A stretch of DNA of 64,000 bases. Origin: Hysterangium stoloniferum. Its lineage: Eukaryota; Basidiomycota; Agaricomycetes; Hysterangiales; Hysterangiaceae. This document shows, in pieces, positions 1 to 64,000 of the stretch. Within the stretch, counting starts at the first letter, position 1, and every line of letters begins with the position of its first letter. The position numbers were made by a program, and so were the translations under genes. Below the pieces are notes generated by a model. The model had not been told where the DNA came from, made no database searches, and saw nothing but the letters and a program-made list of their open reading frames with translations. Location of the stretch: the NCBI GenBank assembly GCA_015178975.1, contig WHVD01000071.1, positions 62,001-126,000 of the forward strand. Reading direction: 5' to 3'.

Positions 1-37
1 TTGTTTCTATAAGAAAAAATTGTTAGGAAAGGTTTTT

Positions 38-618
38 TTAGGAAGTCAAGCCTATGTTGGGGCTCGACCGCCCTGGTACATCCTCCTCCTTGTCCTCCTC
101 CTCCTTGTCATCGGACTCCGAAGGCATCGTGGCCTTGTGCTGAAAAAAAAATATATAAGCCAAGTTCGCAAGAGATACAGGAACTGACTTACCTTTCCCT
201 CCCACTTCTTTTTCGCCACCTCCTCTCGCGCCCGATTGGCCTCCTGCTGCTTCATCTTCACAAGCACTGCATCCCAGTGCTTGTGTGCAGCCTCCTCTGC
301 CACCAGCTTCTTCTCCTCAGCCTCGATGGCCGCCAACTCCTCCTTCTCTTTCCACTCCTCCTCCTTCTCTTTCCACTCCTCCTCCTTCTCTTTCCACTCC
401 TCCTCCTTCTCTTTCCACTCCTCCTCCTTCTCTTTCCACTCCTCCTCCTTCTCTTTCCACTCCTCCTCCTTCTCTTTCCACTCCTCCTCCTCATGTGCTT
501 TCCTCTTCTCCTCGAGATGGTGTCGACATTCCTGCGCACTAGTAGGTCCACTCGGAACCGACATGGGAGTGACCATCAACCGAACAGGAAAGGGTTTCGA
601 CCCCGAACCTATGGTCAT
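38..618 (-). CDS. Hypothetical charged coiled-coil protein, two exons
   Basis: I do not recognise a named family. The first exon (618-193) codes for 142 residues. An intron at 192-140 (53 nt) starts GTAAGT and ends in a T-run followed by CAG, and joins at phase 0 to a second exon (139-38) that adds 33 residues rich in D, E and K before a TAA. The total is about 175 residues. The middle is seven copies of the heptad EEEWKEK, followed by a helical A/E/K-rich stretch, so an extended coiled coil is likely. The first ATG (618) gives an N-terminus with no obvious signal; the ATG at about 561 (MSVPSGPTSAQEC) is an equally good start. The gene could belong to the host or lie antisense inside an LTR element whose 3' LTR begins at 794. 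The splice sites are seen; the function is unknown. Confidence 0.5.
341..493. repeat. 21-bp coding minisatellite, about 7 copies
   Basis: The unit tccttctctttccactcctcc is repeated almost perfectly seven times. Its length is a multiple of three, so copy-number change keeps the minus-strand heptad EEEWKEK in frame. The sense strand is a pyrimidine-rich tract, and the long plus-strand frames over it are shadows. Confidence 0.9.
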
Positions 619-793
619 GGTGGTTAAGGGAAAAGAAGTGAAAATTCAAGCGCCAAGACCCCTGGAATGTTTATATGTAAATTTTTTGCCAAGTCACATG
701 ATGTTTTGACACACCCAACCATACCCGACGAGTTTTTACATACAGGATCTAGATTTTCGGCCTCCTTGGGATTTTGGCCAAATGGGGAGATAC

Positions 794-1538
794 TGTTATG
801 ACCATGTCGCAACCCTATCAGTCCCTGAGGTTATTGCCACTTATTGATGATTCAAGTGACTGTTCAAGTCACCACATCGGAAACCATCGGCCTCCTGAAG
901 CTGATGTGTGCTTTTGCGATGATCAAACTCCATTTACGCCCACGTCGAGATATACTCATACTATCTGGTTAAACTTTGATACGTCCCCTTTTTATTATGA
1001 TGATGCGTTTTATCCTATGTTTCACATATGTCTATATATATCTGTAGCCCTTGAACTATTTCCTTTTACCATAGTTCCGCTCTTGGTTATCATTGGCCTC
1101 CGAACTAATCATAAACTTCCCGTTCCTAGTCAAGTTTATTTGTCAATGCTGTGTTCTGCTCTTCTCCTAGTTAGTATTTTCTAGACACCTGTTACTTGTA
1201 TATGAACCCACTGTAGTTGTAGTTACTAGGCAATCAGAATATCAACTCAGCATACCCTCTTACGCCTCCAGAAGTCTCATACTAAGAATTCCGTCTTCCA
1301 CCTTTGTGTGCGCTTGCCTCCCTCCGGTCCCTGACCCCTTGGCCCAACACTCGACTTATCCCTCGGTTCTGATCGGTAGTTTTCACCGAGAGGTATTCAT
1401 TGGGACGAGTCTTTGCCCGCCCGAAATTTAAGGACACCTGAGGGATAACTGCGAGGGCGCAGCACAGAAGCTGAAGCCAAGTCCTTCCAATCGGTCCCCA
1501 TCAGTCCACCGACATTAGTCAGTTTCCAGTTCTTAACA
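794..1538 (+). mobile_element. LTR of an LTR retrotransposon (family alpha), possibly a 3' LTR
   Basis: It begins TGTTATGACC and ends TTCTTAACA, giving TGTTA/TAACA ends. It is the inverted counterpart of 2041-3177. A TATA-like tract lies near 1030. The right flank (cttgt, 1539-1543) matches the uninterrupted repeat near 31,640, but the left flank (gatac) does not duplicate it. A purine run (aaatggggaga) ends just before the LTR, as a polypurine tract would. This suggests a 3' LTR whose element extends left out of the window. It is a fossil; its age relative to its partner is unclear. Confidence 0.65.
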
Positions 1539-2040
1539 CTTGTTCTCAGACTCGAAATGAAATAAAGAAAACATGACAATTGGTAGAATGATTTCTAGTC
1601 AATTGAAATGGGAGGAGGAGGGCAATGTCTGCTTCGTGAATAAAATAAATTGTCCTTGCACATCGTGTGACGCGAACGGCTGAAATATTGAGACACAATA
1701 TAAACAAGATTTCCCTTGCATTGGGTGGTCCATGGGGCGGCTCGTCGTGGCTAGTTGTCAGCTCTGATTTAATCAGAACCACAAGCTACCTTTCTCTTAT
1801 CCCATGTGAAATTTAATGACTGATGAGAAGTGCTGGTATTTTGAGCATCGTCTTGTCCAATGGCTTGGCCCAGCTTCCTGTTCTCCCAAAGAAATAACAC
1901 AAGAATAAAGGTGGCACATCCTGCTTTGATATGCCATAGTGGGGTATTCCATTGCAATTGTTATGGCTAGTAAATCCAATACAACTACTAGCCATGGACA
2001 GTGCTCACAATATATTCCCCAGGAGTCTAGAGAACATCGC
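1539..2040 (+). repeat. Dispersed non-coding block 'R', first part
   Basis: This sequence recurs at 31,640-32,160 and 61,640-61,960 in the same orientation and at 7,880-8,290, 36,370-36,650 and 52,930-53,400 inverted. It is interrupted at its right end by the LTR at 2041 and continues at 3178. No convincing coding frame is seen; the 60-80 codon frames are not conserved between copies. Confidence 0.75.
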
Positions 2041-3177
2041 TGTTAAGAACTGGAAACAGAGTAATGTCAGTGGACCGACAGGGACCGACGGGGACCGATG
2101 GGGACCGACAAGGACCGACAGGGACCGACAAGGACCGACAGGGACCGACAAGGACCGACAGGGACCGACAAGGACCGACAGGGACCGACAAGGACCGACA
2201 GGGACCGACAAGGACCGACAGGGACCGACAAGGACCGACAGGGACCGACAAGGACCGACAGGGACCGACAAGGACCGACAGGGACCGACAGGGACCGACA
2301 AGGACCGACAGGGACCGACAAGGACCGACAGGGACCGACAAGGACCGACAGGGACCGACAAGGACCGACAGGGACCGACAAGGACCGACAGGGACCGACA
2401 AGGACCGACAGGGACCGACAAGGACCGACAGGGACCGACAAGGACCGACAGGGACCGACAAGGACCGACAGGGACCGACAAGGACCGACAGAGACCGACA
2501 GGGACTTATGTGCTGTGCCCTCACAGTTATCCATCAGGTGTTCTTAAATTTCGGGTGGGCAAAGACTCATCCCAATGAATACCTCATACCTCTCAGTGAA
2601 AACTACCGATTGGAACTGAGGGATAAGTCAAGTGTTGGGCCAAGGGGTCGGGAACTGAAGGGAGGTGAGCGCACACAAAGGTGGAAGACGGAATTCTTAG
2701 TATGAGACTTCTGGAGGCGTAAGAGGGTATTCTGAGTTGATATTCTGATTGCCTAGTAACTACAACTACAGTGGGTTCATATACAAGTAACAGGTGTCTA
2801 GAAAATACTAACTAGGAGAAGAGCAGAACACGGCATTGACAAATAAACTTGACTAGGAACGGGAAGTTTATGATTAGTTCGGAGGCCAATGATAACCAAG
2901 AGCGGAACTACGGTAAAAGGAAATAGTTCAAGGGCTACAGATATATATAGACATATGTGAAACATAGGATAAAATGGATCATCATAATAAAAAGGGACGT
3001 ATCAAAGTTTAACCAGATAGTATGAGTATATCTTGACGTGGGTGTAAATGGAGTTTGATCATCGCGAAAGCATACAGAGGCTGATGGTTTATGATGTGGT
3101 GACTTAAACAGTAACTTGAATCGTCAATAAGTGGCAATAACCTCGGGGACTGATAGGGTTGCAACACAGTTGTAACA
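2041..3177 (-). mobile_element. Solo LTR, family alpha, enlarged by a minisatellite
   Basis: It runs from TGTTAAGAAC to GTTGTAACA and is flanked by atcgc (2036-2040) and atcac (3178-3182), a 5-bp target duplication with one difference. The empty site is visible in other copies of the same block near 36,380, 52,940 and 61,940. It is an inverted copy of 794-1538. Without the decamer array (2071-2505) its length is close to that of the partner. The orientation is inferred from the shared internal sequence. It is a fossil. Confidence 0.85.
2071..2505. repeat. 10-bp minisatellite, about 43 units, alternating 20-bp period
   Basis: Decamers gggaccgaca and aggaccgaca alternate to give a 20-bp higher-order unit. 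The alternation slips once, with two g-type units in a row at 2281-2300. The first three and last two units carry variants. Because 10 is not a multiple of 3 and no stop arises in any register, all six frames stay open across the array. That makes six long but meaningless reading frames. The array lies inside the LTR at 2041-3177. Confidence 0.95.
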
Positions 3178-3534
3178 ATCACAGTGATCATCACAAGTGA
3201 CTATCTTCACCTGTAAATTGAGTCAAATTATGTGGCCTCATCTAACTCTCCAATCTGTGTTCTGTTCGAAATGATTGTCATTTATAAATAGGATGTCAGT
3301 CTAGCCACTGATGGTGCATGCAAGTGTATTAAATGGATGTATGGCATTAATGCGTGGACCCTGCAAAGCTCACGGTGATGGTGAAAGGTGAGTATATCCA
3401 CTCTTAGATTTCACCGCCTATGACAGCTTTCTTGTTAAGTTAACAATGATGTAGAATTAGTTTAAGGAATTGGCCCATTGCACAGTGTGAATGTTCTTGG
3501 TTCTAAGATCATGGAGGTTAGTCCAGGCCCTTAA
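3178..3534 (+). repeat. Dispersed block 'R', second part
   Basis: This is the continuation of the block interrupted by the LTR at 2041. It matches 32,150-32,570 and 61,950-62,440 directly, and 36,000-36,380 and 52,560-52,940 in inverted orientation. No reading frame is conserved among the copies. Confidence 0.75.
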
Positions 3535-3845
3535 TGTTGAAATCTGCTAGCCTGGGAATCACAGTATGAGGACTCTCTACTATTGGAGCATAGCTACTTA
3601 AGAGTAGAGTGGGTAGATACTAAGCTGGTAATATTGCTAGGCTTTCAGATGAGGGATTTACTCCTCATCTGAACTAACTATATACTAGTATACATGGTCT
3701 GTGCACTGGTCTGTGCATGATGGCATGCTACGGATCTAGTGAACTCTAACTAAATATATCAATCACATGTGTGAACCAGCCGGAACCTATACAGTCACAA
3801 GACGAGATATGAGATTACAGTTAATCATGATATCATATTCTAACA
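3535..3845 (+). mobile_element. Solo LTR, family beta (311 bp)
   Basis: It starts TGTTGAAATC and ends ATTCTAACA. Perfect 5-bp duplications cttaa lie at 3530-3534 and 3846-3850. The uninterrupted target reads cccttaaatg in the inverted block near 36,030. It is closely similar over its whole length to 6359-6671. It is a fossil; there is no internal region. Confidence 0.9.
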
Positions 3846-5524
3846 CTTAAATGTATTCATAAAATGTATGGGACAACCTCAGAACTGGTGGCGATAATAC
3901 AAAGTGACTATATGCCGAAGCAAGGAAAGCCATACGAAATTGGAGTTAGTAACCTGGTCTTTCCATTCTGCAAAAAAATGTATAGGTGTATAGTGGTGTT
4001 AGTCTTTAACTTAGGATAATATAAAACTCACTGCGTATTAATTATGAACATTTCCATACTTCAGCAGTGAGGAATTACAAGTAAGCCCTTGCAGGGATTC
4101 CCTATTCTTAAGCCGCTGACTCCAAGCACTTGAATAAAATAATTACTCTACAACGACGATGAAGCCCTTTGGTTTCACCAAACCTATCATGGTCCTAAGT
4201 GGGATCACTCTGACGGCTGTGATACTCCCATCAGTGTTCCTGTGTCTGGTGCCATTTATTCCACAGTTGAACTTCTCCATGTTTCCCGCATCATTTCCAA
4301 GTATAAATCGACATGATGCAGGAAACCCTGGAGACATTCAACTGTGGAATAAACAGTAGCAGACACAGGAACACTGATGGGAGTATCATGGCTGTCAGGT
4401 GATCATGCTTAGGACCATGATGGGTTTGGTGAAGCAGAAGGGCTTCATTGTCGTTGTAAAGTAAAGGTTTTATTCAAGTGCTTGGAAGCCATCGTAGTGC
4501 AAAGTAAACCTGGGGTGGTAAGGAAAAAGGTTACATCAATAGGCAATCTTATAGCACCACAAATATTATCAATAGAATTGTGTGTCAGAACTTGGAAGAT
4601 CGGGAAATGCTGCCCAGTTTGTATAGATATTTATTCAGGGGATGAATAGTAATTGCCAATTTTCCCATACAGCCAGACATGTGTTCTTAAAATATATCAA
4701 GCTATGGAATTCCATTTACACTCTATTAAAAAATAGTACAAATTGGTAAACTATTTTTTTCATTTTCACATTAGCAGAATGAGGATAATTCTGCATTATT
4801 TATGGACAAAGATAATAGCATTTATATTCACTGTTTTAGATCTAGTGAAACCATATCGGCCGATACCCTACCCAACCTCTATTTGGCAAAAGACACAGAA
4901 AGGCCACACGATTGGAAAATGAAGCATCAATATAGATCATGGGTGATCGGGATCAGTTTTAAGTGTTGAAGCTCGGAGTTCCTTGCTCTGGAGATGCTTC
5001 TTGCCCTTGTCGGTATTAGGAAGGCCATGGAATCTCGCATGTGACTCATATATAGTATTTGAGCCGATGTTCGGACCTCTCAGCGATCAAATTCTTTATT
5101 TGCCCCTGATTTTTTATTTGTGGTGTTAGTATGGAGACATCGTCTCTATTTTTAGCTTGGCTTCTTTCTCCACAAGTGGTCACAATCATCACAATCACAC
5201 AAGGCTTCAAGCACCCATCAAAGGGTGGAGGATCGCCCGCAGGGCTGAAACAGTCGGAATAGATGGCTCAAGTATGGAGACTGTCTAATGACGAGAAACA
5301 TATTGGTGTGTATATCTTACCCGTACGGGACTAAAGATTGGCGGAAGCTACACGCAATCAAAGGGGGTGAAGTCGATGCAGGCCAGCATGGTGGGGGGCG
5401 ACCAAGGCGGAAGCCCTTCGTTAGGATGTATATTAAGGATACATTAAAAATTTATATTCGTGATAATTGGGTACCACCGATTGGCATCAATTCTCCTGCA
5501 GGTTCGGTGGGTATATGCGCTTTG
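3846..5524 (+). repeat. Dispersed block 'X' with embedded fold-back
   Basis: The stretch 3,930-5,330 is matched in inverted orientation at 33,960-35,400. Its part from about 4,490 onward is a more diverged relative of 28,540-29,660, 39,000-40,010 (inverted) and 60,480-61,580. The sequence is AT-rich and no protein is conserved in it apart from the fold-back arms at 4121-4486. Confidence 0.7.
4121..4486. repeat. Fold-back (palindromic) element, 366 bp
   Basis: The left end tccaagcacttgaataaaa is matched in reverse by ttttattcaagtgcttgga at the right, and the two arms of about 150 bp read inward as imperfect inverted copies. Each arm contains an ATG followed by codons for MKPFGFTKP and a hydrophobic stretch. 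This is the first exon of gene family B (compare 40,045-40,133). A second copy is at 34,851-35,217. No flanking target duplication is evident. It may be a fold-back element or the product of one inverted duplication later copied with its block. Confidence 0.75.
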
Positions 5525-6330
5525 TGTTACGACCGGGCAAATCCCGCCGGACTCCGGGCACTAACTCGTACGCCCCCACACGCTACAAGCACCAATCGTC
5601 TGTTTATAGGATTTCCCGCCTGGACTCCGTTACGTCAAGACTCGTTACGTTCGACCTCATTAAGACACATATCAGTCACCGGACTTCCCCTGGACCCCGT
5701 CTCTGTCTATGTCCGTCTTCGTCCCACGCATCAGTCACCGGTCCCCGCTTAGAATCCCGTCACCGCTCTAATCGAGCCCCGTTCCCGTTTTAGTCAAATG
5801 ACCTGTCACGATTTAGGACTCCGCTCCCGCTCCGTTTCCCGTTATGGGTTATGCTTTGTCACGATTCAGACTCCGCTCCGTTCCGTCCCGTTCCTAACAC
5901 CAATTTGGTGTTTACTATTCCCATTCTATGTTTTGCTCGTTTCGTCTCATTATTACTGGATTCGGTATGTCATGCATTCCACGGTCTATATAAACTGGCA
6001 GATGTTGTACATACAATCCAGTCAGAAAATTAGCTTAGATTCCCCCCAGTAATCTAATACATTTTCCTCTCTAAAACCCTACTCTTATCAGACCGCTCGC
6101 ACTAGTCGGAGCCCACGGGCTCCGGCGCATCTATCTCTCTCGACTATCTCGATTCACGACTCTCGACTCACGACCCACGAACCCCCGCCCGGACTCCCCG
6201 GGATTCCCGTCCGCCTGTCTGAAATTGGACAACACGATCTAGCGAGGGCGCAGCCTATAAGCTGAAGCCAAGTCCTACCGGATATCCCGCGGGTTTCTCC
6301 GGAAACCCGGCCTGAGTGTGTATCCTAACA
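5525..6330 (+). mobile_element. Solo LTR (806 bp), relative of family alpha
   Basis: It starts TGTTACGACC and ends TATCCTAACA. Perfect duplications ctttg lie at 5520-5524 and 6331-6335, and the empty site (gcgctttgcatatt) is intact at about 29,657. A TATA motif (tctatataaac) lies near 5,983. A stretch near 6,241 (gcgagggcgcagc, then agctgaagccaagtcc) is shared with 794-1538. The LTR is richer in G+C and CpG than its surroundings, which points to a young insertion. It is a fossil without an internal region. Confidence 0.92.
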
Positions 6331-6358
6331 CTTTGCATATTAATTGCGGGGCATATTC

Positions 6359-6671
6359 TGTTAAATTAATCTGCTAGCCTAAGTTTCACAGTCCGAGGAC
6401 TCTCTACAATTGGAGCATAGCCACTAAGAGTAGAGCGGGTAGATGCTAAGCCGGTGATATTGCTAGGCTTTCAGATGAGGGATCTACTCCTCATCTGAAC
6501 TAACTATATACTAGTATACATGGTCTGTGCACTGGTCTGTGCACGATGGCGTGCTACAGATCTAGTGAACTCTAACTAAATATATCAATCACATGTGTGA
6601 ACCGGCCGGAACCTATACAGTCACAAGATGAGATATGAGATTACAGTTAATCACGTTATCATATTCTAACA
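6359..6671 (+). mobile_element. Solo LTR, family beta (313 bp)
   Basis: It starts TGTTAAATTA and ends ATTCTAACA. Perfect duplications tattc lie at 6354-6358 and 6672-6676. The empty site (gcatattcatcac) is present near 29,680 and in inverted form near 38,970. It is the second copy of the 3535-3845 LTR, only 28 bp from the previous solo LTR. It is a fossil. Confidence 0.92.
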
Positions 6672-6825
6672 TATTCATCACAAATGCACGGTCTTGGGAG
6701 GTTCTACCCCTGTGCGAGATAAGCAAGTATGTACGAGATTGCGAAAGGGCAAGGTAGGCCGGTAGCGATGGGCGATCCCAGCGTTCATAACTAGACACAC
6801 GTCAAGTGCGATTACGTCATCACTT

Positions 6826-7640
6826 TAGTCAAGTCGCCGCTGCACACCAACTTTGATGAGGTCGCATCAACATTTATCATACACATCGCGGTTATCTAGG
6901 ATTTGATGATTCCTGGGCCTGGACCATTATCGGTCTCTTCGAAATCACGGAAGCGATCTGCCACGTGCATCAACTATTTGTAGAGGAGCTCACGGCAATC
7001 AGAGGTTGTTGCATTCAATTCTGGTTACACCCGTGCGTCACGACCACATCATTTCATCTAGCCCACCCAAACCAAAATAGGCAATATCACCCCACAACGA
7101 CGTTCCTTTTATGAATATCCGATGCGGTTTCTTGTGTGTTGCATCCACCAAGATGCGTGGTTTCGAGATATTGCTGGATCTGTATTGAAGGTGTTAGTGG
7201 ACGGCATAAATTTGAATATAGCGTCATTGTCACGTCACATTGATTCGGAGATATCAGATTCACTGTATTGGAGTATGCGCTCCTTGAAAACCTTCTTCGA
7301 TGACAGCACACCTCCCACTGGCCACACCCGCCAGCCTAATATCGTTTTTTCGTTCATTGCGCCCATCATATGGTGCGTTCACAATATTTTACTTTCCAGC
7401 ACCGTCTTACATCTGCCTCCGAAACTTTCCTACCAGCTTCTGACGAACACGATTCCGAATTGGGTTCTCCTATCGTGTGGTGATGGCATAATCGCGTTCA
7501 CTCTGACGCTGATAGCTGGATTTTACGAGCCTGAATCCGCGTGTACCACAGTGTGCAGTCTCGATATCATCGCCACGCCCGTTTCTCTTCTTCCACATTG
7601 TGTCATAATTAAGGTATTGTTGAACGTTTGAAAAAGGCCC
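6826..7640 (+). pseudogene. Gene family A remnant
   Basis: The translation follows the protein of 62,706-64,000: HTNFDEVAS-like sequence near 6,845, an LTAIRGC-like stretch near 6,990, then CCIHQDAWFRDIAG near 7,140, SRHIDSEISDSLYW near 7,230 and LTLIAGF..PESACTTV near 7,510. The longest open piece is 7122-7631. The 5' exons are missing and the sequence leaves the alignment after about 7,630. Upstream it is joined to block X through the solo LTRs. The frame shifts several times, so it is non-functional. Confidence 0.7.
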
Positions 7641-8290
7641 CCCCGTCTCCATTTAGATCCATGTATCTATCGTTCAGGCTCATGTTACCTTCATCCCAGT
7701 GTTCAATGGACAGGATACATGATCATAGGTTGCGAAATATAAGAACACATACAGTCATCTTTCACCGTCGCCGCGAGCGTTGCAGGTTCCACGCGTTGAT
7801 GGCATACATCCGTGGAATACACTTGCGGGCTTATAAACGACAATCATTTCAAACAGAACGCGTATTTGAGAGTTGTATGAAGCTACATAATTTGACTCAA
7901 TTTAAAGGCAAAGATAGTCACTTGTAATGATCGCTGCCAGGTTCTCTAGAAGATGTTGAATATATTGTCAGCACTCACCGTGGCTGGAGTCACATCGGAT
8001 TTACTAGCCATAACAATTTCAATGGCATCCCAATAGTGCGTGTAAAAGGAGGTAATGCCACCTGGATTCTTGTGTTATGTGTTTGGGAGAACAGGAAGCC
8101 GGGCGACGCCATTGGACAACACGATGATCAAAATACGAGCACTTCTCATCAGGCATGACCTTTCACATTGGATAAGAGAACGGTAGCTCGTGGTTCCTAT
8201 CAAATATTATCTGACAAATATCTACGACGCCTCATGGAGCAGCCAATACACGGGAAATTGTGTTTATGTTGTGTCTCAATATTTCAGTCG
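7641..8290 (-). repeat. Dispersed block 'R', inverted copy
   Basis: From about 7,700 on it is the reverse complement of the block seen at 1539-2040, 3178-3534 and 61,640-62,200, including the landmark near the splice-like tract ttctctagaag. A short piece (about 7,671-7,725) recurs at about 42,758-42,812. No gene is seen. Confidence 0.65.
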
Positions 8291-8559
8291 TTCGTGTAAG
8301 GCTGCCGTCAATTGCAGCCTCACTGAGTCTCAGTCCAACGTTGACTCGAGTATATTCGTCTAAGAACGGAGACGGCAGTACACGATAGTGACGGTAGGTA
8401 AAAACGATATTGAAAAACTACTACGCGAGTTTATTCTAATTATCTAAGGGAGCGGATACTAAATATTAAAGGTCCGTTGTGGTAAGCTTCACCAGGCTTA
8501 CAGTTCGCGTCACACAATCCCCAGTATCCGGACATTTCCGCTACTATGTCAGTCGACTG
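8291..8559. other. Unassigned spacer
   Basis: I find no conserved reading frame, repeat partner or RNA gene here. Confidence 0.4.
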
Positions 8560-11090
8560 GAGATCATATATTCGTGACAGGTACTTCACATAATACAGTC
8601 GATTCTCACCATCTGTCGTATTATATTCGTTCCAAGCTCATCTTACCACCACATCATCAACCATCTTGCCGACAACAGGATGAGGAACTGATCAAGAAGG
8701 GTGTAGCTGCGACCGCTGTCCGTGGGTAAAAATGCTACCCTGCTACCCCAACATATTATACATGATGCAGATTATCCGTTCGACGAAGGGCTGACCTCTA
8801 CGGAGTCTATATTACCCTTTCTATTACCCATCTTTCGGGACTGATTCTATCTCTCTCTTTTTCTTTCGTCATAATTATGTAAGAATGTACACGAAAGCCT
8901 CTATCACCCAGTTTCACATGGTCAAAACGGGAGGTCCGATCCGATGAGTCCTTCGTGAGGGGGTAGACAGGCAGTGAGGAAATCCGTCTGAAGCATGCCA
9001 TTACAGACACCGCTGACGATCCCTACGCCCTCGTACATAGTTAATTGCCTAGGTTGATGGCTGATCGTGATTTAGCAGTATCAACGGAGTCCTTAAATCA
9101 TGCGAAACATACCCTCCGGATTAACAACGGTTTCTTAGTCCCATACGTCACATATGTGGGTGCGTGTTTATTTCGCTTATGCCTCTTCCTCAACTGATCT
9201 GATCTCCAGCCGCTATCTGTGACTAATATATTATCCCCAGCGTATCAAACCCCTATCTGCCCGCATCCCCGTTTCCAACATGGCTATGCAAAGGTTGACA
9301 AGGAACGTATCCCCCTCGAAAACGCCATTATCTAGGCTGGCCTCGGAAAAGACCATATCCTCTCCATTGAGGATCTCTACTCATACATGAGATCTTCGCA
9401 ATTGGCCCGGTCTCAAACAGCTATTTTCTTTATCACATCTCGTTCTGTTTATTGTTAACAACATATCATACCTCCCACTAGACCTCAAACTTCCTCTTTC
9501 CCCTTTGAACCATCCCGCTGATGGTGGCCATGTAGGTGAACTACCCAATGTCAACAAGCCGATCAGGCAGATAAAGTACCAAATAGCCATGATCAACTAT
9601 TACAACTTTTTAATTCCCGATGACCTCCGTCTACCTCTGGGGTTATGTGAATGTGTTTCATCAGGGTTGCGAGTTCAAGGTAATAAGTTTTTGTGTACAG
9701 TTTTAACAGTGGAGGAGGGATTTAAGCAAAATCTATAACAATGATTTCTAGACTTGCACATCAGACATTTGGAGATCTATGATCATTGTAAAGGTTCAGG
9801 TATGTAGATTACCTAGAATCCTCTGTAAAGCAATGAATTATGGTTAGTTTATGCCACTGATATGCGCTATGTAGCATTAAAATAAACTTGAAGAGAAACA
9901 ATTTGGATGCGAGCTGCCTTTGATTTACTCACGTGGCAAATCTGTTGCATCATTTTGGTTTACGATTGAGATGAACCCTGGCACACCTTCTACGTAGCAG
10001 ACGAGGGATATAGATTTACAAGTACCAGATAAACCCGATGTGCAACCTGCGTACTAAGTAACGGCCAGCCTACCAGGGGAGAGGGGCACTTGTAGACAAG
10101 GGTGAAGGACTGAGCCTATGAAAGGGAAAATAGCATAGGAAGCATGACGTCATAATGGAAAGCGACCATGGGGAAATCAAAGTGAGCTGCAAGTAAATAT
10201 GAGAGCTCTAGTCGATGACAGCCTACGCACAAGAGCGTGCACAGGAATATCCTCGATGACTTTTGTTATTATTCCTTTCTTCTTCGTAAGCCATTTTAAA
10301 TGCGATGTATTCCTCTTCGATCCTCCTCTTCTTCTCCCTTTTATTCTCGGCTATCTATTGGAATAGGTCACCGTTATCCAACAATATCTCAGAATACGGA
10401 CCCTCTTTTAGCCTCTTCTTATCCTTCCTTTCATTCTTGGCTATCTTCTCGGATAAGTCATCGATTATCCAACAGTGTATTACAACACTTACCTCCTCGA
10501 GCCTCTTTTTCTCCTTCTTGAGCCACTCGTTGTCTGTCATTCTCTCTTCGGACCTCTTTATTGCTTCCTGGATACATGATGAGATGAGTACTTGATTATT
10601 TGAAACCGTTCCCCAATAGTCACCACCACTACAGATTTGTGCTCCTTGTATTATCGAATTCTTGCGTTTCCCGCCCCCACGCCTTTTCAAATGGTTGTAA
10701 CATGTCCTCAGGTTTTGCGGCCTTGTGTGCCCATGGGGATCGTTTGGCAATAAGGGAAAATAGTAAGTTGACAAGTACCCAACTTCCTCTTCAAAGGTTT
10801 AAAAACAACACTTAAATGTGTGTGCGATTGAATGGCACGATAAATGCATGCGCGAACCAATAGTATTGGTTAGGTATTATGGTGTTCGACCGCTTGAAGG
10901 CGGACGACTTTGACCAAAGTAACGAGCTTTGATAGAGTGAATGACTCTAATACTCCTCAGATCCAATGATTAGAGTATTTCAAACTCCGGCCATGGCTCA
11001 AGGAAGGCAGTAGTACCGTCAGAAGAAAATTGGAGCTCGTCTGAGGCGTCCTGGGAAGACGACAAGATGGAGACGTCCACGGATATATCG
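8560..11090 (+). repeat. Segmental duplication block, copy 1
   Basis: It is collinear with 43,900-46,304 in the same orientation. The part 9,740-10,640 recurs inverted at 23,650-24,530. It contains the gene E remnant on the minus strand and a stretch (8,800-9,740) with only short, poorly conserved frames such as 9505-9738. The copy at 43.9 kb has the same order, so the duplication was a single event covering at least 2.4 kb. Confidence 0.75.
10262..10790 (-). pseudogene. Gene family E (coiled-coil, exon-tandem), copy 1
   Basis: It codes for a K/E/R-rich helix (EAIKRSEERM, then KKRLEE, then SEKIAKNERKDKKRLKE). An intron begins GTAAGTGTTG near 10,491, a canonical donor at the place where the 45.6-kb copy has GTACAT. 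Upstream of an acceptor (gtatccag, near 10,570) lies an exon with a PHGHTRPQN-like stretch. Several substitutions separate it from the 45.5-kb copy and the reading frame is no longer continuous. The function is unknown; the sequence predicts a soluble coiled coil. Confidence 0.5.
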
Positions 11091-11510
11091 GTCAAAGAAC
11101 GAGGGAGATTTTCTGCTCGATTTCATGGATCCTATGTCGGGGTTGGAAGCAATTTCCGCAGAAAATTAACTCAGAGGGAAATTGGGAGTAGGAGGAACAG
11201 TGGTGGGAGGGTTAGACGCATGATATTCCTCATTCTTCTCCTTCCAAAGTTATTCCACACGGCCATAGGACCCCCTAGGGGTTTTCTGGGGGCTTTCGTT
11301 TTGTTCAACGAGATAGCATAAAAGAAATTCGTGGTTTGGATTGGCACCATCTTGTTAAACTCGACGCGCTCTACTGTAATCTTGTCAGGTTCCTGTCCAT
11401 CGCGAGGCATCTGGAGGCATCTATAATTGGAATCTTACTCGCCTTCCGAGTATCAGTGAAGGTGCCACTCTCCCTGTAAAACAGGAATTTTCCGCTGTCG
11501 TTGCTCATGA
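11091..11510 (-). pseudogene. Unrecognised gene remnant
   Basis: From ATG 11508 the minus strand reads MSNDSGKFLFYRESG and continues to about residue 32. The adjacent frame then carries MPRDGQEPDKITVERVEF (from 11410) to about residue 50. Both pieces look coding (charged, no repeats), and no intron of normal size with the right phase joins them, so a frameshift is likely. A proline-rich WKEKNEEYH-like piece in a third frame follows near 11,240. It has no copy in the window: at the 46-kb sister block this sequence is replaced by the Copia body. Confidence 0.3.
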
Positions 11511-11958
11511 TGTATTAGTCTAGATAAATGGCGAACTGGGAGCTGAAACGCACTGAGATTTAATCTACCCTCAACCTCCCTCTAGTTACCCGCTAAAAGT
11601 TGATTGACTTATAATTTTGATATGTACTTCTTGTTTGCTTGAAATACCAGAGAAACCAGGCAATTTGTGTGGAAGCCAAGCTCCACTGGTCTTATAACTG
11701 GAGCCCTGGTTAAGTACATACAGACCTCCCAATCGTCCACCCAGTATGCTCTGTATCCCAACACCTTCCCAATTTCTACATAATCCTGCCCTTCAGAGAA
11801 TTTAATGAAAACCAGGATTTTTTAGGCAAAAAACTTTATGCCAAGAGAAGGTTTTTCTTAAAGTTATTTACCGGTCCGTTATACACCAATTATAAGAGAC
11901 TGAGTTTCTTCGTGTGGTCACGGTTCTGCGAGTGTGGTGGGAATAATGAGAAGGTCCA

Positions 11959-12351
11959 TGTAAGCCTGGCCACCTTACCACATACATCATCATCAACCTC
12001 TCCCATCAACCACTCATTGTTCCGCCACTTGGTAGCACCCTTGTGCCTTATCATGCGGTCATCATCACCAACCTCTCCCATCAGCCACTCATTGATCCGC
12101 CACTTTATTGTTAAGTAGCACCCCTGTGCCTGATCATGCGGTTCCTTGTTCTTCCACCCCATTCATCTTGACTCTCTATATAAAACCCCATGTCCTATAG
12201 TGATAGGATATCTTCTCTTTGACCATTAATCCTTTCCCCACTCTTCCCTAGGGAACCTTGCATTCACCTTGTAATCTACTGATATGTAAAAATAAAGAAA
12301 ACTTAGTCCTGTCTGTGTTGACCGAGTGAGGCTGATACCGACAGCCTTACA
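11959..12351 (+). mobile_element. Solo LTR (393 bp)
   Basis: It starts TGTAAGCCTG and ends AGCCTTACA. The flanks are gtcca (11954-11958) and gtaca (12352-12356), and the empty site gtccatgctc is intact in the other arm near 22,120. It has a TATA motif (ctatataaaac, near 12,176) followed by a poly(A) signal (aataaag, near 12,291), so it is read on the plus strand. A stretch of about 70 bp is tandemly duplicated near 11,985-12,140. It inserted after the inverted duplication formed. It is a fossil. Confidence 0.9.
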
Positions 12352-13019
12352 GTACATGCTCTTGTAGGATTTCGAACGAAAGATTGCGAATGAGTGTAAT
12401 CAATGCTTCGGCGGTTAGACACGATCCTTGCTAGTGCTATGCAGGTCAGTCTTCGTTCACAGAGACCCACTAATTGCCTGGGTAGCTGTGTCAATGAACA
12501 TCCTTTTTATAGTAGTTTCAAATAATAACACGGACTCTTCAGCCTTGTCCTGATCCAGGCACCGTTTACAGGAGGACTTGACATGCTACAATCGGTGTCG
12601 GAGAAAAGCCGATTTTTAACAAGTGATATGTGGGGCGAATGAAAAATTTCTGTACGATTCCAGTGTGGGAATATGTTGATCAAAACGGTTGAGTGTGCAT
12701 GTGGTTTCCCATGCAGCTCACAGTATATACGGGGTTGTTGATGGGGATGACTCCTTTTGTGTTTGACAGGGTATTCAATAATGATAATTCCTCAATGTTT
12801 CTCCTAACGTATATATTAGCAATCATATAACTGTAATCCACGAGGAATTGTGTCGCTCTCGTTACTGGAGTAAAAAATGTCTAACCAGTCTTCCAGTTTG
12901 AAACTCAAGAATGACAAAGAATTCAAACCGTTGCAAAGCGCTTGTCTAATTTCATAGTAATATACATCCACAGAACATAGGGGGCCAGAATAATGAATAC
13001 TGAGCTAGTACGCCGAGAT

Positions 13020-13784
13020 CTAAGCACTCCGGATATCAAGGAGCATCTGGACACACGCTTCTATGAGGTCCTTCCAGGGTGCTTTGGAAGGATCCTTCGA
13101 TTCTGCCATCAAGACGGCATCATGTCGATTCTCAGACATGATGTCAATACGATCGCCCGCCCAGGTACCACGGTGGATGTCTCCTTGATAGGCCATAGAC
13201 GAAGAGCGATCATGAGACCAGCAAATTCGGGATAATATTGCCTGTGTGACACCCATCTCTTCCAGGCCGGCTTCTGCAGTTATACCACTTTCGCGGATAT
13301 ACTCTTCCTTAGACATATTAAGAACGACTCGTGCCAGAGACGACTTTTTATCAACAATCTCTTGAAAAATGCGCCAATCATCTGACCCTGGTACCATTGC
13401 GGCTGGAGGAAATATGCCATTGTGTTCGTCCCAGTCTTCAAATTCACGCATCCACGAATACAGACCTTCTGATTCAGAAACTTCGTCAAGCTCTTCGTCA
13501 GTAAGCATTCCACGGGGGTAGTCATCATCCAAAACATAACTTTCGACACAAATAATGCGATGGTGGGCCGCAAGAGGAAAGAGGACAGTTTCCATTGCCG
13601 CTGGTAGAGCATCCCACATCACCCAGCAGGTTATTGCAAGGGAGACGGCGTCTTCGACTTGGAGGGCATTAAAGATGGAGAGATGAATATCATATGGGAG
13701 CTGTTCAATTTTACTTTGGGAATTTGGAGCTACATATTTTGGTAGGGATGCGATTATTTTTGAGAGTGTAAACATACCTACCAT
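13020..13784 (-). CDS. F-box-like protein (copy in left arm, open)
   Basis: The open frame is 254 residues. An F-box-like helix pair lies near residues 27-60 (EQLPYDIHLSIFNAL, then DAVSLAITCW). The C-terminal part has SRICWSHDRSS and HRGTWAGDRIDIM, a pattern I associate with agaricomycete F-box proteins of unknown target. F-box proteins recruit substrates to SCF ubiquitin ligases; that role is inferred from the domain only. A 48-nt GT-AG intron (13,777-13,730, GTATGT to TATGTAG) would leave a 7-nt first exon and give MVAPNSQ as the N-terminus; reading through is also open. The inverted copy at 20.6-21.5 kb is broken, so this is the better copy. Confidence 0.7.
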   Translation of the reverse strand: MVGMFTLSKIIASLPKYVAPNSQSKIEQLPYDIHLSIFNALQVEDAVSLAITCWVMWDALPAAMETVLFPLAAHHRIICVESYVLDDDYPRGMLTDEELDEVSESEGLYSWMREFEDWDEHNGIFPPAAMVPGSDDWRIFQEIVDKKSSLARVVLNMSKEEYIRESGITAEAGLEEMGVTQAILSRICWSHDRSSSMAYQGDIHRGTWAGDRIDIMSENRHDAVLMAESKDPSKAPWKDLIEACVQMLLDIRSA

Positions 13785-14345
13785 CCCTAGGCCGAACGAT
13801 AGACCAATTCCTTTCGATATTTTCCATTAAAACGTCACAGGTTACAGGCCAGCATAGTAATACTATGATGTTAGGGTATTCGTTCCAAGATAATTCGCCT
13901 AATTTTAACCCGGAACGGTTGAGCGGGATGAGTCGTTGTGCATCTATATCGGCTCTTAAAGGTGACGTTGAGTAACAATTATTGAAATTCCCTACACACA
14001 TATATCAATGCTGTCCCATTTAGTTAGAGAAGAATGTTGTTTCAGAAGAGGCGCCAGGTGACGCAGTTGATAAGTTGTTTATGGCGAAAGACACGTTTGG
14101 GATCTATCTTTTATAGTCTGGGAAAGCGGGGTTTTAAAAAGGATTGGAGGAAGGCGACACGTCACACATATCAGCCTGCGGCCTCGACGCCGCGTCCAGA
14201 AAGAATCATACAATATTGTTTCACCCTGATGTCCGTAGGTGCAAAGAACCAATTTGCGACCTAACTTCTGATCGATGTAAACGTATCAAGGAGTGTTCCA
14301 TGTGGGACCTCTTGTGTGTGGCTGACGTTTATTGAAAAGTAGGCG

Positions 14346-14737
14346 TTGTTTAAACACACATCTCCCACCAGCCATGCGGTTCTATTGAGATGAGCATCTG
14401 CGGGCTAATTGAAACTAAAGGAGAGGTAATCATTCAACAGGTAATCAAATTTACGGCAATGTACTCATGTCCGACCGGATGCCGTTTGTGCATGTTCTGC
14501 TGGGTATAGTCAAATTACGACATCCAGTTGTGTATATGTACTTTAATCCTCTTAAAACCACCGGATTGATCAAGAATAGTTGTTTTTTTTCATTAAGGGC
14601 TCCACTATTTTGCCGCCAATCCATGCTACCCTAGGATATACAAGCACGGGTATGATATTACTCGTGGTGTTTCCGAAAAAAGGTGAGCCAAATTGTTATA
14701 TTTATTTTGCTTGTGACATGATCAAGCCGCACAACAA
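14346..14737. other. Spacer at start of the inverted-repeat loop
   Basis: No conserved frame or repeat partner is seen. The sequence is AT-rich. Confidence 0.35.
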
Positions 14738-15298
14738 GTGATCACTCCACTTCATCTGATTGCTTTAACGCTTCAATTCCCAATCTGTTGTACAAACGAT
14801 TGTCCTACCAGTCTCATTGTGCGGCACACGAGGCCAGGTCGGTCTCTCTTAACGTCTGGTGACGGAATAATGCAGTTGACTCTGAAACTGGTAGCTGGAC
14901 CTTCCGACCCCGAATCCGCGTGTACCACAGTGCACAAGCTCTACTCCATCGCCATTCTTGTTTCTCTCATTCAACACTGTGACACAATGCGCAGCTCAAT
15001 AAATGAACAATCCATCCGTTCCTGGCTCATGTGTCTTGATTTCACCGCGTGTTCCTTCCCCTGCGTTGTCGTCACACCTTCCACTGGTGTGTCAGTAGGG
15101 TGTAATTGGAACTCCATATACGTTTTGGAGAAAATGGTTGCCATGACAAAGGTCTTGTACCATCAATTGGACACAATTTCTATTCATTTCTCTTGGATAA
15201 TGCCAACACATCTCAACCAAACCAGGGGCAGTTCAATAGCGTTGCCCTTTCATCACTCACTTTGGAGCTGTATTTCTCAAATTTACACAGCTATATAG
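14738..15298 (+). pseudogene. Gene family A fragment (C-terminal part)
   Basis: The frame of 186 residues matches the C-terminal third of the 62.7-kb gene: LTLKLVAG.SDPESACTTV near 14,880, a QHCDTMRSS stretch near 14,980 and the TPSTGVSVG end near 15,080. It then reads through into sequence that other copies do not encode. The N-terminal two thirds are absent. It is more diverged than the copies at 35.4 and 52.0 kb, so probably an older duplicate. Confidence 0.6.
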
Positions 15299-15879
15299 TT
15301 TGAGCCAATGTCAGCCGATGATCAGCTGAGAAATTCGAATAATTCCCTGAATGACAATAATTTAAGACGAGAACATGAAGGATGGATTGAAGCATAAAAT
15401 CAGAGCTGCGATGGATGACCACCTGGTGGGACAGAAGATGGACTGTCATGGCCACCTTTGTGAAGCCCAAAAGGAACAGTGGACTGGCCAGCATCGAAGG
15501 GGCCCGCAAGGAAGCAGAAAAAGGAGACATGTAAGTATTACCAGAATGGTGATTCTGTAGGTACCAGACGAACTCCGCCTACGATCACGCTGCGGGTGGG
15601 TCACAATCATGGATCTCCACTGTAATCGTCGCATTGAAGAGCCATATCCACGAATCACTAGTGTGAGCCTGGGGCGAAACATTTCACTCAAAACAGAAAA
15701 TAACACGGCTAGTGGAAGCAAGTATTACCTGACATGGCATTATGTGTTCAATTGGAAATGCAGTAATGGAAGATATCCCATTACGTACCGCGATAAAATC
15801 GACTCTGAGAAGATAGCATAACGCAAGTAGTGTGACCTTTGCTACCGTATACAAAGCAAAAGCACCGAGAATCAATCAT
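15299..15879. other. Unassigned low-copy stretch
   Basis: There are frames of 60-90 codons on both strands, none with a recognisable domain or a partner in the window. I see no gene I can support. Confidence 0.3.
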
Positions 15880-16340
15880 TTAACACCATTGGGGCTCTTT
15901 TTTCACTTTGAAGTGGATATGTAGGTCTACAAAGATGTCGGAATCTAGAGTGTATTCAACATTGACGCTGAGCTATCCCTACTTCATTAAATCGACAGTC
16001 TCTTGGAGTATTCTTCCCAGTCTTGCATCTTGAGATAACCGACTTATGATTTACCCGTATATTGTCAGCTTGGCCATAAGCGAAGCTTTCTTTGCACTAT
16101 GAAGGACTTTCATTCCAATCCTTTCCAAACAGAGTCCACAGTAACACCCGGGGCTTTTTCCAACACTTGAAGCTCTCCCATGACTCCGTGAGATAATTCC
16201 CCAGTCCTCGACATGACTGTGATACGGGGTGACGTCGGACATCTTGTTGGCGGATATATTAACAAGGGTGGTGGGTCATGGTAGCTCGTTTCTCCTTGAG
16301 ACTGAAATGTGCCGCATGTGACATAGGTCACATAGAAACA
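15880..16340 (-). pseudogene. Gene family A, N-terminal part
   Basis: The region 16,095-15,880 reads KASLMAKLTIY, then a degraded exon end, then an intron starting GTAGGG (near 15,988) and ending TTTGTAG. This parallels the first exon and the 56-nt intron of the gene at 63.8-64.0 kb. Upstream on the same strand (16,331-16,110) is a stretch with GETSYHDPPP and MSRTGELSHG, which is also found at 37.7 and 54.4 kb. It therefore shows what lies upstream of the family A exon cut off at the window edge. The frame changes between the two stretches, so it is a remnant. Confidence 0.55.
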
Positions 16341-17580
16341 GCATTATACTGTACTCACTCACGCCTCAACCCAAATCTCTATATGATTTGCAGACAGTTG
16401 TATGTGCTGCTCGTCGCCAGATAATATGAATAATGGCCGGGTTCGTTACAACCCCATCGTTCTCGAAGCTTCTCCCTGGATATCTCTCTCATCCCGTCTT
16501 AATGATCTTGTCCCGTTCCTCTGAACTCAATACACCTGGGGAAAATAAGGGTAGTATCTCCTCAACGCCTTCAAGGTAGCTCTGAATTGTTTCCTCATCG
16601 TGATTCCCTAGAGTTGGCTCGTTGAAAGAAGACATTTGTGTGGGGCAGTCTTACTCACACTAGAAGGGGGTGCCGGGCTTTTATGGTGCAGTCAGTCGGA
16701 GTGTTCTACAGACTTTTGGCTATTATTACACAGGATTCACAGCATGACATCCCTGCCTTTGTAAACAAAAGCGCCTCACCTTCCTTGAACTATTTGGGGT
16801 GCAGTGGATTTTGTTACCTTACTGCTTCCTTGCGCCTTCCGCTGATGGTTCACAGCATCTAATAATAGTTCTGACAATTGTCACCCCATAAGGTAGTATT
16901 TAGCGGGTTATTGAGGATCAGAGGGGAAAGAAAAATGACTTGTCTGGTTTTGGAGACATGGCATTGCCATGAATTATATAAATGCAGTCCAGAGCTATGC
17001 TTACCCTGCTGCTTTCAGGTTGGTGTCGTCGACCTTAAACAATTTCTGGCGAGAGTCCACACTGCCTGTTTAATTTTATCAGCACTTTCAACGAGAAGGG
17101 CAGGGGAAGTGAGTCTAGTCGGGTTAATGGTAAGTGATATTATTTCTTCACTCTCGCCATATCAATCGGCTTGAATTTTGTGGAGTGTCTGAAGAAGACA
17201 GAGGAAGACCAGAGCTCTCAAGGTAAATTTCATTGGGCTACATAATTTGATCATTTGTCAGTCGGAGAATTAATAAACCACTCTGAGTCCATACCAACTT
17301 TTCAGCTGATCATGGGCTATTGGTATATCAAAATTGAGCGGAAGGTAAGACACTTGCCAAGGTAATGTATCATAATGTCATGATTGTGGGGATAATCTTC
17401 AGTGCTGTAGGAGGGCAATAGGAATATTCTTCCCATTCTCTTTTGGATAACTAATGGACAAGGATCTTTATTCAGAATGCGATCGGTGGCACTCTAAACA
17501 ATATAACTTTGGTATGATGCAAAAGGACCAGAATCCCTTCCAAAGACAATGGCAACGGTGGCCCAGTATCAGGCTGGTTC
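16341..17580. other. Unassigned low-copy stretch
   Basis: There are short frames (16638-16862, 16878-17174) without domain signatures and no repeat partner in the window. Nothing is supported as a gene. Confidence 0.3.
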
Positions 17581-18240
17581 AAAAACAGTCCAGGAACATT
17601 TGTTGCCTGTGAGATGTATTTGTAATCCCACAACATACCTCCTACAAGGTTAAAGGTTTCATCAACCCAGCGTTCATCAGGGACTCAGAACAGAGGTGTA
17701 ATAAGAATAACAAGTAAATAATATTGTATGCGCTCTGGGATTCCCTCAAACTACGCAGGTTAATGCAATGGTTAATCTTCCTTTAAAGCGAACTATAAAG
17801 GCAATGAGATCCTCCTCTTAGTTTGTTCCAAGTATGCCGGCGGTATCTCATTGAAAATCGTTTCCAATTATCGAGCAGGACGTTCACCAGATCAAACCGC
17901 ATTTTTCCAACTCTGATATGGAGTTCGAAGGAGATGCTTACCCATATATCATTGAAGTGTGTGGCCATCACCAAGAGGAAAGAGAGGCCGGGGAAAATTA
18001 AATGTTCAAGACACTTAATGGTGACCCGGTTGTTGATGCGTTGTGCATTGTGTCTTGACGTCTGGTTGTAATGAGAAAAACAAGAATTGGGACGGTATTG
18101 AGATCGTGAGCTGCGTTGCACCCGAATTCCGGGTCAGAAGCTCCAGATATTATTGGCTTCAGCGCAATGGCAATTAAGTTTGCCCCAACCGACAACTGCG
18201 GCCAATATGGACTCATTTGAGTCAGAACTAGATTGGTGTG
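17581..18240 (-). pseudogene. Gene family A fragment, diverged
   Basis: The stretch 18,216-18,000 reads IALKPIISGASDPEFGC followed by LNTVPILVFL, matching the LTLKLIAGSSEPESAC...SLDPIASLILL region of the 62.7-kb gene. The adjacent 17,600-17,960 is a diverged relative of 30,430-30,870, with a shared frame of a SFELHIRVGK type. Identity is lower than among other copies, pointing to an older lineage. Confidence 0.5.
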
Positions 18241-18479
18241 GTAATTTCATATGCAAATTTAAGACAATGCTGGACCACAGAAAATAGAGAATGTAGTGTA
18301 AAATGGAATCCATGAGCGAAGAAAAACATTCAGCTGGTTAATCAGCAGCGCATTGTTGTTGAGAAGTGAGTGAAATAAAAGCGACGCTATTGAGCTCCTC
18401 ATGGGTTGGTTGAGATGTTTCGGCATTATCCAGGAGGAACGAATAAGAAATGTGTCCGATTAAATGTGCAAGACGTTTG

Positions 18480-18810
18480 TCAGGCTAACCATGTTACTCC
18501 AACACTGATGTGGGGATCTAATTAGAACCCTAACGACACACGAGTGCAAGGTGTGGTGACCAAAAGGAGAGAAACGAGAATAGAGATGGTATCAAGCTGC
18601 GCAATGTGGTACATACGGGCTCGGAAGTTCCAGCTATCAGCTGCAGAGTCAAATCGATTATTCCTTCGCCATTCGCCAGATCCCAATGTGGAATGGTGTG
18701 TGTCAGAATCAGACTGGTTAGAATCTTTCATAGGCGGATATAAGACGGTGCTGTAAGGTAAAATATTGTGAGAACGGAGAGAAGGTTCAGAGCAGTGTTG
18801 CACACGTCAT
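18480..18810 (-). pseudogene. Gene family A fragment
   Basis: The minus frame 18803-18522 carries the PPMK motif, the DSAADSWNFRAR region parallel to LKLIAG.SEPES copies, a LDTISILVSLLL stretch and the final TRVSLGF. It corresponds to the last third of the gene. It lies next to the previous fragment in the same orientation, so two remnants are in tandem here. Confidence 0.5.
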
Positions 18811-18934
18811 AGTTGCACATGAGAGTCACGTGTTTTTCAGTCTTACCAACGCGTTACCAGCATTGTCACCTTGGTTTTTTTTTCCTTTCTATTTTTTTTC
18901 TTTGATATAAATACTCAGCTTTCTTTGACATCTA

Positions 18935-19075
18935 ATACTTAAGTCGATTCTCCCTTCGCGTCGACTGAGGTACGTTTTCTTCATGCTTAGTATTTGCCGA
19001 TAGCACATTAACACTTTGGTAGACAGGTACATCAGTCAATTCTAGTCGATTCTCTCTTCGCGTCAACTGAGACAT
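18935..19075. repeat. Pair of short palindromic modules
   Basis: Two copies of a module of the type gtcgattctc..tcgcgtcgactgag lie about 105 bp apart (about 18,943 and 19,047). The same module pair occurs at 43,794 and 43,929 and one at about 8,596. See the perfect 12-bp stem at 43,794-43,832. Confidence 0.5.
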
Positions 19076-19565
19076 TATATCTGTTATACAGGTCTGGGAT
19101 ATCTGTTGGGCCATTGCATCCGCTTCCACTCGTTAATCTCTTTCTAAAATTATTGTCACTAAACGTTCGGAACCAGGCTGAGCTACTAAGGAATAGAAAA
19201 CGATGAAAAGGTTATCCCATCAGACCTTCACATTATTTCGTCTCTTTTTCGTATTGTATCTCCCTCATGGTAAATGTCAACAGCATTTAAATTTTTACTA
19301 TTCCAATTTACTTTACCCATCGTCAAATTTTGGATTGTCACAACAGAACCGGGTCGTCATATTTACCCCTTGGTCTCGACACCATTCATAAATTAGAAAG
19401 GAGTATCCCTTGTACTATGGTCAATAATATGCGTTCAATGGATTTAAAGACTTGAACTGATTGGACTGTAAAAATGATGCACCCCCCGGTACGAAGGAGA
19501 CTGGCAATCATGGAGCCTATCCTACCATGAGGCTTTCCTGTGCTTGATCGACTGTTTTAATTGCC

Positions 19566-19943
19566 GTGATTATCTCAGGTGGTGGAAAAAATATGTGGGA
19601 TGCCAACTTCGAGGACTATGAAGGATTTAAATCTATTTCTTCTTTCTTCACCGGAGCCATACGTAAACACCATCCTTCATGGATCTTGGCCGCACCGCTG
19701 ACAACAGTTAAACTACCAACCCCCTTGAACAATTTCCACAATTTACACAACCCCGCTGAAGTTCAATGGTTACACGAGGAACAGCCCGGCGAGGACAATC
19801 CTATTATTTCGGGGTCACTTGGGGTCACACAAAGCACGTCAGCCACACACAACAGGCCCCACATGGAACACTCCTTGATACATTTACATCAATCAAAAGT
19901 TGGGTCGCAAATTGGTTCTTTGCACCTACGGACATCAGGGTGA
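19566..19943 (+). CDS. Hypothetical ORF, 125 aa
   Basis: The frame is free of repeats and has a coding-like composition (MWDANFEDYEGFKSISSFF at residues 10-28, then NPAEVQWLHEEQPGEDN). I recognise no domain. Its last third runs into the right arm of the inverted repeat, and the corresponding left-arm sequence does not preserve the frame. It may be a decayed gene cut by the duplication breakpoint at about 19,830. Confidence 0.25.
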   Translation: MIISGGGKNMWDANFEDYEGFKSISSFFTGAIRKHHPSWILAAPLTTVKLPTPLNNFHNLHNPAEVQWLHEEQPGEDNPIISGSLGVTQSTSATHNRPHMEHSLIHLHQSKVGSQIGSLHLRTSG

Positions 19944-22765
19944 AACAATATTGTATAATTCTTTCTCAACGCAGCGTCGAGGCTGCAGACTGATATGTGC
20001 GACGCGTCGCCTTCGTCCAACCTTTTTTAACAACCCGCTTTCCCAATCTATAAAAGATAGATCCCAAACTTGTTTTTCGCCATAAACAACTTATCAACTG
20101 CATCACATGACGCCTCTTCTGAAATAACATTCTTCTCTTTCCAAATGGGACAGTATTGGCATATGTGTGTAGATAATTTCAATAATTGTTACTCAAGTTG
20201 CCATCGTTAACTTCACCGTTAAGAGCCGATATAGATACACAACTGTTGAAATGTAACTCTAAAAGTATAACTCAGTCTCGATATTGGTATAACAGACTGA
20301 GGTGTAGTATCGGAAGCTGTGAGTATACACGTCGTTCTTGAACAATAGAGTGTGAGAACAAAAGGTGAGACAATATGGCGTAAAATCTCGACCATGGCCG
20401 AAGAATGGGCAACCATCGGGTGCCCGTCGAGTCCGCTCCTTTGTATGTTCTAAAAATAGATTTAATCTTGATTGGTCATTGTTTTCGATGTATATCCTCA
20501 ACAACAACGACTCATACCGTTCAACCGTTCAGGGTTAAAATTATTTTGGAACGACCACCCTAACATAGTAGTATTACTATGCTGGCCTGTAATGTGAAAT
20601 ATGGAAAGGAATTGGTCTATCGTTCGGCCTAGGGATGGCAGGTATGTTTACACTCTTAAAAATAATCACATCCCTAACAGAATATGTAGCTCCAAATACC
20701 CAAAAGTAAAATTGAACAGCTCCCGTATAATATTCATCTCTCCATCTTTAATGCCCTCCAAGTCGAAGACGCCGTCTCCCTTGTAATAACCTGCTGGGTG
20801 ATGTGGGATGCTATTAAAAAGATTCTACCAGCGGCAATGGAAACTGTCCTCTTTCCTCTTGCGGCCCACCATCGCATTATTTGTGTCGAAAGTTATGTTT
20901 TGGATGATGACTACCCCCGTGGAATGCTTACTGACGAAGAGCTTGACGAAGTTTCTGAATCAGAAGGTCTGTATTCGTGGATGCGTGAATTTGAAGACTG
21001 GGACGAACACAATGGCATATTTCCTCCAGCCGCAATGGTACCAGGGTCAGATGATTGGCGCATTTTTCAAGAGATTGTTGATAAAAAGTCGTCTCTGGCA
21101 CGAGTCGTTCTTAATATGTCTAAGGAAGAGTATATCCGCGAAAGTGGTATAACTGCAGAAGCCGGCCTGGAAGAGATGGGTGTCACACAGGCAATATTAT
21201 CCCGAATTTGCTGGTCTCATGATCGCTCTTCGTCTATGGCCTATCAAGGAGACATCCACCGTGGTACCTGGGCGGGCGATCGTATTGACATCATGTCTGA
21301 GAATCGACACGATGCCGTCTTGATGGCAGGATCGAAGGATCCTTCCAAAGCCTGGAAGGATGTCACAGAAGCGTGTGTGTCCAGATGCTCCTTGATATCC
21401 GGAGTGCTTAGCTCTCGGCGTACTAGCTCAGTATTCATTATTCTGGACCCCTATGTTCTGTGGATGTATATTACTATGAAATTAGACAAGCGCTTTGCAA
21501 CGGTTTGAATTCTTTGTCATTCTTGAGTTTCAAACTGGAAGACTAGTTGGACATTTTTTACTCCAGTAACGAGAGCGACACAATTCCTCGTGGATTACAG
21601 TTATATGATTGCTAATATATACGTTAGGAGAAACATTGAGGAATTATCATTATTGAATACGTTGTCAAACACAAAAGGAGTCATCCCTATCAACATCCCC
21701 GTATATACTGTGAGCTGCATGTGAAACCACATGCAAACTCAGTCGTTTTGATCAACATATTCCCACATTGGAATCGTACACAAAGTTTTCATTCGCCCCA
21801 CATATCACTGGGTGACAAGCTCTTACGGGTTAATTACAATCAGGCATGATGGTCAAAATAGATATCGGCTTTTCTCCGACACCGATTGTAGCCTGTCAAG
21901 TCCTCCTGCAAACGGTGCGTGGATCAGGAGAAAGCTGAAGAGTACGTGTTATTATTTGAAACTATTATAAAAAGGATGTTCAGTGACAGAGCTACCCAGG
22001 CAATTAATGGGACTCCGTGAACGAAGACTGAACTGCATAGCACTGGAAGGGATCGTGTCTACTCGCCGAAGCATTGATTACACCAATTCGCAATCTGTCA
22101 TTCAAAATCCTACAAGAGCATGGACCTTCTCTCACTATTTCCGCCACACTCGCATAACCGTGACCACACGAATAAACTCAGTCTCGTATATTGGGTGTAT
22201 AACAGACCAGTAAATAGCGTGCTAGATCTATGATTTACATATCTGAGGTAGAACAATGTGAGGGTGAAACAATGTCATGGGTGCTGTACGCACAATGAGT
22301 CATGATTGGACACTCATTCACACGGATTTGCACGATTTGTGACAACTGGGGATGATTGTTGTGCTGAATCTGTACAAATTGGTTCGGGGTTTTCACCTTA
22401 AAAGACCTTCAAGGAAATACATGTAAAACTGTCAAGATTTCACGAACACATTTCCATAGTGTTTGTGACCAAGGAAACCTTTGTCGAAATATATAACTTT
22501 TTCAATGATGTCTAACACAGTTAGATTCGACATTTCTTGAAAGTTTTCCTTTTGAAAAAACTTTAAGAAAAACCTTGTCTTGGCATAGGGTTTTTTTGCA
22601 TAGAAAATCCCGGTTTTCATTCAATTCTCTGAAGGGCAGGATTATGTAGAAATTGGGAAGGGGTTCGGATATAGAGCATACTAGGTCGAAGACTGGGAGG
22701 TCTGTATGTACTTAACTAGGGCTCCGGTTCTAAAACAAGTGGATTAAATCTCAGGCTGGCCAAAG
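19830..22765 (-). repeat. Large inverted repeat, right arm
   Basis: It is the partner of 11,550-14,345. It lacks the solo LTR found in the left arm and so shows the empty site. Near 22,745 it joins directly to sequence that lies about 120 bp further on in the left arm, so the outer end has a deletion. Confidence 0.88.
20615..21508 (+). pseudogene. F-box gene copy in right arm, broken
   Basis: Most of the protein of 13020-13784 is present with high identity (the frame from 20,798 carries the region from MWDA to HDAVLMAGSKDPSKA). One extra base near 20,703 disrupts the F-box end. An extra tttaaaaag-like stretch sits near 20,813. A small length change near 21,345 plus gtgtgtgt slippage near 21,375 shifts the C-terminus into another frame. 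The intron-like GTATGT...TATGTAG sequence is also present near 20,643-20,690. Confidence 0.75.
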
Positions 22766-22774
22766 GACTAAGTA

Positions 22775-23421
22775 CTTGTGTTAAGCTTGTGTGAAGACTA
22801 GAATAGGATGACTAAAGTCAACATTCAAACTGAGGAATAATAGAGTCCAAGTAAAGGAATTTATACTACCTAGCCCCAGAATGGTACAGTACATGATGGA
22901 GTTTCAAAGTGGAATTACAAGTATAGTTGGAAGAGTGAAATGTGGCAAAGAGGTAACAGGTCAAAATGATGAATATACAGATTAAACAAAAACAATAGGA
23001 ATTCAAAAGAAAGGGAATACCACAAGTAAATGATACAAGGAATAGGGGAAGGCCATCATAAGAAAAATGGTGATGTGTGACCCTAACAGGAAATCTCTCA
23101 ACAAATGTATTGTTGGGACACCGTTGTCCCTGACAATGGTGCCAGAGGCACTGAATGGCAGATTGCTGGTAAGGTGAATAGTACAGATGGGCTTCTGAAA
23201 AGGTGACTCCTAACAGACCTAAATGGTATTTAATTGGTTTTCCTAACACATTATCAAGGTTTCCATCAAAAATAGAGTAGCCAGGCATCTTTACTTGCTT
23301 CCTAAAACCCAAGGGCTATCTTGGGTACCAATGTGTCATTATCTTCAAGGCACCACATCGAATTTCCCTCCTTGCATGTCAAAAACTTGGACTTTGTCCA
23401 TAGTAAAATCCAACCTGATGT
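22775..23421 (-). pseudogene. Unrecognised gene-like insert
   Basis: This stretch has no partner in the window and is cleanly bounded by the inverted repeat on the left and a gene B piece on the right. On the minus strand a 148-residue frame (23,312-22,866) reads MGFRKQVKMPGYSIFDG followed by NLDNVLGKPIKYHLGLLGV. The frame just upstream (23,400-23,300) carries FLTCKEGNSMWCLEDNDTL. Both look coding but are out of phase, so it is broken or spliced. The family is unknown; an old transposable-element body is possible. Confidence 0.35.
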
Positions 23422-23650
23422 TTGAAGCCACTGATCAGAAAGTGTTGGCCGGTACGAGCACGCAGACAGACCTGTCGCCAGCATTTGGTTCGTTCACTTC
23501 ATTACGTCGCGTGGGTCCATAAAGACTCACCCTAATCCGCGATAATTGTAGATATGCCTGTGACAGCCTTGCTCCCGGTTGTCCCATTCGTTCACCGTGC
23601 TGTGTCTTGCAAACTCGACCCCCCGCACGCTAGCGCTACCCCCACCGCGA
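23422..23650 (+). pseudogene. Gene family B fragment (late exons)
   Basis: It is nearly identical to 41,383-41,610: EATDQKVLAGTSTQTDLSPAFGS, an intron-like stretch ending attgtag, then the exon with TALLPVVPFVHR in one frame and DSLAPGCP in another. The family B sequence stops abruptly at about 23,650 and is replaced by family E sequence. Confidence 0.6.
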
Positions 23651-24000
23651 TGGACATCCAGGAAGCAATAAAGAAGTCTGAAGAGAGAAGGAAAGAGAAT
23701 GAGAGGCTCAAGGAGGGGAAAAAGAGGCTCGAGGATGTACGGATTGAAACGCACTGTTGGATAATCGATGACTCATCCGAGAAGATAGCCGAGAATGAAA
23801 GGAAGGATCAGAAGAGATTTGAAGAGGTACATATCGTGAGATATTGTTGGATAATGATGACTTATTCCAATAAATAGCCGAGAACGAAAGGGAGAAGAAG
23901 AAGAGGATCGAAGAGGAATATGTCGCACTTGAAATGACTTACGAAGAAAAAAAGAATAATAACAAAAGTCATGGAGGATATTCCTGTGCACACTCTTCTG
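23650..24000 (+). pseudogene. Gene family E copy, fused to a family B exon
   Basis: It reads DIQEAIKKSEERRKENERL, an interrupted KKRLED, then SEKIAENERKDQKRFEE and a third E/K-rich module near 23,877. A single open frame (23,554-23,877) crosses the B/E junction. The introns seen in the other copies are present: the second starts GTACATATCG at 23,827, while the first donor is GTACGG, and the second acceptor is altered (ttccaataaat). It lies inverted relative to the copies at 10.3 and 45.6 kb and is followed by their flank. Confidence 0.5.
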
Positions 24001-24530
24001 CGTAGGCTGTCATCGACTAGAGCTCTCGTATTGACCTGCAGCTCAGGTTGATTTCCCCATGGTCACTTTCCATTATGACATCATGCTTCCTATGCTGTTT
24101 TCGCTTTCATAAGCTCAGTCCTTCACCCTTGTTTACAAACGCCCCTCTCCATTGGTAGGCTGGCGCTGGCCGTTACTTAGTACGCAGGTTGTACATCGGG
24201 TTTTATCTGGTACTTGTAAATCTATATCCATCATCTGCTAAAAAGAAGGTGTGCCAGCGTTCATCTCAATCGTTCGCTGTTCGTCCTGGAAACCAAAATG
24301 ATGCAACAGATTTGCCATGTCAGTAAATCAAAGGCAGCTCGTATCCAAGTTGGTTCTCTTCAAGTTTATTTTAATTCTACAAAGTGCATATCAGTGGCAT
24401 AGACTACCCAAAATCCATTGCTTTACAGAGGATTCTAGGTAATCTACATACCTGAACCATCTACAATGGTCATAGATCTCCAAATTTCTGACGTGCAAGT
24501 CTATAAATCATCGTTGTAGCCTTTTTTTAA
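24001..24530 (-). repeat. Inverted piece of the 8.6/43.9-kb block
   Basis: It is the reverse complement of about 9,740-10,260 and 45,080-45,480, including the ccaaaatgatgcaacagatttgcc landmark. It has no own gene. Confidence 0.7.
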
Positions 24531-25005
24531 GTCACTTTTCCACTGCTAAAACTGTACACAAAAATATATTTCGCGAGGGACATCGTGGGTGATATATTTA
24601 TACTCGCTATTGAGGTTCATTCACATTACCGGTTAACTTCCGTACGAACAATTATGCGTCACAATTTTCTATTTATTCAGGTTTCTCCTTATCAGACCGT
24701 GTCAAGTTGCATTGAATTATTCACAAATTACATATAGTACATTTTATGCTCCAAGCACGATAAGCTTGATGGTCTGAGAGCAGTCGGCAGCAGAGCAAGT
24801 GGCAAGTAATCGGAACCAAACCCAAAAGAAATAGAACAAAAGATGATGCAATCAGAGAAAGTCAACAAAAAGAATGAAGATATTTGGTTTGGACAAGGGT
24901 GAAACGCGGCTTGGTTCAACTCGTTAACTTCAAGAACATCGCTGGATGTAAAGGTCTGTTTGTTAGTACTTATGTATCATCTAAACAAGATTTCAGAATG
25001 CAGTC
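24531..25005. other. Spacer
   Basis: The stretch 24,575-24,620 resembles 55,445-55,510 in inverted orientation. Otherwise nothing is recognised; the short frames here are not conserved. Confidence 0.35.
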
Positions 25006-25019
25006 TTCGGCTCAGTACT

Positions 25020-25361
25020 ATGTCGAATTGGCAGAAGTGGGTGCTGACGCAGTCGTGCCTCGGTTACGGTACTGAAACAATTGCGTTAGACGAGACCAAA
25101 ACAAATGAAATGCTACGTACTTCAGCAGTCAGGAATTGCAAGCAAGGCCTTGAGTGGATGCCCCGTTACCAAGCCGCTGAAAGACAAAGAAAGAGGGAAG
25201 ATAAAATGAGAAAGGACTACGACGGTTTAAGAGATGGACGTACGCTTAATTATACACCGCGCAGCACCTCCTCAGTGACGGCTCAAGTGCTTGCACAGCA
25301 GGTATTGGGCCTAGGAAAATCTGAAGACAAGTACTCACAAACAGACACAGCTGAACGATAA
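25020..25361 (+). CDS. Gene family C, hypothetical basic/charged protein, copy 1
   Basis: The frame from ATG 25020 gives 113 residues: MSNWQKWVLTQSCLGYG, ALDETKTNEM, a strongly charged segment ERQRKREDKMRKDYDGL, then S/T-rich sequence ending SQTDTAER. No domain is recognised. A GTAAGG-type donor (present in the 57-kb copy at the gcaag position) hints that an intron may lie near 25,141. The 57-kb copy reads on in another frame past the point where this copy stops, so one of the two is frameshifted. The segment with the potential donor is shared with the flanks of the fold-back elements at 4.1 and 35.2 kb. Confidence 0.4.
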   Translation: MSNWQKWVLTQSCLGYGTETIALDETKTNEMLRTSAVRNCKQGLEWMPRYQAAERQRKREDKMRKDYDGLRDGRTLNYTPRSTSSVTAQVLAQQVLGLGKSEDKYSQTDTAER

Positions 25362-25563
25362 TGAATGGGTCAGTATGTCGAGAAAGGTTATAAAACAACG
25401 CACCCCGTTCTCAAAGATTCGAGCCAGAACCAACCGAGTGACCCCACTAGCCCATGAACCAGAGAAATGGATGAAAAGAAAGAAGTAGAAATATCCAAAG
25501 AAAGAAGGAGAATGAGGAGAACTGGAAAAGAAAGAATTATGTCTGTCCGCTGCCACTACCCCT

Positions 25564-25636
25564 CGTCCGCCGCTGCCCCTACTATTCGTCCGCCGCTGCC
25601 CCTACTATTCGTCCGCCGCTGCCCCTCTTACCCCTG
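25564..25636. repeat. 23-bp minisatellite, about 3 copies
   Basis: The unit starting cgtccgccgctgcccc and ending tactatt is repeated at 25,564, 25,587 and 25,610. A single unit is present at the matching place near 57,686 and inverted near 42,680, so it expanded in this copy only. Confidence 0.85.
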
Positions 25637-26081
25637 CCCTCGCTTCTGCCTCTGCTTAATCGGCTTGCTTCTTTTTCCGTCGTCGGTTACATTGTGGTGG
25701 AGGCGCAGCCCGAGACAATGGTTCCATCCGAGCAGCTAGAGGTCCGCCAAGTGTCTTTGCTGATTGTTGTGATGGGTGGTTGGACATGCGGGACTGGTTT
25801 TCCAACCTGTTGTCACCTCATTTCAGGCGTAAGTTCTGTCGCACTGAGGCATTCCCCACTTTTCTAGATGGTAACAGGAAAGTATAATCGCCAAGATTAA
25901 TGACACGAACTCATACTTGTCTAACCGTGTTGGCGGTTCTCCTCTGTTATTAAAGGCCATGTCTCGCCTCGCCTTTCTCTTTTCATCGTAATTGTGCTGA
26001 GCTGTTAATCACTTATGTTTAAAATGTTTTTTTCTGCTAGGAAGTCAATGTTAGTTGGTGTAAGACATATAGCCGACGGAT
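25637..26081. repeat. Spacer between gene C and gene B (block copy)
   Basis: It is collinear with 57,750-58,140 and, inverted, with 42,240-42,690. It may contain exonic sequence (GTACGTAAG-like sites, SGWNHC-like frames) but no frame is conserved across all three copies. Confidence 0.55.
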
Positions 26082-28490
26082 TCACCTGCAATCTGAAAAC
26101 GTTCCCGCCCCGGAGGACGGATTGTTTGAGACATGCGAACTATCACCATATGATTTATACCGGCTCTGGTTCTTAGGGTTGTGAATTGATGCAGGCGACC
26201 CGTCAGATTCGGTTTCGTCCCGGTAAGGACGCCTGGGATGTCGATCGGTCGGAGACCTTTTGCTTGGTGTCACTTTAGGAGCCGAGACCGCTAGGGTGGT
26301 CGTCACTTTTGTGTTTCATGTGGTATTAAACGAAGTCACAACTAACAAGGTATTTCCTGATATTTGAAGTCAGGGAAGTCAGGAGGTGAAGACCTTGGCT
26401 TCGGCACAGAATCTGGGCTGCTCAGAAGCTCGTCCGGCAAGCGCACTGTGCCAAGTACGGTCGTGTGAGGGCAGTTCCTTAATTTAATGAAATTGAAGGA
26501 CGTATGAGAGAAAAGAGTGGTGCAACGTACTGCGTACTAGATGATGAGCCGCCCCAGATGCCCCTAGACGACGTGTCTGCATAGACTCCTATATTTGCAC
26601 AAAATATCAATTTAATCAAGGACACATTAGAATTAAGGAGTCACTACCTTGTCCGTATCCATGACTATTGATCCCTTCACTGACCATCGCGGTGGGGGTA
26701 GCGCTAGCGTACGGGGGGTCGAGCTGGCAAGACACAGCATGGTGAACGAATGGGACAACTGGGAGCAACGCTGTCACAGGCCTATCTGCAATTATCGCGT
26801 ATTTTGATGAGTTGTTATAGATCCGGGTCCGGGCAAAGGGATGAAGTGTACGAACCAAATGCTGGAGACAAGTCTGTCTGCGTGATCGTACTGGCCAACC
26901 CTTTCTGATCAGTGGCTTCATCGTCGTGGTGGATGAGGGACGATTCTGTGAATAGTAGGATATTTAAGTAAAATATTATGAAAAGTAAGAATAAACCACA
27001 CGAACCCGGTACCATATACTCCGATCCATCGTCACCGGCAGTTTTTGACTTGGGGTGGGTGGTGGTATTAGTCTTGGGACTGATGTGGGGATGGAGCATC
27101 TCATCGTTAGGTCCTGCTCAAATTAAGTCAAATAAATATACGATGACATTAATTAAACGACGTCGGACAAACCTTGCACAATGCGCTGGGCAAATGATCC
27201 CGTGAACAGCGATCCATCCAGCATGAGAGGGGCATACTCTCTAAGGTCGACCCCCTTCCCTTTTTCTTCCCACAAGATGCGTGGGGTATAGTCCGGATCT
27301 TCATCGGCGCCTTTGACGTTACCGTCATCCAAATCCACAATATCATGACCGGCAGTTTGTGACTTGGGGCGGATGGTGGTATTCGCCTTGGGAATGATGT
27401 GGGGATGGAAAGTCCCAGAATTGGGTCCTGCTCAAATTAAGTCAAGTCAGTATATGATGACATTAAGTACACAACGTGAAACAAACCTTGCACATTGCAC
27501 TGGGAAAATGATCCTGTGAGCAGCGATCCATTCAGCACGAGTGGGCCATAGTCTCAAACATTCCCGTCAACCACAGTGGGTGGGTGATCAGCCGGGTTGA
27601 TGGCCTCGACGTTCCCGTCATCTACCGCCAGTGCGTGATCAGCCGCGTGCTCACGTCTGACGTGCGCATTTTGAAGATGAGAGTTTATGAAGTACACAAT
27701 GGCTCCGAACAGCGTGAATACCAGAGCGATGTATATCAAGGCAATACACGCATTGCCGATCAACCGCAGCATGACTATGAAAATAATTGTCAAGTATCTC
27801 ACTATTAATCGCTGTATATAACACTGAGCGTTGCTTGAGCTCACGACAGATCGTCTACTCGATGTGTACACGCAGGGCGTGCGACAGGTGCGCGACGCTG
27901 CTGGGTCCGGCTTTGAATGGCTGGCTCATCAACACCTTCGCAAGGCTGCCTTTTGAGAATGGATGCAATCTAACGGGAACACAACCGGTAAGTGACAACA
28001 TCACAGGCAACAAATAGTAGCCACCGCCACTCACACATCGTTGTAGTAAACCGAATATATGGAGCGTTTCATATCACTCACTGGAAGCAAACCGAACAAT
28101 CTTGCAGCCTGCTCCAGGTTCAAGTTGATGTTTGCCAATAGCTTGAATCCTGTGACGGCAGCCTCTAAGGGACTAAAACCTCGGTTGAAACGCGGGAGCT
28201 GGTAGCCAAGCAATATGGACATATCCATCAGTATATCCAACACCTTGAACTGCGTATCCGAGACGCAGTGGTGAAGGATGATTGATAACATTCTTTGCGA
28301 GGCGGTGTTGACATTGGGGCTGTGGCAGTAATATGAGTCTGGTGCAATGTGAGAAAGAAGGGTAGATACACATACTAATACAGGAACATGGATAGGAGTG
28401 TCACAGCTGTCAGAGTGATCCCGCTTCGGACCACAGTAGGTTTGGTGAAGCCGAGATCGTCGTTGTAGAAGTGATGATTTTATTCTCAAG
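26082..28490 (-). pseudogene. Gene family B, copy 1
   Basis: It has the same exon order as the 40-kb copy on the other strand: first exon near 28,480-28,395, exon 2 ending LEQAARLFGLLPVSDM (about 28,320-28,040), exon 3 (about 27,960-27,840), a membrane exon CIALIYIALVFTLFGAIVYF (about 27,760-27,690), and the acidic ADHPP repeat exon. The exon with RISWEDKGKGV, GSLFTGSF and AQRIV occurs twice in tandem (27,540-27,480 and 27,340-27,180). The same tandem duplication is in the 59-kb copy but not the 40-kb copy. Single-base changes break the membrane exon and the first exon. The last frames (26,306-26,082) carry the TPSKRSPTDRHP region. Confidence 0.6.
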
Positions 28491-28540
28491 TGCTTGGATT
28501 CGGTTGTAGTGCAGAGTAAACCTGGGGTGGTAAGGAACAA

Positions 28541-29829
28541 GGTTATACAATGGACAATATTAGAGCGCCAAAAATATCAATCGATAGCATTAGGAACCAT
28601 GCATCCAAACTTGGAACATCAAGAAATGCTGAGCAGGTTTTATGGATATTTATTCAGGCGATGAATAGTGATTGTCAAGTGTCCCGCACAGCCTGACGCG
28701 TTTTCTTAAGATAGATCAAGCTATCAAATTCCATTTATTATGTATTAAAAAAAAGTATGGGTTGGCTTAATGTCAATGCAGAAACTTCAATGGTTCAATA
28801 AGCTTGTAATGAAGTACTGGTACCAATCAATGTGTCAGTCAGTGAATCACCTTTTGACATGATAGGTTTGTGATAGTTTGGGTATACATGGGTTAAATCA
28901 GGCAGCCCACTGAGCATGGTCAAAGTACAAATCGGTAAACTATTTTTTTTTTTCATTTTGACATCAGCGGAAGGACAATAATTTAGAATTATTTATGGAC
29001 AAAAATAAGAGTATTTATCTTTATTATTTTAGATATAATGAAACCATATAGGCCGATGTCGGTCATGGGAGGCCGTGGGCTGTGGTACGTGACTCGTGTA
29101 TAGTATTTGAGCCGATTTTCGGACGTCTCGGAGATCAAATTATTTATTTACCCCTGGTTTTTGAATTGTGGATTTAATATGGAAACATCGTCTCTATTTT
29201 TAGCTTGGTTTCTTTCTCCACCAACCAGTCGTCACACTGGTCACAAGTCACAATCACACTAGGCTTGGAGCACCATCAAATGGTGGAGGATCGCTAGGAG
29301 GGCTGAAACAGCCGAAATACATGGCTCAAGTATGGAGACTGTATAATGTATTGGTTTTTATATCTGGGGAGGCCGAGTTAAATTCGTTGACTACCTGCCC
29401 TCCTTCTTGACTGGGGTAGTCGTAGGGCCTATGGCATCGGTAGTGCATTGCCTTAGTATACATTAAACCTGTGACACGACATCAGGTGGGGCTAAAGATT
29501 GCACGGGGGTGAATGCTAGCATGGTGGGGGCGATCCCGGCGGAAGCCCTTCGGTAGGAGATATATTAACTGATACATTAAAAATTTATATTCCTAGTCAA
29601 ATATGCGCGCGATGATTGGATAGCGTCAGTTCGTCCGCGGATTTGTTGGGTATATGCGCTTTGCATATTAATTGCGGGGCATATTCATCACAAATACACG
29701 GCCTTTGGAGGCTCTACTACCCTGTGCATCGATATCGAGACGAGATAAGCAAGTATGTACGAGAATGCGAAAGGCCAAGGTAGGCCGGTAGGGACGGGCG
29801 ATCCCGGCGTTCATAACTTGACATCAAGT
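28541..29829 (+). repeat. Block 'P' spacer between gene B and gene A
   Basis: It is collinear with 60,480-61,575 and inverted at 38,830-40,010. It holds the empty sites for both solo LTRs at 5.5 and 6.36 kb. No protein is conserved. Confidence 0.75.
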
Positions 29830-30324
29830 GCGACTACGTCATCACTTTGCTGCACACCAACTTGGATGAGTTGCATCAACATTTATCATACACATCGCCG
29901 GTTATCTAGGATTTGATGATTCCTGGGCCTGGACCTCTCTTCGATATCACAGAAGTGATCTACCAGGTGCGTCAACTATCTGGAGAGGAGCTCACGGCGA
30001 TCAGAGGTTGTTGCATTGAATTCTGGTTGCAACCGTGCGTCGCGACATCATATCATTTCCTCCTGCCCACCCAAACCAAAACAGACAATATCACCCACAA
30101 CGACGTTCCTTTTATGAATATCCCATGCGGGTTCTTGTGTGTTGCATCCACCAAGATGCACGGTGGTTTCTGGATCTGTATTGATGGATTTAGTGGACGA
30201 CGTGAATTTTAATGTAGCGTCATTGTCACGTCACATTGATTCGGAGATATCAGATTCACTGTATTGGAGTATGCGCTCCTTGCAAACCTTCTTCGATGAC
30301 AACACACTTCTCAATATTTACTAG
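29830..30324 (+). pseudogene. Gene family A fragment
   Basis: It contains VRQLSGEELTAIRGC near 29,970, FWLQPCVA near 30,020 and SRHIDSEISDSLYWSMRSL near 30,225, matching the central part of the 62.7-kb gene. A region corresponding to the CIHQDAWFRDIAG stretch is shortened. It ends near 30,310 at a junction with sequence also found inverted at 55,780-55,870. Confidence 0.65.
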
Positions 30325-30430
30325 TCGGTATAAGAGCTTCCTATAGATCTAGGGAGGCTAGGGAGGCTAGGGAGTCTACATAATGGGTGTAGACCTTCCC
30401 AAATCCCTGATGTTGTTCATCTCCGTTCCG
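30310..30430. repeat. Short mosaic piece with 9-10 bp direct repeats
   Basis: The tract ctagggaggctagggaggctagggag, here cited in part as tagggaggc repeated, lies at about 30,350. The surrounding 100 bp recurs inverted at 55,770-55,865. It bridges two gene A remnants of opposite orientation. Confidence 0.5.
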
Positions 30431-30879
30431 TTCAAAAATGATCCAGGAACAATTGTTGTCGCTGAGATGTACACATGCAATCCTACAATATATATATATC
30501 TATTAGTCAAAAACCAAGAATCTCACAAATTCTGAGGTATTATCGACGTAGGTTTCGTCACGGGCTCAGCACTGAGCAGTAATATGAATAAGAAGTGATT
30601 GTGCGTGCCCCCAAATTGCCTCAAACATTGCGGGTTTATTCAATATTCATTCTCCTTTCAAAGCGATTGAACAAAGGGGAATGATGATATCCTCCTGTTC
30701 GTTTGTTCCAAGTATGTAGGCGTTATGTGATTTGAAATCTTGTCGAATGATGAAGCAAGACGTTCGCCAGGTCAAACAACCTCTTTCCAACTCTGATATG
30801 GAGTTCGAAGATGCTACTGCTACACCAGTGAGACCGTGTACTTCGAAGCGCACAAATGACACCTAGGAGTAGTTTGGTG
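30431..30879 (-). pseudogene. Diverged family A neighbour fragment
   Basis: It shares sequence with 17,590-17,960: the segments near gatccaggaacaattgttg and tcctttcaaagcga, and a frame with ISELERGCLTW. It is one of the older-looking remnants. Confidence 0.4.
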
Positions 30880-32570
30880 ATTTGTCACGGAATAATATAG
30901 CAGCTTTGCAGTTCTCGAGGTTATATTTCAACGGAATCCAGCTTCTCTATACATTCTCAGCAGGAGGGCATGCTACACTTTCATGATTCAGGCAGAGGGA
31001 GAGTCAATTTGCAGCTAGAATGCTGGGACTGCACTTGCAGCGGATATATCGCATGTCATTCCCTTCATTGTTAAATGGTATTCCAGCTCCCCAGATACTC
31101 TCACAGCATCTTCCTAATTTATTACACTAATTTCGTAGCCTCCGTGACATCCCCGTACACCCGTGGCAGATAATCGTATGTCTGTGCGATGACTCTCTAG
31201 AGTTCATAAATGCTATAATTATAAAGTCAATCAGGCTGTGATTTGAGTAATTATGTTGACATGCAAAATAATACATATGAATACAGAGATGCCAGCTTCT
31301 CCCGTCCTCATCGGCTGCTCTTGACCTCATCCGACCTAATCCATACCATCAATATGGTTTCCACAAAAAATTCAGTTTAAAGATATCTTTTTCACACCAA
31401 TGAGGACTGTACCCTTTCCATATTAAGCGACTTGCATCTTCTGGAAGATCACTAGAGTTGGCAAGTCGGTTGGAAAATCCAAGAGGATTTCCGAGTGGAT
31501 TTTCTCGAGGTGGCTAAGGGTCGAACTTGAATATCCTTGGTGATGCAGAATATGTCGTCAGGGTTCGTATTAGTAGACCGAGCATCTAATTCTTCATACT
31601 TGAGTACAAATAGTGAAACGATTAAGTCGTATTATTGTTTGTCTTGTTCAGACTCGATATGAAATAATACAAAATGACAATTGGTGGAATGAGCTCCAGT
31701 CAACGAAAATCGGAGGAGTAGGGGAAATGTCTGGATTGCGAGTAAACTAAATTGTCCTCGCCTGTCGTGTGACGCGAACGAAAGAAATATTGAGACACAA
31801 CATATAAACAAGATTTCCTGTGGATTGGCTCCTTCACGGGGCCGGTCGTCGTGGCTATTTTTCAGGTCTTATTTGATTGGAAACACAAACTACCTTTCTC
31901 CTATCCAATTTGAATGGTGATGAATGATGAGAAGTGCTGGTATGGTGATCATCGTGTTGTCCAATGGCTTGGCCCCGCTTCCTCTTCTCGCAAACAAGCT
32001 ACACAAGAATAAAGGTGGCACGGCCTCCTTTGACAACTAGTTCTAGTGGTATTCCATTGAAACCTTCATCCCTAGTAAATCCGATATGACTCCAGCAACG
32101 GTCACTGCTCGCAATGTATGTAACACCAGTCTAGAGACCCTCGCAGCGATCATTACAAGTGACTATCTTCGCCTTTAAATTGAGTCAAATTATGTAGCTT
32201 CATTCAACTCTCAAATACACGCTCTTCTGAAATGTTTGTCTTTTATAAATCGGATGTCAGTCTAGACAGTGGTGGTGTCTGAAAGTGCATTCAACGGATG
32301 TATGGCATAAACGCGTGGAACCTGCTAAGCTCGCGGCGAGGGTTAAAAGTGACTGTATGCGCTCTTATATGACGCGACTTGTGGCAGCTTTGTGATTAGG
32401 TTTTCAGTGAAGTAGAATTAGCTTAAAGAAGGTCGTCGGTTCCAAGATCATGGATCCTGTCGATTCAGCACTGGAGTGAAGGGAATATGAGCCAGACTTT
32501 CAATAATATCTTATTTAAAACATGTGTTTTTCATTCGGAGGTTAGTCCAGGAATGACTAGTCCCCTTAAA
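30880..32570 (+). repeat. Inverted-repeat arm containing block 'R'
   Basis: It is the reverse complement of 36,000-37,450 over most of its length. The right portion is the dispersed block R. The 3.4 kb between the arms contains a minus-strand gene A remnant, the inverted block X and a plus-strand gene A remnant. No coding sequence is supported in the arm. Confidence 0.65.
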
Positions 32571-32729
32571 TGTATTTAACAAATGTATGGGGACAACAGC
32601 AGAACTCTCGGCGATGATACAAAGTGACTATATGCGTTCTTAAATTGGCTCAAATCAAGCTTTATAACATCTGCAACCGCGGCTGCAAAGTGGGTTGAAT
32701 AAAGGGCGACCCAATTGGGCTCCTCTTGC

Positions 32730-33900
32730 TTTAATTGAGATGTGTCGCGTTATCGAAGAGAAGTGATCTGGAAGTCTGTCCAATCGATGGTGCAGTACCC
32801 TTGTCAGGGCAACCGTGTTCCCCCAACACTCATATCGGTGGCTAATTAGACCCTACCGACACCGTGTCGCGATGACACAAAGGAAAGAACGCACGGTGAA
32901 ATCAAAACGCTCAATTTGGGAACTGATGTATCCCTCATTGGTCGAGCCGCGCATTATGTCACAATGTGGAAGGAGTAAAATGAGAATGGCAATGGTATCG
33001 AGCTGCGCGCTGTGGTGAACGTGACTTCGGGCTCGGAAGATCCATCTATAATCTTCAGAGTCAACGCGATTATGTGCTCCCCACACAACAGGAGATCCTA
33101 ATTTGGAATTGTGTGTGTCAGAATCAGGCTGGTAGGGAAGTTTCATAGGAGGATGTAAGACGGTGGTGAAAGGGGAAATATTGTGAACGTACCTTGAGAT
33201 GGGCCCAATTACGGAAGAAACGACATTCAACTCTTTGATGTGATCCGTGAGAAGGGTGCGGTTAGAAGGTTATCAAGGAGCGGATCCTCCAATACGTGAG
33301 TTTGATATTTCCGAAGAAATGTGACATGACAATGACGCTATATTCATTTCGTAGGCAGATGTAAGACGGTGGTGGAAGGTAAAACATTGTGAACGCACCA
33401 TCCGATGGGCGCAATGAACGAAGAAACCACATTCAGCTGGCACATGTGGCCAATGAGAAGTGTGCTGTCATCGAAGAAGGTTCGCAAGGAGCCAATACTC
33501 CAATACAGTGAATCTGATATCTCCGAATCAATGTGACGTGACAATGGCGCTATATTCAAATTCGTGGCAACACACAAGAAACCGCATGGGATATTCATAA
33601 AAGGAAGGTCGGTGTGGGTGATATTGTCTGTTTTGGTTTGGGTGAGCAGGAGGAAATGATGTGATGACGCGACGCACGGTTGCAACCAGAATTCAATGCA
33701 ACAACCTCTGATCGCCGTGAGCTCCTCTTACAGGTAGTTGACGCACGTGGCAGATCGCTTCCGTGATATCGAAGAGACCGATAATGGTCCAGGCCCAGGA
33801 AATCCTAGATAACCGGCGATGTATATGATAAATGTTGATGCGACCTCATCAAATTTGGTGTGGAGTGGCGGCTTGACTAAAAGATTGTAGTGATGACGTA
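32730..33900 (-). pseudogene. Gene family A, nearly full-length remnant
   Basis: It follows the 62.7-kb gene end to end from the HTNF-like start (about 33,870) to the final VIATRCR/TPST region (about 32,860). The in-frame intron is retained with a GTACGT donor near 33,190 and a CAG acceptor near 33,130. Separate open pieces lie at 33,685-33,344 and 33,230-32,853. The frame is broken between them and near the start. The first exon (present at 63.86-64.0 kb) is missing; block X begins instead at about 33,950. Confidence 0.7.
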
Positions 33901-33959
33901 ATCGGCCGATGCCATAGACCCTACGACTCCGCCAGTACAGGACGGAGGGTATGTTTTAC

Positions 33960-35400
33960 GGGTAAGATATAACCAATATTGTTCTCGTTAAACAGTCTCC
34001 ACACTTGAGCCATTCATTCCGGCTGTTTCAGCCCTACCCTTTGCTCGAAGCCTCCTGTGATTGTGACGATTGTGACCACTTGTGGAGAAAAAAGCCAAGC
34101 TAAAAATAGAGACGATGTCTCCATACTAACACCACAATTCAAAAAGCAGGGGCAAATAAAGAATTTGATCCCCGAGAAGCCCGAACATCGGCTTAAATAC
34201 TATACAAGAGTCACCTGCCAGATTCCACGGCCTTCCCATGACCGACACTGAACCTTCCGAAACGTTAGGGACTTTCCTATCATGGGTCCCAAGAGACCCA
34301 CCCATGGCAAATTAAGCGTCATCAAAGGGCAAGAAGCATCTCCAGGGCAAGGAGCTCCGAGCTTCAACAATTACAACAGGCGATCCCGATCACACGTGAC
34401 CTATATCGATGCTTCATTTTCCAATCGTGTGGCCTTTCTGTGTCTTTTGCCAAATAGAGGTTGGGTAGGGTATCGGCCGATATGGGTTCACTAGATCTAA
34501 AAAACAGTGAATATAAATGCTATTATCATTGTCCATAAATATGCAGAATTATCGTCATTCCGCTAATGTGAAAATGAAAAAAATAGTTTACCGATTTGTA
34601 CTATTTTTTAATAGAATGTAAATGGAATTCCATAGCTTGATATATTTTAAGAACACGTGTCTGGCTGTACGGGAAAATTGGCAATTACTATTCATCGCCT
34701 GAATAAATATCTATACAAACTGCGCAGCATTTCCCGATCTTCCAAGCTCTGGCGCACAATTCTATCGATAATATTTGTGGTGCTATAAGATTGCCTATTG
34801 ATGTAACCTTTTTCCTTACCACCACACGTTTACTGTGCACTACGACGGCTTCCAAGCACTTGAATAAAATCTTTACTTTACAACGACGATGAAGCCCTTC
34901 AGCTTCACCAAACCCATCATGATCCTAAGCGTGATCACTCTGACGGCCGTGATGCTCCCATCAGTGTTCTTGTGTCTGCTACTCTTTATTCCACAGTTGA
35001 ACGTCTCCATGTTTCCTGCATCATGTCCATTTATACTTGGAAATGATGCGGGAAACATGGAGAAGCTCAACTGTGGAATAAACGGCAGCAGACACCGGAA
35101 CACTGATGGGAGTATCACTGCCGTCAGAGTGATCCCGCTTAGGACCATGATAGGTTTGGTGAAACCGAAGGGCTTCATTCGTCGTTGTAGAGTAATTATT
35201 TTATTCAAGTGCTTGGAGTCAGCGGCTTAGGAATGGGGAATCCACGCAAGGGCTTACTTGTAATTCCTCACTGCTGAAGTATGGAAATGTTCATAATTAA
35301 CACCCAGTGAGTTTTATATCATCCTAAGTTAAAGACTAACACCACTATACACCTACACATTTTTTTGCAGGACGGAAAGACCAGGTTACTAACTCCAATT
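33960..35400 (-). repeat. Block 'X', inverted copy
   Basis: It is the reverse complement of 3,930-5,330 and includes the fold-back element. The other short frames, for example 34282-34494, are not conserved between copies. Confidence 0.75.
34851..35217. repeat. Fold-back element, second copy (367 bp)
   Basis: Arms of about 160 bp are inverted around about 35,034. Both strands encode almost the same peptide (MKPFGFTKPIMVLSG on minus, MKPFSFTKPIMILSV on plus), and each frame is open for 111-113 residues across the whole palindrome. The peptide start equals exon 1 of gene family B. The two-strand coding is a consequence of the palindrome, not evidence of two genes. Confidence 0.8.
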
Positions 35401-35404
35401 TAGT

Positions 35405-35767
35405 ATGGCTTTCCTCGCTTCGGCCCCGACCTGCCGCGACAAACTCATTCCGACCAGCGTGATTCTAGCGCACACTATTCCAAATTCGGATGTCCTGTTG
35501 TGTGGTGAGCGCATAATCCTGTTGAATCTGAAGCTTATAGCTGGATCTTCCGACCCCGAATCTGCGTGTACCACAGTGTGCAGGCTCGATACCATCCCCA
35601 TTCTCATTTTTCTCCTTCCACATTGTGCCTCAATGCCCGGCTCGACCAATGTCAAATACATCAGTTACCTCCTTGAGAGTTTGTATTTTCCGGTGCGTTC
35701 CTTCCTTTGTGTCATCGCGACGCCTTCCACTTGTATGTCGGTAGGGTCTAATAAGCCGCCCATATGA
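35405..35767 (+). pseudogene. Gene family A, C-terminal fragment
   Basis: The 120-residue frame holds LNLKLIAGSSDPESACTTV, the HCASMPGSTN stretch and the TPSTCMSVGS end, so it covers the final third of the gene. It begins directly after an acceptor-like tract (tttttttgcag, near 35,370). The same arrangement is at 51,975. Confidence 0.65.
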
Positions 35768-35939
35768 GTGTTGGGGCAACACGGGTGCCGTGACAAAGCT
35801 CTTTGCACCATCGATTGGACACGCTTCCTAATAGTTCTGCTTCGATAATTCCTACACACATCAACCAAAAAAGGAGGATCCAAGTTGTGTCGCCTTGTAT
35901 TCAACCCACTTTGCGCCTGGGGTTTCAGATTGTATAAAG

Positions 35940-37449
35940 ATATATGATTTCAGGCGATGTAAGAAAGCATATAGTCACTTTGTATTATCTCCGCGAGTTC
36001 TGAGGTTGTCCCATACATTTTCTGAATACATTTAAGGGCACTAGTCATAACCTCCATGATCTTAGCACCGACGACCTTCACATCGTACGGAGGGGCCAAT
36101 TCCTTAAACCAATTCTACTTCATTGTTAACTTGACAAGAAAGCTGCCATAGGCCGCGAAATATAAGAGTAGATATAGTCACCTTTCACCGTCGCCACAAG
36201 CTTCGCAGGGTCCACGCGTTAATGCCATACATCCGTTTAATACACTTGCGTGCACTATCAGTGGCTAGACTGACATCCTATTTATAAACGACAATCATTT
36301 GAAACAGAACGCAGATCGGAGAGTTGCATGAGGCCATATAATTTGACTCAATTTACAGGGGAAGATAGTCACTTGTAATGATCACTGCGATGTTCTCTAG
36401 ACTGGTGGTGAATATATTGCGAGCACTGGCCGTGCCTGGAGTCACATCGGATTTACTAGCCATAACAATTGCAAGGGAATACCCCACTAAGGCGTGTCAA
36501 ATCAGGACGTGCGACCTTTATTCTTGTGTTATTTCTTTGGGAGAACAGGAAGCCGGGCCATCCCATCGTACAAGAGACGATGCTCAAAATATCAGCACTT
36601 CTCATCAGTCGTTTTATTTCATTTCGACTCTGAGCACGACAGAAAATATACGACTTAATCGCTTCACTATGTGTACCCAAATATAAAGGTTTAGATGTGC
36701 GGTTTACTAATACGACCCTGACGCCTCCGCATTAGTGAGGATATTCAAGTTCGACCCTCAGACTTCTCGAGAACATGTACTTTGAAATCCTCTTGGATTT
36801 CCGGCAGACTTGTCAACTCTAGTGATGTTTCTTGCTTTGCCTTGCTCAGAGCTTCCAGAACATGCAAGTCGTGTGATATAGAAAGGACACACGAGGAATT
36901 CAGTCCTCATTGGGGCAATAAAGAATTATTCAAACTGGGTGTCTTGTTGCAACAATAGTGATAGAATTGAATACGGAGGAGGTCAAGGGCAGGCGATGAG
37001 GACCGGTGAAGATGACATCTCTGTATTCATACCTATTATCGATGCAGACGCCATTACTCACATAACAGCCCGATTGACTTTAATTCTAGCATTCATGACA
37101 TCTAGAGTGGTCGCAGTATGCAGTGACAACTCATAGACACACTATGTTCTCTCAAGCGACGATGTCACGAAGGCTACGAAATTAGTCTAATAAATTCTGA
37201 AGATGTTGTGAGAGTATCTTGGGGGGGTGGGATATATAATGACGGTGAGTGGGCTCATTTAAAAATGAAGGGAATGACATGGGGGGTATCCTCTGCAAGC
37301 ACAGTGCCAAAATTATACCTAGACATTAACTCTACATCTTCTTGCGTCATAAAGGTGCAGCATGCCCTCCTGCTGAGAATGTACAGAGAAACTGGATGAC
37401 GTTGAAATATAACCTCAAGAACTTTAAAGCCGCTATATTATGGGGTGAC
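35940..37449 (-). repeat. Inverted-repeat arm containing block 'R'
   Basis: It is the partner of 30,880-32,570. The whole stretch 35,108-38,060 is also duplicated in direct orientation at 51,725-54,760. It contains the empty site of the 3535 solo LTR. No gene is supported. Confidence 0.65.
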
Positions 37450-38060
37450 AATTTACCAAACTTCTCCTAGCTGTCATGTGTGCACTTCGAAGTAGACAAT
37501 ATGGCGGATGAGAGACATATTCTGGGCGAAGCTTGAAGGACGATGGGACTGTTCCGAACCCGGGCATAATTTTGTTCCCGGGCCCTCGACGACGACCTGG
37601 ACATACCAGTCTAAAGAAGATGTCGAAATTTGGGCGGGGAATGGGTGCATAGAATGAACTGTCCTTATAGTATACACTGCTGACAAACTCAATGTTTCAT
37701 GGCCAAGGGGAGACAAATTACCACGACCCACCAACTATTATCCGATGCCAGGGGGGTCTACCAAAGCCACATCCTACTGCAGCACATATCGCCGTCATTC
37801 CGGGGACTGGGGAATGGTCTCACAGCATGGTATTACACGTTCCTCCGTAAGAATTTAACTCTGGAAAGACTAAGCACAGTAATTCACGGGAGCATTGATT
37901 TAATGGGATTGGGATTTCTCAGTGTCAATATTTTAATACATCGAAATACTCACGTCTCCGTACACCCACGGAAGCCCTCAAATTCGGGAGCGATCGTTAT
38001 TATATTACACCTTTTCCGGTGGTGTTAACCCTATATGCGGCCACATAGTCGAAACTTCGT
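37450..38060 (+). pseudogene. Gene family A, N-terminal region remnant
   Basis: Pieces in changing frames read TVPNPGIILFPGPSTTTW (about 37,550), YQSKEDVEIWAGNG (about 37,610) and a GDKLPRPT-like segment. They match 54,190-54,800 and the GETSYHDPP region at 16.1-16.3 kb. The 16-kb locus shows that this stretch lies directly upstream of the family A exons; here it has been separated from them. Confidence 0.45.
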
Positions 38061-38082
38061 CACAAGGTATTATCCGGATTGG

Positions 38083-38545
38083 TTACATCTGTTGCGTGTT
38101 TGGATGCAATAGATGTGCAAAGAGCCTCATGATAGATAATTCAGGGAAAATCCGGGGGTAACTCACAACCTGAAACACCACGCCCAGCGGATGGTAGGAA
38201 CTGGACTTTGGCATAGCACGATACCCCGATGGGCGGGGCGCATCTTTAATTTCGTTGTAACTGCTGGAGGAAGCCAAACAAAGGCTGTACAGTCGCGAGC
38301 TCGCTTGGGTGGAATCGGCAAGATTAGGAGGTGGGGCTTCGATCCCGGCGGGGCGCCCAATGTGGCGTTTTGATACCTTGCCGAAATTCAGCTGCAAGGC
38401 AAACGACGCTGAAAGAGACAGTTTATTGAGGAAATTGTGGTCGCAGAACGTACAAGACTGTCGCTTGAAGGCTTACACCCTAATGTCGACCTGTGCCTGG
38501 GAAGGTGGCATAGCTCTCTTTTGCGTTTTCTACGAGTTTGAATGA
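38083..38545 (-). CDS. Hypothetical GC-rich gene, possibly spliced
   Basis: The minus frame 38397-38083 is GC-richer than its surroundings, without a partner in the window (GRPAGIEAPPPNLADSTQAS, then SYHPLGVVFQ). Splice-like sites bracket it: an acceptor tttgccttgcag near 38,400 and a donor-like gttgtgag near 38,167. An ATG at about 38,510 (MPPSQAQVDI) followed by a GTGTAAG donor could be a first exon, although the phase to the main frame does not fit with the nearest acceptor. No domain is recognised. Confidence 0.25.
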
Positions 38546-38829
38546 GTTTTGCTTATGTTTGGGTTAAAACCCAAGTCAGGCTACGTGGGCGCAACCCATC
38601 AAAAATCGACGGTTATTCAAATAGGTGGCATTTTCGCCGGTTTTGGCTTGTACAATGGAAACAATGGATAAGTCGAAGTTTGACGTGAATGGATGCCATC
38701 GCTTCGCACAAACCGGGCGGTTACGTCGGACATGGGCTGTTAACATTCCTTAACAAGAAATCCTTATCGATCTGGCGAGAGAATGGTGATAAGGCACGAG
38801 TCAGCATCTATTTCGGAGTCGCTTAAAAT
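38546..38829. other. Unassigned low-copy stretch
   Basis: No frame, repeat partner or motif is recognised here. Confidence 0.3.
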
Positions 38830-40010
38830 TGAACGGTCCAAACGTAGGTAACGTTCCTGCAGAAACAGCGCCCATCGCTACCCGCCTACCTTCCTCTTTC
38901 GCATTATCGTACACACTTGCTTATCTCATCTCGATATTGATGTATAACGCTGGTAGAACCTCCCAAGGCCGTGTATTTGAGCACCTTGTTATGAAGAACC
39001 CGCGCAATTAATATGTAAAGCGCATATACCCAACAAATCCGCGGATGAATTGATGCTACCCAATCATCGCGCGCATATTTGACTAGGAATATAAATTTTT
39101 AATGTATCAGTTAATATATCTCCTACCGAAGGGCTTCCGCCGGGATCGCCCCCACCATGCTAGCATTCACCCCCGTGCAATCTTTAGCCCCACCTGTTGT
39201 CGTGCACTACCGATGCCATAGACCCTACGACTACCCCAGCCAAGAAGGAGGCAGGTAGTCAACGAATTTAACTCGGCCTCCCCAGATATAAACACCAATA
39301 CATTATACAGTCTCCACACTTGAGCCATGTATTTCGGCTGTTTCAGCCCTCCTAGCGATCCTCCACCATTTGATGGGTGCTCCAAGCCTAGTGTGATTGT
39401 GACCAGTGTGACGACTGGTTGGTGGAGAAAGAAGCAAAGCTAAAAATAGAGACAATGTCTCCATATTAAATCCACAATTCAAAAAGCAGGGGTAAATAAA
39501 TAATTTGATCCCCGAGACGTCCGAAAATCGGCTCAAATACTATACACGAGTCACGGACCACAGCCCACGGCCTCTCATGACCGACATGAACATTAGCGAC
39601 TTGCCTATCATGGGTCCCAAAGGCACCCATGTCAGATTAAGCGCCATCAAGAAGCATCCTTCCACCGCTTAAAACAGGCGATCCCGATCACACATCGATG
39701 CTGCGCTTCTCAAACGTCTGGTCTTTCTGCGTGATTGAACGAGTGTAGTTTGTGCATTGACATTAACCCAAACTTTTTTTAAAACATAACAAATCGAATT
39801 TTATGGCTTGATCTATCTTCTTGAGAAAACGCGTCAGACTGTGCGGGACACTTGACAATCACTATTCATCGCCTTAATAAATATCTACGCAAACTGCCCA
39901 GCATTTCTTGATCTTCCAAGTTTGGATGCATAGTTCCTAATGCTATCGATTGATATTTTTGGCGCTCTAATATTGCCCATTGGTATAGCCTTGTTCCTTA
40001 CCACCCCACC
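38830..40010 (-). repeat. Block 'P' spacer, inverted copy
   Basis: It is the reverse complement of 28,540-29,810. It contains the inverted empty sites for the solo LTRs at 5.5 and 6.36 kb. No gene is supported. Confidence 0.75.
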
Positions 40011-40044
40011 ACCGAATCCAAAAATCATAACTGCTACAACGACA

Positions 40045-42215
40045 ATGAAGCCCCTCGGCTTCACCAAAACTATTGTGGTCCGGAGCGGGATCACTCTGAC
40101 GGCCGTCCTACTCCTATCAATGTTCCTGTGTTAGTACGTGTATCTGCCCTTCTTTCTCGCATTGCACCATACTGTTATTACTGCCACAGCATCAATGTCC
40201 ACAGCACCTCGCAAATAATATTATCAGTCATCCTTCACCACTGCGTCTCGGATACGCAGTTCAGGGTGTTGGATATACTGACGGATATGTCCATATTGCT
40301 TGGCTACCAGCTCCCGCGTTTCAACCGAGGTTTTAGTCCCTTCGCGGCTGCCATCACAGGATTCAAGCTATTGGCAAACATTGAGTTGAACGTGGAGCAG
40401 GCTGCAAGGTTGTTTGGTTTGCTTCCAGTGAGTGATATGAAACACTCCTTATATTCGGTTTGCTACAACGATGTGTGAGTGGCGGTGGCTATTATTTGTT
40501 GCCTGTGATGTTGTAACTTACCGGTTACGTTCCCGTTAGATTGCATCCATTCTCAAAAGGCAGCCTTGCAACGGTGTTGATGAGCAAGCCATTCAAAGGC
40601 GGACCTAGCAGCGTCGCCCACTTGCCACACGCCCTGCGTGTATACATCGAGGAGATGATCTGTCGTGAGCTCAAGCAACGGTCAGTGTTATATGCAGCGA
40701 TAAATAGTGAGATACTTGACAATGATTTTCATAGACATGCTGCGGTGATCGGTGATCCGTGTATTGCCTTGATATACATCGCTCTCGTATTCACGCTGTT
40801 CAGCCCATGTGGCTGATCGCGCACCGGCGGTGGATGTCGGGAATGTCAAGGGCATCGACCCCGCTGATCACCCACCCGCTGTGGATGGGGGTCATGTCGA
40901 GGGCATCCCGGATGATCACCCACCCGCTGTGGATGACAGGAATGTCGAGGGCAACGACCCGGCTTATAACTCATCTCCTGTGGATGATGGGGACGTCGAG
41001 GGCACCCACGCGGATTCCGACTCTACCCCACGTATCTCGTGGGAAGACAAGGGAAAGGGAGTCAACCCCAAAGAGTACGGCCCCCTTATGCTGAATGGAT
41101 CGCTGTTCACAGGCGCATTTTCCCAGCACTTGCAAGGTTTGTCCGACGCGTGTAATTAATGTCATCATATACTGACTTAATTTGAGCAGGACCCAATGCT
41201 GGCACGTGCCATCCCCACATCGTTCCCAAGGCGAATACCACCATCCGCCCCAAGTCACAAACTCCCGGTGATGATGGATCGGAGTATATGGTACCGGGTT
41301 CTTGTGGCTTATTCCTACTTTTTATATTATATTACTTAACTATCCTACTATTCACAGAATCTTCCCTCATCCACCACGACGATGAAGCCACTGATCAGAA
41401 AGTGTTGGCCGGTACGAGCACGCAGACAGACCTGTCTCCAGCATTTGGTTCGTACACTTCATTACGTCGCGTGGGTCCATAACAACTCACCCTAATCCGC
41501 GATAATTTCAGATATGCCTGTGACAGCCTTGCTCCCGGTTGTCCCATTCATTCACCATGCTGTATCTTGCAAACTCGACCCCCCGCGCACTAGCGCTACC
41601 CCCACCGCGATGGTCAGTGAAGGGATCAATAGTCATGGGTACGGACAAGGTAGTGACTCCTTAATTCTACTGTGTCATTGATTAAATTGATATTTTGTGC
41701 AAATATAGAAGTCTATGCAGACACGTCGTCTAGGGGCATCTGGGGGGGCTTATCATCTAGTACGCAGTACGTTGCACCACTCTTTTCTCTCATACGTCCT
41801 TAACTCTCATTAAACTCTGGAACTGCCCTCACACGACGGTACTTGGCACGGTGTGCTTGCCGGACGAGCTTCTGAGCAGCCCGGATCCTGTGCCAAGGCC
41901 AAGATCTTCACCTCCTGACTTCCCTGACTTCAAATATCAGGAAATACCTTGTTAGTTGTGACTTATTTTAATACCAAATTAAACCCAAAAGTGACCACCA
42001 CCCTAGCGGTCGCAGCTCCTAAAGTGACACCAAGCACAAGGTCTCCGACCGATGGTCATCTCAGCCGTCCTTACCGGGACGAAGCCGAATCTGACGGGTC
42101 GCCTGCATCAATTCACAACCCTAAGAACCAGAGCCGGTATAAAGGACATGGTGATAGTTCGCATGTCTCAAACAATCCGTCCTCCGGGGCAGGAACGTCT
42201 TCGGGTTCCAGGTGA
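40045..42215 (+). pseudogene. Gene family B, copy 2 (best copy for exon structure)
   Basis: Unknown family; a predicted membrane protein. Exon 1 (40,045-40,133) starts MKPLGFTKT and ends in a hydrophobic anchor (ITLTAVLLLSMFL). The introns are 40,134-40,189 (GTACGT...CACAG), 40,475-40,539 (GTGAGT...GTTAG), 40,681-40,734 (GTCAGT...CATAG), 41,137-41,189 (GTTTGT...GAGCAG) and 41,291-41,357 (GTACCG...CACAG). Their phases agree across the first four exons. Exon 2 has LLGYQLPRFNRGFSPF, exon 4 a transmembrane stretch (CIALIYIALVFTLF). An acidic exon then repeats a 48-51-bp unit (DPADHPPAVDDG). Compared with the 27- and 59-kb copies about 55 bp are missing near 40,805, which breaks the frame between the membrane and acidic parts. 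Downstream pieces extend to the TPSTRSPTDGHL frame at about 42,215. Confidence 0.55.
40829..41005. repeat. 48-51-bp coding repeats of gene B
   Basis: About three and a half units encode NVEGxDPADHPPAVDDG variants. There are fewer units in the 27-kb and 59-kb copies. The unit length is a multiple of three. Confidence 0.7.
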
Positions 42216-42750
42216 ATCCCGTCGGCTATATTTCTGACACCAAATAACATTGATTTCTTAGTAGAAAAAAGAGTTTCAAACATAAGTCGTTAACAGCTCA
42301 GCCCCATTACGATGGAAAGAGAAAAGAGAGGCGAGACAAGGCCTTTAATAACAGAGGAGAACCGCCAACACGGTTAGACAAGTATGATTTCGTGTCATTA
42401 ATCTTGGCGATTATACTTACGTGTTACCATCTAGGCAAGTGGCTAACGCCTCAGTGCGACAGCACTTACCCCTGAACTGAGGCGGCAACAGGTTGGAAAA
42501 CCAGTCCCGCATGTCCAACGACCCATCGCAACGTTCGGCAAAGACACTTGGCGGGCCTCCAGCTGCTCGGATGGAACCATTGCGTCGGGCTGCGCCTCCA
42601 CCACAACGTAACCGACGGCGGAACGAGAAGCAAGCCGATTAAGCGGGGGCAGAATCAAAATCAGGGGCAAGAGGGGCAGCGGCGGACTAATAGTAGGGGC
42701 AGTGGCGGAAGGTCTGAACGAGGCCTCCCTTGTCGCAACTGCGATACATG
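42216..42750 (-). repeat. Spacer between gene B and gene C site, inverted copy
   Basis: It matches 25,640-26,080 and 57,690-58,140 in inverted orientation. Gene C itself is absent: the alignment stops near 42,690-42,740 and a fragment shared with 7,671-7,725 follows. Confidence 0.6.
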
Positions 42751-42812
42751 TCGCGTTCAGGCTCATCTTACCTTCAGCCCCATGTTCCATAGACAGGATT
42801 CATGATCTTAAA

Positions 42813-43790
42813 CCCGAGGGCCGTCACACAGGGCCGTCACATCGTGTGAGCCACTGTGTTGTGAAAATTCCCCAAAATAATTCTCTTCCATTGAAAAATT
42901 GACAATAAAGCAACCAGTTTCTCCGTGAAAGATTCTTCGAGCCTCTGATGCAGAATTGTGATGGTTGGTTTTGTTATAATTGGGTAGAGGGCTTTTGTGT
43001 AATTTTGTTTTGGGTGAGATCTGTTAGGCTAATGTCCCCCACTTTTTCAAGCTTGTCTGTGGCCTCGATGGTGGGAAATAACATACGTGGTGAGACTGCA
43101 TCCGGATTGCCAACGTAGGGGTTGTCAGCCTAGTCCTCCAACATTCCTTGTCAAATCAGAACATGAGATGAGAGGTTGATGGCTTCCAAATCGAGGAGGA
43201 AGTGCTTCAGATCTAGTGGGCTTAGACTTAGGGGTTTAGAGTGAATTCAAAGGTCACTGGCATAACCATGACTATGTCATGGAAATTCACCGCCATATTA
43301 TATATGACCGGGGTTAACGTTAAAATACTCACAAATGGTGAGGGCATGGCGATCTAGTAAGTATGTTGTGCACGGGGGAGAAATGAATTACGAGAATGAG
43401 TCTGATTTGAACCGTGCATATTCCCGACACGTTCGTATATTTTAGGTATTTCCAGTGAAACAGATATATAGGACATAGGAGGAATTTTTCACGAATTAGG
43501 TACTTCCTACATTGATTGGTCCAAAGTTGGAAGATCGGCATCACGGATGATGTGACCTGAACCCAAAGAGTTGAGAAAGAATATTGAAACGGAGCTGTCT
43601 TATAATTGAAGGGCTATCGCATACTCCCGATCACAAGAGCGACTCAGGCAGTTACACTATATCACAAGGTTACGAGGTACCGATTATGCCTTGCAACCAT
43701 TTCAATTGCCATGTCCCATATTTTTCCGATATTGCCTACCCTCTCGTTTCTATCCCCTAAACTTCGTATAAGAACAATCAACGTTGGCAC
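42813..43790. other. Unassigned stretch
   Basis: Only frames of about 60-75 codons on either strand, with no domain or repeat partner recognised. Confidence 0.3.
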
Positions 43791-43793
43791 TCT

Positions 43794-43832
43794 ATACCTC
43801 AGTCGATTCTCACCATGTGCCGACTGAGGTAT
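43794..43832. repeat. Perfect 12-bp stem, 15-nt loop hairpin
   Basis: ATACCTCAGTCG (43,794-43,805) and CGACTGAGGTAT (43,821-43,832) are exact reverse complements around a 15-nt loop. An imperfect second module lies at about 43,926-43,958. Related pairs are at 18,935-19,075 and a single one near 8,596. Confidence 0.75.
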
Positions 43833-43899
43833 GTTACCCATCTATATTTTCTTCTCCCACAAGCAGTATTAACTCACTGTCCTTCGTATGATAGATATT

Positions 43900-46304
43900 A
43901 TATTCGTTACAGGTACTTCATATAATACAGTAGATTCTCACCGTGTGTCGACTGAGATATCATATTAATTTCAAGCTCATCCCACCACCACATCATCAAC
44001 CATCTTGCCGACAACAGGATCACGAACTGATCAAGAAGGGTGTAGGTGCGACCGCTGTCCGTAGGGTGCAAATGCTACCCCGCTACCACAAGATGTTATA
44101 CATGATGCATACGATCCGTTCGACGAACAGCTAGCCTCTACGGAGTCTATGTTGCCCTTTCAATTACCCTCTTTCGGGACTGATTCTATCTCTCTCTCTT
44201 TTTGTCATGATTTAATATATAAAATATACGCTAAAGACTCTATCATCCAGTTGCACATGGTCAAAAAGGGAGGTCCGAGCCGATAGGACCTTCGTGAGGG
44301 GGTGGACAGGGAGTGAGGACATGCGTCTGAAGCATGCCATTACAGACACCGCTAGCGCTCCCTACGCTCTCACAAAAGAAAATATATTTGCGAGGTGAGT
44401 ACATAGTTAATTGCTTAGATTGATGGCTGATAGTGATGCTGCACATTTTTAGCAGTATCAACGGAGTCCTTAAATCATGCAAAACATACCCTCCGGATTC
44501 CCAACGGTTTCATAGTCCCGTACGTCACATGTGGGTGCGTGTTTCTTTCGCTTATGATTCTTCCTCAACTGATCTAATCTCCAGCCGCTATCTGTGACTA
44601 ATATATTACCCCCAGCGTATGAAACCCCCTATCTGTCCGCATCCTCGTTTCCAAGCGCGGCTATGCAAAGGTTGACAAGCAACGTGTCGTATCCCCTTCG
44701 ATAACGCCAGGATATAGGCTGATCTCGGAAAACACCATATCCTCTCCATCGAGGATCTCTACTCATACCTGAGATCTTTGCAGTTGGCCCGGTCTCAAAC
44801 AGTTATTTTCTTTATCACGTCTTGTTCTGTTAAGTGTTAACAACATATCCTACCTCTCACTAGACCTCAAACTTCCTCTGGCCCCTTTGAACCATCCCGC
44901 TGATGGTGGCCATGTAGGCGACTACCCAATGCCAACAAGCCGGTCAGGCAGATAAACTACTAAATAACCATGATCAACTATTACAAATTTTCAATCCCCG
45001 ATGACCTCCGTCTACCTCTGGGGTTATATGAATCTGTTTGATCAAGGTTGGGAGCTCGAGGCAATATACGTTTTTGTGCACATTTTTAACATTGGAGGAG
45101 GGATTTAAACAAAGGCTCCAACGATGATTTCTAGACTTGCACATCAGAAATTTGGAGATCTACGACCATTGTAGATGGTTCAGGTATGTAGATTGCCTAG
45201 AATCCTCTGTAAAGCAATGGATTATGGTTAGTCTATGCCACTGATTTGCGCTATGTGGAATTACAATAAACTTGAAGGGAAACAACTTGGATGCGAGCTT
45301 CCTTTGATTTACTTACGTGGCAAATCTGTCGCATCATTTTGGTTTCCAGGGGAAGCATGACGTTATAATGGAAAGCGACCATGGGGAAATCAAAATGAGC
45401 TGCAAGTAAATATGAGAGTTCCAGTCGATCACAGCCTACGCACAAGAGCGTGCACAGGAATATCCTCGATGACTTTTGTTATTATTCCTTTCTTCTTCGT
45501 AAGCCATTTTAAATGTGATGTATTCCTCTTCGATCCTCCTCTTCTTCTCCCTTTCATTCTCGGCTATCTCCTGGAATAAGTCATCGTTATCCAACAATAT
45601 CTCACAATATGTACCTCTTCAAGCCTCTTCTGATCCTTCCTTTCATTCTCGGCTATCTTCTCGGATAAGTCATCGATTATCCAACAGTGTATTACAATAT
45701 GTACCTCCTCGAGCCTCTTTTTTTCCTCCCTGAGCCTCTCGGTCTCTTTCCTTCTCTCTTCGGAATTCTTTATTGCTTCCTGGATACATGATGAGATGAG
45801 TAATTGATTATTCGAGACCGTTCCCCAATGCTCACCACCACTACAGATTTGTGCTCGATGTATTGCCGAATTCTTGCGTTTCCCGCCACCCACGCGTTTT
45901 CAAATGGTTGTAACATGTCCTCAGGCTTGCGGCCTTGTGTGCCCATGGGGATCGTTTGGCAATAAGGCAACATAGTAAGTTACCAAGTACCCAACTTCCC
46001 CTTCGAAGGTTTGACAACAGATCTGACATGTGTGTGCGATTGAATGGCACGATAAGCACATACGCGAACCAATGGCATTTGTTAGGTATTATGGTGTAGT
46101 CGACGGCTTGAAGGCGGTCGACTTTGACCTAAGTAACAAGCTTTGATAGAGTGAATGGCTCTCTAATACTCCTCAGATCCAATGATTCGATCATGTCAAA
46201 CTCCGGCAATGGCTCAAGGAAGGCAGTAGTACCGTCAGAACAAAATTGGAACTCGTCTGAGATGTCCTGGGAAGATGACAAGATGGAAATGTCGACGGAT
46301 ATAT
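43900..46304 (+). repeat. Segmental duplication block, copy 2
   Basis: It is collinear with 8,560-11,090. The match stops exactly at ggatatat (46,297-46,304), where the Copia sequence begins. The continuation seen at 11,091 is not found after the element. Confidence 0.75.
45480..46270 (-). pseudogene. Gene family E, copy 2 (clearest exon structure)
   Basis: Reading leftwards: an upstream exon after a CCCAG acceptor (46,266) with DEFQFCSDGTTAFLEPLPEF; an exon MGTQGRKPEDMLQPFENAW (from about 45,945) ending at a GTGAGC donor; a 75-nt exon EAIKNSEERRKETERL..KKRLEE (45,779-45,705); intron 45,704-45,660 (45 nt, GTACAT...CCGAG); a 45-nt exon KIAENERKDQKRLEE (45,659-45,615); intron 45,614-45,571 (44 nt, GTACAT...TCCAG); and a further exon EIAENEREKKRRIEE. 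The exon plus intron unit is thus tandemly duplicated. The product would be a soluble coiled coil of unknown role. The upstream exons do not connect cleanly in phase, so I call it a probable pseudogene. Confidence 0.5.
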
Positions 46305-49300
46305 AAGGGATATAAAGAAAGAACGGCTGCTAAGGCTGACAAAGCTGATATGTCTGCCAAGGTATCAGAGGAGAAGAAACCAGAGAGTGCTGGAAATGCA
46401 AGTGATTCTATCCCTGACTCTACTGATCCATCTTGTGCTCTCCTTGTCAATGCTAGTTCTGACTGGACTGCTGATACAGGTGCTTCTTCACACATGACTC
46501 CCCATCGTCATTGGTTTTCAAGTTATACACCATTTCAAACACCTATCCAAGTTGCAAATGGACAAATAGTTATGTCTGCAGGGATAGGAGCAGTGTGGTT
46601 CAAGTCTAAAGGGAATGGAAATGTAATAATAGAGTTTGAAAAGGTTCTCCATGTTCCCCATCTCACAAGTAACCTCCTTTCCATCTTGTATTTGACAAAG
46701 AAAAAGAATTTCCATGTCTCTATCTTTTGTTCCACCTTGTCTTTCTATTTGAGAAAGGTCTTGTGTTTCACTGCCACAGTCAATGAACATAACCAGGCCT
46801 ATTTGGATGGAATGATGGTACCTATAACGGATTATGCTGGTCTTGTTACAACCTATCCCTTGGACTCCACACTTTGGCATCGTTGCTTTAATCATCTCAA
46901 TCATGCTGATATCCAGAAGCTCCTCAAAGGTGATTTGGTTGGTGGGATAAAGATTGACTCTCACACATCTCCTGATCCTATTTGTGAACCTTGTTTGGCT
47001 GGAAAACAGAACAGAGTAATTAATAAAATGGCAACAACACACTATACTAAACCACTTGCACTCATTCACAGTGATGTTCATGGTCCCTTGCCTACACAAA
47101 CTGTGGAAGGGTTTCGCTACTGTATCACTTTCATTGATGATGCCTCACACTATGCTTCGATTTCATTACTCAAAAATAAGAGTGATGCCTTTCAGGCATT
47201 TAAGCAATATAAGGCTAAAGTGGAGAACTTGCTTGGTCAGAAGATCAATATATTCAGAGATGATAAGGGTGGAGAATATATGACTAAGGAGTTTGATACC
47301 TTCCTTTCCACTGCTGGCATCAGCCGGCAGCATACTGTGCAGAATGAACCACATCAGAATGGGGTTGCTGAACACTTTAACAGAACATTGGAAGAAGGGG
47401 CTATTTCAATTATGGCTGAATCCCACCTCCCTCCCTCATTCTGGGGACATGCTGTCATTGCCATTACTCATGTGTGCAACTGCTCACCTACCACTGCTCT
47501 TAAGCATTCTGTGCCTTATACTGTCTGGCATAGTAGGAAACCAGAAGTATCAGATCTTAGGGTATTTGGCTGTACTGCTTATGTGCATGTACAGAAGGAC
47601 CAACATATTGGACTTAGCTCTCACACACAGAAATGTGTCTTTATTTGATATCCTCCAGATTATAAGGGTTAGATGTTTTACAATCCCTTAACTAAGAAGA
47701 CTATTATCAGTAATAATGCTGTCTTTGATGAGAGAGTCTTCCCAGGCTTGTCTATACCTGCCATACCTTCTACTCCTACTGCTCCTGATGTTCTTCCTGA
47801 TAATCCACAATTTGTTGATTTGTTTATTCCTGGACCCTCTAGGTCTATTCAGGTGGGAGCCCAGCCTAATCAGGTGGGAGCTCCACAGGAACCAAATCAG
47901 GTGGGAGATGGTCAGAATAATGCTTTGCCTCCTGGTCCTAGTTCCAACTCTGATTCTAACTCTGAACATTCTGAACATTCACCGAGTCCTCCTCCTCAAC
48001 CACGTCGCAATTCACCCAGAAACAGAGTTCCTCCTAAGCGTTTCCAGCAAGCTGACCCTGCTAACATCCACAACTATAGAGAATCTACTCCTGTAGTTGA
48101 GTCCAGTGATGAGGCAGAGGATTTTCCACTACATTCTCCTCCTTCAGTTGAGTCTGAGGAAGAAGCCCTAGCTGCCAGTGAGGGAGATCTTTACATTGGT
48201 GTGGATGAAGCCTTTGAGTTTGCCTACAAGGCCAGTACTCATGATGATGCACCCAGAACTCTCAAAGAGGCCTTGCAAAGTCCTGATGCTGACAAGTGGT
48301 ATGACGCTGCATATGCAGAAATGCAATCCCTGCTTGAAAATGGCACCTTTCGCCTTGCTAAACTACCTCAGGGTCATAACGTTATTGGCTCTCATTGGGT
48401 GTTTGTGATCAAGCATAAGAAGGATGGGTCAATTGACAAGTTCAAAGCTCGTCTTGTTGCAAAAGGCTATGCACAGCGACCAGGGTTTGACTTCACTGAT
48501 ACCTTTGCTCCTACTGCCCAATGGGCCACTTTGTGTGCTGTCCTAGCATTGGCTGCACTGGAGGACATGGAACTTGAGAGTGTAGATATCTCCTCTGCAT
48601 TCTTGAATGGTGAACTTGAAGAGGAAGTATACTTGCAGCAGCCTGAAGGTTTTCACCAAGGTGCTCATGATGAGTTCTTACTTCTTCTTAAAGGACTATA
48701 TGGTTTATGCCAGTCACCTCATATCTGGAATAAGAAGTCGAATGCTGTCCTGCTCAGTTTGGGGTTCAAAAAAGTGTTATGTGATCATAGCATTTGGGTC
48801 TTCCAAAAGGGTGATGTCAAAGTCATTATACCAGTATTTGTAGATGATATGACTATTGCATCTAAATCCAAGGAGGCTATCACGAAGCTCAAAGATGATC
48901 TAAAGAGCCACTTCAAATTGCATGATCTTGGTCCTACTTCTTACTTGTTAGGTGTTGGCATTGAAAGAGATAGGACAAAGCATATTATTACTCTATCACA
49001 GCATCAATACATCTTGGACATGTTACAGCGTTATGGTCTTACTGACTGCAATCCCATTGGTACACCTATGATACCTAACTCAAAATTGAGTAAAGACTAG
49101 GCTCCGGTGTCTCTGGAAGAGATTGCATACATGAAGGACATTTCATACATCCATGCTGTTGGTTCTCTTATGTATTTGGCTGTTGCCACTCGTCCAGACA
49201 TTGCCTATACTGTTGGAGTATTAGCCAGATTCAATCACAATCCAGGAAAGGCTCACTGGCTAGCAGTACAACATCTCTTTCGATATCTCAAAGGCACCCT

Positions 49301-49535
49301 TGACTTGGGCTTGACATTTGGCCCGATGAATGACAAGGAACTGTTTGTGTCTTATTCAGATGCTGACCATGGAGGTGATAAGTCAACTGGAAAATCTACT
49401 GGTGTATATGTGGTTAAGATGGGTACTGGAGCCATTAGCTGGCAGAGAAAACTCCAGACTATTGTAACACTCTCTACTACTGAAGCAGAATATATTGCTA
49501 TACAAATTTATTCTCGCCATGATGTCCGAGATTAA
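46305..49535 (+). mobile_element. Ty1/Copia retrotransposon body, broken
   Basis: The order of parts is Copia-type: aspartic protease with DTGASSHM near 46,473, GAG-pre-integrase about 46.8-47.03 kb, integrase core about 47.04-47.5 kb, a proline/serine-rich linker, reverse transcriptase about 48.3-49.1 kb with FVDDM, and RNase H to about 49.52 kb. Gag and both LTRs are not seen. It is truncated at both ends and internally broken about two or three times, a fossil of moderate age. It sits at the end of the 43.9-kb block and abuts Gypsy sequence on its right. Confidence 0.9.
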
Positions 49536-50563
49536 TCAACCTGTCACTCATTGAGGCACTGTACCGAGTGAAATTCCCATATGGAGCAAGAGAATCGCTC
49601 GACAACGGGTGGCTAGTGATGACTTGAATAGTCCCACTACTGAAATGGTGAGTATTACCTCTTCACCTTTGAATGCCACGGGCCCCGAACCAATCTTCAC
49701 TGTACACTCAGTAAGAGAGGGGAGGATGGACTGTGATGCCAAGATGGAAGAGGTATCGCAAATTGCCTCTGATTCCTCGATGGCCACTTCCAGTGGAGTC
49801 AATCATGTTCCTGTTAGTGAGGCCTCGACTGAATCTGTTGAGAGTGGTGAAGACCACACACCACTCCCCTTTCCTAGTGAATATATCCATACTCAGGTTG
49901 CCCTCTACAACTGGACTTGCCAGTATGGTTTGGTGTACCCTGAAGAGCTCGCTACACCTTGGAAGACCTTCCGTAGGAGGTACCAAAAGGGGAAACCTCT
50001 CCTTCGCCCAGAATCACTCTTTTTTCCAGAGTGGTTTGAAGAAGAAAGTGGCAGCGATGAAAGGGGGGGAGGACCATCCAAGTAAATGGCACTCGATCAC
50101 CCGCATATTGGAGCCAGGTGCAACCTATGAGCTAGACCTGTCAGTAGAGTTAAAGAAACAGGGGATTAACCCCTCCTTTCACACATCTTTGCTTCGTATC
50201 CATATTCCAAATGATGACCGGCTTTTCCCAGGTGAACAGCTCAGACAAATACCTGGCTTTGGCAGTCAGCAATGTGAGTGGGCGGTAGAACAAATCTTAG
50301 CTCACTCGGGAAAAGGCAGTGATGCCTTGTTTGAGGTGTTGTGGAATACAGGTGAGACAATGTGGTTACCATACAAGGAGATTCAACACATACAGCCTTT
50401 GCAGACATACATGGAGGCTTTGGGTGTTTCGAGTGTCCGTTTGTTGCTGCGCAGCCAAGGTCAGTCCACCGATCACATCAAAGTCGCACAAATGTCTGGG
50501 ATACAAGGGTATTGTCGAGATTGATCTTTTAGGTCTAGCGCTCAAGAGGGATCTGCTATTTAT

Positions 50564-51223
50564 GTGGGATCAGTGTGGCTAAGCACCGAGCAGGCTTTAC
50601 CCACCATGGATGTACAGGATTCACGCACACAGGTGTCTACGGAAATTTTGACAGTGACGATGGCTGCTGTTCATGACAGCACACTTAGAGGGGTGCAGGT
50701 TGCATGGGATTTGCACATGGGGCACCTGGAGACTATGCATTGTCAGTTCCTCGAAGCATGGCCACATATCAACAGGCCACAAACCATCCCTGTGGTTAAC
50801 ACTCGTACCAGGGAGCAGAGCTGGGCCTGGTGTGAGCAATGCCAAACACCACTCGTGGAAAGGCTGTCTCTGCACCCAGACAGCTCCCATAGGCCCCCAA
50901 TAAGGCACCAACAGCACGCTTCGAGTATTTCCCGTCATCAAACCAAGCCACAAAAGAGAGACCCAACACAGTCAGCACTATCTCTTTTGCAACGCCTTGA
51001 CTCTGGGACCCACCAGGGCATGCCTTGCCCTCTCCCTAAGTCGGCAGTGAAGGGCATAGAGGGCTGCAAGCCAGACTTGGTCACCACACGTGAGGATGCA
51101 GTGGTGGCACAAGGGAGCGGTGAGTGCGCTGAGGGGATGGAGGTTGAAGTTTGGGGAGAGGGAGGTTACTGGAGTGATGATCTAGATGAGCTGGAGCAGG
51201 GGGTGTTAGAATTACACAGTTGA
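50564..51223 (+). other. Open frame of unknown function in the Gypsy 3' region
   Basis: It is 219 residues, with H/Q/R-rich sequence, a WCEQCQTPLVERL stretch and an acidic W/D/E-rich C-terminus. I know no domain for it. It ends about 50 bp before the LTR and so lies where some Gypsy elements carry an extra 3' frame. It is treated as part of the fossil. Confidence 0.5.
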
Positions 51224-51270
51224 CCAGTCTGCGATACTGTGCACACTGCCTTGCAGTGTGGGAGGGCGGG

Positions 51271-51556
51271 TGTAATGGGAGCAGACATGGTGGCGGACTT
51301 TGAATCAGGTGGGTAACTGCCCTAGTCTTAGATGGTAAGGAGTAAGGTGAAGACACTGGAAGTTTTCGATCATTAAAGGGTTCCAGACTTATTAGGTGTT
51401 GTGAGGGGACATAGCTTACCATTGCCAGCATAAATAGGTGAATCCCCCATTAGTTAGAGTAGTCTTTTTCGAATTGGAGCCTATTCCTACTCTGTTCATT
51501 CCTCTTTGTAAAAGCTCAACTGAAGGATTATGCTATCTCCAAAGTCGAACCTTACA
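51271..51556 (+). mobile_element. LTR of the Gypsy element
   Basis: It starts TGTAATGGGAGC straight after a G-rich run (gtgtgggagggcggg) that serves as polypurine tract. A TATA-like cataaatag lies near 51,430. The best end is cttaca at 51,556, giving TGTAA/TTACA ends; an end further right, up to about 51,715, cannot be excluded. No target duplication was identified because the left end is lost. Confidence 0.6.
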
Positions 51557-51724
51557 TGTGACCACCACCTGCCTCTGGGGTTGGGTCCCCCATGCTCATG
51601 GTAAAAGGACAGAGAGGCGGATGACAGTGAACAGGCTTGGGGAGCCTCTGAATTCACTGCTCTGTCAAAGTTGGCAACCTTCAGCCGCACACCAGTGTTG
51701 CCTGGTAACACCGGTGAGAGGATC
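51557..51724. other. Junction sequence right of the Gypsy LTR
   Basis: It has no partner in the window. It could be the rest of the LTR or unrelated sequence. It ends where the half fold-back (gene B exon 1, minus strand) begins. Confidence 0.35.
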
Positions 51725-54700
51725 AAGGCCGTCAGAGTGATCCCACTTCGGACCACAATGGGTTTGGTGAAACCGAGGGGCTTCATCATCGTTGTAGAGT
51801 AATGATTTTATTCAAGTGCTTGGATTCAGTGGCTTGGGGTGCAACAGGCATCCGCGCAAGGGCTTACTTGCAATTCCTCACTGCTGAAGTATGGGAATTT
51901 TCAGAATTAACACCCAGTGAATTGTCTATTATCCTAAGTTAGAGACTAACACCACTATACACCTATACATTTGTTTGCAGGATGCCAAGACCGGGTTACT
52001 AACTCCGATTTCGTATGGCTTTCCTTCGGCCCCGACCTGCCGTGACAAACTCCTTCCAACCAGCCTGATTCTGGTGCACAATATTCCAAATTCTGATGTC
52101 CTGCTGTGTGGTGAGCGCATAATCGCTTTGAATATGAAGGTGATAGGGGGGCCTTCCGACCCCGAATCCGCGTGTACCACAGTGCGCAGGCTTGACACCA
52201 TCCCCATTCTCATTTTTCTCCTTCCACATTGTGCCCCAATGCACGGCTGGACCAATGACAAATACCTCAGTTACCACCTTGAGCGTTTGGATTTTGTGTC
52301 GGTAGGGTCTAATCAGCTGCCCATATGAGTGTTGGGGCAACACGGTTCCCCTGACAAAGGTCTTGCACCATCGATTGGAAACACTTCCTAATAATTTCTC
52401 TTCGATAATTCCGACACATCTCAACCATGACAGGAGGATCCGAATTGTGTCGCCCTGTATTCAACCCACTTTGCAGCCGGGGATTCAGATTGTATAAAGA
52501 TATATGATTTGAGCCGACGTAAGAAAGGATATAGTCACTTTGTATTATTGCCGGGAGTTCTGAGGCTATCCCCTACATTTTCTGAATACATGCTAGTCAT
52601 TCCTGTACTAACCCCATGATCCTAGAACCGACGACCTTCACACCGTGCGAGCGGCCAATTCCTTATACAGATTCTACTCCATTGTTAACTTGACAAGAAA
52701 GCTGCCATAGGCCGCGAAATATAAGAGCGCATATCGTCACCTTTTACTGTCGCCGCAAGCTTTGCAGGGTCCACGCGTTAATGTCATACATCCGTGTAAT
52801 ACCCTTGTGGGCACCAGTGGCTAGACTGACATCCTATTTATAAAGACAATCATTTCAAACAGAATGCAGATTAGAGAGTTGCATTAGGCTACATAATTTG
52901 ACTCAATTTATAGGCGAAGATAGTCACTTGTAATGATCACTGCGATGTTCTCTAGACTGGTGGTGAATATATTGCGAGCACTGACCGTGGCTGGAGTCAC
53001 ATCAGATTTACTAGCGATGACAATTTCAATGGAATATCCCACTAGGGCATGTCAAAACAGGACGTGCCACATTTATTCTTGTGTTATTTCTTTGGGAGAA
53101 CAGGAAGCCGGGCCAAGCCATCGGACAAGACGATGCTCAAAATACCACTTCTCATCAGTCATGAAATTTCACATTTTAGCTCTTTGTTCTGATTAAATCA
53201 TCGCCCCATGAACCACCCAAACCATGGGAAATCTCGTTTATGTTGTGTCTCAATATTTCAGCCGTTCAGATCACACGATCCGCGAGGACAATTTACTTTA
53301 CTCGCTAAGCGGGCATTCCCCTCCTGCTCCCATTTCCATTGACTAGAAATCATTCCACGAATTGTCATGTTTGCTTTATTTCATTTGGAGTCTGAGACGA
53401 CAGACAATATACGACTTAACCGTTACCCAAATATGAAGGTTTAGATGGGTTTACTAATACAACCTGATGCCTCCGCATCACTAAGGATATTCAAGTTCGA
53501 CCCTCAGCCTTCTCGATAAAATTTACTCTGAAATCCTCTTGAAATTTCCAGCAGACTTGTCAACTCTAATGATCTTCCTTGTCTTGCTCAGACCTTCCAG
53601 AACATGCAAGTCGCCTGATATAGAAAGGGCACACGATGAATTCAGTCATTGGGGCAATAAATAATTATTTAAACTGGGTGTCTTGTCGCAACAATCTTGA
53701 TGGAATTTAATACGGAGGAGCTCAAGGGCAGCCGATGAGGACCAATGAAGATGGCATCTCTGTATTCATACTTATGATCCATGCCGACATAACAGCCCGA
53801 TTGACTTCGATTCTAGCATTCATGACATCTAGAGTAGTCGCAGTATGCAGTGATAACTCATAGACACATTATTATCTCCTGCGCGTGTACGACGAAGTCA
53901 TGAATGCTACGAAATTAGTGTAATAAATTCAGAAGAGTATCTTGGGGGGTGGAATATATAATGACCATTAGTGGCCATTTAAAAATGAAAGGAATGACAT
54001 GCGGAATATCCTCTTCAAGGACAGTCCAAAAATTATATCTAGACATTAACTCTACATCTGCCTGGGCCATAAAGGTGCAGCATGCCCTCCTGCTGAGAAT
54101 GTACAGAGAAACTGGAGGACGTTGAAATATAACCTCAAGAACTCTAAGCTGCTATATCATGCGGTGACAATTCACAAAACTACTCCTAGCTGTCATGTGT
54201 GCACTTCGAAGTAGACGATCTAGCGAATGAGAGAGATATTCTCGGCGAAGCTTCAAGGATGATGGGACTGTGCCAAACCCGGGCACAATTTTGTTCCCGG
54301 GCCCTCAACGATGACGGACATACCAGTCTAAAGAAGATGTCGAGATTTGGGGCAGGGAATGGGTGCATAGAATGAATGGTCCTTATAGTATACACTGCTG
54401 ACAAACTCGATGTTTCATGGTAAGGGAGAGACAAATTACCACGACCCACCGACCATTGTCCGATTCCAGGGAGGTTTACCAAAGCCACATCCTACCCGAG
54501 GACATATTGCCGTCATGCCGCGGACTGGGGAATGGTCTCACAGCATGGTATTACACGTTCCTCCACTAAAATATAACTCTGGAAAGACTAAGCACAGTAA
54601 TTCAAGGGAGCATTGATTTAATGTGGTTGGGATTTCTCAGTGTCAGTACTTTAATACATCGAAATACTCACGTCTTCGTACATCCACGAACTCCCTCAAA

Positions 54701-54760
54701 TTTGGGAGCGACCGTGATTATATTACGTCTTTTCCGGGGTGTTGACCCTATATGCGGCCA
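51725..54760 (+). repeat. Direct segmental duplication of 35,108-38,060
   Basis: It has the same order: half fold-back with MKPLGFTKPIVV on minus (about 51,790-51,725), a shared segment with the acceptor tttgtttgcag, a gene A fragment, inverted block R and a family A N-terminal remnant. It is cut on the left inside the fold-back, next to the Gypsy LTR. Confidence 0.8.
51975..52328 (+). pseudogene. Gene family A, C-terminal fragment
   Basis: It is a sister of 35,405-35,767: DKLLPTSLILVHNIPN, SDPESACTTVRRLDTIPIL and HCAPMHGWTN. The VRSFLCV..TPST part is shortened. Residue changes from the sister copy are few, so the block duplicated late. Confidence 0.65.
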
Positions 54761-54840
54761 CATTGCCAACCTTCTGACATATTTGGGTGATACCTTCTTA
54801 TGGTGCACACTACCTTTGATGATGTTGCATCATCAAAGAT
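54190..54840 (+). pseudogene. Gene family A, N-terminal region remnant
   Basis: The open piece 54,410-54,616 reads MFHGKGETNYHDPPTIVR and then HIAVMPRTGEWSHSM, clearer than the 37.7-kb copy. Before it are TVPNPGTILFPGPS and a region broken by frame changes. It matches 16.1-16.3 kb. Confidence 0.5.
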
Positions 54841-55435
54841 CGTACAAGTAGCTGTCAATTTATCATCCTGTGAATTTATCATCCTTTGATAGTCAAGATA
54901 CTTCAGTCATTGGCCGACTTTGTGTATATCGTGGAAACCATCTGAAACGCTGTCTACCTTCCACTGCTCTGTCAATCACGTCTCATTTGAATCCCGGATA
55001 GGTATGAGAGGAACATGATTGCCCCGGTGAGGGGTTTTCACTATCAATTAACACGATTTCTGTCGGAACTTCTTGGTATTTGTGTGGCAAACGGTTAAGA
55101 ACGCTCGTGGTTGCTGGCTCCTTTCCGTCATGCACTTTTGGGACATGGTGATATTCCATTAATTCATGGTCACTCTACTAAGATTCACGTGTCTCTATCA
55201 CACACCGGAGTATAGCAGAAGACCCGGGCAATGGTGCATCTCCTTGTATTTTATCATGACCAGACATTTATCCTTTGAGTTATGACGACACCGGATTTAT
55301 TGTCCCTTTTGTACTGATCGTAGAAAACCCATGCGACGTGCCTGACCTGTCTGTGAAGGAGCTTACCGTGCATAAATAGTAAGCTGCGACTATTTAGTGA
55401 TGAGATTTGGTGAATAACGGCTCAAACGTGTTATA
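54841..55435. other. Unassigned stretch
   Basis: I see no frame longer than about 60 codons with coding character, and no repeat partner. Confidence 0.3.
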
Positions 55436-55870
55436 TCCAAATGCAGGCAATAAGTAGCAATGTGAATGAAACTCAATAGCGAGCATAAATATCACCCACG
55501 ATGCCCCTCGCGAACGTCACTGAGGGCGAGGCTGAATTTCATGTCGTAGTTGCAGGCAAACCTTGCAAGACGTGGTACAAGATTGTTGGCGATCTGGGGT
55601 CCAAACAACGTCCCTTGGGAACTCTTCACGGTGGTCCAGGTGGCAACCACGAATACCCCTAGTGTTCATCGCCTTGGTTTCAACGCACGGAATACCTGTC
55701 ATATTTTATGGCCAGATCGGAAGTGGACACTGGACGCATCTCCCAGTGAAGAAGGGTGATGGCACCATCTCATCAGGGACTTGGGAATGTCTACACCCAC
55801 TATGTAGACTCCCTAACCTTCCTAGACTCCCTTGATCTATGGTAAGCTTTTATCCCGACTAGTAAATAGG
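55436..55870. repeat. Small mosaic pieces
   Basis: The stretch 55,445-55,510 is related to 24,575-24,640 (inverted), and 55,770-55,865 to 30,315-30,425 (inverted). Overlapping frames 55,550-55,835 are not conserved. Confidence 0.4.
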
Positions 55871-56081
55871 GATCTCGTGAAAGTACCGTGTCTAGCCGTG
55901 TCTAGCCGAGCTAGATGGCTCTAGACAATCTAGACGGCATATTTACTGATCTTCCCACTTTCCTGATGCTGGACCGAGAGGACTTTGATATACTGGGACA
56001 TTCATAGGGTGGAATTCTGGGAGCCAGATACGCGACCAGTCAACCGAAGGGGGTTTAAAGCTAATCACATCCGACTCTCCG

Positions 56082-56267
56082 GTGTTGATGGAATTATTTG
56101 TTCAAACTGAAAATAGATTAAGAAATGGGCTGCCGGAAAATGTTCAGGATACGTTGATGAGGCATGAGGATTCAGGGATTACTGATGGGAAGAAGTATGC
56201 GGCGGCAACCACAGTATTTTATACACTGCATGTATGCAGGCTTGAAACATGGCCACACTGGCCGTAA
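56082..56267 (+). CDS. Hypothetical short ORF
   Basis: The frame of 61 residues has coding-like composition (LMELFVQTENRLRNGLPEN, then HEDSGITDGKKYAAATTVFY). It has no domain or copy in the window. It could be one exon of a decayed gene; a further frame lies at 56,415-56,624. This is weak evidence. Confidence 0.2.
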   Translation: MLMELFVQTENRLRNGLPENVQDTLMRHEDSGITDGKKYAAATTVFYTLHVCRLETWPHWP

Positions 56268-56639
56268 ATTTCGGGTCGCTGGCGAAAGATCCAACTGTGT
56301 ATGAAACCGCGTACGTTCTTCATACGCACACATAGGGATCTTAATCGACGATTTATAATAGAAATGGTCCAAACGAATTCCGTGTCATTGCGACGTGGAA
56401 GACATGGACCGTAATTGATCAACTACATAATAATAAAGGGTAGCACCCTGGGACTCAAAGTATATTACGATGAAGCACAGGATGAAACTGTACAACCATT
56501 TATTAAAAATATTCCCAAGTGCAAGCGGGTTCAATTCGCTAATTCGAGGCATACACCCCAGGGGGGAGGAGACGTTACTTGGACATTGTTGGTAGCTTTC
56601 TGGCTTAATATTGCTGCTCTTTAAATTAAAAGTATTGTA

Positions 56640-57130
56640 AAGATAAGAATAAACCTTTAAACGTTAAAAAACCCGCTGCGATTGAGGTCCCACAGCGCTC
56701 CTTCTATGTCGATAGTCGGCCCCCTTGAGATCTACAGAAGGAATGTCGCTATCTTCATAAAATAATAACTACGTTGTACATCAGAACGATTATGTGGGTG
56801 GATTTCAGTGAGAAAAAGGCTTGAAGGAGCTCTGGTGACCAAAGCGTTAGGAAAGGTCCAGGCGTTTGTGACTACTTGCCACTTAACTTACGTACGAACA
56901 ATTATAGATACAGTCCGAGGTAGGCCGCTAACAGAGCTGTCGCGGGAGGGCGGGGTCGAAGCCAGGAAAGCCCTACGAAATCGGCGTTAGTAACCCGATG
57001 TTGACTTCCTGCCAAGAAATATATAGGGGTATAGAGGTGTTAGTCTCCAACTGACGCAATATATAGGATACTAGACAACTTACTGGGTGTTAATTTTGAA
57101 CATTCCCGAAGGTCCACCATCCAATCTTGA
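56640..57130. other. Spacer before gene C copy 2
   Basis: The stretch 56,940-57,110 resembles the segments beside the fold-backs and gene A fragments (3.93-4.07 kb, and inverted at 35.26-35.41 and 51.87-52.02 kb), including the tract taggggtatagaggtgttag. Otherwise nothing is recognised. Confidence 0.4.
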
Positions 57131-57133
57131 GTC

Positions 57134-57586
57134 GGCTCAGTACTATGTCTAATTGCCGGGGGTGGGTGCTGACGCAGTCGTGCCTCGGTTACGGAACTGA
57201 AGAAATTGCGTTAGACGAGACGAAAACGAATGAGAATGCTATGGACTTCAGCAGTCAGGAATTGCAAGTAAGGCCTTGCGTGGATGCCCTGTTACCAAGC
57301 CGCTGAGAGACGAAGAAAGAGGGAAGATAACGTTAGAAAGGACTACGACGGTTTAAGAGATGGACGTACGTTTAATTATCCAAAACGAACCACCTCCTCA
57401 GAGACGTCTCAAGTGCTTGAACAGCAGGTATTCGACCTAGGAAACTCCGAAGACACAGTACTCACAAAACAGACACAGCTGAACTGTAATGAAATGGGTC
57501 AAAATATCGAGAAAGGTGATAAAGCAACGCACACCGTTCTCAAAGACACGAACCAGAACCAACCGAGTGACCCCACTAGCCCATGA
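57134..57586 (+). pseudogene. Gene family C, copy 2
   Basis: It matches 25,006-25,460. The start region is altered, with a stop soon after the MSN equivalent. The charged segment ERRRKREDNVRKDYDGL is kept, and the frame continues to NQPSDPTSP (57,586), longer than copy 1 because the two copies differ by small indels near the end. Neither copy can be called clearly intact. Confidence 0.45.
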
Positions 57587-58138
57587 AGCAGAGAAATGGA
57601 TAAAAAGAAAGAAGTAGAAATATCCAAAGAAAGAAGAAGAAGAAGGATAACTGGAAAAGAAAGAATTATGCCTGGCCGCTGCCACTTCATCCGCCGCTGT
57701 TCCTACTATTCGCCCGCTGCCTCCCCTCTTGCCCCTGCTTTCGCTTAGATCCCTGATTAAACGGTTTGCTTCTCTTTCCGCCGTCGGTTAGGTTGTGGTG
57801 GGGGCGCAGCCTGAGGCAATGGTTCCATGCGAGCAGGTAGAGGTCCGCCAAGGTGTCTTTGCCGAACGTTGCGGTGAGTCGTCGGGCATGCGGAACTGGT
57901 TTTACAATCTTTTTCCACCTCAGTTCAGGCGTAAGTGCTGCCGCACTGAGGCATTCGCCACTTGCCTAGATGGTAACAGGTAAGCATAATTGCCAAGATT
58001 AATGACACGAAATCGTACTTGTCTAACCGTGTTGGCGGTTCTCCTCTGTTATTGAAGGCCTTGTCTCGCCTCGCCTTTCTCTTTCCCTGGTAATGGGGCT
58101 GAGGTGTTAGCGATTTATGTTTGAAACGCTTTATCCTG

Positions 58139-60410
58139 CTAAGGAGTCAATTTTAGTTGGTGTAAGAAATATAGCCGACGGGACTCACCTGCAACCCACA
58201 GACGTTCCTGCCCCGGAGGACGGATTGTTTTAGACATGCAAACTATAACCATTCCCTTTATGCCGGCTCTGGTTCTTAAGGTTGTGCATTGATGCAGGCG
58301 ACCCGTCGGATTCGGGTTCGTTCCGGTAAGGACGCCTGGGATGTCCATCGGTGGGAGACCTTGTGCTTGGTGTTACTTTAGGAGCTGCGACCGCTAGGTT
58401 GGTCGTCAGTTTTGTGTTTCATGTGGTATTAAAATAAGTCACAACTAACGAGGTATTTCCTGATATTTGAAGTCAGGGAAGTCAGGAGGTGAAGACCTTG
58501 GCCTCGGCACAGGATCCTCATAAGCTCGTCCGGCAAGCGCACCGTGGCCCGTACCGTCGTGTGAGGGCAGATCCTAAATTTAATTGAAGTTAATGATGTA
58601 TGAGAGAAAAGAGTGGTGAAAAGTACTGCGTACTAGATGATGAGCCGCCCCAGATGCCCCTATACGACGTGTCTGCATAGACTTCTATATTTGCACAAAA
58701 TATCAATTTAATAAATGACTCATTAGGATAAAGGAGTCACTACCTTGTCCGTATCCATGATTATTGATCCCTTCACTGTCCATCGCGGCGGGGGTAGCGC
58801 TAGCGTGCGGGGGTCGAGTTGGCAAGACACAGCATGGTGAACGAATGGGTAAACCGGGAGCAACGCTGTCACAGGCATATCTGCAATTATCGCGAATTTT
58901 GATGAGTTTTAAAAGATCCGCGCGAAGGGATGAAGTGTACGAACCAAATGCTGGAGACAGGTCTGTCTGCGTGTTCGTACTGGCGAACACTTTCTGATCA
59001 GTGGCTTCATCGTCGTGGTGGATGAGGGAAGATTCTGTGAATAGTAGGATATTTAAAGTAATATATTATGCGCTGGGCGAATGATCCCGTGAACGGCGAT
59101 CCATCCAGCATGAGAGGGTCATACTCTCTAAGATCGACCCCCTTACCCTGTCTTCCCATGAGATACGTGGGGTATACTCCGGCTCTTCATCGGCGCCTTT
59201 GACGTTACCGTCATCCACATCCACAATATCATGATCGGCAGTGAACTTGGGGCGGATGGTGGTATTCGCCTTGGAAACGATGTGGGGATGGAACATCCCA
59301 GCATTGTGTCCTGCTCAAATTAAGGCAAGTCAGTATATGATGACATTAATTACACGACGTCGGACAAACCTTTCACAATGCGCTGGGCGAATGATCCCGT
59401 GAACAGCGATCCATCCAGCATGAGGGGTCCATACTCTCTAATGTCGACTCCCTTTCCCTTGTCTTCCCACGAGATACGTGGGGTAGGGTCGGGATCCGCG
59501 TGTGTGCCGTCGACGTTACCGTCATCCACAGCGGGTGGGTGATCAGCCGGGTCGATGCCCTCAACTTTACCGTCATCTACCGCCGGTGCGCGATCAGCCG
59601 CGCGCTCAGGTCTGACGTGCGCGTTTTCAAGACGAGAGTGTATGAAGTACACGATGGCGCCGAACAGCGTGAATACCAGAGCGATTTATATCCAGGCAAT
59701 ACACGCATCGCCGATCACTTCCGCATGTCTAGAAAACCATTGTCAAGTATCTCATTATTTATCGCTCCATATAACACTGACCGTTGCTTGAGCCCACGAC
59801 AGATCGTCTCCTCGATGTGTATACGCAGCGCGTGTGGCAGGTGCGCGACGCGGCTGGTTCCGCCTTTGAATGGCTTGCTCATCAACACCGCCACAAGGCT
59901 GCCTTTTGGGAATGGATGCAATCTAACGGGAACGCAACCGGTAAGTGACAACATCACAAGCAACAAATAATAGCCACCACCACTCACACATCATTGTAGC
60001 AAACCGAATATAAGGAGCGTTTCATATCACTCACTGGAAGCAAACCGAACAATCTTGCAACTGCTCCAGGTTCAACTCGATGTTTGCCAATAGCTTGAAT
60101 CCTGTGACGGCAGCCGCGAAGGGACTAAAACCTTGGTTGAAATGCGGGAGCTGGTAGCCAAGAAATATGGATATATCCGTCAGTATATCCACCTTGAACT
60201 GCGTATCCGAGACGCAGTGATGAAGGATGACTGATAATATTCTTTGCGAGGCGGTGTCTACATTGGTGCTGTGGCAGTAATATGACTATGGTTCAATGTG
60301 CTAAAGAAGGGCAGATACACGTACTAACACAGGAACATTGATAGGTGCATTACGGCCGTCAGAGTGATCCTGCTCCGGACCACAATAGGTTTGGTGAAAC
60401 CGAGGGGCTT
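58139..60410 (-). pseudogene. Gene family B, copy 3
   Basis: It has the same order as the 26-28.5-kb copy and direct orientation to it. First exon near 60,410-60,325 (GTACGT donor), exon 2 with LARLFG-type end near 60,060, exon 3 (LHPFPKGSLVAVLMSKPFKG, 59,935-59,790), membrane exon near 59,690, acidic exon 59,652-59,350 (DPADHPPAVDDG, then RISWEDKGKGV and GSLFTGSFAQRI). A second tandem copy of the last exon (59,230-59,070) is joined by a deletion at 59,060-59,068 to late-exon sequence. One base is lost in the exon 2 end near 60,060. It is not functional as it stands. Confidence 0.6.
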
Positions 60411-60479
60411 CATCGTCGTTGTAGAAGTGATGATTTTATTCTCAAGTGATTGGATTCGGTGGTAGTGAAGAGTAAACAT

Positions 60480-61575
60480 GGGGTGGTAAGGAACAAGCCT
60501 ATACCAATGGGCAATATTAGAGCGCCAAAAATATCAATCGATAGCATTAGGAACCATGCATCCAACCTTAGAATATCAAGAAATGCTGGGCAGTTGGTAT
60601 AGATATTTATTAAGGCGATGAATAGTGATTTTCAAGTGTCCCGCACAGCCTGACGTGTTTTCTTAAGATAGATCAAGCCAAAGTACAAATCGGGAAACTA
60701 TTTTCTTTCATTTTGACATCAGCGGAATGACAATAATTTTGAACTATTTATGGCCAAAAATAAGAGTATTTATCTTTATTGTTTTAGATGTAATGTAACC
60801 TTATCGGCCGATACCCTACACAACCTCTATTTGGCAAAAGAGGCAGAAAGACCAGAAACGAACCATCGATGTGTGATCGGGATCGCCTTGGAAGGATGCT
60901 TCTCGATGGCGCTCAATAATGTCAATGCACAAACTACACTGGTTCAATCACGAGAAAGACCAGACGTTTGAGAAACGAAGCATCGATGTGTGATCGGGAT
61001 CGCCTGTTTTAAGCAGTGGAAGGATGCTTCTTGATGGCGCTCAATCTGACATGGGTGCCTTTGGGACCCATGATAGGCAAGTCGCTAATGTTCATGTCGG
61101 TCATGGGAGGCCGTGGGCTGTGGTATGTGACTCGTGTATAGTATTTGAACCGATTTTCGGACGTCTCGGGGATCAAATTCTTTATTTGCCCCTGCTTTTG
61201 AATTGTAGATTTAATATGGAGACATCGTCTCTATTTTAGCTTGGCTTCTTTCTCCACAACCAGTAGTCACACTGGTCACAATCACACGAGGTGTCGAGCA
61301 CCCATCAAATGGTGGAGGATCGCCAGGAGGGCTGAAACAGCCAAAATACATGGCTCAAGTGTGGAGGCTGTATAATGACGAGAAACATATATTGGTGTTT
61401 ATATCTGGGGAAGCCGAGTTAAATTCGTTGACTACCTACCCTCCTTCTTGACTGGCATAGTCTTAGGGTCTATGGCATCAGTAGTGCATTGACTTGGTAT
61501 ACATTAAACCAGTGACACGACATCAGGTGGGCCTAAAGATTGCACAGGGGTGAATGGTAGCATGGTGGGGGTGAT
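60480..61575 (+). repeat. Block 'P' spacer, third copy, truncated
   Basis: It is collinear with 28,540-29,518 and stops at about 61,575 within the catggtggggg landmark, where block R begins. It contains an internal partial duplication of about 70 bp (the segments with gatcgggatcgcct near 60,877 and 60,992). Confidence 0.7.
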
Positions 61576-61599
61576 TTTTGGAATAAAATCTCGAAGCTC

Positions 61600-62700
61600 G
61601 CAACAATCAGAAACAAGGACGAATGTGATTTCCGATGGGGCCGGTCATCGTGGCTATTTTTCATGGCTTATTTCATTGGAACTACGAGCTACTTTTCTCT
61701 CATCCAATGTGAAAAGTCATGACTGATGAGAAGTGCAGGTATTTTGATCATCGTGTTGTCCAATGGCTTGGCCCGTTCCTGTTCTCGCAAGGAAACAACA
61801 CAAGAATAAAGGTGGCACGGCCTCTTTTGACAACCCGTCCTAGTGGTATACGATTGAAATTTTTTATCACTAGTAAATCCGATATGACTACAGCTACGGT
61901 CAGTGCTCGCAATATATTCAAAACCAGTCTAGAGAACCTCGCAGCGATCATTACAAGTGACTATATTCGCCTTTGAATCGAGTCAAATTATGTAGCTTCA
62001 TTCAACTCTCAAATACACGTTCTGTTTGAAATCATTGTCTTTTATAAATCGGATGACAGTCTAGACACTGGTGGTGTCCGCAAGTGTATTCAACGGATGT
62101 ATGGCATAAACGCGAGGAACGTTCTAAGCTCGCGGCGAGGGTGAAAAGCGACTGTTTGCGCTCTTATACGTCGCGACCCATGGCAGCTTTGCTTTCAAGT
62201 ATTCAATGAAGTAGAATTAGCTTCAATAGTGCCACCCACAGTGTGAAGGACGTCGGTTCTAGGATCATGGATCCTGTCGATTCAACACTGGCGTGAAGGG
62301 ACCATGAGCGTGAAGGAGACATGCATCGAAATGGAGATGGGGGAGGCTTTTTTCTGACCTTCTACAATATCTTATTTAAATCACATGTCGTTCTTTCGGA
62401 GGTTAGTCCAAGCATGACTAGTCCGCTCAAATGTATTTAACACATGTATGGGGACAACAGCAGAACTCCCAGAGATGATACAAAGTGACTATATGCGCTC
62501 TTATATCGGCTCAAATCATATATCTTTATAACATCTGCAACCCCGGCTGCAAAGTGGGTTGAATACAGGGCGACACAATTGGGCTCCTCCTGATTTGGCT
62601 GAGATGTGTCGCATTATCGAAGAGAAATGAGTAGGAAGGGCATCCAATCGATGGTGCAGTACCTTCGTCAGGGCAGCCGTGCTTCCCCAACACTCATATC
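61600..62700 (+). repeat. Block 'R', direct copy
   Basis: It is collinear with 31,800-32,730 and leads directly into gene A, as at 32.7 kb. It contains the empty site of the 2041 LTR (cgcagcgatcattac, near 61,942). No gene is supported. Confidence 0.75.
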
Positions 62701-62705
62701 GGCGT

Positions 62706-64000
62706 CTAATTAAACCCTACCGACACACGAGTGGAAGGTGTCGCGACGACACAAAGGAAGGAACGCACGGTGAAATCCACACACTCAAGGCGGGAACTGA
62801 TGTATTCGTCATTGGTCGAGCCGCGCATTATGTCACAATGTGGAAGGAGTAAAATGAGACTGGCGATGGGATCGAGGCTGCGCACGGTGGTACACGCGGA
62901 TTCGGGCTCGGAAGATCCAGCTATCAGCTTCAGAGTCAACGCGATTATCTGCTCCCCACACCACAGGAGATCCAAATTTGGAATGGTGTGCGTCAGAATC
63001 AGGCTGTAGGAAAATTTCATAGGCGGATGTAAGACAGTGCTGGAAGGTCTAATATTTTGAACGTACCTTACGATGGGCCCAATGAACGAAGAAACGACAT
63101 TCAGCTGGTTGATGTGATCGGAGAGAAGCGTGCTGTCGTCGAAGAAGGCTTTCAAGGAGTAAATACAAATTAGGGAAGGTGGTGTCCTCAAACCCACATG
63201 ACGTGAGAATGAGGCTATATGCATATTTGTGTCGTGCACTAACACCTTCAACACAGCTCCAGCAATATCTCGAAACCATGCATCTTGGTGGATGCAACAC
63301 ACAAGAAGGCGGATAGGGTATCTATAAGACGGATATGCTCGCCGATGACTTTCTCTGTGATGGTTTTTGGTGGGTTGGATGAAATGATGTGATATCGCGA
63401 CGCACGGTTGTAACCAGAATTCAATGCACCCTCTGATCGCCGTGAGCTCCTCTACAGATAGTTGACGCACGTGGCAGATCGCTTCCACGATATAAGCAAG
63501 GCCGAACACGGGAAAGGGATGATCAAATAATTTTCGATAGTTGGCAATAAATGTTGATGCAACCTCTTCAAAGTTGGTGTGCAGCGGTGACTTGACTAAA
63601 ACGTTGTAAAGTGATGACGTAATCGCAGGTGACGCGTCTCTATCTGACCAATAGACACCGGGACACCATACGAAGGCCTCAGCCAAAGATGCCAAAAGCC
63701 AATGGGCAGTGTGACGTTTCCCACTCCGCGGTAAATACACCGGAAAATTGTCTAAAACTATCATCGCTCTTCTCCGAATGTGCCTTGGATATGTGGGTCT
63801 GCGAAAACGTCGGTATTTCGAGTGTATTCAAGATTGACGTTGCGTTATCCCTACCTCAATAGATCCACACTCTCTTGAACTAATCTTCCCAGTCTTGCAG
63901 GCGTGAGATGCTGGTGTGGAAACTTTCTAAAGGCCCCGTCGTCTTGATGCAATCGACTCGTGATTTGCTGGTATATTGTCAGCTTCGCGATCAGTGAAGC
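62706..64000 (-). CDS. Gene family A, best copy, partial at the window edge
   Basis: Unknown family; I recognise no named domain. The exon 64,000-63,855 is open to the edge (LTIYQQITSRLHQDDGAF, then LVQESVDLL). The 56-nt intron 63,854-63,799 (GTAGGG...TCGCAG) keeps the frame through an AG/A arginine codon. The next exon reads RRAMIVLDNFPVYLPRSG, FVWCPGVYW, SSLYNVLVKSPLHTNFEEV, LSVEELTAIRGC, CCIHQDAWFRDIAG, SRHVG and LTLKLIAGSSEPESACTTV, ending VSVGFN. A 63-nt in-frame GT-AG segment (63,066-63,004) is probably a second intron, since a GTACGT or GTGCGT start recurs in other copies. About 412 codons are visible (391 if spliced). There is no signal peptide or clear membrane segment in the visible part. 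More N-terminal sequence is expected from the 16-kb remnant. The C-terminus may continue by splicing at the GTAGGG near 62,719. Confidence 0.55.

Follow-up and report, generated by a model that had tools for sequence, protein, structure and literature searches.

A five-exon gene at the window edge and its relatives

The window analysed here is a 64,000-nt stretch (C524:62001-126000) of a 111-Mb, 554-contig genome assembly, and a complete five-exon gene encoding 544 amino acids after splicing crosses its right end on the minus strand. The stop codon of this edge copy lies at 62706 and its ATG at coordinate 64567 (C524:126567), 567 nt outside the window. Exon 1 (64283-64567) lies beyond the window on C524, and exon 2 starts at 64225 and continues into the window (63855..64000; locus L041). 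Intron 2 (63799..63854; 56 nt, GTAGGG..TCGCAG) is followed by exon 3 (63406..63798), which holds many positively selected codons, by intron 3 (63355..63405; 51 nt, GTGCGT..TCACAG), by exon 4 (63067..63354), by intron 4 (63004..63066; 63 nt, GTACGT..CTACAG), whose position is common to the other intact models, and by exon 5 (62706..63003, including the stop codon), all on the minus strand. Because introns 3 and 4 are in frame and stop-free, the edge copy resembles a single 373-aa open reading frame, composed of exon 3, the 51-nt intron, exon 4, the 63-nt intron and exon 5. The motif strings and the open frame that the first-pass annotation reported here are both real, but the frame is not a single exon: it is three exons with two in-frame introns, both bearing GT..AG ends, and the copy called nearly open is fully open. 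The next best genome match to the 373-aa frame is 78% identical.

When 24 intact family proteins are used as queries, tblastn returns 418 HSPs in the window, whereas reversed or shuffled versions of the same proteins return none at E 1e-3, which bears out the earlier claim that the same protein occurs in pieces across this DNA. By blastn, the window holds 11 family loci, including the edge copy (62578-64000, minus strand). The others are degenerate. On the plus strand lie copies comprising exons 3-5 (6791..7609), exon 5 (14793..15242), exons 3-4 (29849..30313), exon 5 (35440..35881), exons 1-2 (37501..37987), exon 5 (52046..52445) and exons 1-2 (54227..54705); on the minus strand lie exons 1-2 (15810..16701), pieces covering the end of exon 4 and exon 5 (18067..18772), and exons 3-5 (32714..33905). 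Eight of the nine other places listed previously are recovered; the ninth, at 17.6 kb, has no match by tblastn or blastn, and the copies at 37501..37987 and 54227..54705 were absent from that list. The pairs at 35.4/37.5 kb and 52.0/54.2 kb each consist of the tail of one copy followed by the head of a second one with the same orientation. Frameshifts in other copies were considered and ruled out, as the tblastn splits at residues 155 and 275 correspond to short introns in the alignment.

Several further features share the window. A copia-type retrotransposon polyprotein occupies two open frames at 46230-49100, with an RVT_2 domain in the second frame (47673-49097, E 1.6e-64). A large inverted duplication in pieces (12352-14328 / 19836-22125) is 90-100% complementary, with one 528-nt arm 100% identical, and carries an F-box-like ORF whose match is weak (E 0.0055) and below cut-off. 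A block of ~3 kb occurs three times at ~90% identity (25589-28721, 40021-42709, inverted, and 57853-60678) and includes an ORF without a Pfam match at 28031-28576, with a counterpart at 39954-40478. At 1970-2550 and 13-645 lie a minisatellite with a ten-base period and a repetitive ORF of the EEEWKEK type, each open in more than one frame.

Copy number, recombination and spread

The family extends far beyond the window, and the previous figure of about ten remnants understates it. A 25-mer from exon 2 occurs, with up to 3 mismatches, at 604 places in the genome and one from exon 5 at 531, while both 25-mers read backwards, as a control, occur nowhere in the same genome. By "several hundred" we mean copies or pieces in one genome, and 604 is a count of exon-2 signatures, not of intact genes. 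Among the 100 exact exon-2 matches listed out of the 604 places, 26 cluster in the first 403 kb of contig C257, some of them in same-strand runs spaced 5.5-6.2 kb apart (for example 130596/136624/142467 and 147218/153410/159444/164959).

Aligning twenty loci picked for open frames (L021-L040) reveals four short introns, with the ATG and the stop codon conserved; the measure used to pick them, open_frame_aa, ignores introns and served only for this choice, not as a measure of intactness. Seventeen of them yield intact models of 537-578 aa, 14 of which are non-redundant (L029, L034 and L035 are near-identical to others and are left out of the counts); of the other three, L023 and L024 are broken, and L040, a divergent copy, has no model. 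Of the 20 loci chosen for their similarity to the window copy (L001-L020), half are intact, namely L001 (the window copy, modelled as L041), L004-L009 and L017-L019, where "intact" includes models that keep intron 3 or begin as much as 17 nt downstream. The ends of L007 and L018 differ by a few residues from those of the other intact models. Together, the open-frame set (14) and the similarity set (10) give 24 distinct intact copies, and the modelled genes have five exons and 537-578 aa, with one intron made coding in a subfamily. The edge copy is thus the only continuous one within the window, as first described, but the genome has 23 other distinct intact modelled copies. None of the seven distinct uncut flank neighbours with a score of at least 700 is intact (a count that omits two more, cut off at the edge of the locus), and neither of the further loci L042 and L043 is.

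In ten of the 20 similarity-ranked loci (L002-L005, L007-L009, L011, L016 and L018) the acceptor of intron 3 is altered and 48 nt are read through in frame. Six of these ten are intact (L004, L005, L007-L009 and L018), and in a whole subfamily the former intron 3 appears to have turned into coding sequence. Other copies are near-identical to one another: divergence among L033, L034 and L035, which sit on three contigs, is <1% over 7-10 kb, and three pieces of L028/L029 are 98.9-99.7% identical. Either very recent duplication or duplication in the assembly may explain them. The same two explanations apply to contig C316, whose left part matches C63/C547 and whose right part matches C257, at ~99%.

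The part shared among copies consists of the gene, usually with 350-540 bp on its upstream side and at least 650 bp on its downstream side; some pairs share less flank, as little as 64 and 106 bp. Across 16 loci we find no fixed termini common to the copies; the points at which homology ends vary, most of them being specific to one copy. Breaks near -540 and -450 from the ATG turn up in several of the comparisons, and on our reading, which is not a proven one, these would be breaks in the partner copy. The coding sequences are mosaics. Four-gamete incompatibility of close sites falls below permutation in clade X (0.194 vs 0.337), in clade Y (0.352 vs 0.445) and in all 23 copies (0.286 vs 0.365); as a homoplasy test for recombination, this gives p 0.003, the minimum of the test, in each of the three sets. 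Because the copies recombine and lack fixed ends, we read their spread as probable segmental duplication; a classical transposon was rejected for want of common ends in the loci compared. The earlier suggestion that the protein travels with the blocks finds support here: the surroundings of the copies are repeated, fixed ends are missing and each copy tends to have break points of its own.

Diversifying selection in the C-terminal part

Over the whole protein, pairwise NG86 dN/dS has a median of 0.72 (range 0.59-1.18; 91 pairs among 14 copies), and the maximum-likelihood omega under M0 is 0.94 (23 copies). The first-pass annotation had named a ratio near 1, together with no expression, for every copy as grounds for giving up its reading; the whole-protein values do come close to 1, but they are an average of some 38-40% constrained sites, half neutral sites and 10-11% positively selected sites and not plain neutrality. 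We fitted site models with a home-made implementation, keeping 537 of 609 alignment columns (those with <80% occupancy were excluded) and 23 copies (L019, on a long branch, was excluded). M2a is favoured over M1a with a 2dlnL of 342 in a run stopped at its limit and of 345 on convergence from two starts. The converged model places 37.9% of sites at omega 0.16, 50.9% at 1 and 11.2% at 3.8, and 37 sites have a posterior >0.9 in it, against 38 in the run stopped at its limit.

This signal is unevenly distributed along a protein whose N-terminal part is conserved and whose C-terminal part (exons 3-5) is diversified, with strong diversifying selection on about 10% of its codons. With a separate tree for each segment, 2dlnL is 4.8 (p 0.09) for residues 1-110 and 11.7 for residues 111-218 (p 0.003, but inside the range of the recombination null); it reaches 63-85 for the exon-3 halves, exon 4 and exon 5. 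Clade X alone gives 79 and clade Y alone 231. Null simulations with recombination but no positive selection (a new tree every 60 codons, n=14) give 2dlnL of 5-32, above the nominal 5.99 in 12 of 14 runs. Since recombination alone inflates the site test, chi-square p-values are not taken at face value here; the inflation is nonetheless far smaller than the observed signal. Strong diversifying selection in the C-terminal half supports the earlier proposal that the family is under diversification.

The selected sites are partly the same in two separate clades. When the 80 most variable sites of one clade are scored in the other, pN/pS is 1.30 (CI 1.02-1.70) and 1.35 (1.04-1.87), compared with 0.65-0.68 for sites outside the top 80, and the two top-80 sets overlap at 35 sites where 11.9 are expected. 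The top 30 and top 50 sites of clade X give ratios above 1 in clade Y (1.59 and 1.64); in the reverse direction, from clade Y to clade X, the ratios are 1.19 for the top 30 and 1.09 for the top 50, with confidence intervals that include 1. Per-site pN is correlated between the clades (rho 0.44), pS weakly so (0.13). Of the 16 sites that have a posterior above 0.9 in clade X, only six recur among the 29 such sites of clade Y. In exon 3, alignment columns 330-360 (14 copies) show a pS of 0.043 against 0.098-0.344 in other 30-column windows, over few synonymous sites.

Among 15 copies (105 pairs), 98% of coding-sequence indels are multiples of 3, against 21-32% in the flanks, a contrast that is partly built in, as the set was chosen for intactness. 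Divergence in these 15 copies rises from introns (0.097-0.147) to coding sequence (0.154) to flanks (0.204 and 0.215), and the low intron values count against the reading proposed below. At flank-like indel rates, the neutral probability that the frame of the window copy survives its terminal branch is ~1e-6, and across the 24 copies it ranges from 0 to 0.016; with 24 of hundreds of copies sampled, terminal branches may shorten under denser sampling.

A putative recognition repertoire and competing explanations

Residues C63, H68, C71 and H80 are invariant in all 24 intact copies and form a C-x4-H-x2-C-x8-H set, which, at a guess, may bind zinc. One spliced protein and six aligned members match no Pfam family above cut-off; NACHT/NB-ARC, WD, ANK, TPR, PPR, zinc-finger, Puf, transposase, integrase, RT and helicase domains are all without a Pfam match, and the description of the protein as non-transposon stands, with no match to a known transposon protein. 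Searches of the PDB find no relative (best E 1.3 and, by profile, 0.21), and AF2 gives a mean pLDDT of 37 for the window ORF aligned with window remnants and of 37 for exon 5 alone. The periodicity of variable sites is weak (p 0.038, 0.008 and 0.030 at 3.0, 3.4 and 3.6 residues, among 8 periods tested) and points to a C-terminal part that might form a helical binding surface. A regular 48-aa solenoid repeat was rejected despite even-looking clusters (block-shuffle P 0.14, cluster-placement P 0.51), and hhalign of segments detects no internal repeats, the lone high score (R1-R2) coming from overlapping segments. Pneumocystis Msg-type variant surface antigens are secreted or surface proteins with a signal peptide; the N-termini of this family read MST/MSA... 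and are polar, with no hydrophobic leader visible by eye. The gene family looks undescribed, as no description of it was found in the open-access literature, judged by titles and the beginnings of abstracts.

By analogy, the most likely reading is an intracellular recognition family with a conserved N-terminal module and a diversified binding half, since a clustered, recombining family of hundreds with a conserved front and a diversifying back has the look of a repertoire. The N-terminal part would be a putative zinc-binding effector or adaptor module, and the C-terminal part a putative helical binding surface on which an arms race would re-shape the exposed residues. Such a family would serve as a repertoire for recognition inside the cell, and segmental birth-and-death together with gene conversion would maintain it. 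We observe diversifying residues directly; that they serve recognition, and recognition a response, we infer. We give about even odds to this reading as a whole, in which selection maintains the intact edge copy as one gene of a hyper-expanded fungal family of this kind. The first-pass interpretation, taken as a whole, is partly supported.

Fungal NLRs are the nearest analogue. According to PMC4986451 and PMC10197012, they form large, lineage-variable intracellular repertoires in basidiomycetes, with a positively selected C-terminal sensor and exchange between copies; the record count, given in the latter, is 602, in Fibularhizoctonia. The family shares with NLRs the large repertoire, the selected C-terminal half and the exchange between copies, but it differs in having no NACHT/NB-ARC and no WD, ANK or TPR match and in its length of ~550 aa. 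Because the defining nucleotide-binding domain is absent, the family may work like an NLR but would not be one.

A selfish or mobile gene, either cargo or machinery of an undescribed self-copying element or of composite blocks, would diversify through conflict with host silencing. The copy number in hundreds, the many decayed copies, the near-identical copies on different contigs (98.9-99.7%), the block-like surroundings with a copia element and the recurrence of some break positions (near -540 and -450) would suit such an origin. Like copia and other transposons, the family is repeated and dispersed; it differs from them in lacking a transposase, integrase or other Pfam domain, and in having no shared termini, with breaks that differ copy by copy. 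The 24 sampled intact copies sit on long separate branches, not near a few masters. A viral origin was likewise rejected, as one scan of viral contigs gave 42 pattern matches and no relative. We consider a selfish gene unlikely.

Somewhat less probable still is a genome-defence family in which the variable half reads transposon DNA or RNA and the N-terminal module recruits silencing. Plant RFL-PPR and mammalian KRAB zinc-finger genes are clustered, evolve by birth-and-death and have diversifying sites in repeated modules. The present family shares the clustering, the birth-and-death and the diversifying sites, with hundreds of copies, in the window amid transposon sequence, and a conserved C/H module beside variable sites; it differs in that no Pfam family matches, PPR, zinc-finger and Puf included, and in that no internal repeat of the kind such codes need is detected.

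Killer or meiotic-drive genes such as wtf and Spok are multi-copy, change rapidly, undergo gene conversion and include many pseudogenes. A driver family, in which drivers outrun their suppressors by changing rapidly and by gene conversion, would account for the recombination between copies, the mixture of intact and dead genes and the diversifying selection, but wtf and Spok differ in gene structure and copy number, the modelled copies here show one gene form, and their number is far above that of known drivers; we regard this as improbable. That the family has no function, its intact copies being chance survivors of a decaying repeat and its selection signal an artefact of recombination or alignment, is very improbable: the whole-protein omega near 1 (0.94) and the inflation of the site test in recombining copies would fit, but the expected survival of ~1e-6 for the window gene, the indel phase (in part a result of having chosen intact copies), a recombination null of at most 32 against an observed 342-345 and the cross-clade agreement of variable sites argue against it.

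Returning to the recognition reading, a broader version of it is possible, and we put it forward tentatively, at somewhat under an even chance. It would describe an unrecognised fungal repertoire without a nucleotide-binding domain, of up to several hundred genes, pairing a conserved C/H module with a diversifying sensor half and evolving by segmental birth-and-death and gene conversion. Its role would be to recognise self and non-self, viruses or transposons, alongside NLRs, HET-domain genes and gasdermins. The family falls outside these three, which are the characterised families listed in PMC10197012, a 2023 review. If it is expressed and many of the 604 places are functional, its size would rank with the largest fungal NLR repertoire given there (602). 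Such genes may drop out of annotations as repeats. The list of selected residues, together with the intact copies, makes the recognition idea directly testable.

Genome-wide, the NACHT model has 38 matches, none on C388, C257, C367, C524 or C157, and it also matches in 11 of 14 control genomes; one match, on C522, lies ~18 kb from a sequence distantly related to the family. Hydrophobin matches and short GT-AG introns are in keeping with a filamentous fungus, probably of the mushroom type; hydrophobin has 18 matches in this genome, compared with matches in 0 of the 14 control genomes.
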